Of a stretch of DNA of 64,000 nt, positions 1-64,000 are shown one piece after another (the stretch's first letter is position 1; every line of letters begins with the position of its first letter). Made by a program: the position numbers and the translations under genes. The notes under the pieces are model-generated. The model had not been told where the DNA came from, did not search any database, and saw nothing but the letters and a program-made list of their open reading frames with translations. Source of the DNA: Antedon mediterranea. Taxonomy: Eukaryota; Echinodermata; Crinoidea; Comatulida; Antedonidae. Location: the NCBI RefSeq assembly GCF_964355755.1, contig NC_092674.1, positions 1,121,001-1,185,000 on the forward strand, read 5' to 3'.

Positions 1-430
1 CAGCAGCCCATGGTTGCTTGCTTCGCTCGCAAAATACTCACATATTGGTTGACCCCCCCTTTAATTCTTTGCTGGCTGCGCCCCTGGGGGTAGGTACGAA
101 ACGACCTGAATCATTAATACGGATCATTCATATAGTACAGCTAGGCCTAGTCCTACCAACATTAGACTCCTTGCACGAAGCAGGTCTCACACACAGACAC
201 CACATCGGTGGTGAAAACCAACTGTCATATTATGGCATCCTTTAGGCCTAGCTAGGCTAGCCTAGGTATATACAGAGCGGGCCCACAAGTTAGGCTTAGG
301 CCTGATACTAATACAGTATATACAATACTTTATATGAATGATGAATTTCAATACGGACATTATAAATGCATAATAAACAGATATAAAATACCAAAATATT
401 ACATGTTACTTTTTTTCGACTGCTCCTCCT
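1..430. other. Non-coding flank left of the duplicated unit
   Basis: No gene is visible. The stretch has several TAGGCCTA/GCCTAGGC-rich patches, which recur throughout the window. Homology with the right-hand copy begins only near 431, so this marks the outer edge of the duplication. Confidence 0.5.
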
Positions 431-1158
431 CCATCGCTCTTTTTGCGTCCCATATACGGTATAGAACGCCATCTGTGCATTTATAAATATTGGCATAAAT
501 TTGAATGAGTTTTTAAACAATTTGGCCTGAATAAAAGAAGCAATGACTAAATTTCACATTTCATTGTTTTTATTTATTTGGCAAGAATATGTCATTTTAA
601 CTAAACAAGCATTTTTAAATATTAATATTGGTGTATGTAACAATAACACTGTGGCTGGAAATATGTCATAATGTAGGCCTATACAATATTTATTAAACCA
701 ATTTTCACAGTAGATAATAATTTACAACAATGAATTACAGAAGTAAAACAAGAAAACACTGACAATAAAAACAGAAAGAGTAATATAAAGCCCAACAATC
801 ACATAATGAATGACGGGTCACAGGAATGATTGCGTGTGATTTTGATTACATAAAGTACCTCCACCGTACAATAACTTCCTTTTTTATACATACTTGTAAG
901 TTAAAAAATTCTATAAAATGCATGATTAAATGCAATATCTATCAGAATAAATTGTGAATAATATATAACTTTAATTATTTATAACAAAGAAACATAATAC
1001 AACAGCAATGTTCATTCAAAACACCAGATAAAACTTCAATTTGGAATAAATAGGATCGGACCGCTATATATAATAATAATATTGCGCGTAGCAGACGGCA
1101 GAACAATGCGACAAATGCACGCGAGTATACTGCGTGTTTTGGACGAAATGATGATAAA
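431..1158 (-). other. 3' flank / probable 3' UTR of YWTD receptor gene copy a
   Basis: This AT-rich stretch lies downstream of the receptor stop codon and matches 36470-37187 downstream of the second copy almost base for base. No other coding sequence is visible. The similarity means the whole 3' end was duplicated. Confidence 0.5.
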
Positions 1159-1323
1159 CTAATAACGAAAATTTGGTCGCAGGTCAAGATAATCTGTGTC
1201 GTAAGGAGTGTAAGATGGCGGTGGAGGGTTATTTTCCCACAGACCTGGGTGCTGGGGGTGCTGCTGCTGTTGCTGTTGTTGTTGTTGTCGTTGGTGTCGT
1301 TTTGGTCGTCGTTTTTGTTTTCT

Positions 1324-1355
<32 letters not shown>

Positions 1356-4300
1356 GCGGTGGTACTTTCGTTACATAGAAAGCGGTATCGTCCTGGAGGT
1401 GAACTTGATGCTGAGGAGGAGGCATCGCTTTCAGATATGGTGACTCTGTTGCAGCTGCGGCTGCGCCGATACTTGATTCGTACGTCGGTGGTGGTTTCAA
1501 CATGTCACCTAATGCTTCGTAGATATGATTGTGATCTCCACCGTTTAATTGTGCAATATCAGTCTCGTATTGATTTGGAGATGAAACGACTGGTTTTGTT
1601 CTGAAAGATCAGAGACAACAAACAAAGAAAATAATTATTATATAAAATAGTGACGATTGTTTTAATAGCGTGTGCGACGTATGGTAGGAAGGATTTGGGA
1701 GCAAACGTCACAACGCGTACGTACGTACGTGGTTTGTTGTTTGTACGTAAAGCTTGGTTCCCACTAGAACGTAACGCAAGGACGTAAACGCAACGCAATC
1801 ATTTTAACCAATGACAAGCGAAGTTATAGACAGTTAGCAATCACAAGCGAATAAGCCATCGCTTGTGATTGGTCAATTCACTTGCGTTGCGTTACGTCCT
1901 TGCGTTGCGTCGCTAGTGGGAACCACGCTTGCGCGTCGTGACGTTTGCTCCCAAACCCTTCCCATCATGCATTGTGTAAGCTATTTGCGATAAACCTTAT
2001 GGGAAAACGTATTTAATGGTGAATGATCATAATTTGAAAAGTAATATTTAAATACATGGACATGAAAGCTAGGTTCCCACTCCAGGAGGCAACGTAAGAA
2101 CGACGCCCCAACGCAAGAGAATTGACCAATCTCAAGTGACAGTACGAATAATTCATCGCTTGATTGGTCTAAGCTAAGCGTTGCGACTTAAGCTCTGTCT
2201 ACACTATCACATAGCATGTGACAAAAAATGTGATGTGCCCATAATTTTATATGGACGTGATGATGTCATATCACTACCATATTTAAGCATATCACCATAT
2301 TATTTGGGTAGGCCTACATCACATTTTTTTGTCACATAAAGTTTGATAGTGTAGACAGAGCTTTACGTCCTTCCGTCGCGTTGTAGTGGGAACCAAGGTT
2401 TTGTCTACCCAATGGAATTTCATTCTTCCCTGGTCTACTACGTAAATGGCGACGGTGATACAAAGTGACGTCACATCTTACCTTTTCTTTCCACAACAAC
2501 AGATAAGGACAACAATAAACACCATTAATAAAACTAATACAACAGATCCACCAGCGGCAATTGCGATGATAAGATAACTAATTCCTAAACAGAAGAAAAA
2601 AATCTTAAGTTAGGCCTATATACCACATCCGCTAAAGATATTGACAACCAGTTTTGTATGTTCTTATTTCATTTTTGTTACTACAGTAGTAGGTCTCGTC
2701 CGAAACTATTGTGTAATTAACCAATAGGCTCAGGTTTATTTAAAAAGTAAACTTTTCTATCGTCATGATTTTACAAATACGGCCTCCGATTATTCTTCGT
2801 TGATTGGTCAGTTATAGTATGAAATAGGATGTGTTTTCGTTTATGTGATTCACATTGTATGTTTTGTCATGGTTTTATTTACTTACCGCCAGGTTCCTTA
2901 GTTGGTTCCAATTCTGTTAATAAAATAATATTCTATTATCATTATATCACGTTTTTATTTGGTTAAATTTGCTAAAATAATGTTTTAATTCGATCTATGT
3001 TGTTTCATATTTAAGGATTTAAATGTAAAAAAAATGTCATTAAATGCGTGAGACAGAGACATGGATTAAGAAAAACAGGATTCTTTTTATATCCGATATT
3101 CATTTCCTCCATGAAGAAAACTTACCTTTTTGGCGGTTGGTCGATGCAGAATATAACGTAGTCGTTGGATCGATCGTAGTAGGAACTATAGAACAGATTG
3201 TGAGAGTGTAATTATTTATTAAATAAATAGTTGATAAATAATAATGTACGTCAGATTATCTTCATATATCGGAATTAAGGCATATTCTCACTTGACGGAA
3301 CAGTAACAGTAATCAATCCGGTTAAATATTAATTAATAAAAGTATATAACCAAACAAATAGAAAATACATTTAATAATTAATTACCAATAATCGGTTGAG
3401 AAGATTCATCAAATATGTCGATAGCAGAAACAGAGTAGTTGAGCTTAATATAGCCTTCGTGATCGCCAGTCTCCTTGTAAAGCGCTTCGACAATCCCCTT
3501 TTCCTTTCCTTCGACCAAGCGTGACCCGGCTAACACTATAAAATCCTAAAATGCAAGCAATCTTAATAAAATCAAACGGATATAATAAACATAAAAAATA
3601 TAACTAGCACTACATATACTGAACAGTTTATTATAAAAAAATCATAATTATGATTATAATGATTAAGATAAAGATTGTGATAATATACATTGTAACATAA
3701 GCGTTGATAATAATAATTATCAAACATTTGTATTGCGCCAATTAAAAAAAAGAATAACACATTATACTGAATTTTGCTGTATTAAAAAAGAAGATGCATC
3801 GAAAGACTTAGATACCACCAACAGGAACAGATAGCAATTTTTTTTTTTAATTGGACAATAAAGTATATATGACTATGACTATGACTATGACTATGACTTG
3901 CAAGAGGAGGAACGAGTAGTAGTATACGGAATGTTGACTTGATTTTACCTGGTAAATGGTGATGTCTGATGCCGGATTCATACTTCTACCAACGGCTGTA
4001 TGTCCAGTACCGTCATAATTAACAGAATAAACAAGAGTATCATCTTTGCCCGCAATGTAAATTCTATAAAACAATATGAAACTTAAAACAATCACACTTG
4101 TTTTTAAAAAGATCAATCAACATTTTGACACGGTAACTAATAATGTTTTTTTTTTTACATATTACGATACATTTTAAATAATGCGATTAAATCAATACAA
4201 GCAGTACAGTCTAAACTACTTAAATAAATATAAACATAAACTTATATCCTAATAATTCGTCAGATTTAAATTCAATTATAAGCCAATGTGACGAAAAAAC

Positions 4301-7300
4301 CGATATTAAACACAAAAAGTATATTGCACAACTTAACTTCAATAACGTACCAATTATATATTTCTAAGCATTGTAAGCTTGAACGCAAAACGCATGTATT
4401 TGATAAATCACGACGCAGAGTGGATCATCCAATAGCCTGATTGGTCCCTGCGCTGGTTGCGTCATAGTGGGAACCACTAGGACGCATGGCAACGCACAGT
4501 GAAGTTGACCAATCACAGGCGATTGATTAATCAGTCGCATGTGATTGGTCAACTCGCTTGAGTTGCGTCTACACATCCTTGCGTTGCGTCTCTGTGGGAA
4601 CCGAGCTTAGAGTGTTACCTTTCGTGATCGTGATCTAAAGCTATTCCAGAAGGTTGTTGTAGAGTGGTCAGCACAAGGATTTGTCGATTTGTACCATCTA
4701 AATCACACCTTGAGAGTTTGGCAGGGGATGTCTCTTCTGTCCAAAATATAAACCTAACAAAAAACAAACAAAATGGTGTAGAAATAAACAACACTTTATG
4801 CCCCTCCTTCTCTCATATTGTATAAAAAATGAAATTACTATCTGTTACCCTGCGTTTGGATCCACTGCTATAGCCGTTGGTTTATTGACGTCATAAAAGA
4901 GCACACTATATTTTTCGGAAAGATATGAATGCTTCGCCAAAATATTTTGTTGATAATCAACCCAGTATACTTCATCGGATACCCAATCAACCGCCATACC
5001 TGTAAAATAAAAATTATTAAGATGTTTAGGCGCTCTGTTCTTTGTAGGGCGCCATATAAAACCTTACATAGGTGGATAGATAGAAGAAATAAATAAAATA
5101 CCGTAAACTTGACCGATTCCTGAACGAATCGAAACAATATAGTTCCCATCTCGCAATTTTCCAACATAGATAGACTCCTCATCAGCGAAAAATAAGAGAT
5201 CACCACGTATATCAACAGTTAATGCCGTGACTGTTGCAAATATAAAATCACTTATGTATTGTTGTTTATCCTCGGAGTCAAAATGTAGAACAGAAGGTAC
5301 GAATCGGGACAAAACGTTTGTACCTATTACATAGAATGGAGGTTGAGGAAAGGTATCGTCTGAAAAGAGAAGTTATTTAGAATTACTTTAAGATGACAGT
5401 ACCCAACCGAACTTTTCCTATTCTCATTTGAATATCTGCTCTAAAAGGATGTTGCACGCAATGTAATACAAAGAGGAGGTGCTCCCTCCGAAAGAGTGTC
5501 TGACCAATCACAAGCGACAGTTCGAATGATCCATCGCGTTGGGCCTCACCTAGTCTGGGTTTCAGATGGAGTTTTGTTTTAATATTAGTAAAAAGATAAA
5601 TATTTTGGCACATATGGCGTTTTATACGTATCGAAATAAAAACAAATAAATATAAAAAAAGACAATGAATACAGACTTGGGGCAAGTTTACGCCTTACCC
5701 TGTTGCAGTGATTCCAAGTAGCAACGAATCTGTTGGTGATGTACATCGTATAACGCCTCCCCCTGTTTGTATACTATACTGTACATTTATTAAGCTTCAA
5801 CTTCCTCTACGCGCGCGTATAAATGTCGCGTTTTTCGATTAATTTTCTTTACACTAACATTAATCGTGAAATAATTTAGATTGTCTTAAACTATAACCTA
5901 CCTATTAAACACGTTCCGTCTGCAAGCAACTCGTAGTTGATTTTACAGACACACTCGTGGTTGCCATCTGGTGCCGATACGCAAGCATGACTACAAGTGT
6001 GGGTAACACAAGGTACTGAAATGAATTGACACCAATTATAAAGATATTAGACTCTCTGCGGACAATTTGAAATACTATAAAAATATGATAATGAATAATT
6101 TGAGGTGGCACAAAATTAACTACATAAAAATAATTTTTAACGAAAAATGCTTACATTTTTCAGGTATAGGTTGAACACTAGTACCTGCTACAGAAATATC
6201 GAATACTTTAACTTCGTTCGGAAATTGCTGTTGAAATACCTGATTATTCGACGCAGTTTTGTCATAGCAGCGGATATAGGTTTCTAAAGATTCTACTAAA
6301 ATCACATATATGTAGTTCTTAAAGGAAGAGAAGAAGAGAAGAAAAAAAGAAAAAGTAAACTATAATGAATATTGGAGACAATGACAATAAAGAAGACAAA
6401 CGAGTGATGAAGATTTGAAAAATAATTTAGGATAAGAAATGAAGAGAATAGTAAATATTAACAGTGGGCCTAATACTCTCAAATTTACAAAGTGAAAATA
6501 AAAGGAATTTAATTTTAAATGTAACGCGTGAAAAATTTTACACAGAAAGATCGAAGGGTAAAGGGTAGAAGATCCACTTACTTCGTTAACTTTAATACTC
6601 TAAAGTATGTGATATTACGTGATAAATACAAAGAAAATATCAGGAGTGTAAGAGAGAAAATTCACTTACTTCGTCAACTGTGATACTCTTAAATTCACCA
6701 TGTGGTAAAGACACAGACACATCTACTCGCCTTTCACTTCCATCAAGATCAGCGGATTCTATTTTATTTTCAACGTTGCTGATATCAATCCAATAAATTC
6801 TATAACCAAATTGGAAAATGTAAATCAAATAGCGAAAAAAAAAAAGAATCTTAACAGTTTCCAATAATCCATCAAGATTCAAGACATTTTACTGGTCTCC
6901 TTTAAAATGGAAATTCGTTTTTCTTGGCATAATTAGGCCTAAGACAATTAAAAAAAATACATCAAATTGCAAAAGGTAATGTTAAAATATTATTTATAGG
7001 AATATCGAGTCGGAAATAATAATTTAGTTAAAATCTGGTATCGACCTAACTTCATAAACTTTGTGTTTTTCGCTGTTTTTCTGCAGTTTCGGTTAGAAAC
7101 TGGATGCTGTCATTTTGTCATCACATGACTGAAGAGACTGTTATGTGAATTCCTCTTCAAACACAAACTTGAATAGTTTTCTGCAGTTTGCCGACGTTTG
7201 TTAACTGGTATACTGTACAACCAAACTGTTCTTTCCAAAATCAAGTTTAAGTTAGACTAGGCTTCAGGCTAGTGATAAAAATCCAATTTCAAAAGAGTTC

Positions 7301-9860
7301 AAATAAAGGAGAAGCGACATACCTGTTGGTTGTTACATCAACAGTAATGGATTTTGGTTCATTCAAGTTTGTTGAAATAAGTGTTGTTCGACTTTTTCCT
7401 GACATTGTTGATCGCTCGATTTTTGATGGATAGAGATTTCCAATTTCAGTCCAAAATAGATAACTTTAAGCAAACGAAATATTAGTTATCATAAATATAA
7501 AGGAGTGTGAATAATTGTTTTTAACTATCTACTGTAACTAAAAATTAAAATCCAATATATTTTATAATTTATTGCCCGCTCATTTAGATATTAAGTGCAA
7601 TACTGTTTGAGCCATAACATGAAAGCCCAGAAGTAAAATGTTAGGATTTATTATATCAAGCAGATTAGATTCCGGGTTCGAATCTTGGCTAGGGTGGCAT
7701 TTCCACGGGTCTTCCTCTTTCAATCTTTACCGAAAGATTAATAAATAAGATATCACTGGCGTAATTCAGTCAATTTAAAAAAAACCTTTTAATTAATTTC
7801 CATCATATCAGCGGACAGTTTGGAGCTTTCATGCCTGCACTGAATACAATGTAATACTATTTATCGAACAATGCTTATTATATCATGGTTAGCTAATGTC
7901 CAATAACCCAGCAAACTGCAACTAAAAATGTTTTCAATTTTTAACAATATACAGCATTCGTAAAATGCACTATTTAATGGTTGACTAACTTTGTCAATGG
8001 ATCTTATTGGGTTATTTCTCTTCTTTTTCTTACTGAGGAAACAATGATAGGTACCAACTATGAATTGTATTAGCGGCCAATACAAAGACAAATAACATAA
8101 CAGATTGTATTTATAGAACCAATTTACTGTATATTATACAGTTGATAGGGCCTCTCATTTTGCCTTGAGCACTCCTGAGTGGTATGTGCCCAATAGAAAT
8201 ATATATAATTATTATTTTACCATTTATTTGCACAAATAAAGTACGTGATTGCGTGCAACAGCTGGTGAATCATTTAAAGCGCGCACCACAAGTAATTTGA
8301 CCAATCGCGAAGTGAAGAATCACCCGGACTGTCTCTTCTCTGATTGGTCGAATCATTTGTGTTCTCGTCATTGCGTTGCGTCAAAGTAGGAACCAAGCTT
8401 GTTTAATAACAATAATGATAAAGCGGCATCAAAATGCTGACTCAAAATAAAGGAACAATTCTTACCCTTTAAGAGGATGACATGCTATGCCAGAAGGCCT
8501 CTCAAGTCCGGTATCGGCAATCAATATTTCTGCACTTTCAAGATCATAACCTGTCATTTTGATCCAGTTGTACCCCTCATCAACCCAGTACACATTTTTT
8601 GCCAACCAGTCAATCGCTAAACCGTCCACTCTACCTGATGTACCACTTTCAATGGAGTATCCTATGCCACCGATGAGATCATCATTTAGGAAAATCATAT
8701 GGTACTCGGTGTCATGGAAAGTGACAGTTTCTGTACTATAATCGGCAGCTAACACATTCCAATTGCGAATACGTGACAAGTGGGCTGCCAAGTGGTCGTT
8801 TGCAAAGTCAGTCTTAGAAATGTCTTGATCGACAGGAATCCAACCAATGTACGCTACTGCATACATGTTATTATGCATTGTCATGTACAAAGTGTTGCTC
8901 CCACTATCCTGTTCATCTGTTGGTAAAATAGAAATGTATTAGTTTCCCTCATATTTTTGAAGCCGCATGGCCCTAATTTAGCTGCGGTTGATTTATAAAT
9001 TGTCATATTTACAGTTACGTATGAATTTAAATGATCATTAATTTCCTATTGAAATTTAACTTGCGCGGTGGTAATGATGTCTAACATCATTTTAAATGTT
9101 TTGTACATCAGCCTAGGCCTATAGCATAGTTCCTCACGTAAAAATAAATCAAATCAAATTCAAATCCTTGACGTTTTCTGTAAAACTGTACTTTATTTAA
9201 ATGATTATGTCTTTGCTCCTGAATGTTGTACAGTATGTGTAAAATGGTATCCTGACTGTCTGACACATGGAACATTGTAATTATGAAATGTGTGTTTGTG
9301 TAAATAAAAAGTATCTCTGGTAAAACCAATAGATTGACTACAGATTAACATAATAAATACAACAAACAAACAAAAGATAACTAAAAATGAAATGATGAAA
9401 GTCATGGTTTTGATCGTCACTAGATTGTCAATCATCAGGAATTATTTCTCATTATACTGGAAGTTAGCGTCAATCTTGTTAGGAGTTACTTTCAATCGCA
9501 TTGGAGTTACTTGCAATTTTATTGGAGTTACTTTCAATCACATTGGAGTTACTTGCAATCTTATTGGAGTTAGTGTCATTCGTATTGGAGGAAAAAATAA
9601 ATTTATTTTTTCCTCCATGATTGGAGTTACTTTCAATCATACCCGACCCTAACCTCCTCATGTCATAGTAAATATAAATAATCTTCGCGGCCTTAAACAC
9701 ACTTGGAATACGAAGCACTAGGCATAAATGATTGTCCTACTATATAAAATGACATAATGTACAGCTACTAATACAAATTGGCTTACTTACACGTAACTGG
9801 AATACACGAGGACAATATTAACGTACAAAGCGCCGCGTACATGACGCGTACACGCGGCAT
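1159..9860 (-). CDS. LRP-like YWTD beta-propeller transmembrane receptor, copy a (15 exons, 839 aa)
   Basis: Spliced exons on the minus strand: 9860-9791, 8916-8466, 7463-7323, 6799-6670, 6317-6155, 6015-5902, 5359-5102, 4999-4849, 4753-4619, 4063-3949, 3545-3386, 3185-3126, 2913-2887, 2584-2482, 1600-1159. All borders are GT-AG and the 2,520 nt stay in frame. Residues 1-22 look like a signal peptide. Residues 25-318 form a first propeller with LDLR class B repeats (VYWVDE, YLFWTE, IYWIDI). Residues 319-355 are a six-cysteine EGF-like module. Residues 357-629 form a second propeller (VYWVDY, FIFWTE). A short Thr/Pro stalk follows, then a transmembrane helix near 662-686 ending in CCC, a likely palmitoylation site. 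The tail has two PPxY motifs (PPTY 730-733, PPSY 820-823), YxxPhi motifs (YEAL, YLDL) and two polyglutamine tracts. There are no LDLa repeats and no NPxY, so it is not a classical LDL receptor. Ligand is unknown. A role as a sorting or endocytic receptor bound by WW-domain ubiquitin ligases is inference. Confidence 0.88.
1750..1930. mobile_element. MITE family A, copy specific to the left paralogue
   Basis: A 181-bp palindromic element with ends AAGCTTGGTTCCCACT and AGTGGGAACCACGCTT lies in intron 14 of receptor copy a. Its interior arms contain GCAACGCAA and the complementary TTGCGTTGC around a shared CAATCACAAGCG-type core. The orthologous position in copy b (about 37770) reads straight through without it, so it inserted after the duplication or was precisely lost there. 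It is non-autonomous, with no coding capacity. Confidence 0.8.
2068..2398. mobile_element. MITE family A split by a nested MITE (left copy)
   Basis: The outer ends read AGCTAGGTTCCCACT and AGTGGGAACCAAGG, as in family A. The arms are separated by the family B element at 2191-2362. The same composite lies at about 37908-38237 in the second copy, so both insertions predate the duplication. Confidence 0.7.
2191..2362. mobile_element. MITE family B, nested, with TTA target duplication
   Basis: The ends are AGCTCTGTCTACACTATCA and its complement TGATAGTGTAGACAGAGCT, with an interior inverted GTGACAAAAAATGTGATGTG repeat. It is flanked by TTA on both sides (2188-2190 and 2363-2365). A 3-bp TTA/TAA duplication and this size fit PIF/Harbinger-type MITEs. 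It sits inside a family A MITE in intron 14. Confidence 0.78.
3871..3898. repeat. GACTAT hexanucleotide microsatellite
   Basis: About 4.7 tandem copies of GACTAT lie beside exon 10 in intron 10. The equivalent place in copy b (near 40250) lacks the array. Confidence 0.85.
4375..4609. mobile_element. MITE family A-like element in intron 9 of copy a
   Basis: It has ends AAGCTTGAACGC... and ...GTGGGAACCGAGCTTA and internal inverted arms around TGACCAATCACAGGCGATTG. An inner GTGGGAACCACTAGGACGC end suggests two overlapping copies. It lies next to the exon 9 donor. The second gene copy carries different MITEs at the same side of this exon. Confidence 0.65.
5452..5547. mobile_element. Decayed MITE family A fragment
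   Basis: Family A signatures (CACGCAATGTAA, TGACCAATCACAAGCGACAG) are present without clean ends, in intron 6 of receptor copy a. The second copy has a shorter intron lacking most of it. Confidence 0.45.
7655..7795 (+). mobile_element. SINE remnant with pol III B-box
   Basis: GGGTTCGAATC at about 7674-7684 is a tRNA-type B box, followed by sequence paralogous to the better preserved SINE in the second copy (near 45593). The A box is not recognisable here and the 3' part is shortened. Confidence 0.5.
8245..8402. mobile_element. MITE family A, left arm degraded (intron 2 of copy a)
   Basis: The right end GCGTCAAAGTAGGAACCAAGCTT and internal ACCAATCGCGA/TGATTGGTCGA arms identify family A. The left TIR is lost here, but its equivalent (TTCCCACTTGGACGCAA) is kept in the second copy at about 46468. 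Confidence 0.6.
9474..9586. repeat. 21-bp minisatellite expanded only in the left copy
   Basis: About five copies of a 20-21-bp unit resembling ATTGGAGTTACTTTCAATC lie in intron 1 of receptor copy a. The orthologous place in the right copy (about 47700-47725) contains a single unit, so the array grew after duplication. Open frames across it are repeat artefacts, not genes. Confidence 0.85.
9587..9616. repeat. 30-bp perfect palindrome
   Basis: The 15-base half GGAGGAAAAAATAAA is followed at once by its exact reverse complement (9602-9616), with no spacer. It interrupts the 21-bp minisatellite, and a further unit follows it. It is absent from the right copy. Confidence 0.85.
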
Positions 9861-10150
9861 CTTGCGATGTCAGTCTTGGTGTTTGATTCGAGGAAATAAA
9901 TATATTCTTTTTATTGCGTTTAAAAAATGGTGACAAATCTATCTGTGCGACACTAAAAGTCATTCAACCGCGATGAACAAAGAATTAAAATTGTGTAACA
10001 ATAATATTTTAATAGAATGACAACAAAGAATCCCCAAGATTGTATTGTAACATGTGATCTTCGCAACCAATAGGTACCAGTCCATATAACGTACGGTGTC
10101 ATTCTTTGCTTTCACCATAGATAAGTAACAATACCTAAAACCATAGAGAT

Positions 10151-11880
10151 TTTTTTATTTTATTTTATTTTATTCAATTTCCAGGTAACATACAAAAATC
10201 ATAAACAAGGTACGGCATCATTCAATAAAACAGAACAAAAGTACTATCAGCACCTGCGGGTAACCAAAAGTGGATCAGTTCAAAAGAACTACACTGTCGA
10301 GTGGCTTTCCCAACTAATAGTACGAAAAACGCAATAGACATAAAAACACAGAGATAGTCTAGATGAATTCGATATCAGTAATACATTTTTTCAAATCCCT
10401 TCTAAACCCCCCAAAGTTAAACAGGACTTTGTTACGAACTTCATGCGGGATACATATATATATATATTCGAGGGAAATTAACAAACAGGGAGTATTTAAA
10501 TGCATTAGTTCTAGCATACATGTGTTTAAAGGTGAGGGACTCTGGATACCGAGAATTAATTGTAAGGTATTCAAATATATCAAAATCAATTAACTTATGC
10601 AAACACTTCACTACAAAAATCAGACTATGAAATTTCATTCTTTGAAATTTCATTCTTTGAACCATATCTGGTAAATTTAGTGTCTTAAGCCTGTCAGTGA
10701 AATCGCCTTCAACACACAATTTAGTAACCCGTCTTAATGACTTGTTAATAGCTATATTATGTTGTTTTTGATGTGGATCCCACACAGGAGCACCATATTC
10801 AATAACAGGTCGACATAGTAAAATTTCGGTGTCATTGAAACCTACAAACCGTTTGATGATAAACCCAAGCATTCTCATAGATTTCATCGATACATCATTA
10901 ACGTGAGCAGACCATGTTAAATCACGTGAGAAGTTAATACCAAGATATTTATGTGAATTAACAGCTTCAAGGGGATTGGATTCGATTGTATAAATAAAAT
11001 GAGGGATATAATTACGTTTCCTAGTTATGTGCATGACTTTACACTTCTTTGCATTTAATTTCATTTTATTATCCTCACACCATTTGGAAATTTTACAAAG
11101 ATCCTGTTGTAAGGTAAGTGCATCATGACGACTGAATACAGGTTTATAAATTACTGTATCATCTGCATACTGCTTCATAACAGAAGAGTTATTTAGAGGT
11201 AGGTCATAAACAAAGAGATTGAATAGAAGCGGGCCTAACACTGATCCCTGAGGAACACCCGAGCCCACTCTATCCCAATCAGAATGCTCCTTATTAAGAA
11301 CAACACGTTGGAATCTGTCACTGAGAAAGGAGTGAAGACACTTTAGGAGAGATCCACATACTCCCATGTTGTGCAGTTTCTTGATTACTAAATCAAGGGG
11401 AACACGGTCAAAGGCCTTCTCCCAATCAAGGAATATTGCATCAATCACAGGAGGTTGTCTAACATCCATTGTTTGTGACCATCATGATATAACGCTGAGG
11501 CCTGTGTAATACACGATCTACCTGGATAAAACCCGTGTTGCGTGGGACTTATAAATCCAAAAAATTGAAGATGAAAAAGAATGTTATCTGCTATAATACG
11601 TTCAAAAACCTTACCTATAATAGAACATAGCGATATGGGTCGATAATTATTAACATCGTTACGATTACTTGACTTAAAAATAGGAGTGGCATTCGCGAGT
11701 TTCCAATCTTTTGGTACAAAGCCATCCGTTTAGAACTTGTTAAACATCTTGCACAACACTGGGGCAATAATTGGAGCTGACATGGATAACATTTTAGGTG
11801 TAATCCCGTCATGTCCAGGGGATTTGTTGGGTTTCAAGGACAATAGAGCCTTGAAAATAGTTTTTTCAGTAATATATTAT
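10151..11880 (-). pseudogene. 5'-truncated CR1/Jockey-like LINE, reverse transcriptase pseudogene
   Basis: On the minus strand this encodes reverse transcriptase blocks: a finger region with LKPNKSPGHDG and NNYRPISL, FLDWEKAFDRV, VPQGSVLGPLLF, catalytic YADD (in QYADDTVIY) and KYLGI. The main frame covers 11469-10441. It is broken by an in-frame stop near 11731 and a frameshift near 11475, and it has a small tandem duplication of an ATGAAATTTC motif near 10630. The 3' end is an A-rich TAAAATAAAA tail at 10151-10180. Endonuclease and ORF1 are missing. It is absent from the equivalent right-hand interval (about 48240), so it arrived after duplication, between receptor copy a and the dead RPP38. 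Confidence 0.85.
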
Positions 11881-12329
11881 ATTTCACTATGATATTATAG
11901 TTCACTATCTCTATGAATTAAAAAAGATATATATTTTTCATTTCATTTATTTAATCACACTCTTGTTTAAATTACAAGACCAGCCAATTTTGGCTTATGA
12001 GTGAATAAAAAACTAAAAATAAAAAAACTAAAATAACATTTAAAATAGACACGGATAAAAACATGAAATAAACAGTCTTGCAACAAACCTCAAAAATTCT
12101 TTTTTTTTTAAATTTTTCCCGAGTAGAAGTGGAAAAAGAAATGTAAATAAATATGAATGACGTAAGATATGTCTGTTACATGAGTAGGCCTACTATACAT
12201 CAAAAGCTATGTTTAACAACTCTGACATCATCTGACCAAATGCGCAGTCGAAAAGAAAATAGCACGTTGTTCTCTGGGTGTTTGATTCGATCTCAAAGTA
12301 ATCAGTGGGCGGCACGATGTGATAAATGC
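11881..12329. other. Intergenic, AT-rich, no gene seen
   Basis: This lies between the LINE and the 3' end of the RPP38 pseudogene. It matches parts of 48250-48600. Only short AT-rich stretches and poly-A/T runs are visible. Confidence 0.5.
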
Positions 12330-12425
12330 TACTACAGTACTAATGGTTTAGTCAAGACTACTTCATGAAATAAATGGTACTACAGTACTAATGGTTTAGT
12401 CAAGACTACTTCATGAAATATTTGT
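12330..12425. repeat. Two-copy tandem duplication, 48-bp period
   Basis: TACTACAGTACTAATGG...CATGAAATA occurs twice head to tail. The right copy has one partial unit near 48630-48662, so this is a recent left-copy duplication. Confidence 0.8.
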
Positions 12426-13347
12426 TGTTTAGGCATAAGTGAGTAACATTATTAAACTACAAATTGAGATATTCAAAGTTTGATTTTATTCATATTTTTC
12501 ATTTCATTTTTCATGTTTTAGGGAACAAAAACAAATCCTTGACTATAAAATAAATTTTGATTCAAACAGATTCAAGATTTTGACTTATTTCCTTTCTTTT
12601 TCTTTTGTCTTTTTGATTTTAATTCTTTTGGAAGAACTTTAACTTTATCAATGTTGACTTCTACATAATATTGTGATTTTGAATGAGTGTCCGACAAAGA
12701 ACCCTGCTCAAGTGTTCTTTTCACTCCTACATCTTTCGGTTCTTGTGTATCAACATTATCTTCAGTTTTAAGTTTTTTTTTCTCTGGTTCCTCTACATCT
12801 TTTAAATCTTCCGTCGATTTCTTTGTATTTGTAGAGTTATCTTGTTGTTCTCTGGCAATGTTTCTTGGATGACTTCTCTTAAGATTTTCTAAATTAACCT
12901 TGTTTTCTTGAAGCCATGGTAAATTTAAACAGGTGTTTTCTTTATAATCAATTCCACCAGACCGTCAAACACACTGTCTTCTCCATTTGTTTTCTGAAAT
13001 GTTAATGAACATTCATAATATAGATGTTGAATAGCATAACATAAAATATACTGAGGCATGGACAAAAAGGAAAAATATTTTTTTTTATTACTGTATTATG
13101 GGTAAATGGCATATATGTTATCATTCTATTAAGGTATCCCCTGGAAAATGTGTATACACTACTGTTATTAAGAACTACACACCTTAAATCCGATAGCCAT
13201 AACAGTTTTAAGATTGAGCAACGGTGCAAGAACCTCACTCAGTTTGAAAAGACACAAAGCTGGCGTTTCTCGTGTTGCACTTAATGCGTACAAATGGTTC
13301 GTCATGTGACTCGGCTTGGTTGAACGACAGAGCACTGCGCAACATAG

Positions 13348-13720
13348 GAGCGGGGTTGGTGAAATCTGTCCATAATAGGTTACTTTTCTGTCCATAATAG
13401 GTTACTTTCTGTCCATAATAGGGACTAGAGGGCGCTGTTGTTTGTCCATAATAGGTGACTTTCATAATTGGCTGTCCAAAATAGGTGACTTTTTGTCCAC
13501 AATAGGCGAGTTTATTGGAGTAGTGCGCCATCCATTGTGTTGTCCATAATAGGTGATTTTGTTGGCGTACTCGTACGTAGTTTATTTCGCGAGTAGAAGT
13601 AATACTAATTTGCTTTCTGTTCAGACTTCGAGGCTACCTAGGAGGCCTAATTAGTATAAATATTTAAGTCTTTCTAGCCTAGGCCTAGCTAGGCTAGGGC
13701 CTAGTCCTGTTAGTTAGGCT
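13348..13720 (+). repeat. Left terminal inverted repeat of element A
   Basis: It contains at least seven copies of GTCCATAATAGG or close variants (GTCCAAAATAGG, GTCCACAATAGG) spaced about 20-40 bp apart. They are followed by a unique stretch that includes GCGCCATCCATTGTG and GCGAGTAGAAGTAAT. The reverse complement is found at 35423-35266 and then 19427-about 19150. Repeated subterminal motifs are typical transposase-binding arrays, but binding here is inference. Confidence 0.88.
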
Positions 13721-13721
13721 A

Positions 13722-15133
13722 CAGGGCCGTAGCCAGGATCTGTCAAGGGGGGGTTCGCACACTAAGTATTTGGGTCACCCCCACCCCCATACCTACCCAC
13801 CCCCATACCTACCCCCCCCCCCCTGAGGCGAAGCAAATTTTGTTAAATGACACCCCTAGATGGCCGGAAAAGACACTCTCATGCAGCATGCTACCAATGA
13901 GCAAAACGATCGTACTTGGACTCGTTGCTTGTTGCCGTATGTTAGATGCGCGTGCTCTGTGCGGAACCGCCGATTGTTTGATCATTTACTCGATATTTTG
14001 TTTTGCGTTCAAGTTCAATGCGAACGTACGTCTAGGAGAGAAGCCCCGAAAAAAGCACACTGGGTGAAGCAGGCCCGTAGCCAGGGGGGGTTTTTATGGT
14101 TCGGGCGAACCCCCCCTTTACAGCGAACCCCCCTTAACCGACTGCGAACCCCCATCCCCGACATGCCCAATACCTCACCCTCATCTACGAAAATCGTCCA
14201 AATACGTGCCCCACAGTACAAAAAGTTGTTCGTAAATTAAAAAATTCGTAAACTCGTTCGGAATAACTCATACAGTACCTTCTTCCCTGTATGAGCGTAC
14301 TTCGAGCGATATAGTCTGTAAAGAGTTGCAAATGAATTGCGGATTTTAACCTGAAAAATAAATGTTTGGTCCCTGCATGTAACATGATATTGACGCGCCT
14401 CACAGCGAGCTGGGGGACGAACGATTCGTACAAAGGACACCGCCAGACAACTGCGTACCAATTGTTTAGATCACTTGTAGTCAGGCAGCATGCATAAAGT
14501 ATATAGCCTTCCGACATACATCAGTATTTATGTGTGGCTATGAAGTGTAATGTATCATAGAGGATTATAGTGAATATTAATATTTTACACTATAATATCT
14601 ATGGTATCATGTACTATAGTTCACATTATGGCATCCGATTATTTTTTTCTAGACCACCAGCCGATACGTACTCAATGTATCAATATCACCTATTTACATT
14701 GGCATATTTAATTTCCTCAACAAATTGCTGTAAATAAATATTATAGATAAAGCTATAATAAGAATTGCATTTGCCTTCATCCAGTGTGCTTTTTTCGGGG
14801 CTTCTCCTAGACGTACGTTCGCATTGAACTTGAACGCAAAACAAAATATCGAGTAAATGATCAAACAATCGGCGGTTCCGCACAGAGCACGCGCATCTAA
14901 CATACGGCAACAAATGTTATCGTTTAAATAGTCCACGAGTCCAAGTACGATCGTTTTGCTCATTGGTAGCATGCTGCATGAGAGTGTCTTTTCCGGCCAT
15001 CTAGGGGTGTCATTTAACAAAATTTGCTTCGCCTCAGGCCCCACCCCAGGAAGGGGGGGGGGGGGGGGGTATGGGGGTGACCCAAATACTTAGTGTGCGA
15101 ACCCCCCCTTGACAGATCCTGGCTACGGCCCTG
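13722..15133. mobile_element. Palindromic element E with CAGGGCCGTAGCC ends
   Basis: Arms of about 350 bp (13722-14069 and 14773-15133) are reverse complements, starting CAGGGCCGTAGCCAGGATCT and containing G/C homopolymer runs. The centre (about 14070-14772) begins with another similar end, CAGGCCCGTAGCCAGG, so a second related element may sit inside. Bases about 14635-14780 are also the reverse complement of 15134-15275, so inversion or template switching has occurred. No clear target duplication was found. Short frames here are shadows of the palindrome. Confidence 0.7.
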
Positions 15134-15693
15134 TGAAGGCAAATGCAATTCTTATTATAGCTCTATCTATAATATTTATTTACAGCAATTTGTTGAGGAA
15201 ATTAAATATGCTAATGTAAATAGGTGATATTGATACATTTGAGTACGTATAGAAAAAAATAATCGGATGTCATAATGTGACGGACAGACATTACGCAACT
15301 TACCATACTATTGCAAGTTTAAATAATTCACCAAACCCACACGTTCTTTTACAAAAATAAAAAATACCCCATAATACTCTAATAATAATATTGATAAAGT
15401 TTTATTTTTTTAAGATAATGAAAATGTAAACTGTTATTTTTATAAATGCATTGGTGTTTCAATGTAATTGTTGTATTTTTTTTTCTTTGGACTTATTTTG
15501 TTTTGTTAACAGTAATAATAAAAATCAATTTAATATTGAAAAAGACATCACAGTTCAGCACATCATTTAGGTCCTCCCCTATTTCAAAATTCTGGATCCA
15601 CATAGCTCAATGACAAACCATCCCAGTCTAAAGTGGATCAACAGCAGCACATCTCATCCATTTATTATATTGTTTAATTAAATGAATCAATTT
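15134..15693. other. AT-rich interior of element A
   Basis: The first ~140 bp are an inverted copy of 14635-14780. The rest is AT-rich with no gene or repeat recognised. Confidence 0.4.
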
Positions 15694-17399
15694 CGTATCC
15701 GGATATTCACCCCCTGGACATTTACCCCCCGGACAACTACCCCCCGGACAACCACCACCTGGACCACTACCCCCTTAGGACAACTACCCCTTTAGGACAA
15801 CTACCCCCCGGACAAATACCCCCCGGACAACTACCCCCTTAGGACAACAACCCCCTTAGGACAACTACCCCCTGGACAACTACCCCCCGGACAATTACCC
15901 CCTAGGAACAATTACCCCTCGGACAATTACCACCCGGACAATTACCCCCCGGACAATTACCACCCAGAAAACTATCCCTTTAGAACACCCTAACCACCCA
16001 GACCATTCAACAACCTGACTCTGCAACAGTGTATAATAGGAATTAATAACTATATTTTAATTCGTTACTTTGACGAATTACTATTCATTATTGTAAGCAA
16101 AAGTAAAAGATTGAACATAAATATAGCCTGGTATAAACTGAAGATCGTCACACATGATCATAGGATAGTCGAACGTATTATATAGTACTCCCTGTATTTA
16201 CTGTAAAGACTGGGTTCGCTAATAATAATAATAATTTTTGCGTCAGGACAATGCTTCGATAACCACTGGTCTTAAAAGAATTAATATTTGTCTAAAATTT
16301 GTCATATATGTATTTTTGTACACTTGAAGAATAATATCACTTTTGATATTTGACCTCAATGTTCACTCACCGAATAAACGTCGATCTTTAAATAAATTCC
16401 CCTCAAATAAACGGTGACCATGTCACTCCCATGAAACATCATATGGAATAATCGGCGTCTATTTCCATTAGATTATACCCCCTCCCACTGAATAAACAAC
16501 TTTCTTCCAATAAATGTCCACCTAAAAACCACCTAAACAATAAACAGCCCAGGCCGTTTTTTCAATAAATACGGTACTTTAAATCTAGCACATCTAGGGT
16601 CTAGCGTGCTGTTAAACAGAATAATCGGTTAAAAACGGGTGTTTCGAAACTAGAGACCCGAGACCAGAGACCCGAGACCATATACGAAAAGGGAGACCTA
16701 AATATACGAAAAGGGAGACCCACGTACGAAAAGGGAGACCCCACTATACGAAAAGGGAGACCCCACTATACGAAAAGGGAGACCCTAATATACGAAAAGG
16801 GAGACCTAAATATACGAAAAGGGAGACCCAATTATACGAAAGGGAGACCCAAATATACAAAATGGGAGGCCCAAATATACGAAAAGGGAGACCCACTATA
16901 AGAAAAGGGAGACCCACTATAAGAAAAGGGAGACCCCACTATACGAAAAGAGAGACCACACTATACGAAAAGGGAGACCCTAATATACGAAAAGGGAGAC
17001 CCAAATATAGGTCTCCCTTTTCGTATTGGGTCTCGTTTCAGGTCTCTGGTCTCGGATCTCTAGTTTCGAAACACCCGTTAAAAACAGATGATTTCATTTT
17101 TACAGAAACCGGTCCTATATATTTGTCTACTTTTGGATGGGGGGGGGGGGTAGTTGACCGGGGGGTAGTTGACCGGGGGGTAGTTACCCGGGGGGTAGTT
17201 ATCCTAAGGGGTAGTTGTCCTAAGGGGGTGGTTGTCCGGGGGGTAGTTGTCCGGGGGTTGTTATCCTAAGGGGGTAGTTGTCCTAAGGGGGTAGTTGTCC
17301 GGGGGGTAGTTGTCCGGGGGGTAGTTGTCCTAAGGGGGTAGTTGTCCGGGTGGTAAACATCCGGGGGGTAACTGTCTAGGGGGTAGGTGTCCTAGAACC
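15694..17399. mobile_element. Foldback element D with short tandem-repeat arms
   Basis: It is flanked by the 8-bp direct repeat ATCAATTT (15686-15693 and 17400-17407). The left arm (about 15705-16000) is about 18 degenerate units of roughly 13-17 bp built on GGACAACTACCCCC. The right arm (about 17135-17395) is the inverted form, GGGGGTAGTTGTCC. The central domain is AT-rich and contains element C. Arms made of ~15-bp tandem repeats with 8-bp duplications resemble the TU foldback elements described in sea urchins; that likeness is from memory. No coding sequence is seen. Confidence 0.75.
16637..17076. mobile_element. Element C: 440-bp inverted-repeat element with internal 20-bp tandem array
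   Basis: A 9-bp target duplication GTTAAAAAC flanks it at 16628-16636 and 17077-17085. Termini begin GGGTGTTTCGAAACTAGAGA, followed by CCGAGACC repeats, and are inverted at the right end. Between them is an array of about 15 units of TATACGAAAAGGGAGACCC (19-21 bp). One inverted unit occurs next to the right end. It is nested inside element D. A small frame across the array (16862-17269) is a repeat artefact. Confidence 0.88.
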
Positions 17400-17407
17400 A
17401 TCAATTT

Positions 17408-19149
17408 TAATGTTTAATAATAAGAAATACAACAATAAATCAAGTTTACATACACGCAGTGTACAATCAACACCTTTGTTCTGTATTCAGAACAGTTTAT
17501 TCAAAATCTAAATCACATTTAAAAAATACTGAATTATATTAATTTTAAAAGTGTAAAAACATGGTTAAACTACAATTTAAAAAATAGCAAGGATAAATAA
17601 ATGCACCATAATTATTATGTTTATTACTATAATTATTGATCGATGATTATGATCAAAAATAATATGTTGAAGTGATGTACTTTTTCATTTCAGCAGCATA
17701 CTGTATATGAGCAGAATATCAAACATCTGTATGCCTATAATAAAAAAAGGAAGCATTTAAATACTATAATAATCTTTAAGTATTGTCATAGAGATATCTA
17801 TAATATCTCTATGGTATTGTATAATGCAAGTAACTTCAATCTTAGTAATGCTGAGACAAATTTTCATGTTGTATGGTGGGAAACAGTTATGTTTAAATAT
17901 TTTATTGCATTTAAAAAAAGATATGTAGGATTGTTTTACTAAATTTAAGTTTATACCAGTTGTTAGAGTCAATTATTACCATACTCACTATATGAAAACT
18001 GATATTAAATGTTTTAAAGACAAATGCTTTATTGAATGAATGCTTTAATAATATAACATTCAATTAAATTTTGAAATATTTTCTGCATGAATTTATTAGT
18101 GGATTTATCTATTCTTTGTACTGTGATTGTAATGTTTATAATGAATGGAAATAAAAAAAAAAATATCTCCTTTTAATTTCTTAGCAATTCAAATGAATAG
18201 AATATTTCAAATCAAATGTTAAAAATTAATTTTCATGTATTGTCAGTTTTTCTACTACGCTACTGATAAAATTCAGTTTGTCTCTCTAAAAATGTTTGAC
18301 TAAATTGTATCCTTCTTTTCCGAAGATTACTTTTGCAAACAAATACTTTTTCTAAATAGGCTTTTTCTTGGGATTTTATTGAAAAATGTCCTAAAAGATG
18401 TAGGCCTAGTGGGTTGTATGTAAAGTATTTTTCTTCAATTGTAGGTTGGGCCTATCTGTTACTTACCCTAGTTAATAGAAATGTCCATGCTACTGTACTA
18501 TAACATTGATCAGAAGATACACTGTACACAATCTTTGATACATGCAAAAAATATGGGAAAAATTGAGATTTAAATAGATGACATAATTAATAACATACAG
18601 TAACAATAGCTCTGGCTCTACTATACTGCCAACCTACTAACTGTCCGAACTGTCTGGATAAGACTCATTCATTCAAAAAATAATAAAAAAAAACAAAAAT
18701 TTGAATAGGTCAATCTAGCAATCTAGATGTCTGATTTGAAGACAAACTACCAATAGGTCTAGTAGACTAGGCTAGTAGTAGCTGATTTCGGTCTTCAAAG
18801 TATAGTAGTGGGCGGTGGTGGCAGTGGTAGTAAAAGACTGTATAGTGACTATAGTCCGCCAGACCTGACCTGCAGTTAGGCAGTATAGTTACGAGTATTC
18901 TGTAAAATATTCATATTAAAATAATAAAAAAACAGATAATGAGGATAGGCCTAGTTGTTTGTAGTAGGAAACCTATCTACCTAATATGAGCCCATGTCAT
19001 TTGTATTCCTACTGTAGCAGGGAGGTACCCCCTGCTGTAAGGTAGGCCTAGAAAAAAAAAAGCTCACATTTCATTAGTGGACAATAACAAATGGACTCCA
19101 GCTAGGCCAAAGCTAGTACAGTAGTAGTACAGTACTATTTTATGCCTGA
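17408..19149. other. AT-rich interior of element A, no gene seen
   Basis: No conserved coding blocks were recognised on either strand. A short palindrome around CATAGAGATATC/GATATCTCTATG lies near 17787-17816. From about 18700 the sequence becomes rich in TAGGCCTA-type motifs. Confidence 0.4.
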
Positions 19150-19427
19150 GGTAGCCTAACTAAAACAGGACTAGCCTAGGCTAGGCCTATAGGCCCTAGA
19201 GGCTAGAGAGACTTAAATAATTATACTAATTAGGCCTCCTACTAGTACCCTACTAGCTAGGCCTAGGTAGCCTCGAAGTCTGAAGAGAAAGCAAATTAGT
19301 ATTAACTAATAATAGTTATTACTTCTACTCGCGAAATAAACTACGTACGTACGAGTACGCCAACAAAATCACCTATTATGGACAACACAATGGATGGCGC
19401 ACTACTCCAATAAACTCGCCTATTGTG
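19150..19427 (-). repeat. Inner part of the right terminal inverted repeat of element A
   Basis: This is the reverse complement of about 13500-13720, including CCTCGAAGTCTGAA and ACTTCTACTCGCGAAATAAA. It ends at CCTATTGTG, the duplicated target of element B. The outer part of the same repeat resumes at 35266-35423. Confidence 0.85.
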
Positions 19428-19575
19428 GCTTGTGTCAAGCTAGCCAACAATAAGCCAGCCAACAATAAGCCAGCCCACTTTTATTTTTTCCAGCCAACAA
19501 TAACTATGAAACGCCGTTTGTGCATTCTTTACATTTTCATTGTTACTTATGGCTTTTATGGTATTAGGAATTAAA

Positions 19576-22500
19576 TATTTGTGAGAAAAACGGCGGATTG
19601 TTCCTGGGATTCACTTGGTGGGATTATACTAGGGTACCCCCTTAGTCGTCCAGTATAAGTTAGAGTGGGACCACTGGTCCCGTTTACTCAGCCCTCATCT
19701 TTAAAATTTGAGTGTAACTCAATTACGATTTTTAAAATATAGTTAAATTTGAAACTGTATTTGTGAGAAAATGGCGGATTGTTCCTGGGAGTCACTTGGT
19801 GGGATTATACTAGGGTACCCCCTTAGTCGTCCAGTATAAGTTAGAGTGCGACCACTGGTCCCGTTTACTCAGCCCTCATCTTTAAAATTTGAGTGTCACT
19901 CAATTACAATTTTTAAAATATAGTTAAATTTGAAACTGTATTGGTGAGAAAATGGCGGATTGTTCCTGGGAGTCACTTGGTGGGATTATACTAGGGTACC
20001 TTCTTAGTCGTACAGTATAAGTTAGAGTGGGACCACTGGTACCGTTTACTCAGCCCTCATCTTTTAAATTTGAGTGTAACTCATTTACGATTTAAAAAAT
20101 ATAGTGAAATTTGATACTGTATTTGTGAGAAAATGGCGGATTGTTCCTGGGAGTCACTTGGTGGGATTATACTAGGGTACCTCCTTAGTTGTCCAGTATA
20201 AGTTAGAGTGGGACCACTTGTCCCGTTTACTCAGCCCTCATCTTTAAAATTTGAGTGTAACTCATTTACGATTTTTAAAATATAGTGAAATTTGATACTG
20301 TGTTTGTGAAAAAACGGCGGATTGTTCCTTAGAGTCACTTGGTGGGATTATACTAGGGTACCCCCTTAGTCGTCCAGTAGAAGTTAGAGTGGGACCACTG
20401 GTCCCGTTTACTCAGCCCTCATCTTTTAAATATGAGTGTAACTCATTTACGATTTTTAAAATATAGTGAAATTTGATACTGTATTTGTGAGAAAACGGCG
20501 GATTGTTCCTGAGAGTCACTTGGTGGGATTATACTAGAGTGCCTCCTTAGTCGTCCAGTATAAGTTAGAGTGGGACCACTGGTCCCGTTTACTCAGCCCT
20601 CATCTTTTAAATTTGAGTGTAACTCATTTACGATTTTAAAAATATAGTGAAATTAGATACTGTATTTGTGAGAAAACGGCGGATTGTTCCTGGGAGTCAC
20701 ATGGTGGGATTATACTAAGGTACGTCCTTAGTCGTCCAGTATAAGTTAGAGTGCGACCACTGGTTCCGTTTACTCAGCCCTCATCTTTTAAATTTGAGTG
20801 TAACTCAATTACGATAACAAATTTTAAAATATAGTGAAAATTGATACTGTATTTGTGAGAAAATGGCGGATTGTTCCTGGGAGTCACTTGGTGGGATTAT
20901 ACTAGGGTACCTCCTTAGTTGTCCAGTAGAAGTTAGAGTGGGACCACTGGTCCCGTTTACTCAGCCCTCATCTTTAACGTTTGAGTGTAACTCAATTACG
21001 ATTAATATTTTAAAATATAGTGAAATTTGATATTGTATTTGTGAGAAAATGGCGGATTGTTCCCGGGAGTCACTTGGTGGGATTATACTAGGGTACCTCC
21101 TTAGTTTGTCCAGTTTAAGTTAGAGTGGGACCACTGGTCCCGTTTACTCAGTCCTTATCTTTAAAATTAGAGTGTAACTCAATTACGATTAATATTTTAA
21201 AATATAGTGAAATTTGATACAGTACTGTATTTGTGAAAAAATGGCGGATTGGTCCTGGCAGTCACTTGGTAGGATTATACTAGGGTACCTCCTTAGTCGT
21301 CCAGTATAAGTTAGAGTGGGACTACTGGTTCCGTTTACTCAGCCCTCATCTTTAAAATGTGAGTGTAACTCATTTACGATTTTTAAAATATAGTGAAATT
21401 TGAAACTGTATTTGTGAGAAAACGGCGGATTGTTCCCGAGAGTCACTTGGTGGGATTATACTAGGGTACCTCCTTAGTCGTACAGTATAAGTTAGAGTGG
21501 GACCACTGGTACCGTTTACTCAGCCCTCATCTTTTAAATTTGAGTGTAACTCATTTACGATTTAAAAAATATAGTGAAATTTGATACTGTATTTGTGAGA
21601 AAATGGCGGATTGTTCCTGGGAGTCACTTGGTGGGATTATACTAGGGTACCTCCTTAGTTGTCCAGTATAAGTTAGAGTGGGACCACTTGTCCCGTTTAC
21701 TCAGCCCTCATCTTTAAAATTTGAGTGTAACTCATTTACGATTTTTAAAATATAGTGAAATTTGATACTGTGTTTGTAAGAAAACGGCGGATTGTTCCTT
21801 AGAGTCACTTGGTGGGATTATACTAGGGCACCCCCTTAGTCGTCCAGTATAAGTTAGAGTGGGACCACTGGTCCCGTTTACTCAGCCCTCATCTTTTAAA
21901 TATGAGTGTAACTCATTTACGATTTTTAAAATATAGTGAAATTTGATACTGTATTTGTGAGAAAACGGCGGATTGTTCCTGAGAGTCACTTGGTGGGATT
22001 ATACTAGAGTGCCTCCTTAGTCGTCCAGTATAAGTTAGAGTGGGACCACTGGTCCCGTTTAATCAGCCCTCATCTTTTAAATTTGAGTGTAACTCATTTA
22101 CGATTTTAAAAATATAGTGAAATTAGATACTGTATTTGTGAGAAAACGGCGGATTGTTCCTGGGAGTCACATGGTGGGATTATACTAAGGTACGTCCTTA
22201 GTCGTCCAGTATAAGTTAGAGTGCGACCACTGGTTCCGTTTACTCAGCCCTCATCTTTTAAATTTGAGTGTAACTCAATTACGATAACAAATTTTAAAAT
22301 ATAGTGAAAATTGATACTGTATTTGTGAGAAAATGGCGGATTGTTCCTGGGAGTCACTTGGTGGGATTATACTAGGGTACCTCCTTAGTTGTCCAGTAGA
22401 AGTTAGAGTGGGACCACTGGTCCCGTTTACTCAGCCCTCATCTTTAACGTTTGAGTGTAACTCAATTACGATTAATATTTTAAAATATAGTGAAATTTGA

Positions 22501-25500
22501 TATTGTATTTGTGAGAAAATGGCGGATTGTTCCCGGGAGTCACTTGGTGGGATTATACTAGGGTACCTCCTTAGTTTGTCCAGTTTAAGTTAGAGTGGGA
22601 CCACTGGTCCCGTTTACTCAGCCCTTATCTTTAAAATTAGAGTGTAACTCAATTACGATTAATATTTTAAAATATAGTGAAATTTGATACTGTATTTGTG
22701 AAAAAATGGCGGATTGGTCCTGGCAGTCACTTGGTAGGATTATACTAGGGTACCTCCTTAGTCGTCCAGTATAAGTTAGAGTGGGACTACTGGTTCCGTT
22801 TACTCAGCCCTCATCTTTAAAATGTGAGTGTAACTCATTTACGATTTTTAAAATATAGTGAAATTTGAAACTGTATTTGTGAGAAAACGGCGGATTGTTC
22901 CCGAGAGTCACTTGGTGGGATTATACTAGGGTACCTCCTTAGTCGTACAGTATAAGTTAGAGTGGGACCACTGGTACCGTTTAGTCAGCCCTTATCTTTA
23001 AAATTTGAGTGTAACTCATTTACGATTTAGAAAATATAGTGAAATTTTATACTGTATTTGTGAAAAAATGGCGGATTGTTCCTGGGAGTCACTTAGTGGG
23101 ATTATACTAGGGTACCTCCTTAGTTGTCCAGTATAAGTTAGAGTGGGATCACTGGTCCCGTTTACTCAGCCCTCATCTTTAAAATTTGAGTGTAACTCAT
23201 TTACGATTTTAAAAATATAGTGAAATTTGATACTGTATTTGTGCGAAAACGGCGGATTGTTCCTGAGAGTCATTTGGTGGGATTATACTAGGGTACCCCC
23301 TTAGTCGTCCAGTTTAAGTTAGAGTGGGACCACTGGTCCCGTTTACTCAGCCCTCATCTTTTACATTTGAGTGTAACTCATTTACGATTTTTAAAATATA
23401 GTGAAATTTGATACTGTATTTGTGAGAAAACGGCGGATTGTTCCTGGGAGTCACATGGTGGGATTATACTAAGGTACGTCCTTAGTCGTCCAGTATAAGT
23501 TAGAGTGCGACCACTGGTTCCGTTTACTCAGCCCTCATCTTTTAAATTTGAGTGTAACTCAATTACGATAAAAAAAATTTAAAATATAGTGAAAATTGAT
23601 ACTGTATTTGTGAGAAAATGGCGGATTGTTCCTGGGAGTCACTTGGTGAGATTATACTGGGGTACCTCCTTAGTTGTCCAGTTTAAGTTAGAGTGGGACC
23701 ACTGGTCCCGTTTACTCAGCCCTCATCTTTAATGTTTGAGTGTAACTCAATTACGATTAATATTTTGAAATATAGTGAAATTTGATACTATATTTGTGAG
23801 AAAATGGCAGATTGTTCCCGGGAGTCACTTGGTGGGATTATACTAGAGTGCCTCCTTAGTCGTCCAGTATAAGTTAGAGTGGGACCACTGGTCCCGTTTA
23901 ATCAGCCCTCATCTTTTAAATTTGAGTGTAACTCATTTACGATTTTAAAAATATAGTGAAATTAGATACTGTATTTGTGAGAAAACGGCGGATTGTTCCT
24001 GGGAGTCACATGGTGGGATTATACTAAGGTACGTCCTTAGTCGTCCAGTATAAGTTAGAGTGCGACCACTGGTTCCGTTTACTCAGCCCTCATCTTTTAA
24101 ATTTGAGTGTAACTCAATTACGATAACAAATTTTAAAATATAGTGAAAATTGATACTGTATTTGTGAGAAAATGGCGGATTGTTCCTGGGAGTCACTTGG
24201 TGGGATTATACTAGGGTACCTCCTTAGTTGTCCAGTAGAAGTTAGAGTGGGACCACTGGTCCCGTTTACTCAGCCCTCATCTTTAACGTTTGAGTGTAAC
24301 TCAATTACGATTAATATTTTAAAATATAGTGAAATTTGATATTGTATTTGTGAGAAAATGGCGGATTGTTCCCGGGAGTCACTTGGTGGGATTATACTAG
24401 GGTACCTCCTTAGTTTGTCCAGTTTAAGTTAGAGTGGGACCACTGGTCCCGTTTACTCAGCCCTTATCTTTAAAATTAGAGTGTAACTCAATTACGATTA
24501 ATATTTTAAAATATAGTGAAATTTGATACTGTATTTGTGAAAAAATGGCGGATTGGTCCTGGCAGTCACTTGGTAGGATTATACTAGGGTACCTCCTTAG
24601 TCGTCCAGTATAAGTTAGAGTGGGACTACTGGTTCCGTTTACTCAGCCCTCATCTTTAAAATGTGAGTGTAACTCATTTACGATTTTTAAAATATAGTGA
24701 AATTTGAAACTGTATTTGTGAGAAAACGGCGGATTGTTCCCGAGAGTCACTTGGTGGGATTATACTAGGGTACCTCCTTAGTCGTACAGTATAAGTTAGA
24801 GTGGGACCACTGGTACCGTTTAGTCAGCCCTTATCTTTAAAATTTGAGTGTAACTCATTTACGATTTAAAAAATATAGTGAAATTTTATACTGTATTTGT
24901 GAAAAAATGGCGGATTGTTCCTGGGAGTCACTTAGTGGGATTATACTAGGGTACCTCCTTAGTTGTCCAGTATAAGTTAGAGTGGGATCACTGGTCCCGT
25001 TTACTCAGCCCTCATCTTTAAAATTTGAGTGTAACTCATTTACGATTTTAAAAATATAGTGAAATTTGATACTGTATTTGTGCGAAAACGGCGGATTGTT
25101 CCTGAGAGTCATTTGGTGGGATTATACTAGGGTACCCCCTTAGTCGTCCAGTTTAAGTTAGAGTGGGACCACTGGTCCCGTTTACTCAGCCCTCATCTTT
25201 TACATTTGAGTGTAACTCATTTACGATTTTTAAAATATAGTGAAATTTGATACTGTATTTGTGAGAAAACGGCGGATTGTTCCTGGGAGTCACATGGTGG
25301 GATTATACTAAGGTACGTCCTTAGTCGTCCAGTATAAGTTAGAGTGCGACCACTGGTTCCGTTTACTCAGCCCTCATCTTTTAAATTTGAGTGTAACTCA
25401 ATTACGATAAAAAAAATTTAAAATATAGTGAAAATTGATACTGTATTTGTGAGAAAATGGCGGATTGTTCCTGGGAGTCACTTGGTGAGATTATACTGGG

Positions 25501-28500
25501 GTACCTCCTTAGTTGTCCAGTTTAAGTTAGAGTGGGACCACTGGTCCCGTTTACTCAGCCCTCATCTTTAATGTTTGAGTGTAACTCAATTACGATTAAT
25601 ATTTTAAAATATAGTGAAATTTGATACTATATTTGTGAGAAAATGGCAGATTGTTCCCGGGAGTCACTTGGTGGGATTATACTAGGGTACCTTCTTAGTT
25701 GTCCAGTTTAAGTTAGAGTGGGACCACTGGTCCCGTTTACTCAGCCCTCATCTTTTAAATTTGAGTGTAACTCATTTACGATTTTTAAAATATAGTGAAA
25801 TTTGATACTGTATTTGTGAGAAAATGGCGGATTGTTCCTGAAAGTCACTTGGTGGGATTATACTAGGGTACCTCCTTAGTTGTCCAGTTTAAGCTAGAGT
25901 GGGACCACTGGTCCCGTTTACTCAGCCCTTATCTTTAAAATTTCAGTGTAACTCAATTACGATTAATATTTTAAAATATAGTGAAATTTGATACTGTATT
26001 TCTGAGAAAACGGCGGATTGTTCCTGAGAGTCACTTAGTGGGATTATACTAGGGTACCCCCTTAGTCGTCCAGTATAAGTTAGAGTGGGACCACTGGTCC
26101 CGTTTACTCAGCCCTATTCTTTAAAATTTGAGTGTAACTCATTTACGATTTTTAAAATATAGTGAAATTTGAAACTGTATTTGTGAGAAAATGGCGGATT
26201 GTTCCTGGGAGTCACTTGGTGGGATTATACTAGGGTACCCCCTTAGTCGTCCAGTATAAGTTAGAGTGGGACCACTGGTCCCGTTTACTCAGCCCTCATC
26301 TTTTAAATTTGAGTGTAACTCATTTACGATTTTTAAAATATAGTGAAATTTGATACTGTATTTGTAAGAAAACGGCGGATTGTTCCTGAGAGTCACTTGG
26401 TGGGATTATACTAGGGTACCCCCTTAGTCGTCCAGTATAAGTTAGAGTGGGACCACTGGTCCCGTTTACTCAGCCCTCATCTTTTACATTTGAGTGTAAC
26501 TCATTTACGATTTTTAAAATATAGTGAAATTTGATACTGTATTTGTGAGAAAACGGCGGATTGTTCCTGGGAGTCACATGGTGGGATTATACTAAGGTAC
26601 GTCCTTAGTCGTACGCGTCCAGTATAAGTTAGAGTGCGACCACTGGTTCCGTTTACTCAGCCCTCATCTTTTAAATTTGAGTGTAACTCAATTACGATAA
26701 AAAAAATTTAAAATATAGTGAAAATTGATACTGTATTTGTGAGAAATTGGCGGATTGTTCCTGGGAGTCACTTGGTGAGATTATACTGGGGTACCTCCTT
26801 AGTTGTCCAGTTTAAGTTAGAGTGGGACCACTGGTCCCGTTTACTCAGCCCTCATCTTTAATGTTTGAGTGTAACTCAATTACGATTAATATTTTAAAAT
26901 ATAGTGAATTTTGATACTGTATTTGTGAGAAAATGGCGGATTGTTCCCGGGAGTCACTTGGTGGGATTATACTAGGGTACCTTCTTAGTTGTCCAGTTTA
27001 AGTTAGAGTGGGACCACTGGTCCCGTTTACTCAGCCCTCATCTTTTAAATTTGAGTGTAACTCATTTACGATTTTTAAAATATAGTGAAATTTGATACTG
27101 TATTTGTGAGAAAATGGCGGATTGTTCCTGAGAGTCACTTGGTGGGATTATACTAGGGTACCTCCTTAGTTGTCCAGTTTAAGCTAGAGTGGGACCACTG
27201 GTCCCGTTTACTCAGCCCTTATCTTTAAAATTTCAGTGTAACTCAATTACGATTAATATTTTAAAATATAGTGAAATTTGATACTGTATTTCTGAGAAAA
27301 CGGCGGATTGTTCCTGAGAGTCACTTAGTGGGATTATACTAGGGTACCCCCTTAGTCGTCCAGTATAAGTTAGAGTGGGACCACTGGTCCCGTTTACTCA
27401 GCCCTATTCTTTAAAATTTGAGTGTAACTCATTTACGATTTTTAAAATATAGTGAAATTTGAAACTGTATTTGTGAGAAAATGGCGGATTGTTCCTGGGA
27501 GTCACTTGGTGGGATTATACTAGGGTACCCCCTTAGTCGTCCAGTATAAGTTAGAGTGGGACCACTGGTCCCGTTTACTCAGCCCTCATCTTTTAAATTT
27601 TAGTGTAACTCATTTACGATTTTAAAAATATAGTGAAATTAGATACTGTATTTGTGAGAAAACGGCGGATTGTTCCTGGGAGTCACATGGTGGGATTATA
27701 CTAAGGTACGTCCTTAGTCGTCCAGTATAAGTTAGAGTGCGACCATTGGTTCCGTTTACTCAGCCCTCATCTTTTAAATTTGAGTGTAACTCAATTACGA
27801 TAAAAAATTTTAAAATATAGTGAAAATTGAGACTGTATTTGTGAGAAAATGGCGAATTGTTCCCGGGAGTCACTTGGTGGGATTATACTGGGGTACCTCC
27901 TTAGTTGTCCAGTTTAAGTTAGAGTGGGACCACTGGTCCCGTTTACTCAGCCCTCATCTTTAACGTTTGAGTGTAACTCAATTACGATTAATATTTTAAA
28001 ATATAGTGAAATTTGATACTGTATTTGTGAGAAAATGGCGGATTGTTCCTTGGAGTCACTTGGTGGCATTATACTAGGGTACCTCCTTAGTTGTCCAGTT
28101 TAAGTTAGAGTGGGACCACTGGTCCCGTTTACTCAGCCCTCATCTTTTAAATTTGAGTGTAACTCATTTACGATTTTTAAAATATAGTGAAATTTGATAC
28201 TGTATTTGTGAGAAAATGGCGGAGTTTTCTTGGGATTCACTTGGTGGGATTATACTAGGGTACCTCCTTAGTTGTCCAGTTTAAGTTAGAGTGGGACCAC
28301 TGGTCCCGTTTACTCAGCCCTTATCTTTAAAATTTGAGTGTAACTCAATTACGATTAATAATTTAAAATATAGTGAAATTTTATACTGTATTTCTGAGAA
28401 AACGGCGGATTGTTCCTGAGAGTCACTTGGTGGGATTATACTAGGGTACCCCCTTAGTCGTCCAGTATAAGTTAGAGTGGGACCACTGGTCCCGTTACTC

Positions 28501-30390
28501 AGCCCTCATCTTTAAAATTTGAGTGTAACTCATTTACGATTAAAAAAATATAGTGAAATTTGATACTGTATTTGTGAAAAAAAGGCGGATTTTTCCTGAG
28601 AGTCACTTGGTTGGATTATACTAGGGTACCTCCTTAGTTGTCCAATATAAGTTAGAGTGGGACCACTGGTCCCGTTTACTCAGCCCTCATCTTTAAAATT
28701 TGAGTGTAACTCATTTACGATTTTTTAAATATAGTGAAATTTGATACTGTATTTGTGAGAGAACGGCGGATTGTTCCTGAGAGTCATTTGGTGGGATTAT
28801 ACTAGGGTACCCCCTTAGTTTTTCAGTATAAGTTAGAGTGGGACCACTGGTGCCGTTTACTCAGCCCTCATCTTTTAAATTTGAGTGTAACTCATTTACG
28901 ATTTTTAAAATATAGTGAAATTTGATACTGTATTTGTGAAAAAACGGCGGATTGTTCCTGAGAGTCACTTGGTGGGATTATACTAGGGTGCCTCCTTAGT
29001 CATCCAGTATAAGGTAGAGTGGAACCACTGGTCCCGTTTACTCAGCCCTCATCTTTTAAATTTGAGTGTAACTCATTTACGATTTTAAAAATATAGTGAA
29101 ATTAGATACTGTATTTGTGAGAAAACAGCGGATTGTTCCTGGGAGTCACATGGAGGGATTATACTAAGGTACGTCCTTAGTCGTCCAGTATAAGTTAGAG
29201 TGCGACCACTCGTTCCGTTTACTCAGCCCTCATCTTTTAAATTTGAGTGTAACTCAATTACGACAAAAAAATTTAAAATATAGTGAAAATTTATACTGTA
29301 TTTGTGAGAAAATGGCGGATAGTTCCCGGGGGTCACTTGGTAGGATTATACTGGGGTACCTCATTAGTTGTCCAGTTTAAGTTAGAGTGGGACCATTGGT
29401 TCCGTTTACTCATCCCTCATCTTTAACGTTTGAGTGTAACTCAATTACGATTAATATTTTAAAATATAGTGAAATTTGATACTGTATTTGTGAGAAAATG
29501 GCGGATTGTTCCCAGGAGTCACTTGGTGGGATTATACTAGGGTACTTCCTTAGTAGTCCAGTTTAAGTTAGAGTGGGACCACTTTTCCCGTTTACTCAGC
29601 CCTCATCTTTTAAATTTGAGTGTAACTCATTTACGATTTTTAAAATATAGTGAAATTTGATACTGTATTTGTGAGAAAATGGCGGATTGTTCCTGAGAGT
29701 CACTTGGTGGGATTATACTAGGGTACCTCCTTAGTTGTCCAGTTTAAGTTAGAGTTGGACCACTGGTCCCGTTTACTCAGCCCTTATCTTTAAAATTTGA
29801 ATTTAACTCAATTAAGATTAATATTTTAAAATATAGTGAAATTTGATACTGTATTTGTGAGAAAATGGCGGATTGTTCCTGGGAGTCACTTGGTGGGATT
29901 ATACTAGGGTACCCCCTTAGTTGTCCAGTATAAGTTAGAGTGGGACCACTGGTCCCGTTTACTCAGCCCTCATCTTTAAAATTTGATTGTAACTCATTTA
30001 CGATTTTTAAAATATAGAGAAATTTGAAACTGTATTTTTGAGAAAACGGCGGATTGTTCCTGAGAGTCACTTGGTGGGATTATACTAGGGTACCTTCTTA
30101 GTTGTCCAGTAGAAGTTAGAGTGGGACCACTGGTCCCGTTTACTCAGCCCTTATCTTTAACGTTTGTGTGTAACTCAATTACGATTAATATTTTAAAATA
30201 TAGTGAAATTTGATACTGTATTTGTGAGAAAATGGCGGATTGTTCCTGGGAGTCACTTTGTGGGATTATACTAGGTTACCCCCTTAGTCGTCCAGTATAA
30301 GTTAGAGTGGGACCACTGGTCCGGTTTACTCAGCCCTTATCTTTAAAAATTTGAGTGTAACTCATTTACGATTTTTAAAATATAGTCAAA
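19576..30390 (+). repeat. 181-bp satellite array, forward block (~59 monomers)
   Basis: Monomers repeat every 181 bp, for example GGCGGATTGTTCC at about 19592, 19773, 19954, 20135, 20316 and 20497. Variants near 187 bp carry an ATTAATATTTT insertion. Each monomer has GTGAGAAAATGGCGGATTG, GGTGGGATTATACTAGGG, the dyad GGGACCACTGGTCCC and AGTGTAACTCA. Higher-order repeats are visible: blocks recur about 1,470 bp (21061 to 22531), 1,839 bp (22531 to 24370) and 1,286 bp (about 25195 to 26481) apart, that is about 8, 10 and 7 monomers. Confidence 0.95.
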
Positions 30391-33300
30391 TTTCACTATA
30401 TTTTAAAAATCGTAAATGAGTTACACTCAAATTTTAAAGATGAGGACTGAGTAAACCGGACCAGTGGTCCCACTCTAACTTATACTGGACGACTAAGGGG
30501 ATACCCTAGTATAATCCCACCAAGTGACTCCCAGGAATAATCCGCCATTTTCTCACAAATACAGTATCAAATTTCACTATATTTTAAAATATTAATCGTA
30601 ATTGAGTTACACTCAAACGTTAAAGATGAGGGCTGAGTAAACGGGACCAGTGGTCCCACTCTAACTTAAACTGGACAACTAAGGAGGTACCCTAGTATAA
30701 TCCCACCAAGTGACTCCCAGGAACAATCCGCCATTTTCTCACAAATACAGTATCAATTTTCACTATATTTTAAAAATTTTATCGTAATTGAGTTACACTC
30801 AAATTTAAAAGATGAGGGCTGAGTAAACGGGACCAGTGGTCGCACTCTAACTTATACTGGACGACTAAAGACGTACCTTAGTATAACCCCACCATGTAAC
30901 TCCCAGGAACAATCCGCCGTTTTCTCACAAATACAGTATCAAATATCACTATATTTTAAAAATCGTAAATGAGTTACACTCAAATTTTAAAGATGAGGGC
31001 TGAGTAAACGGGACCAGTGGTCCCACTCTAACTTAAACCTGACAACTAAGGAGGTACCCTAGTATAATCCCACCAAGTGACTCTCAGGAACAATCCGCCG
31101 TTTTCTCACAAATACAGTTTCAAATTTTACTATATTTTAAAAATCGTAAATGAGTTACACTCAAATGTTAAAGATGAGGGCTGAGTAAACGGGACCAGTG
31201 GTCTCACTCTAACTTATACTGGACAACTAAGGAGGTACCCTAGTATAATCCCACCAAGTGACTCCCAGGAACAATCCGCCATTTTCTCACAAATACAGTA
31301 TCAAATTTGACTATTTTTTAAATCGTAAATGAGTTACACTCAAATTTTAAAGATGAGGGCTGAGTAAACGGTACCAGTGGTCCCACTCTAATTTATTCTG
31401 GACGACTAAGGAGGTACCTTAGTATAATCCCACCAAGTAACTCCCAGGAACAATACGCCATTTTCTCACAAATACAGTTTCAAATTTAACTATATTTTAA
31501 AAATTGTAATTGAGTTACACTCAAATTTTAAAGATGAGGGCTGAGTAAACGGGACCAGTAGTCCCACTCTAACTTACACAGTATGACTAAAGAGGTACCC
31601 TAGTATAATCCCACCAAGTGACTCTCAGGAACAATCCACCGTTTTCTCACAAATACAGTATCAAATTTCACTATATTTTAAAAATCGTAAATGAGTTACA
31701 CTCAAATTTTAAAGATGAGGGCTGAGTAAACGGGACCAGTGGTCCCACTCTAACTTAAACCTGACAACTAAGGAGGTACCCTAGTATAATCCCACCAAGT
31801 GACTCTCAGGAACAATTCGCCGTTTTCTCACAAATACAGTTTCAAATTTTACTATATTTTAAAAATCGTAAATGAGTTACACTCAAATGTTAAAGATGAG
31901 GGCTGAGTAAACGGGACCAGTGGTCTCACTCTAACTTATACTGGACAACTAAGGAGGTACCCTAGTATAATCCCACCAAGTGACTCCCAGGAACAATCCG
32001 CCATTTTCTCACAAATACAGTATCAAATTTCACTATTTTTTAAATCGTAAATGAGTTACACTCAAATTTTAAAGATGAGGGCTGAGTAAACGGTACCAGT
32101 GGTCCCACTCTAATTTATTCTGGACGACTAAGGAGGTACCTTAGTATAATCCCACCAAGTAACTCCCAGGAACAATACGCCATTTTCTCACAAATACAGT
32201 TTCAAATTTAACTATATTTTAAAAATTGTAATTGAGTTACACTCAAATTTTAAAGATGAGGGCTGAGTAAACGGGACCAGTAGTCCCACTCTAACTTACA
32301 CAGTATGACTAAAGAGGTACCCTAGTATAATCCCACCAAGTGACTCTCAGGAACAATCCACCGTTTTCTCACAAATACAGTATCAAATTTCACTATATTT
32401 TAAAAATCGTAAATGAGTTACACTCAAAATTTAAAGATGAGGGCTGAGTAAACGGGACCAGTGGTCCCACTCTAACTTATACTGGACGACTAAGGGTGTA
32501 CCCTAGTATAATCCCACTAAGTGAATCTCAGGAACAATCCGCCGTTTTCTCACAAATACAGTTTCAAATTTCACTATATTTTAAAAATCGTAAATGCGTT
32601 ACACTCAAATTTTAAAGATGAGGGCTGAGTAAACGGGACAAGTGGTCCCACTCTAACTTATACTGGACGACTAAGGGGGTACCCTAGTATAATCCCACCA
32701 AGTGACTCCCACGAACAATCCGCCATTTTCTCACAAATACAGTATAAAATTTCACTATATTTTAAAAATCGTAAATGAGTTACACTCAAATTTCAAAGAT
32801 GAGGGCTGAGTAAACGGAACCAGTGGTCCCACTCTAACTTATACTGGACTACTAAGGGGGTACCCTAGTATAATCCCACCAAGTGGCTCCCAGGAACAAT
32901 CCGCCATTTTGTCACAAATACAATATCAATTTTCACTATATTTTAAAATATTAATCGTAATTGAGTTACACTCAAATTTTAAAGATAAGGGCTGAGTAAA
33001 CGGGACCAGTTGTCCCACTCTAACTTAAACTGGACAACTAAGGAGGTACCCTAGTATAATCCCACCAAGTGACTCTCGGGAACAATCAGCCATTTTCTCA
33101 CAAATACAGTATCAAATTTCACTATATTTTAAAATATTAATCGTAATTGAGTTACACTCAAACGTTAAAGATGAGGCCTGAGTAAACGGGACCAGTGGTC
33201 CCACTCTAACTTCTACTGGACAACTAAGGAGGTACCCTAGTATAATCCCACCAAGTGACTCTCAGGAACAATCCGCCGTTTTCTCAAAAATACAGTTTCA

Positions 33301-35117
33301 AATTTTACTATATTTTAAAAATCGTAAATGAGTTACACTCAAATTTCAAAGATGAGGGCTGAGTAAACGGAACCAGTGGTCCCACTCTAACTTATACTGG
33401 ACGACTAAGGGGGTACCCTAGTATAATCCCACCAAGTGGCTCCCAGAAACAATCCGCCATTTTATCACAAATACAGTATCAATTTTCACTATATTTTAAA
33501 ATATTAATCGTAATTGAGTTACACTCAAATTTTAAAGATAAGGGCTGAGTAAACGGGACCAGTGGTCCCACTCTAACTTAAACTGGACAACTAAGGAGGT
33601 ACCCTAGTATAATCCCACCAAGTGACTCCCGGGAACAATCCGCCATTTTCTCACAAATACAGTATCAAATTTCACTATATTTTAAAATATTAATCGTAAT
33701 TGAGTTACACTCAAACGTTAAAGATGAGGCCTGAGTAAACGGGACCAGTGGTCCCACTCTAACTTCTACTGGACAACTAAGGAGGTACCCTAGTATAATC
33801 CCACCAAGTGACTCCCAGGAACAATCCGCCATTTTCTCACAAACACAGTATCAATTTTCACTATATTTAAAATGTTTTACCGTAATTGAGTTACACTCAA
33901 ATTTAAAAGATGAGGGCTGAGTAAACGGAACCAGTGGTCGCACTCTAACTTATACTGGACGACTAAGGACGTACCTTAGTATAATCCCACCATGTGATTC
34001 CCAGGAACAATCCGCCGTTTTCTCACAAATACAGTATCAAATTTCACTATATTTTAAAAATCGTAAATGAGTTCCACTCAAATTTAAAAGATTAGGGCTG
34101 AGTAAACGGGACCAGTGGTCCCACTCTAACTTATACTGGACGACTAAGGGGGTACCCTAGTATAATCCCACCAAGTGACTCTCCGGAACAATCCACCGTT
34201 TTCTCACAAATACAGTATCAAATTTCACTATATTTTAAAAATCGTAAATGAGTTACACTCAAATTTTAAAGATGAGGGCTGAGTAAACGGGACCAGTGGT
34301 CCCACTCTAACTTATACTGGACAACTAAGGAGGTACCCTAGTATAATCCCACCAAGTGACTCCCAGGAACAATCCGCCATTTTCTCACAAATACAGTATC
34401 AAATTTCAATATATTTTTTAAATCCTAAATGAGTTACACTCAAATTTAAAAGATGAGGGCTGAGTAAACGGGACCAGTGGTCCCACTCTAACTTATACTG
34501 GACGACTAAGGGAGTACCTAGTATTATCCCACCAAGTGACTCTAAGGAACAATCCGCCGTTTTCTCACAAATACAGTATCAAATTTCACTATATTTTAAA
34601 AATCGTAAATGAGTTACACTCAAATTTTAAAGATGAGGGCTGAGTAAACGGGACCAGTGGTCCCACTCTAACTTATACTGGACGACTAAGGATGTACCCT
34701 AGTATAATCCCACCAAGTGACTCCCAGGAACAATCCGCCATTTTCTCACCAATAGAGTTTCAAATTTAACTATATTTTAAAAATTGTAATTGAGTTACAC
34801 TCAAATTTTAAAGATGAGGGCTGAGTAAACGGGACCAGTGGTCGCACTCTAACTTATACTGGACGACTAAGGGGGTACCCTAGTATAATCCCACCAAGTG
34901 ACTCCCAGGAACAATCCGCCATTTTCTCACAAATACAGTTTCAAATTTAACTATATTTTGAAAATTGTAATTGAGTTACACTCAAATTTTAAAGATGAGG
35001 GCTGAGTAAACGGGACCATTGGTCCCACTCTAACTTATACTGGACGACTAAGGGGGTACCCTAGTATAATCCCACCAAGTGAATCCCAGGAACAATCCGC
35101 CGTTTTTCTCACAAATA
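30391..35117 (-). repeat. 181-bp satellite array, inverted block (~26 monomers)
   Basis: The same monomer continues in the opposite orientation from the turning point at 30390/30391 to the right terminal arm. Larger repeats exist here too; for example, the interval from about 30950 recurs from about 31660. The block is less than half as long as the forward block, so the arms have changed copy number independently. Confidence 0.95.
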
Positions 35118-35265
35118 TTTAATTCCTAATACCATAAAAGCCATAAGTAACAATGAAAATGTAAAGAATGCACAAACGGCGTTTCATAGTTGTTGTTGGC
35201 TGGAAAAAATAAAAGTGGGCTGGCTTATTGTTGGCTGGCTTATTGTTGGCTAGCTTGACACAAGC

Positions 35266-35423
35266 CCTATTGTGGACAAAAAGTCGCCTATTTTGGACAG
35301 CCAATTATGAAAGTTACCTATTATGGACAAACAACAGCGCCCTCTAGTCCCTATTATGGACAGAAAGTAACCTATTATGGACAGAAAAGTAACCTATTAT
35401 GGACAGATTTCACCAACCCTATT
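35266..35423 (-). repeat. Outer part of the right terminal inverted repeat of element A
   Basis: This is the reverse complement of 13348 to about 13505, with the same CCTATTATGGAC repeats. It ends at ...GGACAGATTTCACCAACCCTATT, next to the duplicated GCAACATAG. Confidence 0.88.
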
Positions 35424-35642
35424 GCAACATAGTAATCCTCTTTCAAGTGCTCTTGTGACCTCATTGATACCAATAAAAACTTGTGATCTGTAAAAATAGG
35501 TACACATCAATCACATACAGTATATTACAGTTATGAATGTTGTCAATTATAAGTTCATTTGAATGTATTTAATTGAATATCTTAATACAACACTTGTAAA
35601 ACTGCCATTTTCTACCTCTAGGAATGATTGTAGAAGCACTAA

Positions 35643-35774
35643 AGCTGACTACACTAGCAAACTGTGATGTGCCCAAATATGGAAGTGACATACCTAAAAT
35701 ATGGTTGTGACAGGACATCATCATGTCCATATATGGGCATATCACATAAGGTATTGACAGTGAATAGACAGAGC
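35643..35774. mobile_element. MITE family B relative in the RPP38 pseudogene intron
   Basis: It starts AGCTGACTACACTA and ends GAATAGACAGAGCT, with the family B GTGATGTGCCCA core. The same element lies at 49798-49946 in the intact gene, so it predates the duplication. This copy has lost about 17 bp near its left end. Confidence 0.7.
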
Positions 35775-36198
35775 TTAAGGAAAAATGTAGTTTACCAATA
35801 TATTTTGGGGTTTGTTCTCTATCTACCTATAATATAGTTCATTATAACAAATGGCTTTTAAGCCAAAGTTGTACCTTAATCCTCTATCTTTTTTATTCAC
35901 ATTATCTCCTCCTGCGGTTATTGTTGTTTCACTTTTACATGCTTTTCGAATCCTTGATTTTACTTTTCCAAGTTGTCCCTTTAAAGGTTCAAATGTTCTA
36001 AAAATAATTTTTTAAACAGATAAAAATAAAAGCTTTAATATTTCAATAACTTTATTTATCATGTCAACCAATAGAAAAAAAGAATCCTAGAAGTTAGAAC
36101 CCACTTTGAACTTTACAAATAAGACATGATTTATATCAAATTGTCACATTTTGATTACTTTACCTTTGAAAAGCATTCAGTATTTCTGGAGTATCTCC

Positions 36199-36469
36199 AT
36201 GATGCTAATTATGATTGTATTGTATTTATATGCCTAGTGTGTAAACATTATTGACATAATTTCATTAAACATCCACATACAGTACAACTCTTCTTAACAA
36301 TTTTTTCAATCTTCTATCAACTAAAAGTCGTAGTTAGTCATGCCTCGGGTCACATTCTATGGTCACCGTACAGGTAGACTACTACATCAGTACTTCTATG
36401 AATGGATGACTAGTCTGTGACAATAACGCTAGTTGGTCATACACAGTACCGTTTTGATTTTACGATCCG
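36199..36469. other. Junction spacer between the two duplicated units
   Basis: These 271 bp match neither the right end (51109 onward) nor the left end (1-430) of the duplicated units. No gene or repeat was recognised. Confidence 0.55.
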
Positions 36470-37187
36470 CTCTTTTTGCGTCCCATATACGGTATAGAAC
36501 GCCATCTGTGCATTTATAAATATTGGCATAAATTTGAATGAGTTTTTAAACAATTATTTGGCCTGAATAAAAGAAGCAATGACTAAATTTTACATTTCAT
36601 TGTTTTTATTTATTTGGCAAGAATATGTCATTTTAACTAAACAAGCATTTTTAAATATTAATATTGGTGTATGTAACAATAACACTGTGGCTGGAAATAT
36701 GTCATAATGTAGGCCTATACAATATTTATTAAACCAATTTTCACAGTAGATAATAATTTACAACAATGAATTAAAAAAGTAAAACAAGAAAACACTGACA
36801 ATAAAAACAGAAACCGTAATATAAAGCCCAATCACATAATGAATGACGTCACAGGAATGATTGCGTGTGATTTTGATTACATAAAGTACCCCCACCGTAC
36901 AATAACTTCCTTTTTTATACATACTTGTAAGTTACAAAATTCTATAAAATGCATGATTAAATGCAATATCTATCAGAATAAATTGTGAATAATATATAAC
37001 TTTAATTATTTATAACAAAGAAACATAATACAACAGCAATGTTCATTCAAAACACCAGATAAAACTTCAATTTGGAATAAATAGGACCGCTATATATAAT
37101 AATAATATTGCGCGTAGCAGCAGACGGCAGAACAATGCGACAAATGCACGCGAGTATACTGCGTGTTTTGGACGAAATGATGATAAA

Positions 37188-40100
37188 CTAATAACGAAAA
37201 TTTGGTCGCAGGTCAAGATAATCTGTGTCGTAAGGAGTGTAAGATGGCGGTGGAGGGTTATTTTCCCACAGACCTGGGTGCTGGGGGTGCTGCTGCTGTT
37301 GCTGTTGTTGTTGTCGTTGGTGTCGTTTTGGTCGTCGTTTTTGTTTTCTTTGTTGTTGTTGTTGTTGTTGTTGTTGCGGTGGTAGTTTCGTTACATAGAA
37401 AGCGGTATCGTCCTGGAGGTGAACTTGATGCTGAGGAGGAGGCATCGCTTTCAGATATGGTGACTCTGTTGCAGCTGCGGCTGCGCCGATACTTGATTCG
37501 TACGTCGGTGGTGGTTTCAACATGTCACCTAATGCTTCGTAGATATGATTGTGATCTCCACCGTTTAATTGTGCAATGCCCGTCTCGTATTGATTTGGAG
37601 ATACAGTGTTACAAACGACTGGTTTTGTTCTGAAAGAACAGAGACATAAAGAAAATAATTATTATATAAAATAGTGACGATTGTTTTAATAGCGTGTGCG
37701 ACGCATGGTAGGAAGGATTTGGGAGCAAACGTCACAACGCGTACGTACATGGTTTGTTGTTTGTACGTAAGCGTCGTGACGTTTGCTCCCAAACCCTTCC
37801 CATCATGCATTGTGTAAGCTATTTGCGATAAACCTTATAGGAAAACGTATTTAATGGTGAATGATCATAATTTGAAAAGTAATATTTAAATACATGGACA
37901 TGAAAGCTAGGTTTCCACTCCAGGAGGAAACGTAAGAACGACGCCCCAACGCAAAAGAATTGACTAATCTCAAGTGACAGTACGAATAATTCATCGCTTG
38001 ATTGGTCTAAGCTAAGCGTTGCGACTTAAGCTCTGTCTACACTATCACATAGCATGTGACAACAAATGTGATGTGCCCATAATTTTATATGGACGTGATG
38101 ATGTCATATCACTACCATATTTAAGCATATCACCATATTATTATTGGGGTAGGCCTACATCACATTTTTTTGTCACATAAAGTTTGATAGTGTAGACAGA
38201 GCTTTACGTCCTTCCGTCGCGTTGTAGTGGGAACCAAGTTTTTATCTAACCAGTGAAATTTCACACTTCCCTGGTATAGTACGTAAAATGGCGACGGTAA
38301 TACAAAGTGACGTCACATCTTACCTTTCCTTTCCACAACAACAGAAAAGAACAACAATAAACACCATTAATAAAACTAATACAGATCCACCAGCGGCAAT
38401 TGCGATGATAAGAAAATCAATTCCTAAACAGAAGAAAAAAATGACCAGTTTGTTCTTATTTAATTTTTGTTACTAGTAGGTCTTGTCCGGCACTATTGTG
38501 TAATTAACCGATAGGCTTTCTAGAATAAAAAGTTTATTTAAAAAGTAAACTTTTCTATCGTCATCATTTTACAAATACGGCCTGTGATTATTCTTCGTTG
38601 ATTGATCAGTTATAATATGAAATAGGAGGTGTTTTCGTTTATGTGATTTACATTGTATGTTTTATTTACTTACCGCCAGGTCCTTCCGTTGGTTCCAATT
38701 CTGTTAATAAAATAATATTCTATTATCATTATATCACGTTTTTAGTTGGTTAAATTTGCTAATAATGTTTTAAGACGATCTATGTTGTTTCATATTTAAG
38801 GATTTAAATGTAAAAAAAATGTGATTAAAGGCGTGATTAAGAAAAGCAGGATCCTTTTTATTTCCGATATTCATTCCTCTTTGAAAAAAAACTTACCTTT
38901 TTGGCGGTTGGTCGATGCTGCCGCAGCAGAATAGAATGTAGTCATAGCATCAGTCGTAGGACCAATCGTAGTAGGAACTATAAAAAGCAACAGATTGCGA
39001 GAGTGTAATTATTATTACATAAATAGTTGATAACTATGTCAGATTATCTTCAAATATCGGAATTAATTGATGATGCACATTTTCACTTGACGGAACAGTA
39101 ACAGTAATCAATCCCGTTAAATATTAATCTAAGCTTTAGTTCACACAGTAAGCGCATCGCAAGTAATTTGACCAATCACGACGTGACATGGATTAAGTGT
39201 CGCTTGTGATTGGTCAACTCACTTGCGTTGCGTGTACGCGTCCTTGTGTTGCGTCGGGGTAAACAAAGATTACGTGACTACTGAGTTAGTAAGTCACAGT
39301 TACTGTTAGTTGTTTTTCATATTTCATCTTTGTATGAACTACCGGTATATATATTGGTGTTTTTATATCTTTTATGTCTGTATTAAAAGGTTACACGCAA
39401 TCTGATAATTGGCCACAAGTTGTAACGTTGCTATATTTGGAGTATATAAAAGTATATAACCAAACAAATAGAAAATACATTTAATAATTAATTACCAACT
39501 ATCGGTTGAGAAGATTCATCAAATATGTCGATAGCAGAAACAGAGTAGTTGAGCTTCAAATAGCCTTCGTGATCGCCAGTCTCCTTGTAAAGCGCTTCAA
39601 CAATCCCCTTTTCCTTTCCTTCGACCAAACGTGACCCGGCTAACACTATGAAATCCTAAAATACAAATATTCTAATGAAATCAAAACAGAACACTGGAAC
39701 TACTTTATACTGATACTGTGATAATGTGATACATCAAAACACAAACGTTTGTACGCATGCGCGAATTAAAGAAGAAGAATTATTAATTTGTACACTCATG
39801 AATTTTGCTGAACAAAATATTTTTTTTTTAAAGAAGATGCGCATCAAACTTGTTTGAGTTAAAGGTCAGTTAAAGCATATCCGATTATTTTTTCGATAAA
39901 AGTTGTGTTAGACCAAATATAAATATGTATATTCAGAACAATTTGACACAAAAGCAAATATTTATGACAATTTTGACCCCGATTTTGGGCATGTTTGCCC
40001 CGGATAGCAAATTTTGCACACATCTCATGTTGTTACTTGGGGTAAAATTATTCTATAAGAATTGAGATACTCTTTCCTAAATTAAATGCATACAAATCTG

Positions 40101-43100
40101 ACCAAAGTCCTTAAACTAAAAGTCTTAATACGAAAAAGTGGAACAGATTTTCCTTTGTAAATTGTGATTTTATTTTTATTGTTTCAATGACTTGTGCTGC
40201 CTTTGTATGATTATATATTATTATTTTTTTTTAAAATAAAGATACCGAGATAGCAATGATATGGCAGAGGAACGAGTAGTACGGAATGTTGACTTGATTT
40301 TACCTGGTAAATGGTGATGTCTGATGCCGGATTCATACTTCTACCAACGGCTGTCTGTCCAGTACCGTCATAATTAACAGAATAAACAAGAGTATCATCT
40401 TTGCCCGCAATGTAAATTCTGTAAAAACAAAATCAGACAACCAAACAATCAAAGTTTCATCGGATTTAAATACAGAACGTTGCATAAACTAAATTTGGAG
40501 AAAATGATTATGATTTCAAAGCATCCATACATTGATTATCATCATCATTTTTAATTTCCACTAGTTAACCGCACCTCACGCAAGTGACAGTTTGAATGAC
40601 TGGATGATCAATCGTGATTGGTCAACCCACTTGCGCTGTGTCAAAGTGCGTCAATGCATATTGAAGTTCTGTCTACACTATTAAACTTTTTTAACAAAAA
40701 ATGTGATGTGATTTGCCCAATATGGTAGTGATGTTATATCATTATGTCCATATATTGGCACATCACATTTTGTTGTCACATAAAGTTCGATAGTGTAGAC
40801 AGAGCTTTAGTGTTACCTTTCGTGATCGTGATCTAAAGCTATTCCAGAAGGTTGTTGTAGAGTGGTCAGCACAAGGATTTGTCGATTTGTACCATCTAAA
40901 TCACACCTTACGATTTTGGCAGGGAATGTCTCTTCTGTCCAAAATATAAACCTAACAAAAAACAAACAAAATGGTGTAGAAATACACAACACTTTATACC
41001 CTTTAAATCATATTATATAAAAAATGAAATTATTATCTGTTACCCTGCGTTTGGATCCACTGCTATAGCCGTTGGTTTATTGACGTCATAAAAGAGCACA
41101 CTATATTTTTCGGAAAGATATGAATTCTTCGCCAAAATATTTTGTTGATAATCAACCCAGTATACTTCATCGGATACCCAATCAACCGCCATACCTGTAA
41201 AAATGCATTCAATTATTCAAAGAAACTATTATTGCGTGTTTGTGTCTAAATGAACGGTCAGACTGCTAACAGGATACCTAATCGACTCCTATACAATCCT
41301 CACTAAATTCAGCTAGCACTCCTGCTGGACAGTTTTTGAAGCAGAATTGGACAAGTATTGGTCAAACAAGGACTAATAGGCCTACCAATCTGGGATCCGA
41401 GGCAAATCTTGATTGTAGGTATCAAAATTGGAACTAGCCTATTTTTTTATATACCAACACTACAACAATACGTTCCAATACCAACACCCTCGAACCATTA
41501 ACTTTTCTAGAAATCTGGGCCAAATGGGTGGATGTGACTAGTACTTTTGAATACCCCTTATAATAAACACAAATAAAATACCGTCAACATGACCGATTCC
41601 TTCACGAATTGGAACAGCAAAGTTCCCTTCTTGCAATCTTACAACATAGATAGAGTCCTCATCAGCGAAAAAAACCAGATTCGCACGTATGGCAACAGTT
41701 AATGCCGTGACTGTTGCATCTAAAAAATCACCTGTGTATTGCAGTTTATCCTCAGAGTCAAAATGTAGAAGAGAGGGTATGAATCGGGACAAAACGTTTG
41801 TACCTATTACATAGAATGGTGGTTGAAGAATGGTATCGTCTGAAAAGAGAAGATATTTGAAATTATTTTAAGTTGAAGAGTTGTTTTACGCTCTCCATAA
41901 TTGAAAATGACAGTAATTCTGCTCTAAACGTTGATTTAAGTAATTTAACAAATCACGCTCGTATAAATGTCGTTAATTTTAATTCCGCATTTTGTCGATT
42001 AACGTTCTTTACTCGTGAAATAATTTAGATTGTCTCAAACTCTAACCTACCGATCAAACACGTTCCGTCTGGAAGCAACTCGTAGTTGATTTTACAGACA
42101 CACTCGTGGTTGCCATCTCGTGCTGATACGCAAGCATGACTACAAGTGTGGGTCACACAAGGTACTGAAATGAATTGACACCAATTATAAAGGTATTAGA
42201 CTCTCTGCGGACAATTTGAAATACAATTTGAATACTATAAAAATATTATAATGAATAATTTGAGGTGGTACAAAATTAACTACATAAAAATAATTTTAAC
42301 TGAAAAATGCTTACATTTTTCTGGTATAGGTTGAACACTAGTACCTGCTACAGAAATATCGAATACTTTAACTTCGTTAGGAAATTGCTGTTGAAATACC
42401 TGATTATTCGACGCAGTTTTGTTATAGCAGCGGATATAGGTTTCTAAAGATTCTACTAAAATCACATATATGTAGTTCTTAAAGGGAAGAGAAGAAAAGA
42501 GAAAGGTAAAACATTATGAATGTTGGTAAAATTCCTTTTTGTAAACTTTTTCAATCCTCTGTAAATGACTCAATAGTTCCAATGTTGTGGAAAAAATCAA
42601 CAATCATGCCCATTCCCAAAAAACCAAATCCCAAGGAAATGAATGACCTTAGACCTGTGGCCCTTACATGTGTACCAATGAAGTGTTTAGAAAAAATTGT
42701 TAAAAGTAAGCTAGTTGCCTCAGTGGAGAATCTGCTAGATATAAATCAATTTGCATATCGTCCAAACAGGTGTGTTGATGATGCAGTGCTTCTGCTCCTT
42801 AATAATGTTTCTGAGCACCTAGAGAAAAAAGGTTGCTTTGCGAGAATTCTTTTTGTTGATTTCTCTAGTGCATTCAATAATATTCAACCATATTATGTTC
42901 TGGCTAATAAGCTTATCGATTTAGAAGTTAACCCACTGATTATAAAATGGCTACTTAATTTTTTAAAAGATAGAGAACAGCGTGTTAAGCTTAATCACAC
43001 GTTGTCCTCGTTGTTGAAAGTTAACACGGGCGTTCCACAAGGTTGTGTGTTATCACCTTTATTGTATACAATATACACAAATGATTGTAAGTCAAATAAT

Positions 43101-46100
43101 ACAAAAACTGAGATTATTAAATATGCAGACGACACTGCTCTGATTGGTTATCTGGATTCAAAAGATGATTCAATGACAGGCTTCTTAGACAGTATTAATA
43201 TTTTTCACAAATGGTGTAAAGATAATTTTTTAGATCTAAATATAAATAAAACTAAAGAGATGGTTTTTGATTTTCGGAAGAAGATAAACTACCTTTCCAA
43301 GATCAAAATCAATGGTGAGACCATTCCGGAAGTTAAAACTTACAAATATTTAGGGGTTGAAATTGATAATAAACTTAAATTTGATGCAAATAGTAGGTGC
43401 ATATACAATAAATTACAAAAACGTCTCTTCTTTCTACGCAAATTAAACTCTTTTAAGATTGACCGTACTATTTTACAACTTTTTTATACTTCTATCTTAA
43501 ACAGTGTACTTAGTTTTTGCCTAATATGTTATTATGGTAATTCACGTTTTAAAGATAGACTTTTACTTAATAAAATAGTTAAACAAGGCAGTAAAATAGT
43601 AGGCTCTGAACAAATTCAACCTGAAGTTTTATATAAGGAATTAGTAATTAAAAAATTGAAAATTATTTTAAAAGACCACGCTCATCCTCTGCACTATAAA
43701 TTTAACAAAAGTCAACGTTGTGACAGACTCCTTCAAAGAAAAATTAAAACAAATAGATATGGCAATTCATTCGTCCCTGCCGCTATACGATTATATAATG
43801 AATGATAATATCATTCATTATATAATCGTATAATCGTATTTTATGCGCTAGTTTTATTTTTTGTAGTATTTTAAATCGACTTTTTAGGATTTTATATGTA
43901 TATTTTGTATGGCTTTTTTTTTTTATCGTATTTTATATTTTATGTACTGTATCCATTTTATATTTGTATGTACTGTACTTTTGAAAAGGCCAACAGAGTT
44001 TCCCCATGGGGATAATAAAGTTTTAATTGAATTGAATTGAATTGAATTGAAAAAGACAGAAGATCCACTTACTTCGACAACTTTAATGCTCTAAAGTATA
44101 TGTGATATTACGTGATAAATACAAAGAAAATACCAGGAGAGAAGTGTAAGAGAGAAAATTCACTTACTTCGTCAACTGTGATACTCTTAAATTCACCATG
44201 TGGCAAAGACACAGAAACCTCTACTCGCCTTCCACTTCCATCAAGATCAGCGGATTCTATTTTATTTTCAACGTTGCTGATATCAATCCAATAAATTCTA
44301 TAACCAAATTGGAAAATGTAAATCAACTAGCGAAAGAAAAAGGGATTCTGAACAATTTCCAATGCAAGATTCAAGTCATTTTATTGGTACACTTTAAAAT
44401 GGAAATTTTTTCTTTGCATAATTAAGACAATAAAACAACAAAGGAAAATACATCAAATTGCAAAAGGCAATGTTAAAATACTATTTATATGAATATCCAA
44501 TCGGAAAATAATAAGCTAACTTTACTTTAACTTTGCATTAAAAAAAAAAGAAGAAGGACTTAGTACTGTTTTTTATATAATGTTTTTAATCCTGAATTAT
44601 TTATAGACTTTTATCATCTGTTTATTTAGTAAGTTATAACTATTTATTTGAATAAGAAAGTTTTATGTTTAATTAAATTATTTAGTTGAAATATGTTATA
44701 AAAGAAAAAATTGACAACAAATTATTTATAGACTTTGTTTTTAAGAAAAAAGAAAAAGTAGATTTATTTTTATTACATCATGAAATTATTTATAGTTTGT
44801 TCTTAAGAGAAATGTATATTATATATTATTATTATTATTTAAAAAGTGTTATTATTTTAAGCTATTTTTTAAATTGAAATATGAAAGTGTTCAATAAAAG
44901 CACTGTTTTTTATATGATGTTTTTTTAATCTTGAATTATTTATAGAACTTTTATCATCTGTTTATTTAGTTTACTTTAGTTTAAATCTGGTATAAAGTTA
45001 ACTTCATCAACTAGTCCTAGTTTTTCACGGTTTTTTTTACAGTTTCGGTTAGGCCTACCTGGACGCTGACTACGGGGCTGACTACTAAAGAGACTGTTAT
45101 TGGAATCCCTGAGTTTCACAAACCTCAGTAAACTATGATATTTTTCTGCAGTTAGCCGAAGTTTGTCATCTGGTTTATACTAGCAAACTTGTCTTGCCAA
45201 ATCAAAGAGTTTATTTAAGTTCGCAAACTGTAAAGTTTGCTAGACTGGTTTCAGGTTAGTGAGTAAGGTTGCTAATTTAAATCTCCAATTTCAGAGAAAC
45301 CAACATACCTGTTAGTTGTGACATCCACAGTAATAGATTTTGGTTCATTCAAATTTGTTGAAATAAGTGCTTTTCGACTTTTTCCTGACATTGATGATCG
45401 CTCGATTTTTGATGGATTTCCAATTTCAGTCCAAAATAGATACCTTTAAGAAAAGATTGCTATTTTAAATATATAGAAGTTTGAATAACTTTTATTGATC
45501 TACTGTAACTACAAATTAAAATCTAATACTTTATTACCCGCTCAATTAAATATTAAATGCATGAGCCATAACATGAAAGCCCACCTAGAAGTGGTCTAAA
45601 TGTCTTTCAAGCAGACAATTCCTGGTTCGAATCTTGGTTGGGGCGGCTTTCTTTAAACTTAACTCCCACTACATAGTCCGCAGTTGTCGCTTTCGGACAT
45701 CGACTTCTCGCACCAACCGGTACTTTCTCTCCTTCCTTCCACAAGTCATTCAACTTTTTATTAACAATTTTTAACGTAACGAATGATTTGCAATAAGTTT
45801 ATTGTTAAATTTTTACTCATGTTTTATGACGTTCTCTTCCTGTTTTGTAATTGTTTATCTTTTGTATTTTACATAAATTTATATATTTGTAAAACAAGCA
45901 ATACATTTCCGAAAGAATTAATAAAAGATAATTTGATTTGAATTTGATTTTGATTTGATTTGATTTAAAAATTTATTTATTTAGACAGTTTGGAGTTCCA
46001 TTCCTGTACACTCTAAATAACATTTAATACTATTTATCGAACAATGCGTATTAGGTCATGGTTAGTTGATCCTCCAATAACCCAGCAAATTGTGTAACTA

Positions 46101-47966
46101 AAAATGTTTTGTTCATGAAATGCACTATTTAATGGTTGGCTAATTCTGTCAATGGATCTGCTTAAGTTTCAGGACTTACTAGGTTATTTCCTTATTTTTC
46201 TTACGTAAGTAAACAATGATAGGCACCAACCACGAATGGTATTCGTTGGCGCCCAATGGAAAGACAATAACATAAAAGATTGTATTTATAGAACCAATTT
46301 ACTGTATATTATACAGTTGATGGGCTTAAGTGAGTATGTGTCCAATAGAAATCTATATTACTGTATTATTATTATTAGTTTGCACAAATAAAGTACGTGA
46401 TTGCGTGCTACAGCTGGTGAATCATTTCAACGTACATGACGTGTTTTTACCTTTAAAATATCTTGTTCCCACTTGGACGCAACACAATAACGTAAGCGCG
46501 CACCACAAGTAACTTGACCAATCGCGACCTCAAGATTCACCCGGACTGTCGCTTCTGATTGATCGAATTGCTTTGCGCCTTGTCATTGCATTGCGTCCAA
46601 GTGGGAACCAACCAATAATAATGCTTCAAAATGAAGGAACAATTCTTACCCTTTAAGAGGATGACATGCTATGCCAGAAGGCCTCTCAAGTCCGGTATCA
46701 GCAATCAATATTTCTGCACTTCCAAAATCATAACCTGTCATTTTGATCCAATTGTACCCCTCATCAACCCAGTACACATTTTTCGCCAACCAGTCAATTG
46801 CTAAACCGTCCACTCTACCTGATGTACCACTTTCAATGGTGTGTGCAAAACCACCGATGAGATCATCACTTAAGTAAATCCTATGGTACTCGGTATCATG
46901 GAAGGTGACATTCCCTGTACTATAATCGGCAGCTAACACGTTCCAATTGTGGATAAGTGACAAGTAGGCTGCAGAGTGGTTGTTCGCAAAGTCAGTCTTA
47001 GAGATGTTTTGATTAACAGGAATCCAACCAATATACGCTACTGCATACTTGTTATCATACAATGCCATGTACAAAGTGTTGTTCCCACTATCTTGTTCTT
47101 GTTCATCTGTAGGTAAAATAGGAATGTATCAGTTTCAGTACGTCCCTTCCCTCATCATTTTTAAGCCGCATTGGCCCTAATTTAGCTGCTGTTGATTTAT
47201 AAATTGTCATATTATTCAAACGAACATTTAATTTCTCATGTAAATTATATGAGCGCGGAGGTAATGGTGTCGGAGCATATTTTAAATGTTTGGTATATCA
47301 GCCTATAGCATAGCTTCTCACATAAAACTTTAAATAAAAACAAATTCAACTTCCTTAGTTTTCTGTAAACCAAGGAAGAGTAAACTGTATTTATGTCTTT
47401 GTTTCTGAATGTTGTCTGTGTGTATAATGTAAATGGTATCCAAACTAAGATCACCCGCTTCTATTGGTATTGTGTGTAAATAAATTTTGAAACAGAATCT
47501 CTGGTAAAACCAATAGATGGACTAGTACAGATTAACATAATAAATTAAAAAAAAAAAGAAATTAAAACAAACGAAATTAAAGATGTGGGGGAAAATGCAT
47601 CTATATACAAATACAAATAATGAGATGGAAGTCATAGTTTTGATCGTTTCTAGATTGTCAGGAATGATCTCTCATTATACTTGATATAATAGTGTCAATC
47701 TTATTGGAGTTACTTTCAATCATACCCGACTCTAACCTCCTTCATGTTTCGTAAAGTAATAGTAAATATAAATAATCGTTGCGGCCTTACAACACACTTG
47801 ATATACGAAGCACTAGGTAGGCCTATAAATTATTGTCCTACTATACAAAATTACATAATGTACAGTACTAATACAAATTGGCTTACTTACACGTAACTGG
47901 AATACACGATGATAATATTAACGTACAAAGCGCCGCGTAAATGACGCGTAGGCCTACACGCGGCAT
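37188..47966 (-). CDS. LRP-like YWTD beta-propeller transmembrane receptor, copy b (15 exons, 847 aa)
   Basis: Exons on the minus strand: 47966-47891, 47106-46650, 45443-45309, 44297-44168, 42477-42315, 42164-42051, 41839-41582, 41194-41044, 40951-40817, 40418-40304, 39655-39496, 38977-38897, 38700-38674, 38423-38324, 37629-37188. The total of 2,544 nt stays in frame with GT-AG borders. Architecture equals copy a: signal peptide, YWTD propeller, EGF-like module, second YWTD propeller, stalk, transmembrane helix with a CCC end, and a polyglutamine tail with PPTY and PPSY. Differences include a stalk longer by seven residues, a propeller-1 exon shorter by two, and shorter Q tracts. Exon 7 differs at about 22 of 71 compared residues and the first 85 or so residues of exon 2 at about 20, while exon 10 and the end of exon 2 are virtually identical. 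A LINE lies in intron 4, antisense to the gene. Confidence 0.88.
37908..38237. mobile_element. MITE family A with nested family B (right copy)
   Basis: Orthologous to 2068-2398. The nested family B element is at 38029-38203 between TTA repeats (38026-38028, 38204-38206). Its presence in both gene copies dates it before the duplication. Confidence 0.7.
39128..39270. mobile_element. MITE family A-like insertion in intron 11 of copy b
   Basis: AAGCTTTAGTTCACAC... to ...GTTGCGTCGGGGTAAAC, with inner arms ACCAATCACGACGTGA and TGTGATTGGTCAACTCAC. Copy a has no counterpart between its exons 11 and 12, so it is copy-specific. Confidence 0.65.
40560..40806. mobile_element. Adjacent MITE A fragment and MITE B in intron 9 of copy b
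   Basis: A worn family A segment (about 40560-40660, with CACGCAAGTGACAG and TGATTGGTCAACCCACTTG) is followed by a family B element, 40665-40806 (AGTTCTGTCTACACTAT ... ATAGTGTAGACAGAGCT). Copy a has a different MITE in this place. Confidence 0.65.
42525..44050 (+). mobile_element. CR1/L2/Rex1-like LINE, 5'-truncated, with intact RT frame
   Basis: An uninterrupted frame (42516-43808; its first codons may be flanking intron) encodes a reverse transcriptase: MNDLRPVALT, NQFAYRPNRCVDDA, FVDFSSAFNNI, GVPQGCVLSPLLY, catalytic YADD, and KYLGVEI. It runs to a natural-looking C-terminus (AAIRLYNE, stop). The 3' end has the stem CCCCATGGGG followed by AATAAAG and a short ATTGA/TTGAA tandem tail rather than poly(A), as in the CR1/L2 group. 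ORF1 and endonuclease are absent, so it is a dead-on-arrival copy. It lies antisense in intron 4 of receptor copy b and is absent from copy a. The intact frame suggests recent insertion. Confidence 0.87.
44565..44970. repeat. Pair of ~67-bp direct repeats, 337 bp apart
   Basis: ACTGTTTTTTATATAATG...TCATCTGTTTATTTAG at about 44565 recurs at about 44902 with few changes. It lies in intron 3 of receptor copy b within very AT-rich DNA. A single-copy counterpart was not found in copy a. Confidence 0.6.
45585..45970 (+). mobile_element. tRNA-derived SINE in intron 2 of copy b
   Basis: A-box-like TGGTCTAAATG (about 45593-45603) and B box GGTTCGAATC (45624-45633) have normal tRNA spacing. They are followed by a ~300-bp body and a 3' tail of TTTGA/TTGAT repeats near 45935-45965. 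The tail type suggests mobilisation by an L2/CR1-like LINE (inference). Copy a has only a remnant (7655-7795). Confidence 0.65.
46468..46612. mobile_element. MITE family A in intron 2 of copy b
   Basis: It has both ends, GTTCCCACTTGGACGCAAC and GCGTCCAAGTGGGAACC, and is the better preserved counterpart of 8245-8402. Confidence 0.72.
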
Positions 47967-48808
47967 CTTGCGATGTCAGTCTTGGTGTTTAATTCGAGGA
48001 AATAAATATATTATTTTTATTGCGTTTCAGAAATGGTGACAATTATATCTGTGCGACACTGAAAGTCATTCAACCGCGATGAAAGAATAAAAATTGTGTA
48101 ACAATATAGAACAAAGAATTCCAAGATGTAATTGTAACATGGGATCTTCACAACCAATAGGTACCAGTCCATATAGTGTACGGTGTCATTCTTTGCTTTC
48201 ATACACAGGGTCCATACTAGTAACAATAACGAAAACCATAGAGATATTATAGTTCACTATCTCTATGCATCAACAAAGATATTTGTTTATTTATTTAATC
48301 ACAGTCTTGTTTACAAGACCAGCCAATTTTGGCTTATGAGTAAACAAATATATAAATTAATAACAATTAAAATAGACACAGATAAAAAAAAAAATAACAA
48401 AAATATATATACTGTATATGTAAATAAATATGTTTAAAATTACTTGTTACAAACAATGATGGAGTGACGCAAGATATGTCTGTTACATGAGTAGGCCTAT
48501 TATACAGGAAAAGCTATGTTTAACAACTCTGACGTCATTGAACAAAATGCGCAGTTGAAAAGAAAATCGCACGATGTTCTCTGGTTTTATTCGATCCCAA
48601 AGTAAGCAGTGGGCACAATGTGATAATTGCTACATGGTTTAGTCAAGACTACTTCGTGAAATATTTTTTGTGTAGGCAAAAGTGAATGACATTATTGTTA
48701 TACAAAATGAGCTATTCAAAGTTTGATTTTATTCATCTTTATTTTTCAGGTTTTGGGGAACAAAAAAACAAATCCTCAACTATAACATAAATTTTGATTT
48801 AAACAGAT
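47967..48808. promoter_or_regulatory. Intergenic region between receptor copy b and RPP38
   Basis: About 840 bp separate the receptor start codon from the RPP38 stop codon. It should hold the receptor promoter and the RPP38 3' UTR. Two TTTATT motifs (minus-strand AATAAA, 48728-48733 and 48738-48743) lie 65-85 nt past the RPP38 stop and are candidate polyadenylation signals. A short hairpin (CATAGAGATATTATAG...CTATCTCTATG) lies near 48238-48268. No TATA box was identified with confidence. Confidence 0.45.
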
Positions 48809-51124
48809 TCAAGATTTTGACTTATTTCCTTTCTTTTTCTTTCGTCTTTTTGTTTTTAATTCTTTTGGAAGAACTTTAACTTTATCAATGTTGACTTCTA
48901 CATAATATTGTGATTTTGAATAAGAAGGTTTGCTTTGTTGAGTGTCCGACAAAGAACCCTGCTCAAGCGTTCTTTTCACTTCTTGTGTATCAACATTATC
49001 TTCAGTTTTAAGTTTTTTTTTCTCTGGTTCCTCTACATCTTTTAAATCTTCCGCCGATTTCTTTGTATTTGTAGAGTTATCTTGTTGTTCTCTGGCAATG
49101 TTTCTTGGATGACTTCTCTTAAGATTTTCTAAATTAACCTTGTTTTCTTGAAGCCATGGTAAATTTAAACAAGGTGTTTTCTTTATAATCAATTCCACCA
49201 GACCGTCAAACACACTGTCTTCTCCATTTGTTTTCTGAAATGTTAATGAACATTCATAATATAGATGTTGAATATAATAACATAAAATATACTGAGGCAT
49301 GGACAAAAAGGACAAATATTTTTTTTTTTATTACTGTATTATGGGTAAATGGCATATATGTTATCATTCTATTAAGGTATCCTCTGGAAAATGTGTATAC
49401 ACTACTGTTATTAAGAACACACCTTAAATCCGATAGCCATAACAGTTTTAAGATTGAGCAACGGTGCAAGAACCTCACTCAGTTTGAAAAGACACAAAGC
49501 TGGCGTTTCTCGTGTTGCACTTAATGCGTACAAATGGTTCGTCATGTGATTCGGCTTGGTTGAACGACAGAGCACTACGCAACATAGTAATCCTCTTTCA
49601 AGTGCTCTTGTGACCTCATTGATACCAATAAAAACTTGTGATCTGTAAAAATAGGTACACATCAATCACATACAGTATATTACATTTATGAATGTTGTCA
49701 ATTATAAGTTTATTTGAATGGATTTAATTGAATATCTTAATACAACACTTGTAAAACTGCCATTTTCTACCTCTAGGAATGATTGTAGAAGCACTAAAGC
49801 TGACTACACTATCAAACTAGTTTGACAAAAAAGTGTGATGTGCCCAAATATGGAAGTGACATACCTAAAATATGGTTGTGATAGGACATCATCATGTCCA
49901 TATATGGGCATATCACATAAGGTATTGACAGTGAATAGACAGAGCTTAAGGAAAAATGTAGTTTACCAATATATTTTTGGGTTTGTTTTCTATCTACCTA
50001 TAATATAGTTCATTATAACAAATGGCTTTTAAGTCAAACTTGTACCTTAATCCTCTATCTTTTTTATTCACATTATCGCCTCCTGTGGTTATTGTTGTTT
50101 CACTTTTACATGCTTTTCGAATCCTTGATTTTACTTTTCCAAGTTGTCCCTTTAAAGGTTCAAATGTTCTAAAAATAATTTTTTAAACAGATAAAAATAA
50201 AAGCTTTAATATTTCAATAACTTTATTTATTTATTTTATTTTATTCAAACTCATTCAACAGCGGGAAACCCGCCCCTTACAGAATGGAATAAACTATACC
50301 ATATAAAAATATATATAAATCTTAAAATCTAACAATACAAATTTATACAATTTTACTAATTTTATTACAAAAACAATTATAACGGTCAAAAAAGAGATCA
50401 ATAGAATTATCTTTAACAACACAATTATTAAAAAGAAGACAAATACGTGAAATAAATCCATTCTTGGTGACATTAACACGACAATACGGCACATAAAGAA
50501 GATTACATTTGGAATTACGAGTATGACAACCAACAGCTTTAACATGAAAGGAAAACAAGGAGATAAAATTACAATTGAAACGGGAATTCATACATTTATA
50601 CAAAAACTGAAGATCGAACATAGAACGACGAGAGACAAGCGAAGGAAGAGAGACAGACAAAGGAGGACAGTGACAAGTAGAATACACAAAACGAACAAAA
50701 CGATCTTGGACTCTTTGAAGACGGGTACTATGAACAGACGAAAACGAATTAGACACAACACTACAGTATTCAAGATGGGGACGGACAAGAGAAACATATA
50801 AATTAATTAAAGTATTAGAATTTTTAAAACACCAGCAATTACAACGTATCATGCCTAACATTCTATTTGCTTTACTAACAGCAGCATCAACTTGAGGAAT
50901 AAAATTTAAGTTACAGTCGATAATAATACCAAGATCTTTATGACGGTCAATTCTTTCTTTTTTCTTTATCATGTCAACCAATAGAAAAATAGAATCCTAG
51001 AAGTTAGAACCCACTTTGAACTTTACAAATAAGACATGATTTATATCAAATTGTCACATTTTGATTACTTTACCTTTGAAAAGCATTCAGTATTTCTGGT
51101 GTATCTCCTTTACTCAACAAAGGC
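48809..51124 (-). CDS. rpp38: Ribonuclease P/MRP subunit p38 (RPP38), intact copy, N-terminal exon not found
   Basis: Exons on the minus strand: 51124-51074 (tentative), 50168-50046, 49642-49423, 49234-48809 (stop at 48809-48811). p38 is an L7Ae/L30e-fold RNA-binding subunit of nuclear RNase P and RNase MRP, which process tRNA and rRNA precursors. The L7Ae exon reads VFIGINEVTRALERGLLCCV ... CRSTKPNHMTNHL ... ALSATRETPALC ... LSEVLAPLLNLKTVMAIGFK, with the family's GINEVTRALER, SE..AP and L.LK..MA.GFK signatures. It continues into LNLPWLQ, as in vertebrate RPP38. The C-terminus is Lys-rich (KTKRRKKKKGNK). About 272 residues are accounted for, close to human (283), so only a short N-terminus is missing. 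The tentative exon gives PLLSKGDTPEILNAFQR. One intron carries a LINE fragment. Confidence 0.85.
49798..49946. mobile_element. MITE family B relative in the RPP38 intron
   Basis: It starts AGCTGACTACACTATCAAACT and ends AATAGACAGAGCT, with the GTGATGTGCCCA core. Orthologous to 35643-35774. Confidence 0.7.
50222..50960 (-). pseudogene. 5'-truncated LINE fragment (RT C-terminal region) in an RPP38 intron
   Basis: A 212-residue minus-strand frame (50981-50343) reads KDLGIIIDCNLNF, VSKANRMLGMIRC, LYVSLVRPHLEYCSVV and LQRVQDRFVRFVY. This is the post-catalytic thumb and downstream part of a CR1/Jockey-type reverse transcriptase. The YADD part is missing. An A-rich AAATAAAATAAA tail marks the 3' end at about 50222-50245. 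The paralogous intron lacks it, reading CTTTATTTATCATGTC straight through (about 36050-36065). Here CTTTAT borders both sides, a possible short target duplication. The frame is open apart from truncation, so the insertion is fairly recent. Confidence 0.82.
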
Positions 51125-53428
51125 CTAAATAAATGAATGAATTTTTATTTAACTACTACATGGAATACTGTATAAAAACAAAGGAAAGATGGTATAATTA
51201 TATAATAATAGACATAGGCTCGTTTATTGGCTAACGGCGCTCCATACTATTAGCTAATTTACATACGAAGTCAAGCCGTGCTGCAGCGACCGAAATGTAT
51301 AACACCACGACCGATGTGAAACGCGACCGAAATGATCGGTTACCTAGCCTAGCCACTCTGGGACGGCTTAGGCCTATATCCTGCTAGAAAGGTAGGCCTA
51401 ACCTATACTGTAAGGTAAAATTATGCATAATTACCATTCCGTAGAGTAGGGTGTACACAACGTACTTTTAACCGCCACTATTTGTGTATCATCTATCATG
51501 ATAATGACAGTTTATTTATGCTTATTCACCTAGCCTAGGCCTAAAATACACACGTTTTACTCCGATCCGACTCTCACACACACAGAATAAGCCGAAGTAG
51601 AGGTAAACTTGAGTACTGTTTTTTGCTAAGCACAATGATCCGTCCGTTGTCATCCTCGTACAATAATTGTTTGTGGAATACAATACATCTAATAATGACT
51701 GTGTATAGCAAAAAAATGTACAATTATTATTAGTTATAATAACAAACAAAACATCAAACAAACAAAACATGGATATTTCATATTTAATACATTATTAATA
51801 GTAATTCATTAATTACACAATTTTGATATGAGAAACATAAACATGCTTTCGTTAGATGGTACATTGTAGATGGTTCTTAATTAGACAGATGTATTCTATG
51901 CAATTAAAGGAAGACTGCACTCAATGAAAAACGGTTTAATTAACAAACCGGGAACGAAGATTTACGAATGTATATTTTAATGATCTATTACCACATACTT
52001 GATCAATTTGGTGGTTACACTATTATATAGATTTAATATCTTAATTATACCTTAACTATTTTCGGTAATATAACTTGCATTGTCTTTGACGATAAAATAA
52101 TTTGACAACAGCTAATAAAACATATTAACTAAAAATAACAATCAAACATTATATATACTGCTCATAGTACAGTGCAATAGTACAGTGCAATAGTACAGTG
52201 CAATAGTTTTCTTTGATGGAATAAAACCAAGAAAATTAAACCAAAAGTTAATATTAGGCCTGTAGTCAATGTACCCTTGCTCAGGAAAATTGTTGGTGAC
52301 ATCGACATGTTACATCCAGCTGGTATATTATACTTATTTCTGTTAACATAAATTAAATTTTAAATATTTTAGTTACAACATAACAACTAAATAAATAAAA
52401 ATAAAATAACTCATTTATCGAACCAAATAAAACATTCAATATGAATATATAGTTTAATCTAAGCACTATTAGTATTTGTACATTGTTGATTCCACTCATA
52501 ATATTGGAAAATAGCACTGAAGTGACACGAAAAACGTGCATCGTTCTTATAGCCACCCTCACCAATATTTGTTATTTTACCATTATTTTGGATTCTGCTG
52601 GAATAATTAAAACATATTGATATTCATTCAATATTCAATTAAAAAAAAAAATTCCAAAAATATGCATGTGGTACAGTATGTTTCCATTTTCCTGCATATA
52701 TAATAGATGTAATATGCAAACTAAAATGCTACATATACAGAAAGAAATTACCCAGCAATAATATTAAATAAAAATGCACAAACAATGAAAGTCGCGTCAT
52801 GAAGTAATCCCAGGTCAGGTCAACCAAAAAAAAAATTATTCTTCTGCTTAATAATGCAGACACCCTTACTATCAACTTCACACCATATGTTATTATTCCA
52901 TTAAAGGTATTTATCGTTTGAGAATACACGAACAAATTAAATTTATTTTGTCTTCGATGGTTTGAGCATAAAATAAATAATTTCCATCATAGTTTGAGGA
53001 AAGAGGTTAAAACAAAAATAATGTTTAATCACATAGGTTCAATATTGGAAACAAGAAGATTTAAAATATTTTTAAAACAATTATTTTGTATACTATATAC
53101 ATATAAATCTATGAGCACTGTCCTACGATATGGAAGTCAGGAAGTTGTTACAGCTGTATCTACTGTATCATTTCAAACATTTTGATTGGCTGACAACATT
53201 TAATTCATCTATACTTTTTCACTGATTAAATGTATCTTATTTGTTTACATGAATAGTCATACATTAAGCTATATTTGTGAAACTGAAATGCATGTAATAT
53301 TGCAACATTTATTAATGTGATCATCAGGAATAAAACTAAGTGCAAATATTACTAGATATAATTGGTGATTATAATTTAAAATAGTATCTATTCTTACTTT
53401 TGCAACATACAATTACTTTTGATATATA
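51125..53428. other. Intergenic region RPP38 to PCYT1; no further gene seen
   Basis: It should hold the RPP38 5' end and promoter and the PCYT1 3' UTR. TAGGCCTA motifs cluster around 51360-51545. Three copies of the 13-mer TAGTACAGTGCAA lie at 52165-52206. The remainder is AT-rich without recognisable coding exons. The missing first RPP38 exon may lie here. Confidence 0.45.
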
Positions 53429-57628
<4,200 letters not shown>

Positions 57629-57681
57629 TTCGGGAGAACTCATTCAGGTCTGCAAAAAACATTTGTTATATCTGTAAAGTG

Positions 57682-57765
57682 ATATGACATCGTCATGTCC
57701 ATATATGGGCACATCACATTTTTTTGTTACATAAAGTTTGATAGTGTAGACAAGGCTTTAGAGAA
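57682..57765. mobile_element. Truncated MITE family B (right half)
   Basis: ATATGACATCGTCATGTCC ... CATAAAGTTTGATAGTGTAGACAAGGCTTTA is the right half of family B. The left end is missing. It lies just upstream of the PCYT1 start codon, in the presumed promoter or 5' UTR. Confidence 0.6.
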
Positions 57766-58586
57766 AGCAGAATGGTGTCAACAAATATAACTTTTCAGCC
57801 TTTAAATATAAAATCTACAGAGGTTAATGAAATGTTACATTCACAAAATTATATTATATTTACTTGAGATTTTTGTTGTCTGATTTGTTGTTTTACAATG
57901 TGACCGGATAAACTACACAATTACAGAAAATTACGGCCATGATTAGCTTTGTACTCAAAAACCTTATCATAACATACAGTAGAACTAAGCAAAAAAACAT
58001 TTAACAAATAACCATGCAAATTAATTGTGTATAAACCATAATTAAAAACAAACTTAGCACTATAGTAATTTAAGTGAGTAAAGAAAGTACAGTACATTGT
58101 TTTTTAATGTAACAAAAAAGCAGTCATACTAATATACACCCGGTAGGATTTTATGGTATAAAATGATATCAAGTACAACATGTTATTAACATGCTCTAGT
58201 GGTAAATTTAACTTAAAATTATTTAAAATATTGTTAAACTTTTCATTCTAAAACGTGTTAAACGTCAGCGTTACAAAACATCACATATCACAGAGGGCGG
58301 TCTTGAATTTTGGAAAAAACAGTATTTTGACTAATAACTAATTTTGATTTAAAAAAATAAAATGTATAAAATGCACAATTAAATATTAGATAATAATGAA
58401 TGAAGATGTACTTGATTGTGTCAAACACTATCAGGCCCTAGTGTGACCGACAAAAAGAAAACATTCTGCAAAATAAAAATTAAAGCCAACCAGACAACAA
58501 GACTCATACTGTACATAGCAACACTTACAACTTGACAGTGACTTGGCTTTTGAGGTGAAATTTAGTAATCTGTTGAACATGAGTAA
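57766..58586. other. Upstream of PCYT1, no gene seen
   Basis: AT-rich sequence without recognisable exons on either strand. It probably contains the PCYT1 promoter. Confidence 0.4.
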
Positions 58587-58741
58587 AGGGTATTTCACAC
58601 CTGTTCGAACGTCGACGTTTCGTTTTCACGCGGCTACACGCATATCAATTGGCTTATAGCCGCGTGGAGCGTCATGAAAAAGAAACATTGATGTTCGATT
58701 CACCGGACCGGAAGCGTGCCGGAACAGGTGTGAAAGACCCT
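58587..58741. mobile_element. 155-bp MITE with TAA target duplication
   Basis: The termini AGGGTATTTCACACCTGTTC and GAACAGGTGTGAAAGACCCT are inverted. TAA occurs on both sides (58584-58586, 58742-58744). Inside is a second inverted pair, CACGCGGCTA...TAGCCGCGTG. A 3-bp TAA/TTA duplication fits the PIF/Harbinger type. It is a different family from A and B. Confidence 0.82.
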
Positions 58742-58744
58742 TAA

Positions 58745-59825
58745 GCATAGTAAAAAATAATAATTAGGCCGACTATTTATAATAACAAGATATATTATTT
58801 ATTATATCCCTTGTTGTATCCAGTATAACCATGGAGGTATATAATTTGGTATAACATCGGTTTCAATGTTTAAGCCTAGCTAGGCCTAGAGGCTAGTAGT
58901 AAGTACTGTACCCATATAGGCCTAGTCCCAACATAATACATTCATTTTGTCCTAATTATGTTTAGTTACCTTATTTATTATTAATAAATTAGCAATCACC
59001 GACACCGGCCACTCCACTGCCTTGAATCTTAAAATATCTCCTTTCCTGTAGTCATCAACAACCCCTAGTAACGTGAAATAGGCTAGGCCTAGATGCTAGG
59101 CTAGAGAGAGGCTCCACCACACACTCACAGTAGTCAGGGTGGCCTACTCAGTCAGTGGGACAAGCTAGCCACCAGCTGGGCCTAGCTAGCAAATCATATC
59201 GTATAGTCTGACTCTATCGTTCTAATAATATTTTTAGGCCAACTGTCAACAATATGCTAATTACCTGGACTCTATAATTAGAATCATTCGTCTTTCTTTC
59301 TTGAATATAGGGCTAGGCCTAGACTTTTACTTATTACGTGCTGCTAGTCCCGACGACAACTCGTGTGTAGTGCCGCGTGTTATGTTGTGTGTCATGTTAT
59401 CAAAGAAGTTCTTTGGTGTTATGTTCGTCATCATCAGAGAAGGTATCTTTTGTAGTCGTATTTGGATATTGATAAACTATCAGCTTCATCCTCGTACATT
59501 AAGTGTTTCTCGGCTACAATACTTTTTCTTTTACCGGTACATCAATGTATACTATTATATAGGTCTTATTAATTATTAATAAATTATGCAGAACTTTTAT
59601 TTGAAATTATTTTTAGTGATAATTATTTAATTATAAATTAAGGAAGAGTTAAATAGCGTCCCTCACCTCAGTATTGCCATTGTTGTAAAACTTGGAAAGA
59701 AGGTTTGTAAAAGACGCACCATGTTTTATGAAAGACAACGATTTATTATTGAAATGGTTCCTAGATTTCTGTATACGTATTACTATTAATACATGTTCTT
59801 TTAATGAGCCATAAGAAAATCGATT
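58745..59825. other. Intergenic, TAGGCCTA-rich, no gene seen
   Basis: Motif-rich stretches around 58870-59320 contain many TAGGCCTA/GCTAGGC words. A 92-codon frame at 59301-59579 has no recognisable family and no splice support. Confidence 0.4.
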
Positions 59826-60044
59826 TATTATAGTAGTAGAGTAGAAATAAGGTTTCACCTCAAAAAAATTGCAACAAAAGGTATTTCAACGGATTTTGGT
59901 AGTATTAGGTGTACTAAACAACAGAAAAAAAGTCTCAAGAATTTCGACCCCCGGAAAGTGTTTTTTTTCAAGATGGCCGCCAAAATAGATAAAAAGTGAA
60001 AATGGCCATACCTCCTAAACTACTTGGTCTATTGATATAATTTT

Positions 60045-60515
60045 GGTACCAACATACTCAGAACATACATATTTATATTCGCTATAATAGAACATTTTGG
60101 CCAAAATTGACCAGAAATACCATTTCTGACAATTTGACCTTTGACCTTGATATGTTGTATCTTGGTAACCACTGACCGTAGGGAAACAAATGATGGCTCA
60201 AATTGTTCAGAATGTACATATTTATATTTATTGTAATGAGACATTTTGTCAAAAAATGGTTAAAAGTAAAGGTTATTGACCTTTAACCTTTATCTATGTA
60301 GAATTTCCATATCTCGGCAACTATGTGTGGTAGAGATTTAAAATTGGGCTCTAAATACTGAGAATATACTTATTTATATTTACTCTAATGAAACAGTTTG
60401 ACAGAAAATGACCAGAAACGACATGTTTGACCATTGACCTTGATATGCTATATTTCGATAATGACTGACTGAGATACACCATTTATGGCTCAATTTGTTC
60501 AGAATATAATTATAA
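60045..60515. repeat. ~150-bp degenerate tandem repeat in the left arm of F
   Basis: CAGAA(C/T)(A/G)TACATATTTATATT-type starts recur at about 60059, 60209 and 60359, with a partial unit near 60499. Each unit includes TTGACCTTTGACCTTGATATG-like and GATGGCTCAA-like words. The mirror array lies at about 62700-63160 in the right arm. Confidence 0.75.
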
Positions 60516-60587
60516 CTTTTAAATTTCTAATTACGGTATAGCAGCAATTGATTAGATATTGTGCATGTATTTAGTACGGCATCTTAA

Positions 60588-61880
60588 ACAACTGTTCCAA
60601 CTTCGTCTTCATCATCGTCATCAATCTTTCTATCTACGTTGTCCCATTCTTTTAGTTGACACACTCCACAAACTGAAGTACATGCCAATCCATAGCGTCT
60701 ACAACTGCAACATACATCCAGTAGTTACAAAGGATGATTTTCAAAGTTCTTCTGGAGCAGCAGTTTCCATCGTCATTATTGGCACAAATGTTTTATTACA
60801 AACTTTCCATCCCCACTTGGTAGCATCCATGGTATTATCTTTCTATAGCCATTGCATGATTTGACTGACATTCTGTAGCAGATGACGTTGGTGGTAGTTG
60901 TTGAGGCTAGGTTTGATAAATGATTTACCCTCAACAACTTTTTTATTAAATAGCTTGCATCTGTAGCTATTCAGGGAATCCAGTGACTTCGCTCCAAAAA
61001 GAATAGACATGTCCTTCAGTCCAAACTCCTCGATAGTTTAAAGTTTCTGATGCGGTTGAGTGAAAATATCGGCACACATGTCATATTCTGGGTTACTTTC
61101 AATCAATTTATTAAATGCCGCTTTCTTGCCGATTCCGAAAATCCTAGACGTCGAATCACAACCAGTGAATGCATGCACTATGGGTAATGCATTTCACATT
61201 TTATATCCTAAAACAGATTTCAATCTGGTTACATTAATCACTCTAGTAGGCCCATCTTTTCCTTTGTCTAATCTGAAGTACACTTCTCGGTTTGTTGTAT
61301 TTACATGATACAGTAAAAGTACCAGTAAGTCCGTGTCTTCTCCAATCAAAGTTACTGTATTATGTTCAGAGACTTCAACTGTTGCCAGAGCAATGTCAAC
61401 ATCGGCATTGTTTTTTTTGTTTTTTTTAAACCATATTTAATGAGGGTGATCCACGCAGCTATTGCTGATCATTAGGGACCCTCAGAGGTTCACAAGACAA
61501 ACATTTACACAAGATGCTCTACAAAACAAAGTCTTATTACAAGTCTTTGGGAGTGGAGTAATTTGGTCCTTAGAAAAAATCCTGACATGTGACGGGACTT
61601 GAACTCAGGACCCTTGGAGTGGTAGCCAAGCATCATAACCATAACTCGTTGGCTGCATGTCGTACAGGACATTCTTTTTTCTGTAGCTCATATGAAAACA
61701 TGTTGATAAATTTGTGTTTGTTCTCATGCCTTGACAGGAATTCTTCTTTCTTTCCATCAAATTCAGTTAGGACAAATCTCTCTAGACGATGTAATGAAAT
61801 ATGAACTAAGTCCGTTTCCACCCTCACTCTTCGAAGCCAAAGACATCTTTAGGAAGGCAAATAAACCAATAAATTGATAG
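60588..61880 (-). pseudogene. PIN/FEN1-like nuclease-type ORF, decayed, interrupted by a SINE
   Basis: Reading the minus strand from about 61830: HRLERFVLTEFDGKKEEFLS and NMFSYELQKKECPVRHA, then the SINE. It continues ADVDIALATVEVSEHNTVTL, IGEDTDLLVLLLYH, VHAFTGCDSTSRIFGIGKKA, LKDMSILFGAKSLDSLNSYR and IIHCNCTTGCK-type Cys residues, with an acidic end (DDDDEDEVGTVV, stop at 60588). GEDTDLLVLL and HAFTGCDSTS carry the acidic residues of a PIN-like nuclease fold, known to me from multicopy uncharacterised proteins of aquatic invertebrates. In-frame stops near 61200 and 61052 and a disrupted segment near 60900 mark it as dead. The family assignment is moderately sure; function is unknown. Confidence 0.6.
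61411..61652 (-). mobile_element. SINE inserted in the PIN-like ORF
   Basis: On the minus strand the head contains the B-box-like GAGTTCAAGTCC (61607-61596), followed by a body ending CTCTGAGGGTCCCTAATGATC ... TTAAATATGGTTT and an A-rich AAACAAAAAAAA tail (61411-61429). It separates two parts of one reading frame, so its limits are defined by the host frame. The A box is weak. Confidence 0.65.
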
Positions 61881-61885
61881 AAAGT

Positions 61886-62427
61886 AACCTAGAATATGAC
61901 ACTGATGTGTGCCGATATTTTCACTCAACCGCATCAGAAACTTCAAACTATCGAGGAGTTTGGATTAAAGGCCATGTCTATTCTTTTTGGAGCCAAGTCA
62001 CTGGATTTCCTAAATAGCTACAGATGCAAGCTGTTTAATAAGAAAGTTGCTGAGGGTAAATAATTTATCAAACCTCAACAACTACTACCACCAACCTCAT
62101 CTGCTACAAAATGTCACAGTCTTAGAGTATACTATCAAATCATGCAATGGATAAAGAAAGATAATACCATGGATGCTGCCAAGTCGGGGAAGTTTTTAAT
62201 AAAACATTTGTGCCAATAATGACGATTGAAACTGCTGCATCAGAAGAACTTTTGAAAATCATCCATTGTAACTGCACTACTGGATGTAAAACTGTATGTT
62301 GCAGTTGTAGATGCTATGGATTGGCATGTGCTTCAGTTTGTTGAGTGAGTCATCTAGAAGAATGGAACAACGTAGATAGAGAGATTGATGACGATGATGA
62401 AGACGAAGTTGGAACAGTTGTTTAGGA
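61886..62427 (+). pseudogene. Inverted partial copy of the PIN-like ORF (right arm of F)
   Basis: The plus strand repeats the C-terminal half of the same frame: GAATATGACACTGATGTGTG (frameshifted), then KAMSILFGAKSLDFLNSYR, FNKKVAEGK (stop), TIETAASEELLKIIHCNCTT and CCSCRCYGLACASVC, with the acidic tail ending at about 62427. The Cys-rich C-terminus (CNC..GCK...CCSCRCYGLAC) is clearer here than in the left arm. Frameshifts and stops differ between arms, so they have decayed independently. Confidence 0.6.
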
Positions 62428-63388
62428 TGCCGTACTAAATACATGCACAATATCCAATCAACTGCTGCTATACCGTAATTAGAAATTTAAAATTATTATT
62501 ATATTCGTTTTTGTTTACTTTTCGGGTATTTTATTCACTATTATTATTAAGAATGTATACAGTATGTTCTGAACAATTTGAACTTGAACTCATATTCTAA
62601 ATATAATATAATAAATGTAAAATATTACAGTTACTTGATTCCCAGGAAAGCTCTTAATTCCATGGGTAGATTAGACCATTATACGAAATAAAAATAATTA
62701 TATTCTGAACAAATTGAGCCATAAATAGTGTATCTCAGTCAGTCATTATCGAAATATAGCATGTCAAGGTAAATGGTAAAAAAAATGTCATTTCTGGTCA
62801 TTTTTTGTCAAACTGTTTCATTAGAGTAAATATAAATAAGTATATTCTCAGTATTTAGAGCCCAATTTTAAATCTCTACCACACATAGTTGCCGAGATAT
62901 GGAAATTCTACATAGATAAAGGTTAAAGGTCAATAACCTTTACTTCAAACCATTTTTTGACAAAATGTCTCATTACAATAAATGTAAATATGTACATTCT
63001 GAACAATTTGAGCCATCATTTGTTTCCCTACGGTCAGTTATTACCAAGATACAACATATCAAGGTCAAAGGTCAAATTGTCAGAAATGGTATTTCCGGTC
63101 AATTTTGGCCAAAATGTTCTATTATAGCGAATATAAATATGCATGTTCTGAGTATGTTGGTACCAAAATTATATAAATAGACCAAGTAGTTTAGGAGGTA
63201 TGGCCATTTTCACTTTTTATCTATTTTGGCGGCCATCTTGAAAAAAAAAACACTTTCCGGGGGTCGAAATTCTTGAGACTTTTTTTCTGTTGTTTAGTAG
63301 ACCCAATACTACCAAAATCCGTTGAAAAACCTTTTGTTGCAATTTTTTTGAGGTTGGCCCCTTTTTTTCATTAGTTCTACTCTACTAT

Positions 63389-63516
63389 AGATTTTCCTTT
63401 TGAAAACCATTGAGTGTTCCATTTAAGTCCGAGCTTGTAAAAGAAACCACCATTTGTCTAGTGTAAGGAGGAGCCACCGGGATTCAGTGTAAAGGATTAA
63501 CCAGGCACTTCTCCTG
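63389..63516. other. Short flank after element F
   Basis: No feature recognised between element F and the next MITE. Confidence 0.35.
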
Positions 63517-63661
63517 AGCCCCTTTCTCACAGATGTGCCTGCAATATACCGGTACAGTGCTGGCGTCGTGCCGGTATCGTTACCGGCATATACCCATTCT
63601 CATCGGACTATCGTGCCGGAAATATAACCGGTATATACCGGCTTTCTGTGAGAAAGGAGTC
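63517..63661. mobile_element. ~145-bp MITE with CCTTTCTCACAGA ends
   Basis: CCTTTCTCACAGATGTGCC at the left is inverted at the right as GGCTTTCTGTGAGAAAGG. The interior is rich in TACCGGTA and GTGCCGG words, which form secondary palindromes. The target duplication is unclear. It resembles the 58587 element in size and style. Confidence 0.7.
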
Positions 63662-63719
63662 GGGCATATTCGGCCAATAAAAAGTCTCTGACAAAATAAT
63701 TATTGAGGGCGTCCTTTAT

Positions 63720-63751
63720 TAGGTGATCATTTAGAATAAAATGATCACCTA
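63720..63751. repeat. Perfect 13-bp inverted repeat (hairpin)
   Basis: TAGGTGATCATTT and AAATGATCACCTA are separated by six bases. This may be the tip of a short MITE or simple hairpin; no function is evident. Confidence 0.7.
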
Positions 63752-63772
63752 TTGTTATTGTATCAAATCTTT

Positions 63773-63811
63773 ATTCTTCTTCTTCTTCTTCTTCTTCTTC
63801 TTCTTCTTCTT
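63773..63811. repeat. (TTC)n microsatellite
   Basis: About 12 uninterrupted TTC units. Confidence 0.95.
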
Positions 63812-64000
63812 TCTGTACACTTTTTGTTCGTCAAATATCTCAAAAAGTTGAATAGCAATGATCACAAAAATTTCACAATGTCTTTCAAATACTTTAACTT
63901 AGCCATAATAAGCTTTTCAGCGTGATCACTCATCCGTGACAACACGTATACGCCATTTTGTGAAATCACATTATCAATCATATCTCCATAATTCATAATC
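63812..64000. other. Right end of window, no feature seen
   Basis: AT-rich sequence with no recognisable coding or repeat structure before the window ends. Confidence 0.35.

Follow-up and report, generated by a model that had tools for sequence, protein, structure and literature searches.

Structure of the locus

The window, a stretch of 64,000 nucleotides from Antedon mediterranea (assembly GCF_964355755.1, contig NC_092674.1, positions 1,121,001 to 1,185,000 of the forward strand), contains a foldback-type element, termed element B, that is itself inserted in a second foldback element, termed element C (Table 1). The exact duplication CCTATTGTG abuts both ends of element B, and its only other copy in the window is on the minus strand at 13498, inside the uninterrupted insertion site. 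When the two flanks of element B were joined they aligned with this site over 260 bp at 97.3%. The joined flanks of element C (916 bp) likewise aligned at 96.0% with the paralogue in a duplicated gene region, the window containing a tandem duplication (435-13347 against 36468-50230). A genome-wide search with the end of element C scored 40 places of 114 candidates, in which the closest inverted pairs were about 3 kb apart.

Table 1. Features of elements B and C, with positions in the window
Feature	Position	Strand	Description
Element B	19428-35265		Foldback-type element with satellite interior
Left target duplication	19419-19427	+	9-bp copy, CCTATTGTG
Left terminal arm	19428-19575	+	148 bp, begins GCTTGTGTCAAGC, contains 2.6 copies of a 15-bp repeat
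Left satellite block	19576-30390	+	59 monomers of about 181 bp
Turn-around	30386-30393	.	Monomer direction switches
Right satellite block	30391-35117	-	26 monomers of about 181 bp, opposite direction
Right terminal arm	35118-35265	-	147 of 148 bases identical to the left arm
Right target duplication	35266-35274	+	9-bp copy
Uninterrupted target of element B	13353-13607	-	Other arm of the host element C, with one copy of CCTATTGTG
Element C	13348-35423	.	Host foldback element into which B inserted; inverted ends; exact 9-bp duplication GCAACATAG at 13339-13347 and 35424-35432
Uninterrupted site of element C	49579-49587	+	Single GCAACATAG in the duplicated gene region

The first-pass annotation had described a transposon with matched inverted ends, an exact 9-bp duplication and an interior of about 85 copies of a 181-bp monomer in two opposed blocks, and both this description and its coordinates are confirmed. 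Tandem Repeats Finder gave 59.0 copies (19576-30393) and 26.0 copies (30386-35117) of a 181-bp unit, and a motif parse gave 85 monomer starts, 59 plus and 26 minus, with a single change of direction. The interior had also been called palindromic, but the two blocks are unequal and, beyond the outer monomers, are not mirror images, so the term describes orientation only. Mirror symmetry of the two blocks by inter-arm conversion is not supported for the whole array, as in most elements only some outer monomers agree.

A family of satellite-bearing elements

The 18-bp end of element B occurs 89 times in the genome at up to 2 mismatches (67 exact), against 0 for the reversed control, and is therefore not a chance feature. 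The arms form 27 inverted pairs lying 7.5-33 kb apart, of which 18 have exact 9-bp duplications, 3 have exact 8-bp duplications, 4 have 1-2 mismatches in 9, 1 has none and 1 could not be judged; 15 exact ends lie outside these pairs. Eight of the 27 pairs were read whole, the remainder being read at the ends, and 8 of 8 contain exactly two opposed blocks with one switch and hold 40 to 90 monomers. A further candidate of about 79 kb (C6:18981631-19060520; chromosomes are denoted C1, C4 and so on) has 8 of 9 duplication bases matching, although its interior was not read.

Of 56 hits to a monomer word, 49 lie inside two-armed elements, 6 lie beside one arm and 1, a degenerate array (C6:17617600-17618500), is without known arms. 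The sequence is a satellite in having long head-to-tail arrays of related monomers, but it is not found mainly in free-standing arrays. Older forms with few, diverged monomers sit inside longer inverted ends; these forms (termed the P form) have an outer array of about 17-bp repeats, as judged by eye. The arm and the monomer share no similarity beyond 7 bp, providing no support for the monomer being an expanded piece of the arm, as has been suggested for Tetris.

A second, unrelated family carries 97-bp and 193-bp satellites, and 10 of 10 pairs tested have exact 7-bp duplications. The 31.5-kb pair of B-type arms on C7, whose right arm leads into non-B sequence, proved to have a second satellite element nested in the arm.

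Monomer order in copies on different chromosomes

Monomers within an element differ by about 7%. As megablast between tandem arrays returned one long match per pair, colinearity was counted monomer by monomer. The copies on C4 and C7 show 9 mismatches in 10,926 aligned bases, plus a 178-bp and a 1-bp gap, and 56 of 57 compared monomers have a best match at the same index. In contrast, 12 flanks of 1.5 kb from six elements share only a single 26-bp match. The C7 and C11 copies share the same odd turn-around sequence, and the C11 copy differs mainly by duplications of 10 and 11 monomers. Further lineages share end arrays at 97.9-99.8% over 1.46-1.65 kb across chromosomes, two comparisons having gaps of about one monomer.

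Order is nevertheless absent or weak in several elements. C1:25011974, C5:19156498 and C10:7723784 show none, whereas the window copy and C10:24966565 show order only in the outer monomers. All monomers in C5:19156498, and 71% of those in the window copy, have their nearest relative in the same element.

Search for a mobilising gene

The genome holds 36 matches to the MULE domain, several in long open frames, and 35 matches to a P-type transposase domain, including three identical-score 794-aa frames. None of these falls inside any of the 27 arm pairs or the 79-kb candidate. Four MULE and two P-type stretches of 4.3-5.5 kb contain no B-like end, although the near-identical copies compared match to the edge of the stretch, so that their element ends were not reached; two 22-bp matches of the monomer in these stretches were at chance level (E about 0.09) and were ignored. 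The exact 13-bp end gave 72 places (reversed control 5), of which only two (C7:30341544 and C8:17504353) were additional to those found with the 18-bp end, both unpaired and not read. Three single arms that lead into other DNA were followed for 8 kb each, revealing no second arm by BLAST and no transposase that we recognised in the open frames, without a family search of these frames. Within these limits, no mobilising gene was found.

Origin and spread of the arrays

We consider that element B belongs to a recently active family of non-autonomous, foldback-type DNA transposons with 148-bp ends and 8-9-bp target duplications, whose interior is almost entirely a 181-bp satellite in two opposed blocks (probability about 0.86). 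For one lineage read whole, an array has been carried intact between chromosomes, although array lengths rest on one assembly. Comparison of copies shows that arrays also change by duplication or loss of multi-monomer segments and by deletion at the turn-around. We infer that the elements are moved in trans by a transposase encoded elsewhere, that the arrays grow by unequal exchange and that the family descends from an older foldback, the P form, that held only a few monomers.

The first-pass annotation had proposed that a satellite packaged between transposon ends offers a way for arrays to jump and seed new loci. Its interpretation is supported, since the monomer is not found mainly in arrays without arms and 21 of 27 arm pairs carry exact 8- or 9-bp duplications. 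However, the seeding of free-standing arrays was not seen, with only the one armless, degenerate array being found.

The transposase is most likely of the MULE (Mutator/FB) kind, given the 9-bp duplications and foldback form, but a P/Galileo-type or other transposase remains a real possibility, if the less likely one. The P-type domain matches are compatible with such a source, and the second satellite family makes 7-bp duplications, a length that appears to be that of Galileo. On the other hand, family B makes 9-bp, sometimes 8-bp, duplications, as in Tm1 Mutator/Foldback elements (45 of 53 with 8-10 bp, mostly 9; PMC3169594), and the P-type stretches, which hold no B-like end but did not reach the element ends, do not decide the matter.

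It is unlikely that the satellite moved in the past as a small element with few repeats and that each long array then grew in place after insertion. Short forms do exist, array length varies between copies, multi-monomer duplications are seen and most monomers of C5:19156498 and of the window copy are closest to others in the same element. In-place growth explains differences such as those of the C11 copy, but it does not explain the agreement between the C4 and C7 copies, in which an array of about 11 kb moved as such, and this reading is contradicted for at least one lineage. Spread by ectopic recombination, gene conversion or re-insertion of circular satellite DNA, with the arms as hitchhiking borders, is still less likely. 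Segmental duplications of 7-11 monomers show that recombination acts inside the arrays, and one array lacks known arms, but exact 8-9-bp duplications abut the arms in 21 of 27 pairs, the flanks tested are unrelated, the uninterrupted site lacks both arms and array, and whole two-block arrays including the turn-around are shared. Ordinary segmental duplication of large chromosome pieces, although a tandem duplication is present in the window itself, is highly unlikely in view of the unrelated flanks of the six elements tested and the separate duplications of individual copies.

Comparison with known elements

The closest known element is the Tetris foldback transposon of Drosophila virilis and D. 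americana (Dias et al. 2014, PMC4079207), so that a foldback element with nucleosome-sized repeats, of which the first-pass annotation knew no example on this scale, was already known. The resemblance claimed here is structural only. Tetris is non-autonomous, has an outer unique domain followed by 220-bp tandem repeats and shows 8-9-bp duplications in its 3 complete copies; its repeats also occur in long arrays (up to 66 copies), some seen by fibre-FISH flanked by two Tetris ends, and its mobilising transposase has not been found. However, Tetris ends reach 1,735 bp with few repeats and separate inner and middle domains, 39 contigs hold only its repeats, and its authors suggest that larger arrays may have disrupted transposition. 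In the present family the array is nearly the whole element and an array of about 58 monomers has moved intact; we found no report, in the open-access literature searched, of intact carriage of arrays of this size by a foldback element.

The Tm1 family of root-knot nematodes (PMC3169594) also has foldback ends with tandem repeats, mostly 9-bp duplications and non-autonomous copies, but its repeats are about 14 bp and one kind of member encodes a MULE-like transposase. Galileo (P superfamily) of Drosophila (PMC3688188) has foldback-like long ends with internal tandem repeats that hold extra transposase binding sites, whereas arm and monomer are dissimilar here. Helitron/Helentron elements of Crassostrea gigas (PMC8268682) carry satellite monomers as cargo, but these are rolling-circle elements with short central arrays (HindIII/Cg170, about six monomers on average). 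Element B does not fit this group, for which insertion without target duplication and without long inverted ends would be expected. The miDNA4 and Xstir elements of Xenopus (reviewed in PMC12628747) are short inverted-repeat elements with internal tandem repeats of variable number, described as MITEs with a monomer or a variable array, in contrast to the two opposed blocks in elements of 7.5-33 kb observed here, for which carriage between chromosomes is shown.

It is conceivable, although doubtful on present evidence, that satellite-cargo foldback transposons are a distinct class of giant mobile element in this genome, where two unrelated families are shown, and that they may reach about 79 kb. 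In this view the satellite would be the working body of the element rather than a passenger, the arrays being carried between chromosomes as ordered, heritable blocks that grow by multi-monomer duplication and may act as many-fold transposase-binding or synapsis sites.

How satellite arrays reach new chromosomal sites is usually inferred from scattered monomers. Here monomer order acts as a barcode, whereby an array of about 11 kb can be followed from one chromosome to another almost base for base, bounded by transposon ends and separate target duplications. This makes the dispersal of satellites by DNA transposons directly testable, separates array movement from array growth, and argues against the idea that long repeat arrays stop foldback elements from moving.

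Element B and its insertion sites

Element B lies within the window, which corresponds to C5:1121001-1185000 of a 354-Mb genome in 18 contigs (contigs are designated C1, C2 and so on, followed by the position). Its 148-bp arms differ at one base and are flanked by an exact 9-bp duplication. Between the arms are 85 recognised monomers of about 181 bp, 59 in one direction and 26 in the other, with a single switch of direction. The two blocks are unequal and, beyond the outer monomers, the two sides do not match by index, so that the element, the satellite of which was described as palindromic in the first-pass annotation, is inverted in orientation rather than a perfect palindrome.

Element B sits in the right arm of another foldback element, designated C. 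The other arm of element C is uninterrupted, and the joined flanks of B align to it over 260 bp at 97.3%, with one copy of the 9-mer. Element C itself is flanked by an exact 9-bp duplication and its own uninterrupted site is present in the duplicated gene region, where 916 bp of joined flanks align at 96.0%. The window therefore shows two nested insertions, each with its empty site. Elsewhere in the genome the closest pairs of element C ends are about 3 kb apart. Other features of the window include a further foldback-like structure inside element C, two inverted repeat pairs that possibly represent a further long-ended element, and two open frames that by eye read like LINE-type reverse transcriptase.

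Coordinates of element B, its surroundings and related features elsewhere in the genome (positions without a contig name refer to the window; numbers with the prefix L denote stretches of the genome that were read)
Feature	Position	Details
Element B	19428-35265
Duplication flanking element B	19419 and 35266	CCTATTGTG
Switch of monomer direction in element B	about 30390
Element C, host foldback element	13348-35423	duplication GCAACATAG; CCTATTATGGACAG repeats in its ends
Other arm of element C, uninterrupted site of element B	13353-13607	inverted
Uninterrupted site of element C	49579-49587	in the duplicated gene region
Opposed arrays of a 15-bp repeat inside element C	15709-15978 and 17145-17394	ACCCCCCGGACAACT
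22-bp array between the opposed 15-bp arrays	16680-17009
Tandem duplication of a region of more than 12 kb	435-13347 against 36468-50230	73-97% identical piece by piece; supplied the empty site for element C
Inverted repeat pairs	59857-61112 and 61868-63354	661 bp (96.7%) and 646 bp (87.5%)
Open frames	10441-11481 (minus) and 42510-43805 (plus)	346 and 431 aa
Two B arms, possible 79-kb satellite transposon	C6:18981631-19060520	ends in L047 and L048; flanks TGTGTTGTT, TGTGTTTTT
Degenerate array with no arm known	C6:17617600-17618500
Second, unrelated satellite family	L097/L098 (C7:23919922-23935254) and C3:3627018-3639161, C3:38812299-38824696	opposed 97-bp blocks and a central 193-bp array
MULE-domain matches with identical scores	C2:1382286, C2:15352026, C3:9339044, C5:1627366, C11:21020252	651-aa open frames

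Distribution of the family across the genome

The 18-bp end of element B occurs 89 times in the genome at up to two mismatches (67 exact, 8 with one and 14 with two), whereas the reversed control gave none, although some of the mismatched hits are old P forms (older foldback copies with few monomers) or unrelated (for example L036). Pairing of ends by position, with the addition of one damaged left end, gave 27 inverted pairs 7.5 to 33.2 kb apart, all of which were tested for target duplications. Of these, 18 have exact 9-bp duplications and 3 have exact 8-bp duplications (C4:23422530, C7:23903809 and C10:24966565), the latter read by eye from the flanks because the automated test considered 9 bp only. 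A further 3 pairs have one mismatch in nine, 1 has two mismatches and 1 has no duplication (C3:32277395), while 1 could not be judged because the left tip is damaged (C4:17145035, scored automatically as one mismatch). Fifteen exact ends lie outside the 27 pairs. Two of these, located on C6 and 78.9 kb apart, have flanks that agree at 8 of 9 bases and may delimit a much larger element, but are not counted here. An arm variant with GCCGACAA in place of GCCAACAA defines a sub-family. The eight ends L042, L044, L045, L047, L048, L050, L052 and L053 that carry this variant are all outside the 27 pairs, though L060 and L066, which are in pairs, also show it. None of 72 exact 13-bp B ends lies on contig C2 (40.9 Mb), although the second family and the P form do occur there.

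To determine whether the monomer is ever found free of the arms, we searched the genome with short monomer words. A 32-base word occurs 715 times, and of the first 100 occurrences, all on C1 up to 38.68 Mb, 96 are in two-armed B elements, 3 are in old P-form elements and 1 is beside a single arm. A rarer 30-base word gave 56 hits, of which 49 are inside two-armed elements, 6 are beside a single arm (4 on C9 and 2 on C10) and 1, in a degenerate array on C6, has no arm known. These words find monomers near the consensus and hence old diverged arrays may be missed.

Conservation of monomer order between elements

We compared 463 monomers from 20 elements, most of which were sampled only at their ends. 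The mean difference is 7.1% within an element and 7.5% between elements. By our weighting the nearest relative lies in another element in about two thirds of cases, the exceptions being C5:19156498 (100% in the same element), the window copy (71%) and C10:7723784 (55%). For the first seven monomers of 35 ends, the nearest monomer in another element has the same index in 157.8 of 245 cases, against about one in seven by chance. The ends fall into lineages, comprising {C1:2165586, C7:1140462, C7:23903809, C4:23422530}, {C4:3991330, C7:1168087, C11:35179}, {C10:22818455, C4:3743353, C5:18405830, C7:22485505}, and one end each of C1:38667006 and C3:20650318. Within the lineages tested by alignment, 1.46-1.65 kb of end array agree at 97.9-99.8%, two comparisons having gaps of about one monomer. 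In contrast, C1:25011974, C5:19156498 and C10:7723784 show no such order, and the window copy, C10:24966565, C10:8074826 and C3:8279859 show it weakly, in the outer monomers. The left block of the window copy does, however, align over 3.9 kb with the right block of the C4 element at 96.2%.

Three members of the second lineage were read whole. When the C4 and C7 copies were compared across 35 left and 22 right monomers, 56 of 57 have a best match at the same index, and over the whole element there are 9 mismatches in 10,926 aligned bases, one 178-bp gap at the turn-around and one 1-bp gap. Their duplications differ (ACCACCACC and GCAAGTGTG), and among 12 flanks of six elements the only match is 26 bp. 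The C11 copy has a closely related order, enlarged by repeated segments of 10 monomers on the left and 11 on the right, and shares with C7 the same unusual turn-around sequence. Both blocks and the turn-around are therefore inherited together, and length then changes by multi-monomer steps. In the window copy, the near-identical relatives in the left block lie mostly 7, 8 or 10 monomers apart.

Older forms of the element

Older copies (L031-L035, L077, L081, L082 and L086-L089) have the B arm, or in the case of L082 and L089 part of it, with few diverged or partial monomers inside longer inverted ends, the outer parts of which by eye include arrays of about 17 bp. No open frame of 80 codons exists in L081 and only one, of 85 codons, is present in L082. 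We infer that B arose from such a foldback by loss of the outer ends and growth of the inner repeat. Sixteen P-form monomers differ from the B consensus by 8.7% on average, but positions 41-60 (GGTGGGATTATACTAGGGTA) show 0.00. It is possible that this block is a protein-binding site, although arm and monomer share nothing beyond 7 bp, which speaks against a copy of an end-binding site.

A second satellite-bearing family

The right arm of the C7:23903809 element is split by a nested 15,333-bp element of a second, unrelated family, with opposed 97-bp satellite blocks and a central array of about 193 bp. A search with its right end scored 40 of 49 candidates, revealing 26 right ends at 94% or more and 12 left ends, which form 12 pairs, 11 of them 12-23 kb apart and one 73 kb apart. 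Of these 12 pairs 10 were examined, and 10 of 10 have an exact 7-bp duplication. Two copies that were read whole agree with each other and with the nested copy in blocks of 96-99%. Carriage of satellites by foldback elements is thus not a single accident in this genome.

Potential mobilising enzymes

A transposase acting in trans is inferred. The 9-bp duplication and the foldback form point to the MULE kind; Tm1 elements show duplications of 8-10 bp, mostly 9, in 45 of 53 cases (PMC3169594). The genome holds 36 MULE-domain and 35 P-type-domain matches, several of them in long open frames. Five of the MULE-domain matches have identical scores and the two that were read are 99.5% identical over 5.4 kb, suggesting recent activity. 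However, none of the MULE-domain or P-type-domain matches falls inside the 27 arm pairs, only 8 of which were read whole, or inside the 79-kb candidate on C6. The stretches read around six of the matches hold no B-like end, but at least four of these stretches did not reach the element ends. A mobiliser of a kind other than MULE, although less favoured, therefore remains a possible alternative.

Relationship to known elements

The first-pass annotation noted foldback elements with short internal repeats, but knew of none with a nucleosome-sized satellite on this scale. This view of novelty is corrected by Tetris (PMC4079207), the closest precedent, which is a foldback element with 220-bp repeats and 8-9-bp duplications, some copies of which have long arrays between two ends as seen by fibre-FISH. 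Galileo (PMC3688188) shows how repeats in long ends can carry extra binding sites, oyster Helitrons carry short arrays (PMC8268682), and MITE models for array growth are listed in a 2025 review (PMC12628747). The authors of the Tetris study suggest that larger arrays may have disrupted transposition, whereas the present family shows an 11-kb two-block array that moved. Although no transposase partner was found and the analysis rests on one assembly, element B belongs to a real, well-bounded and recently active family of foldback transposons, which provides strong evidence that satellite arrays are moved as intact blocks.
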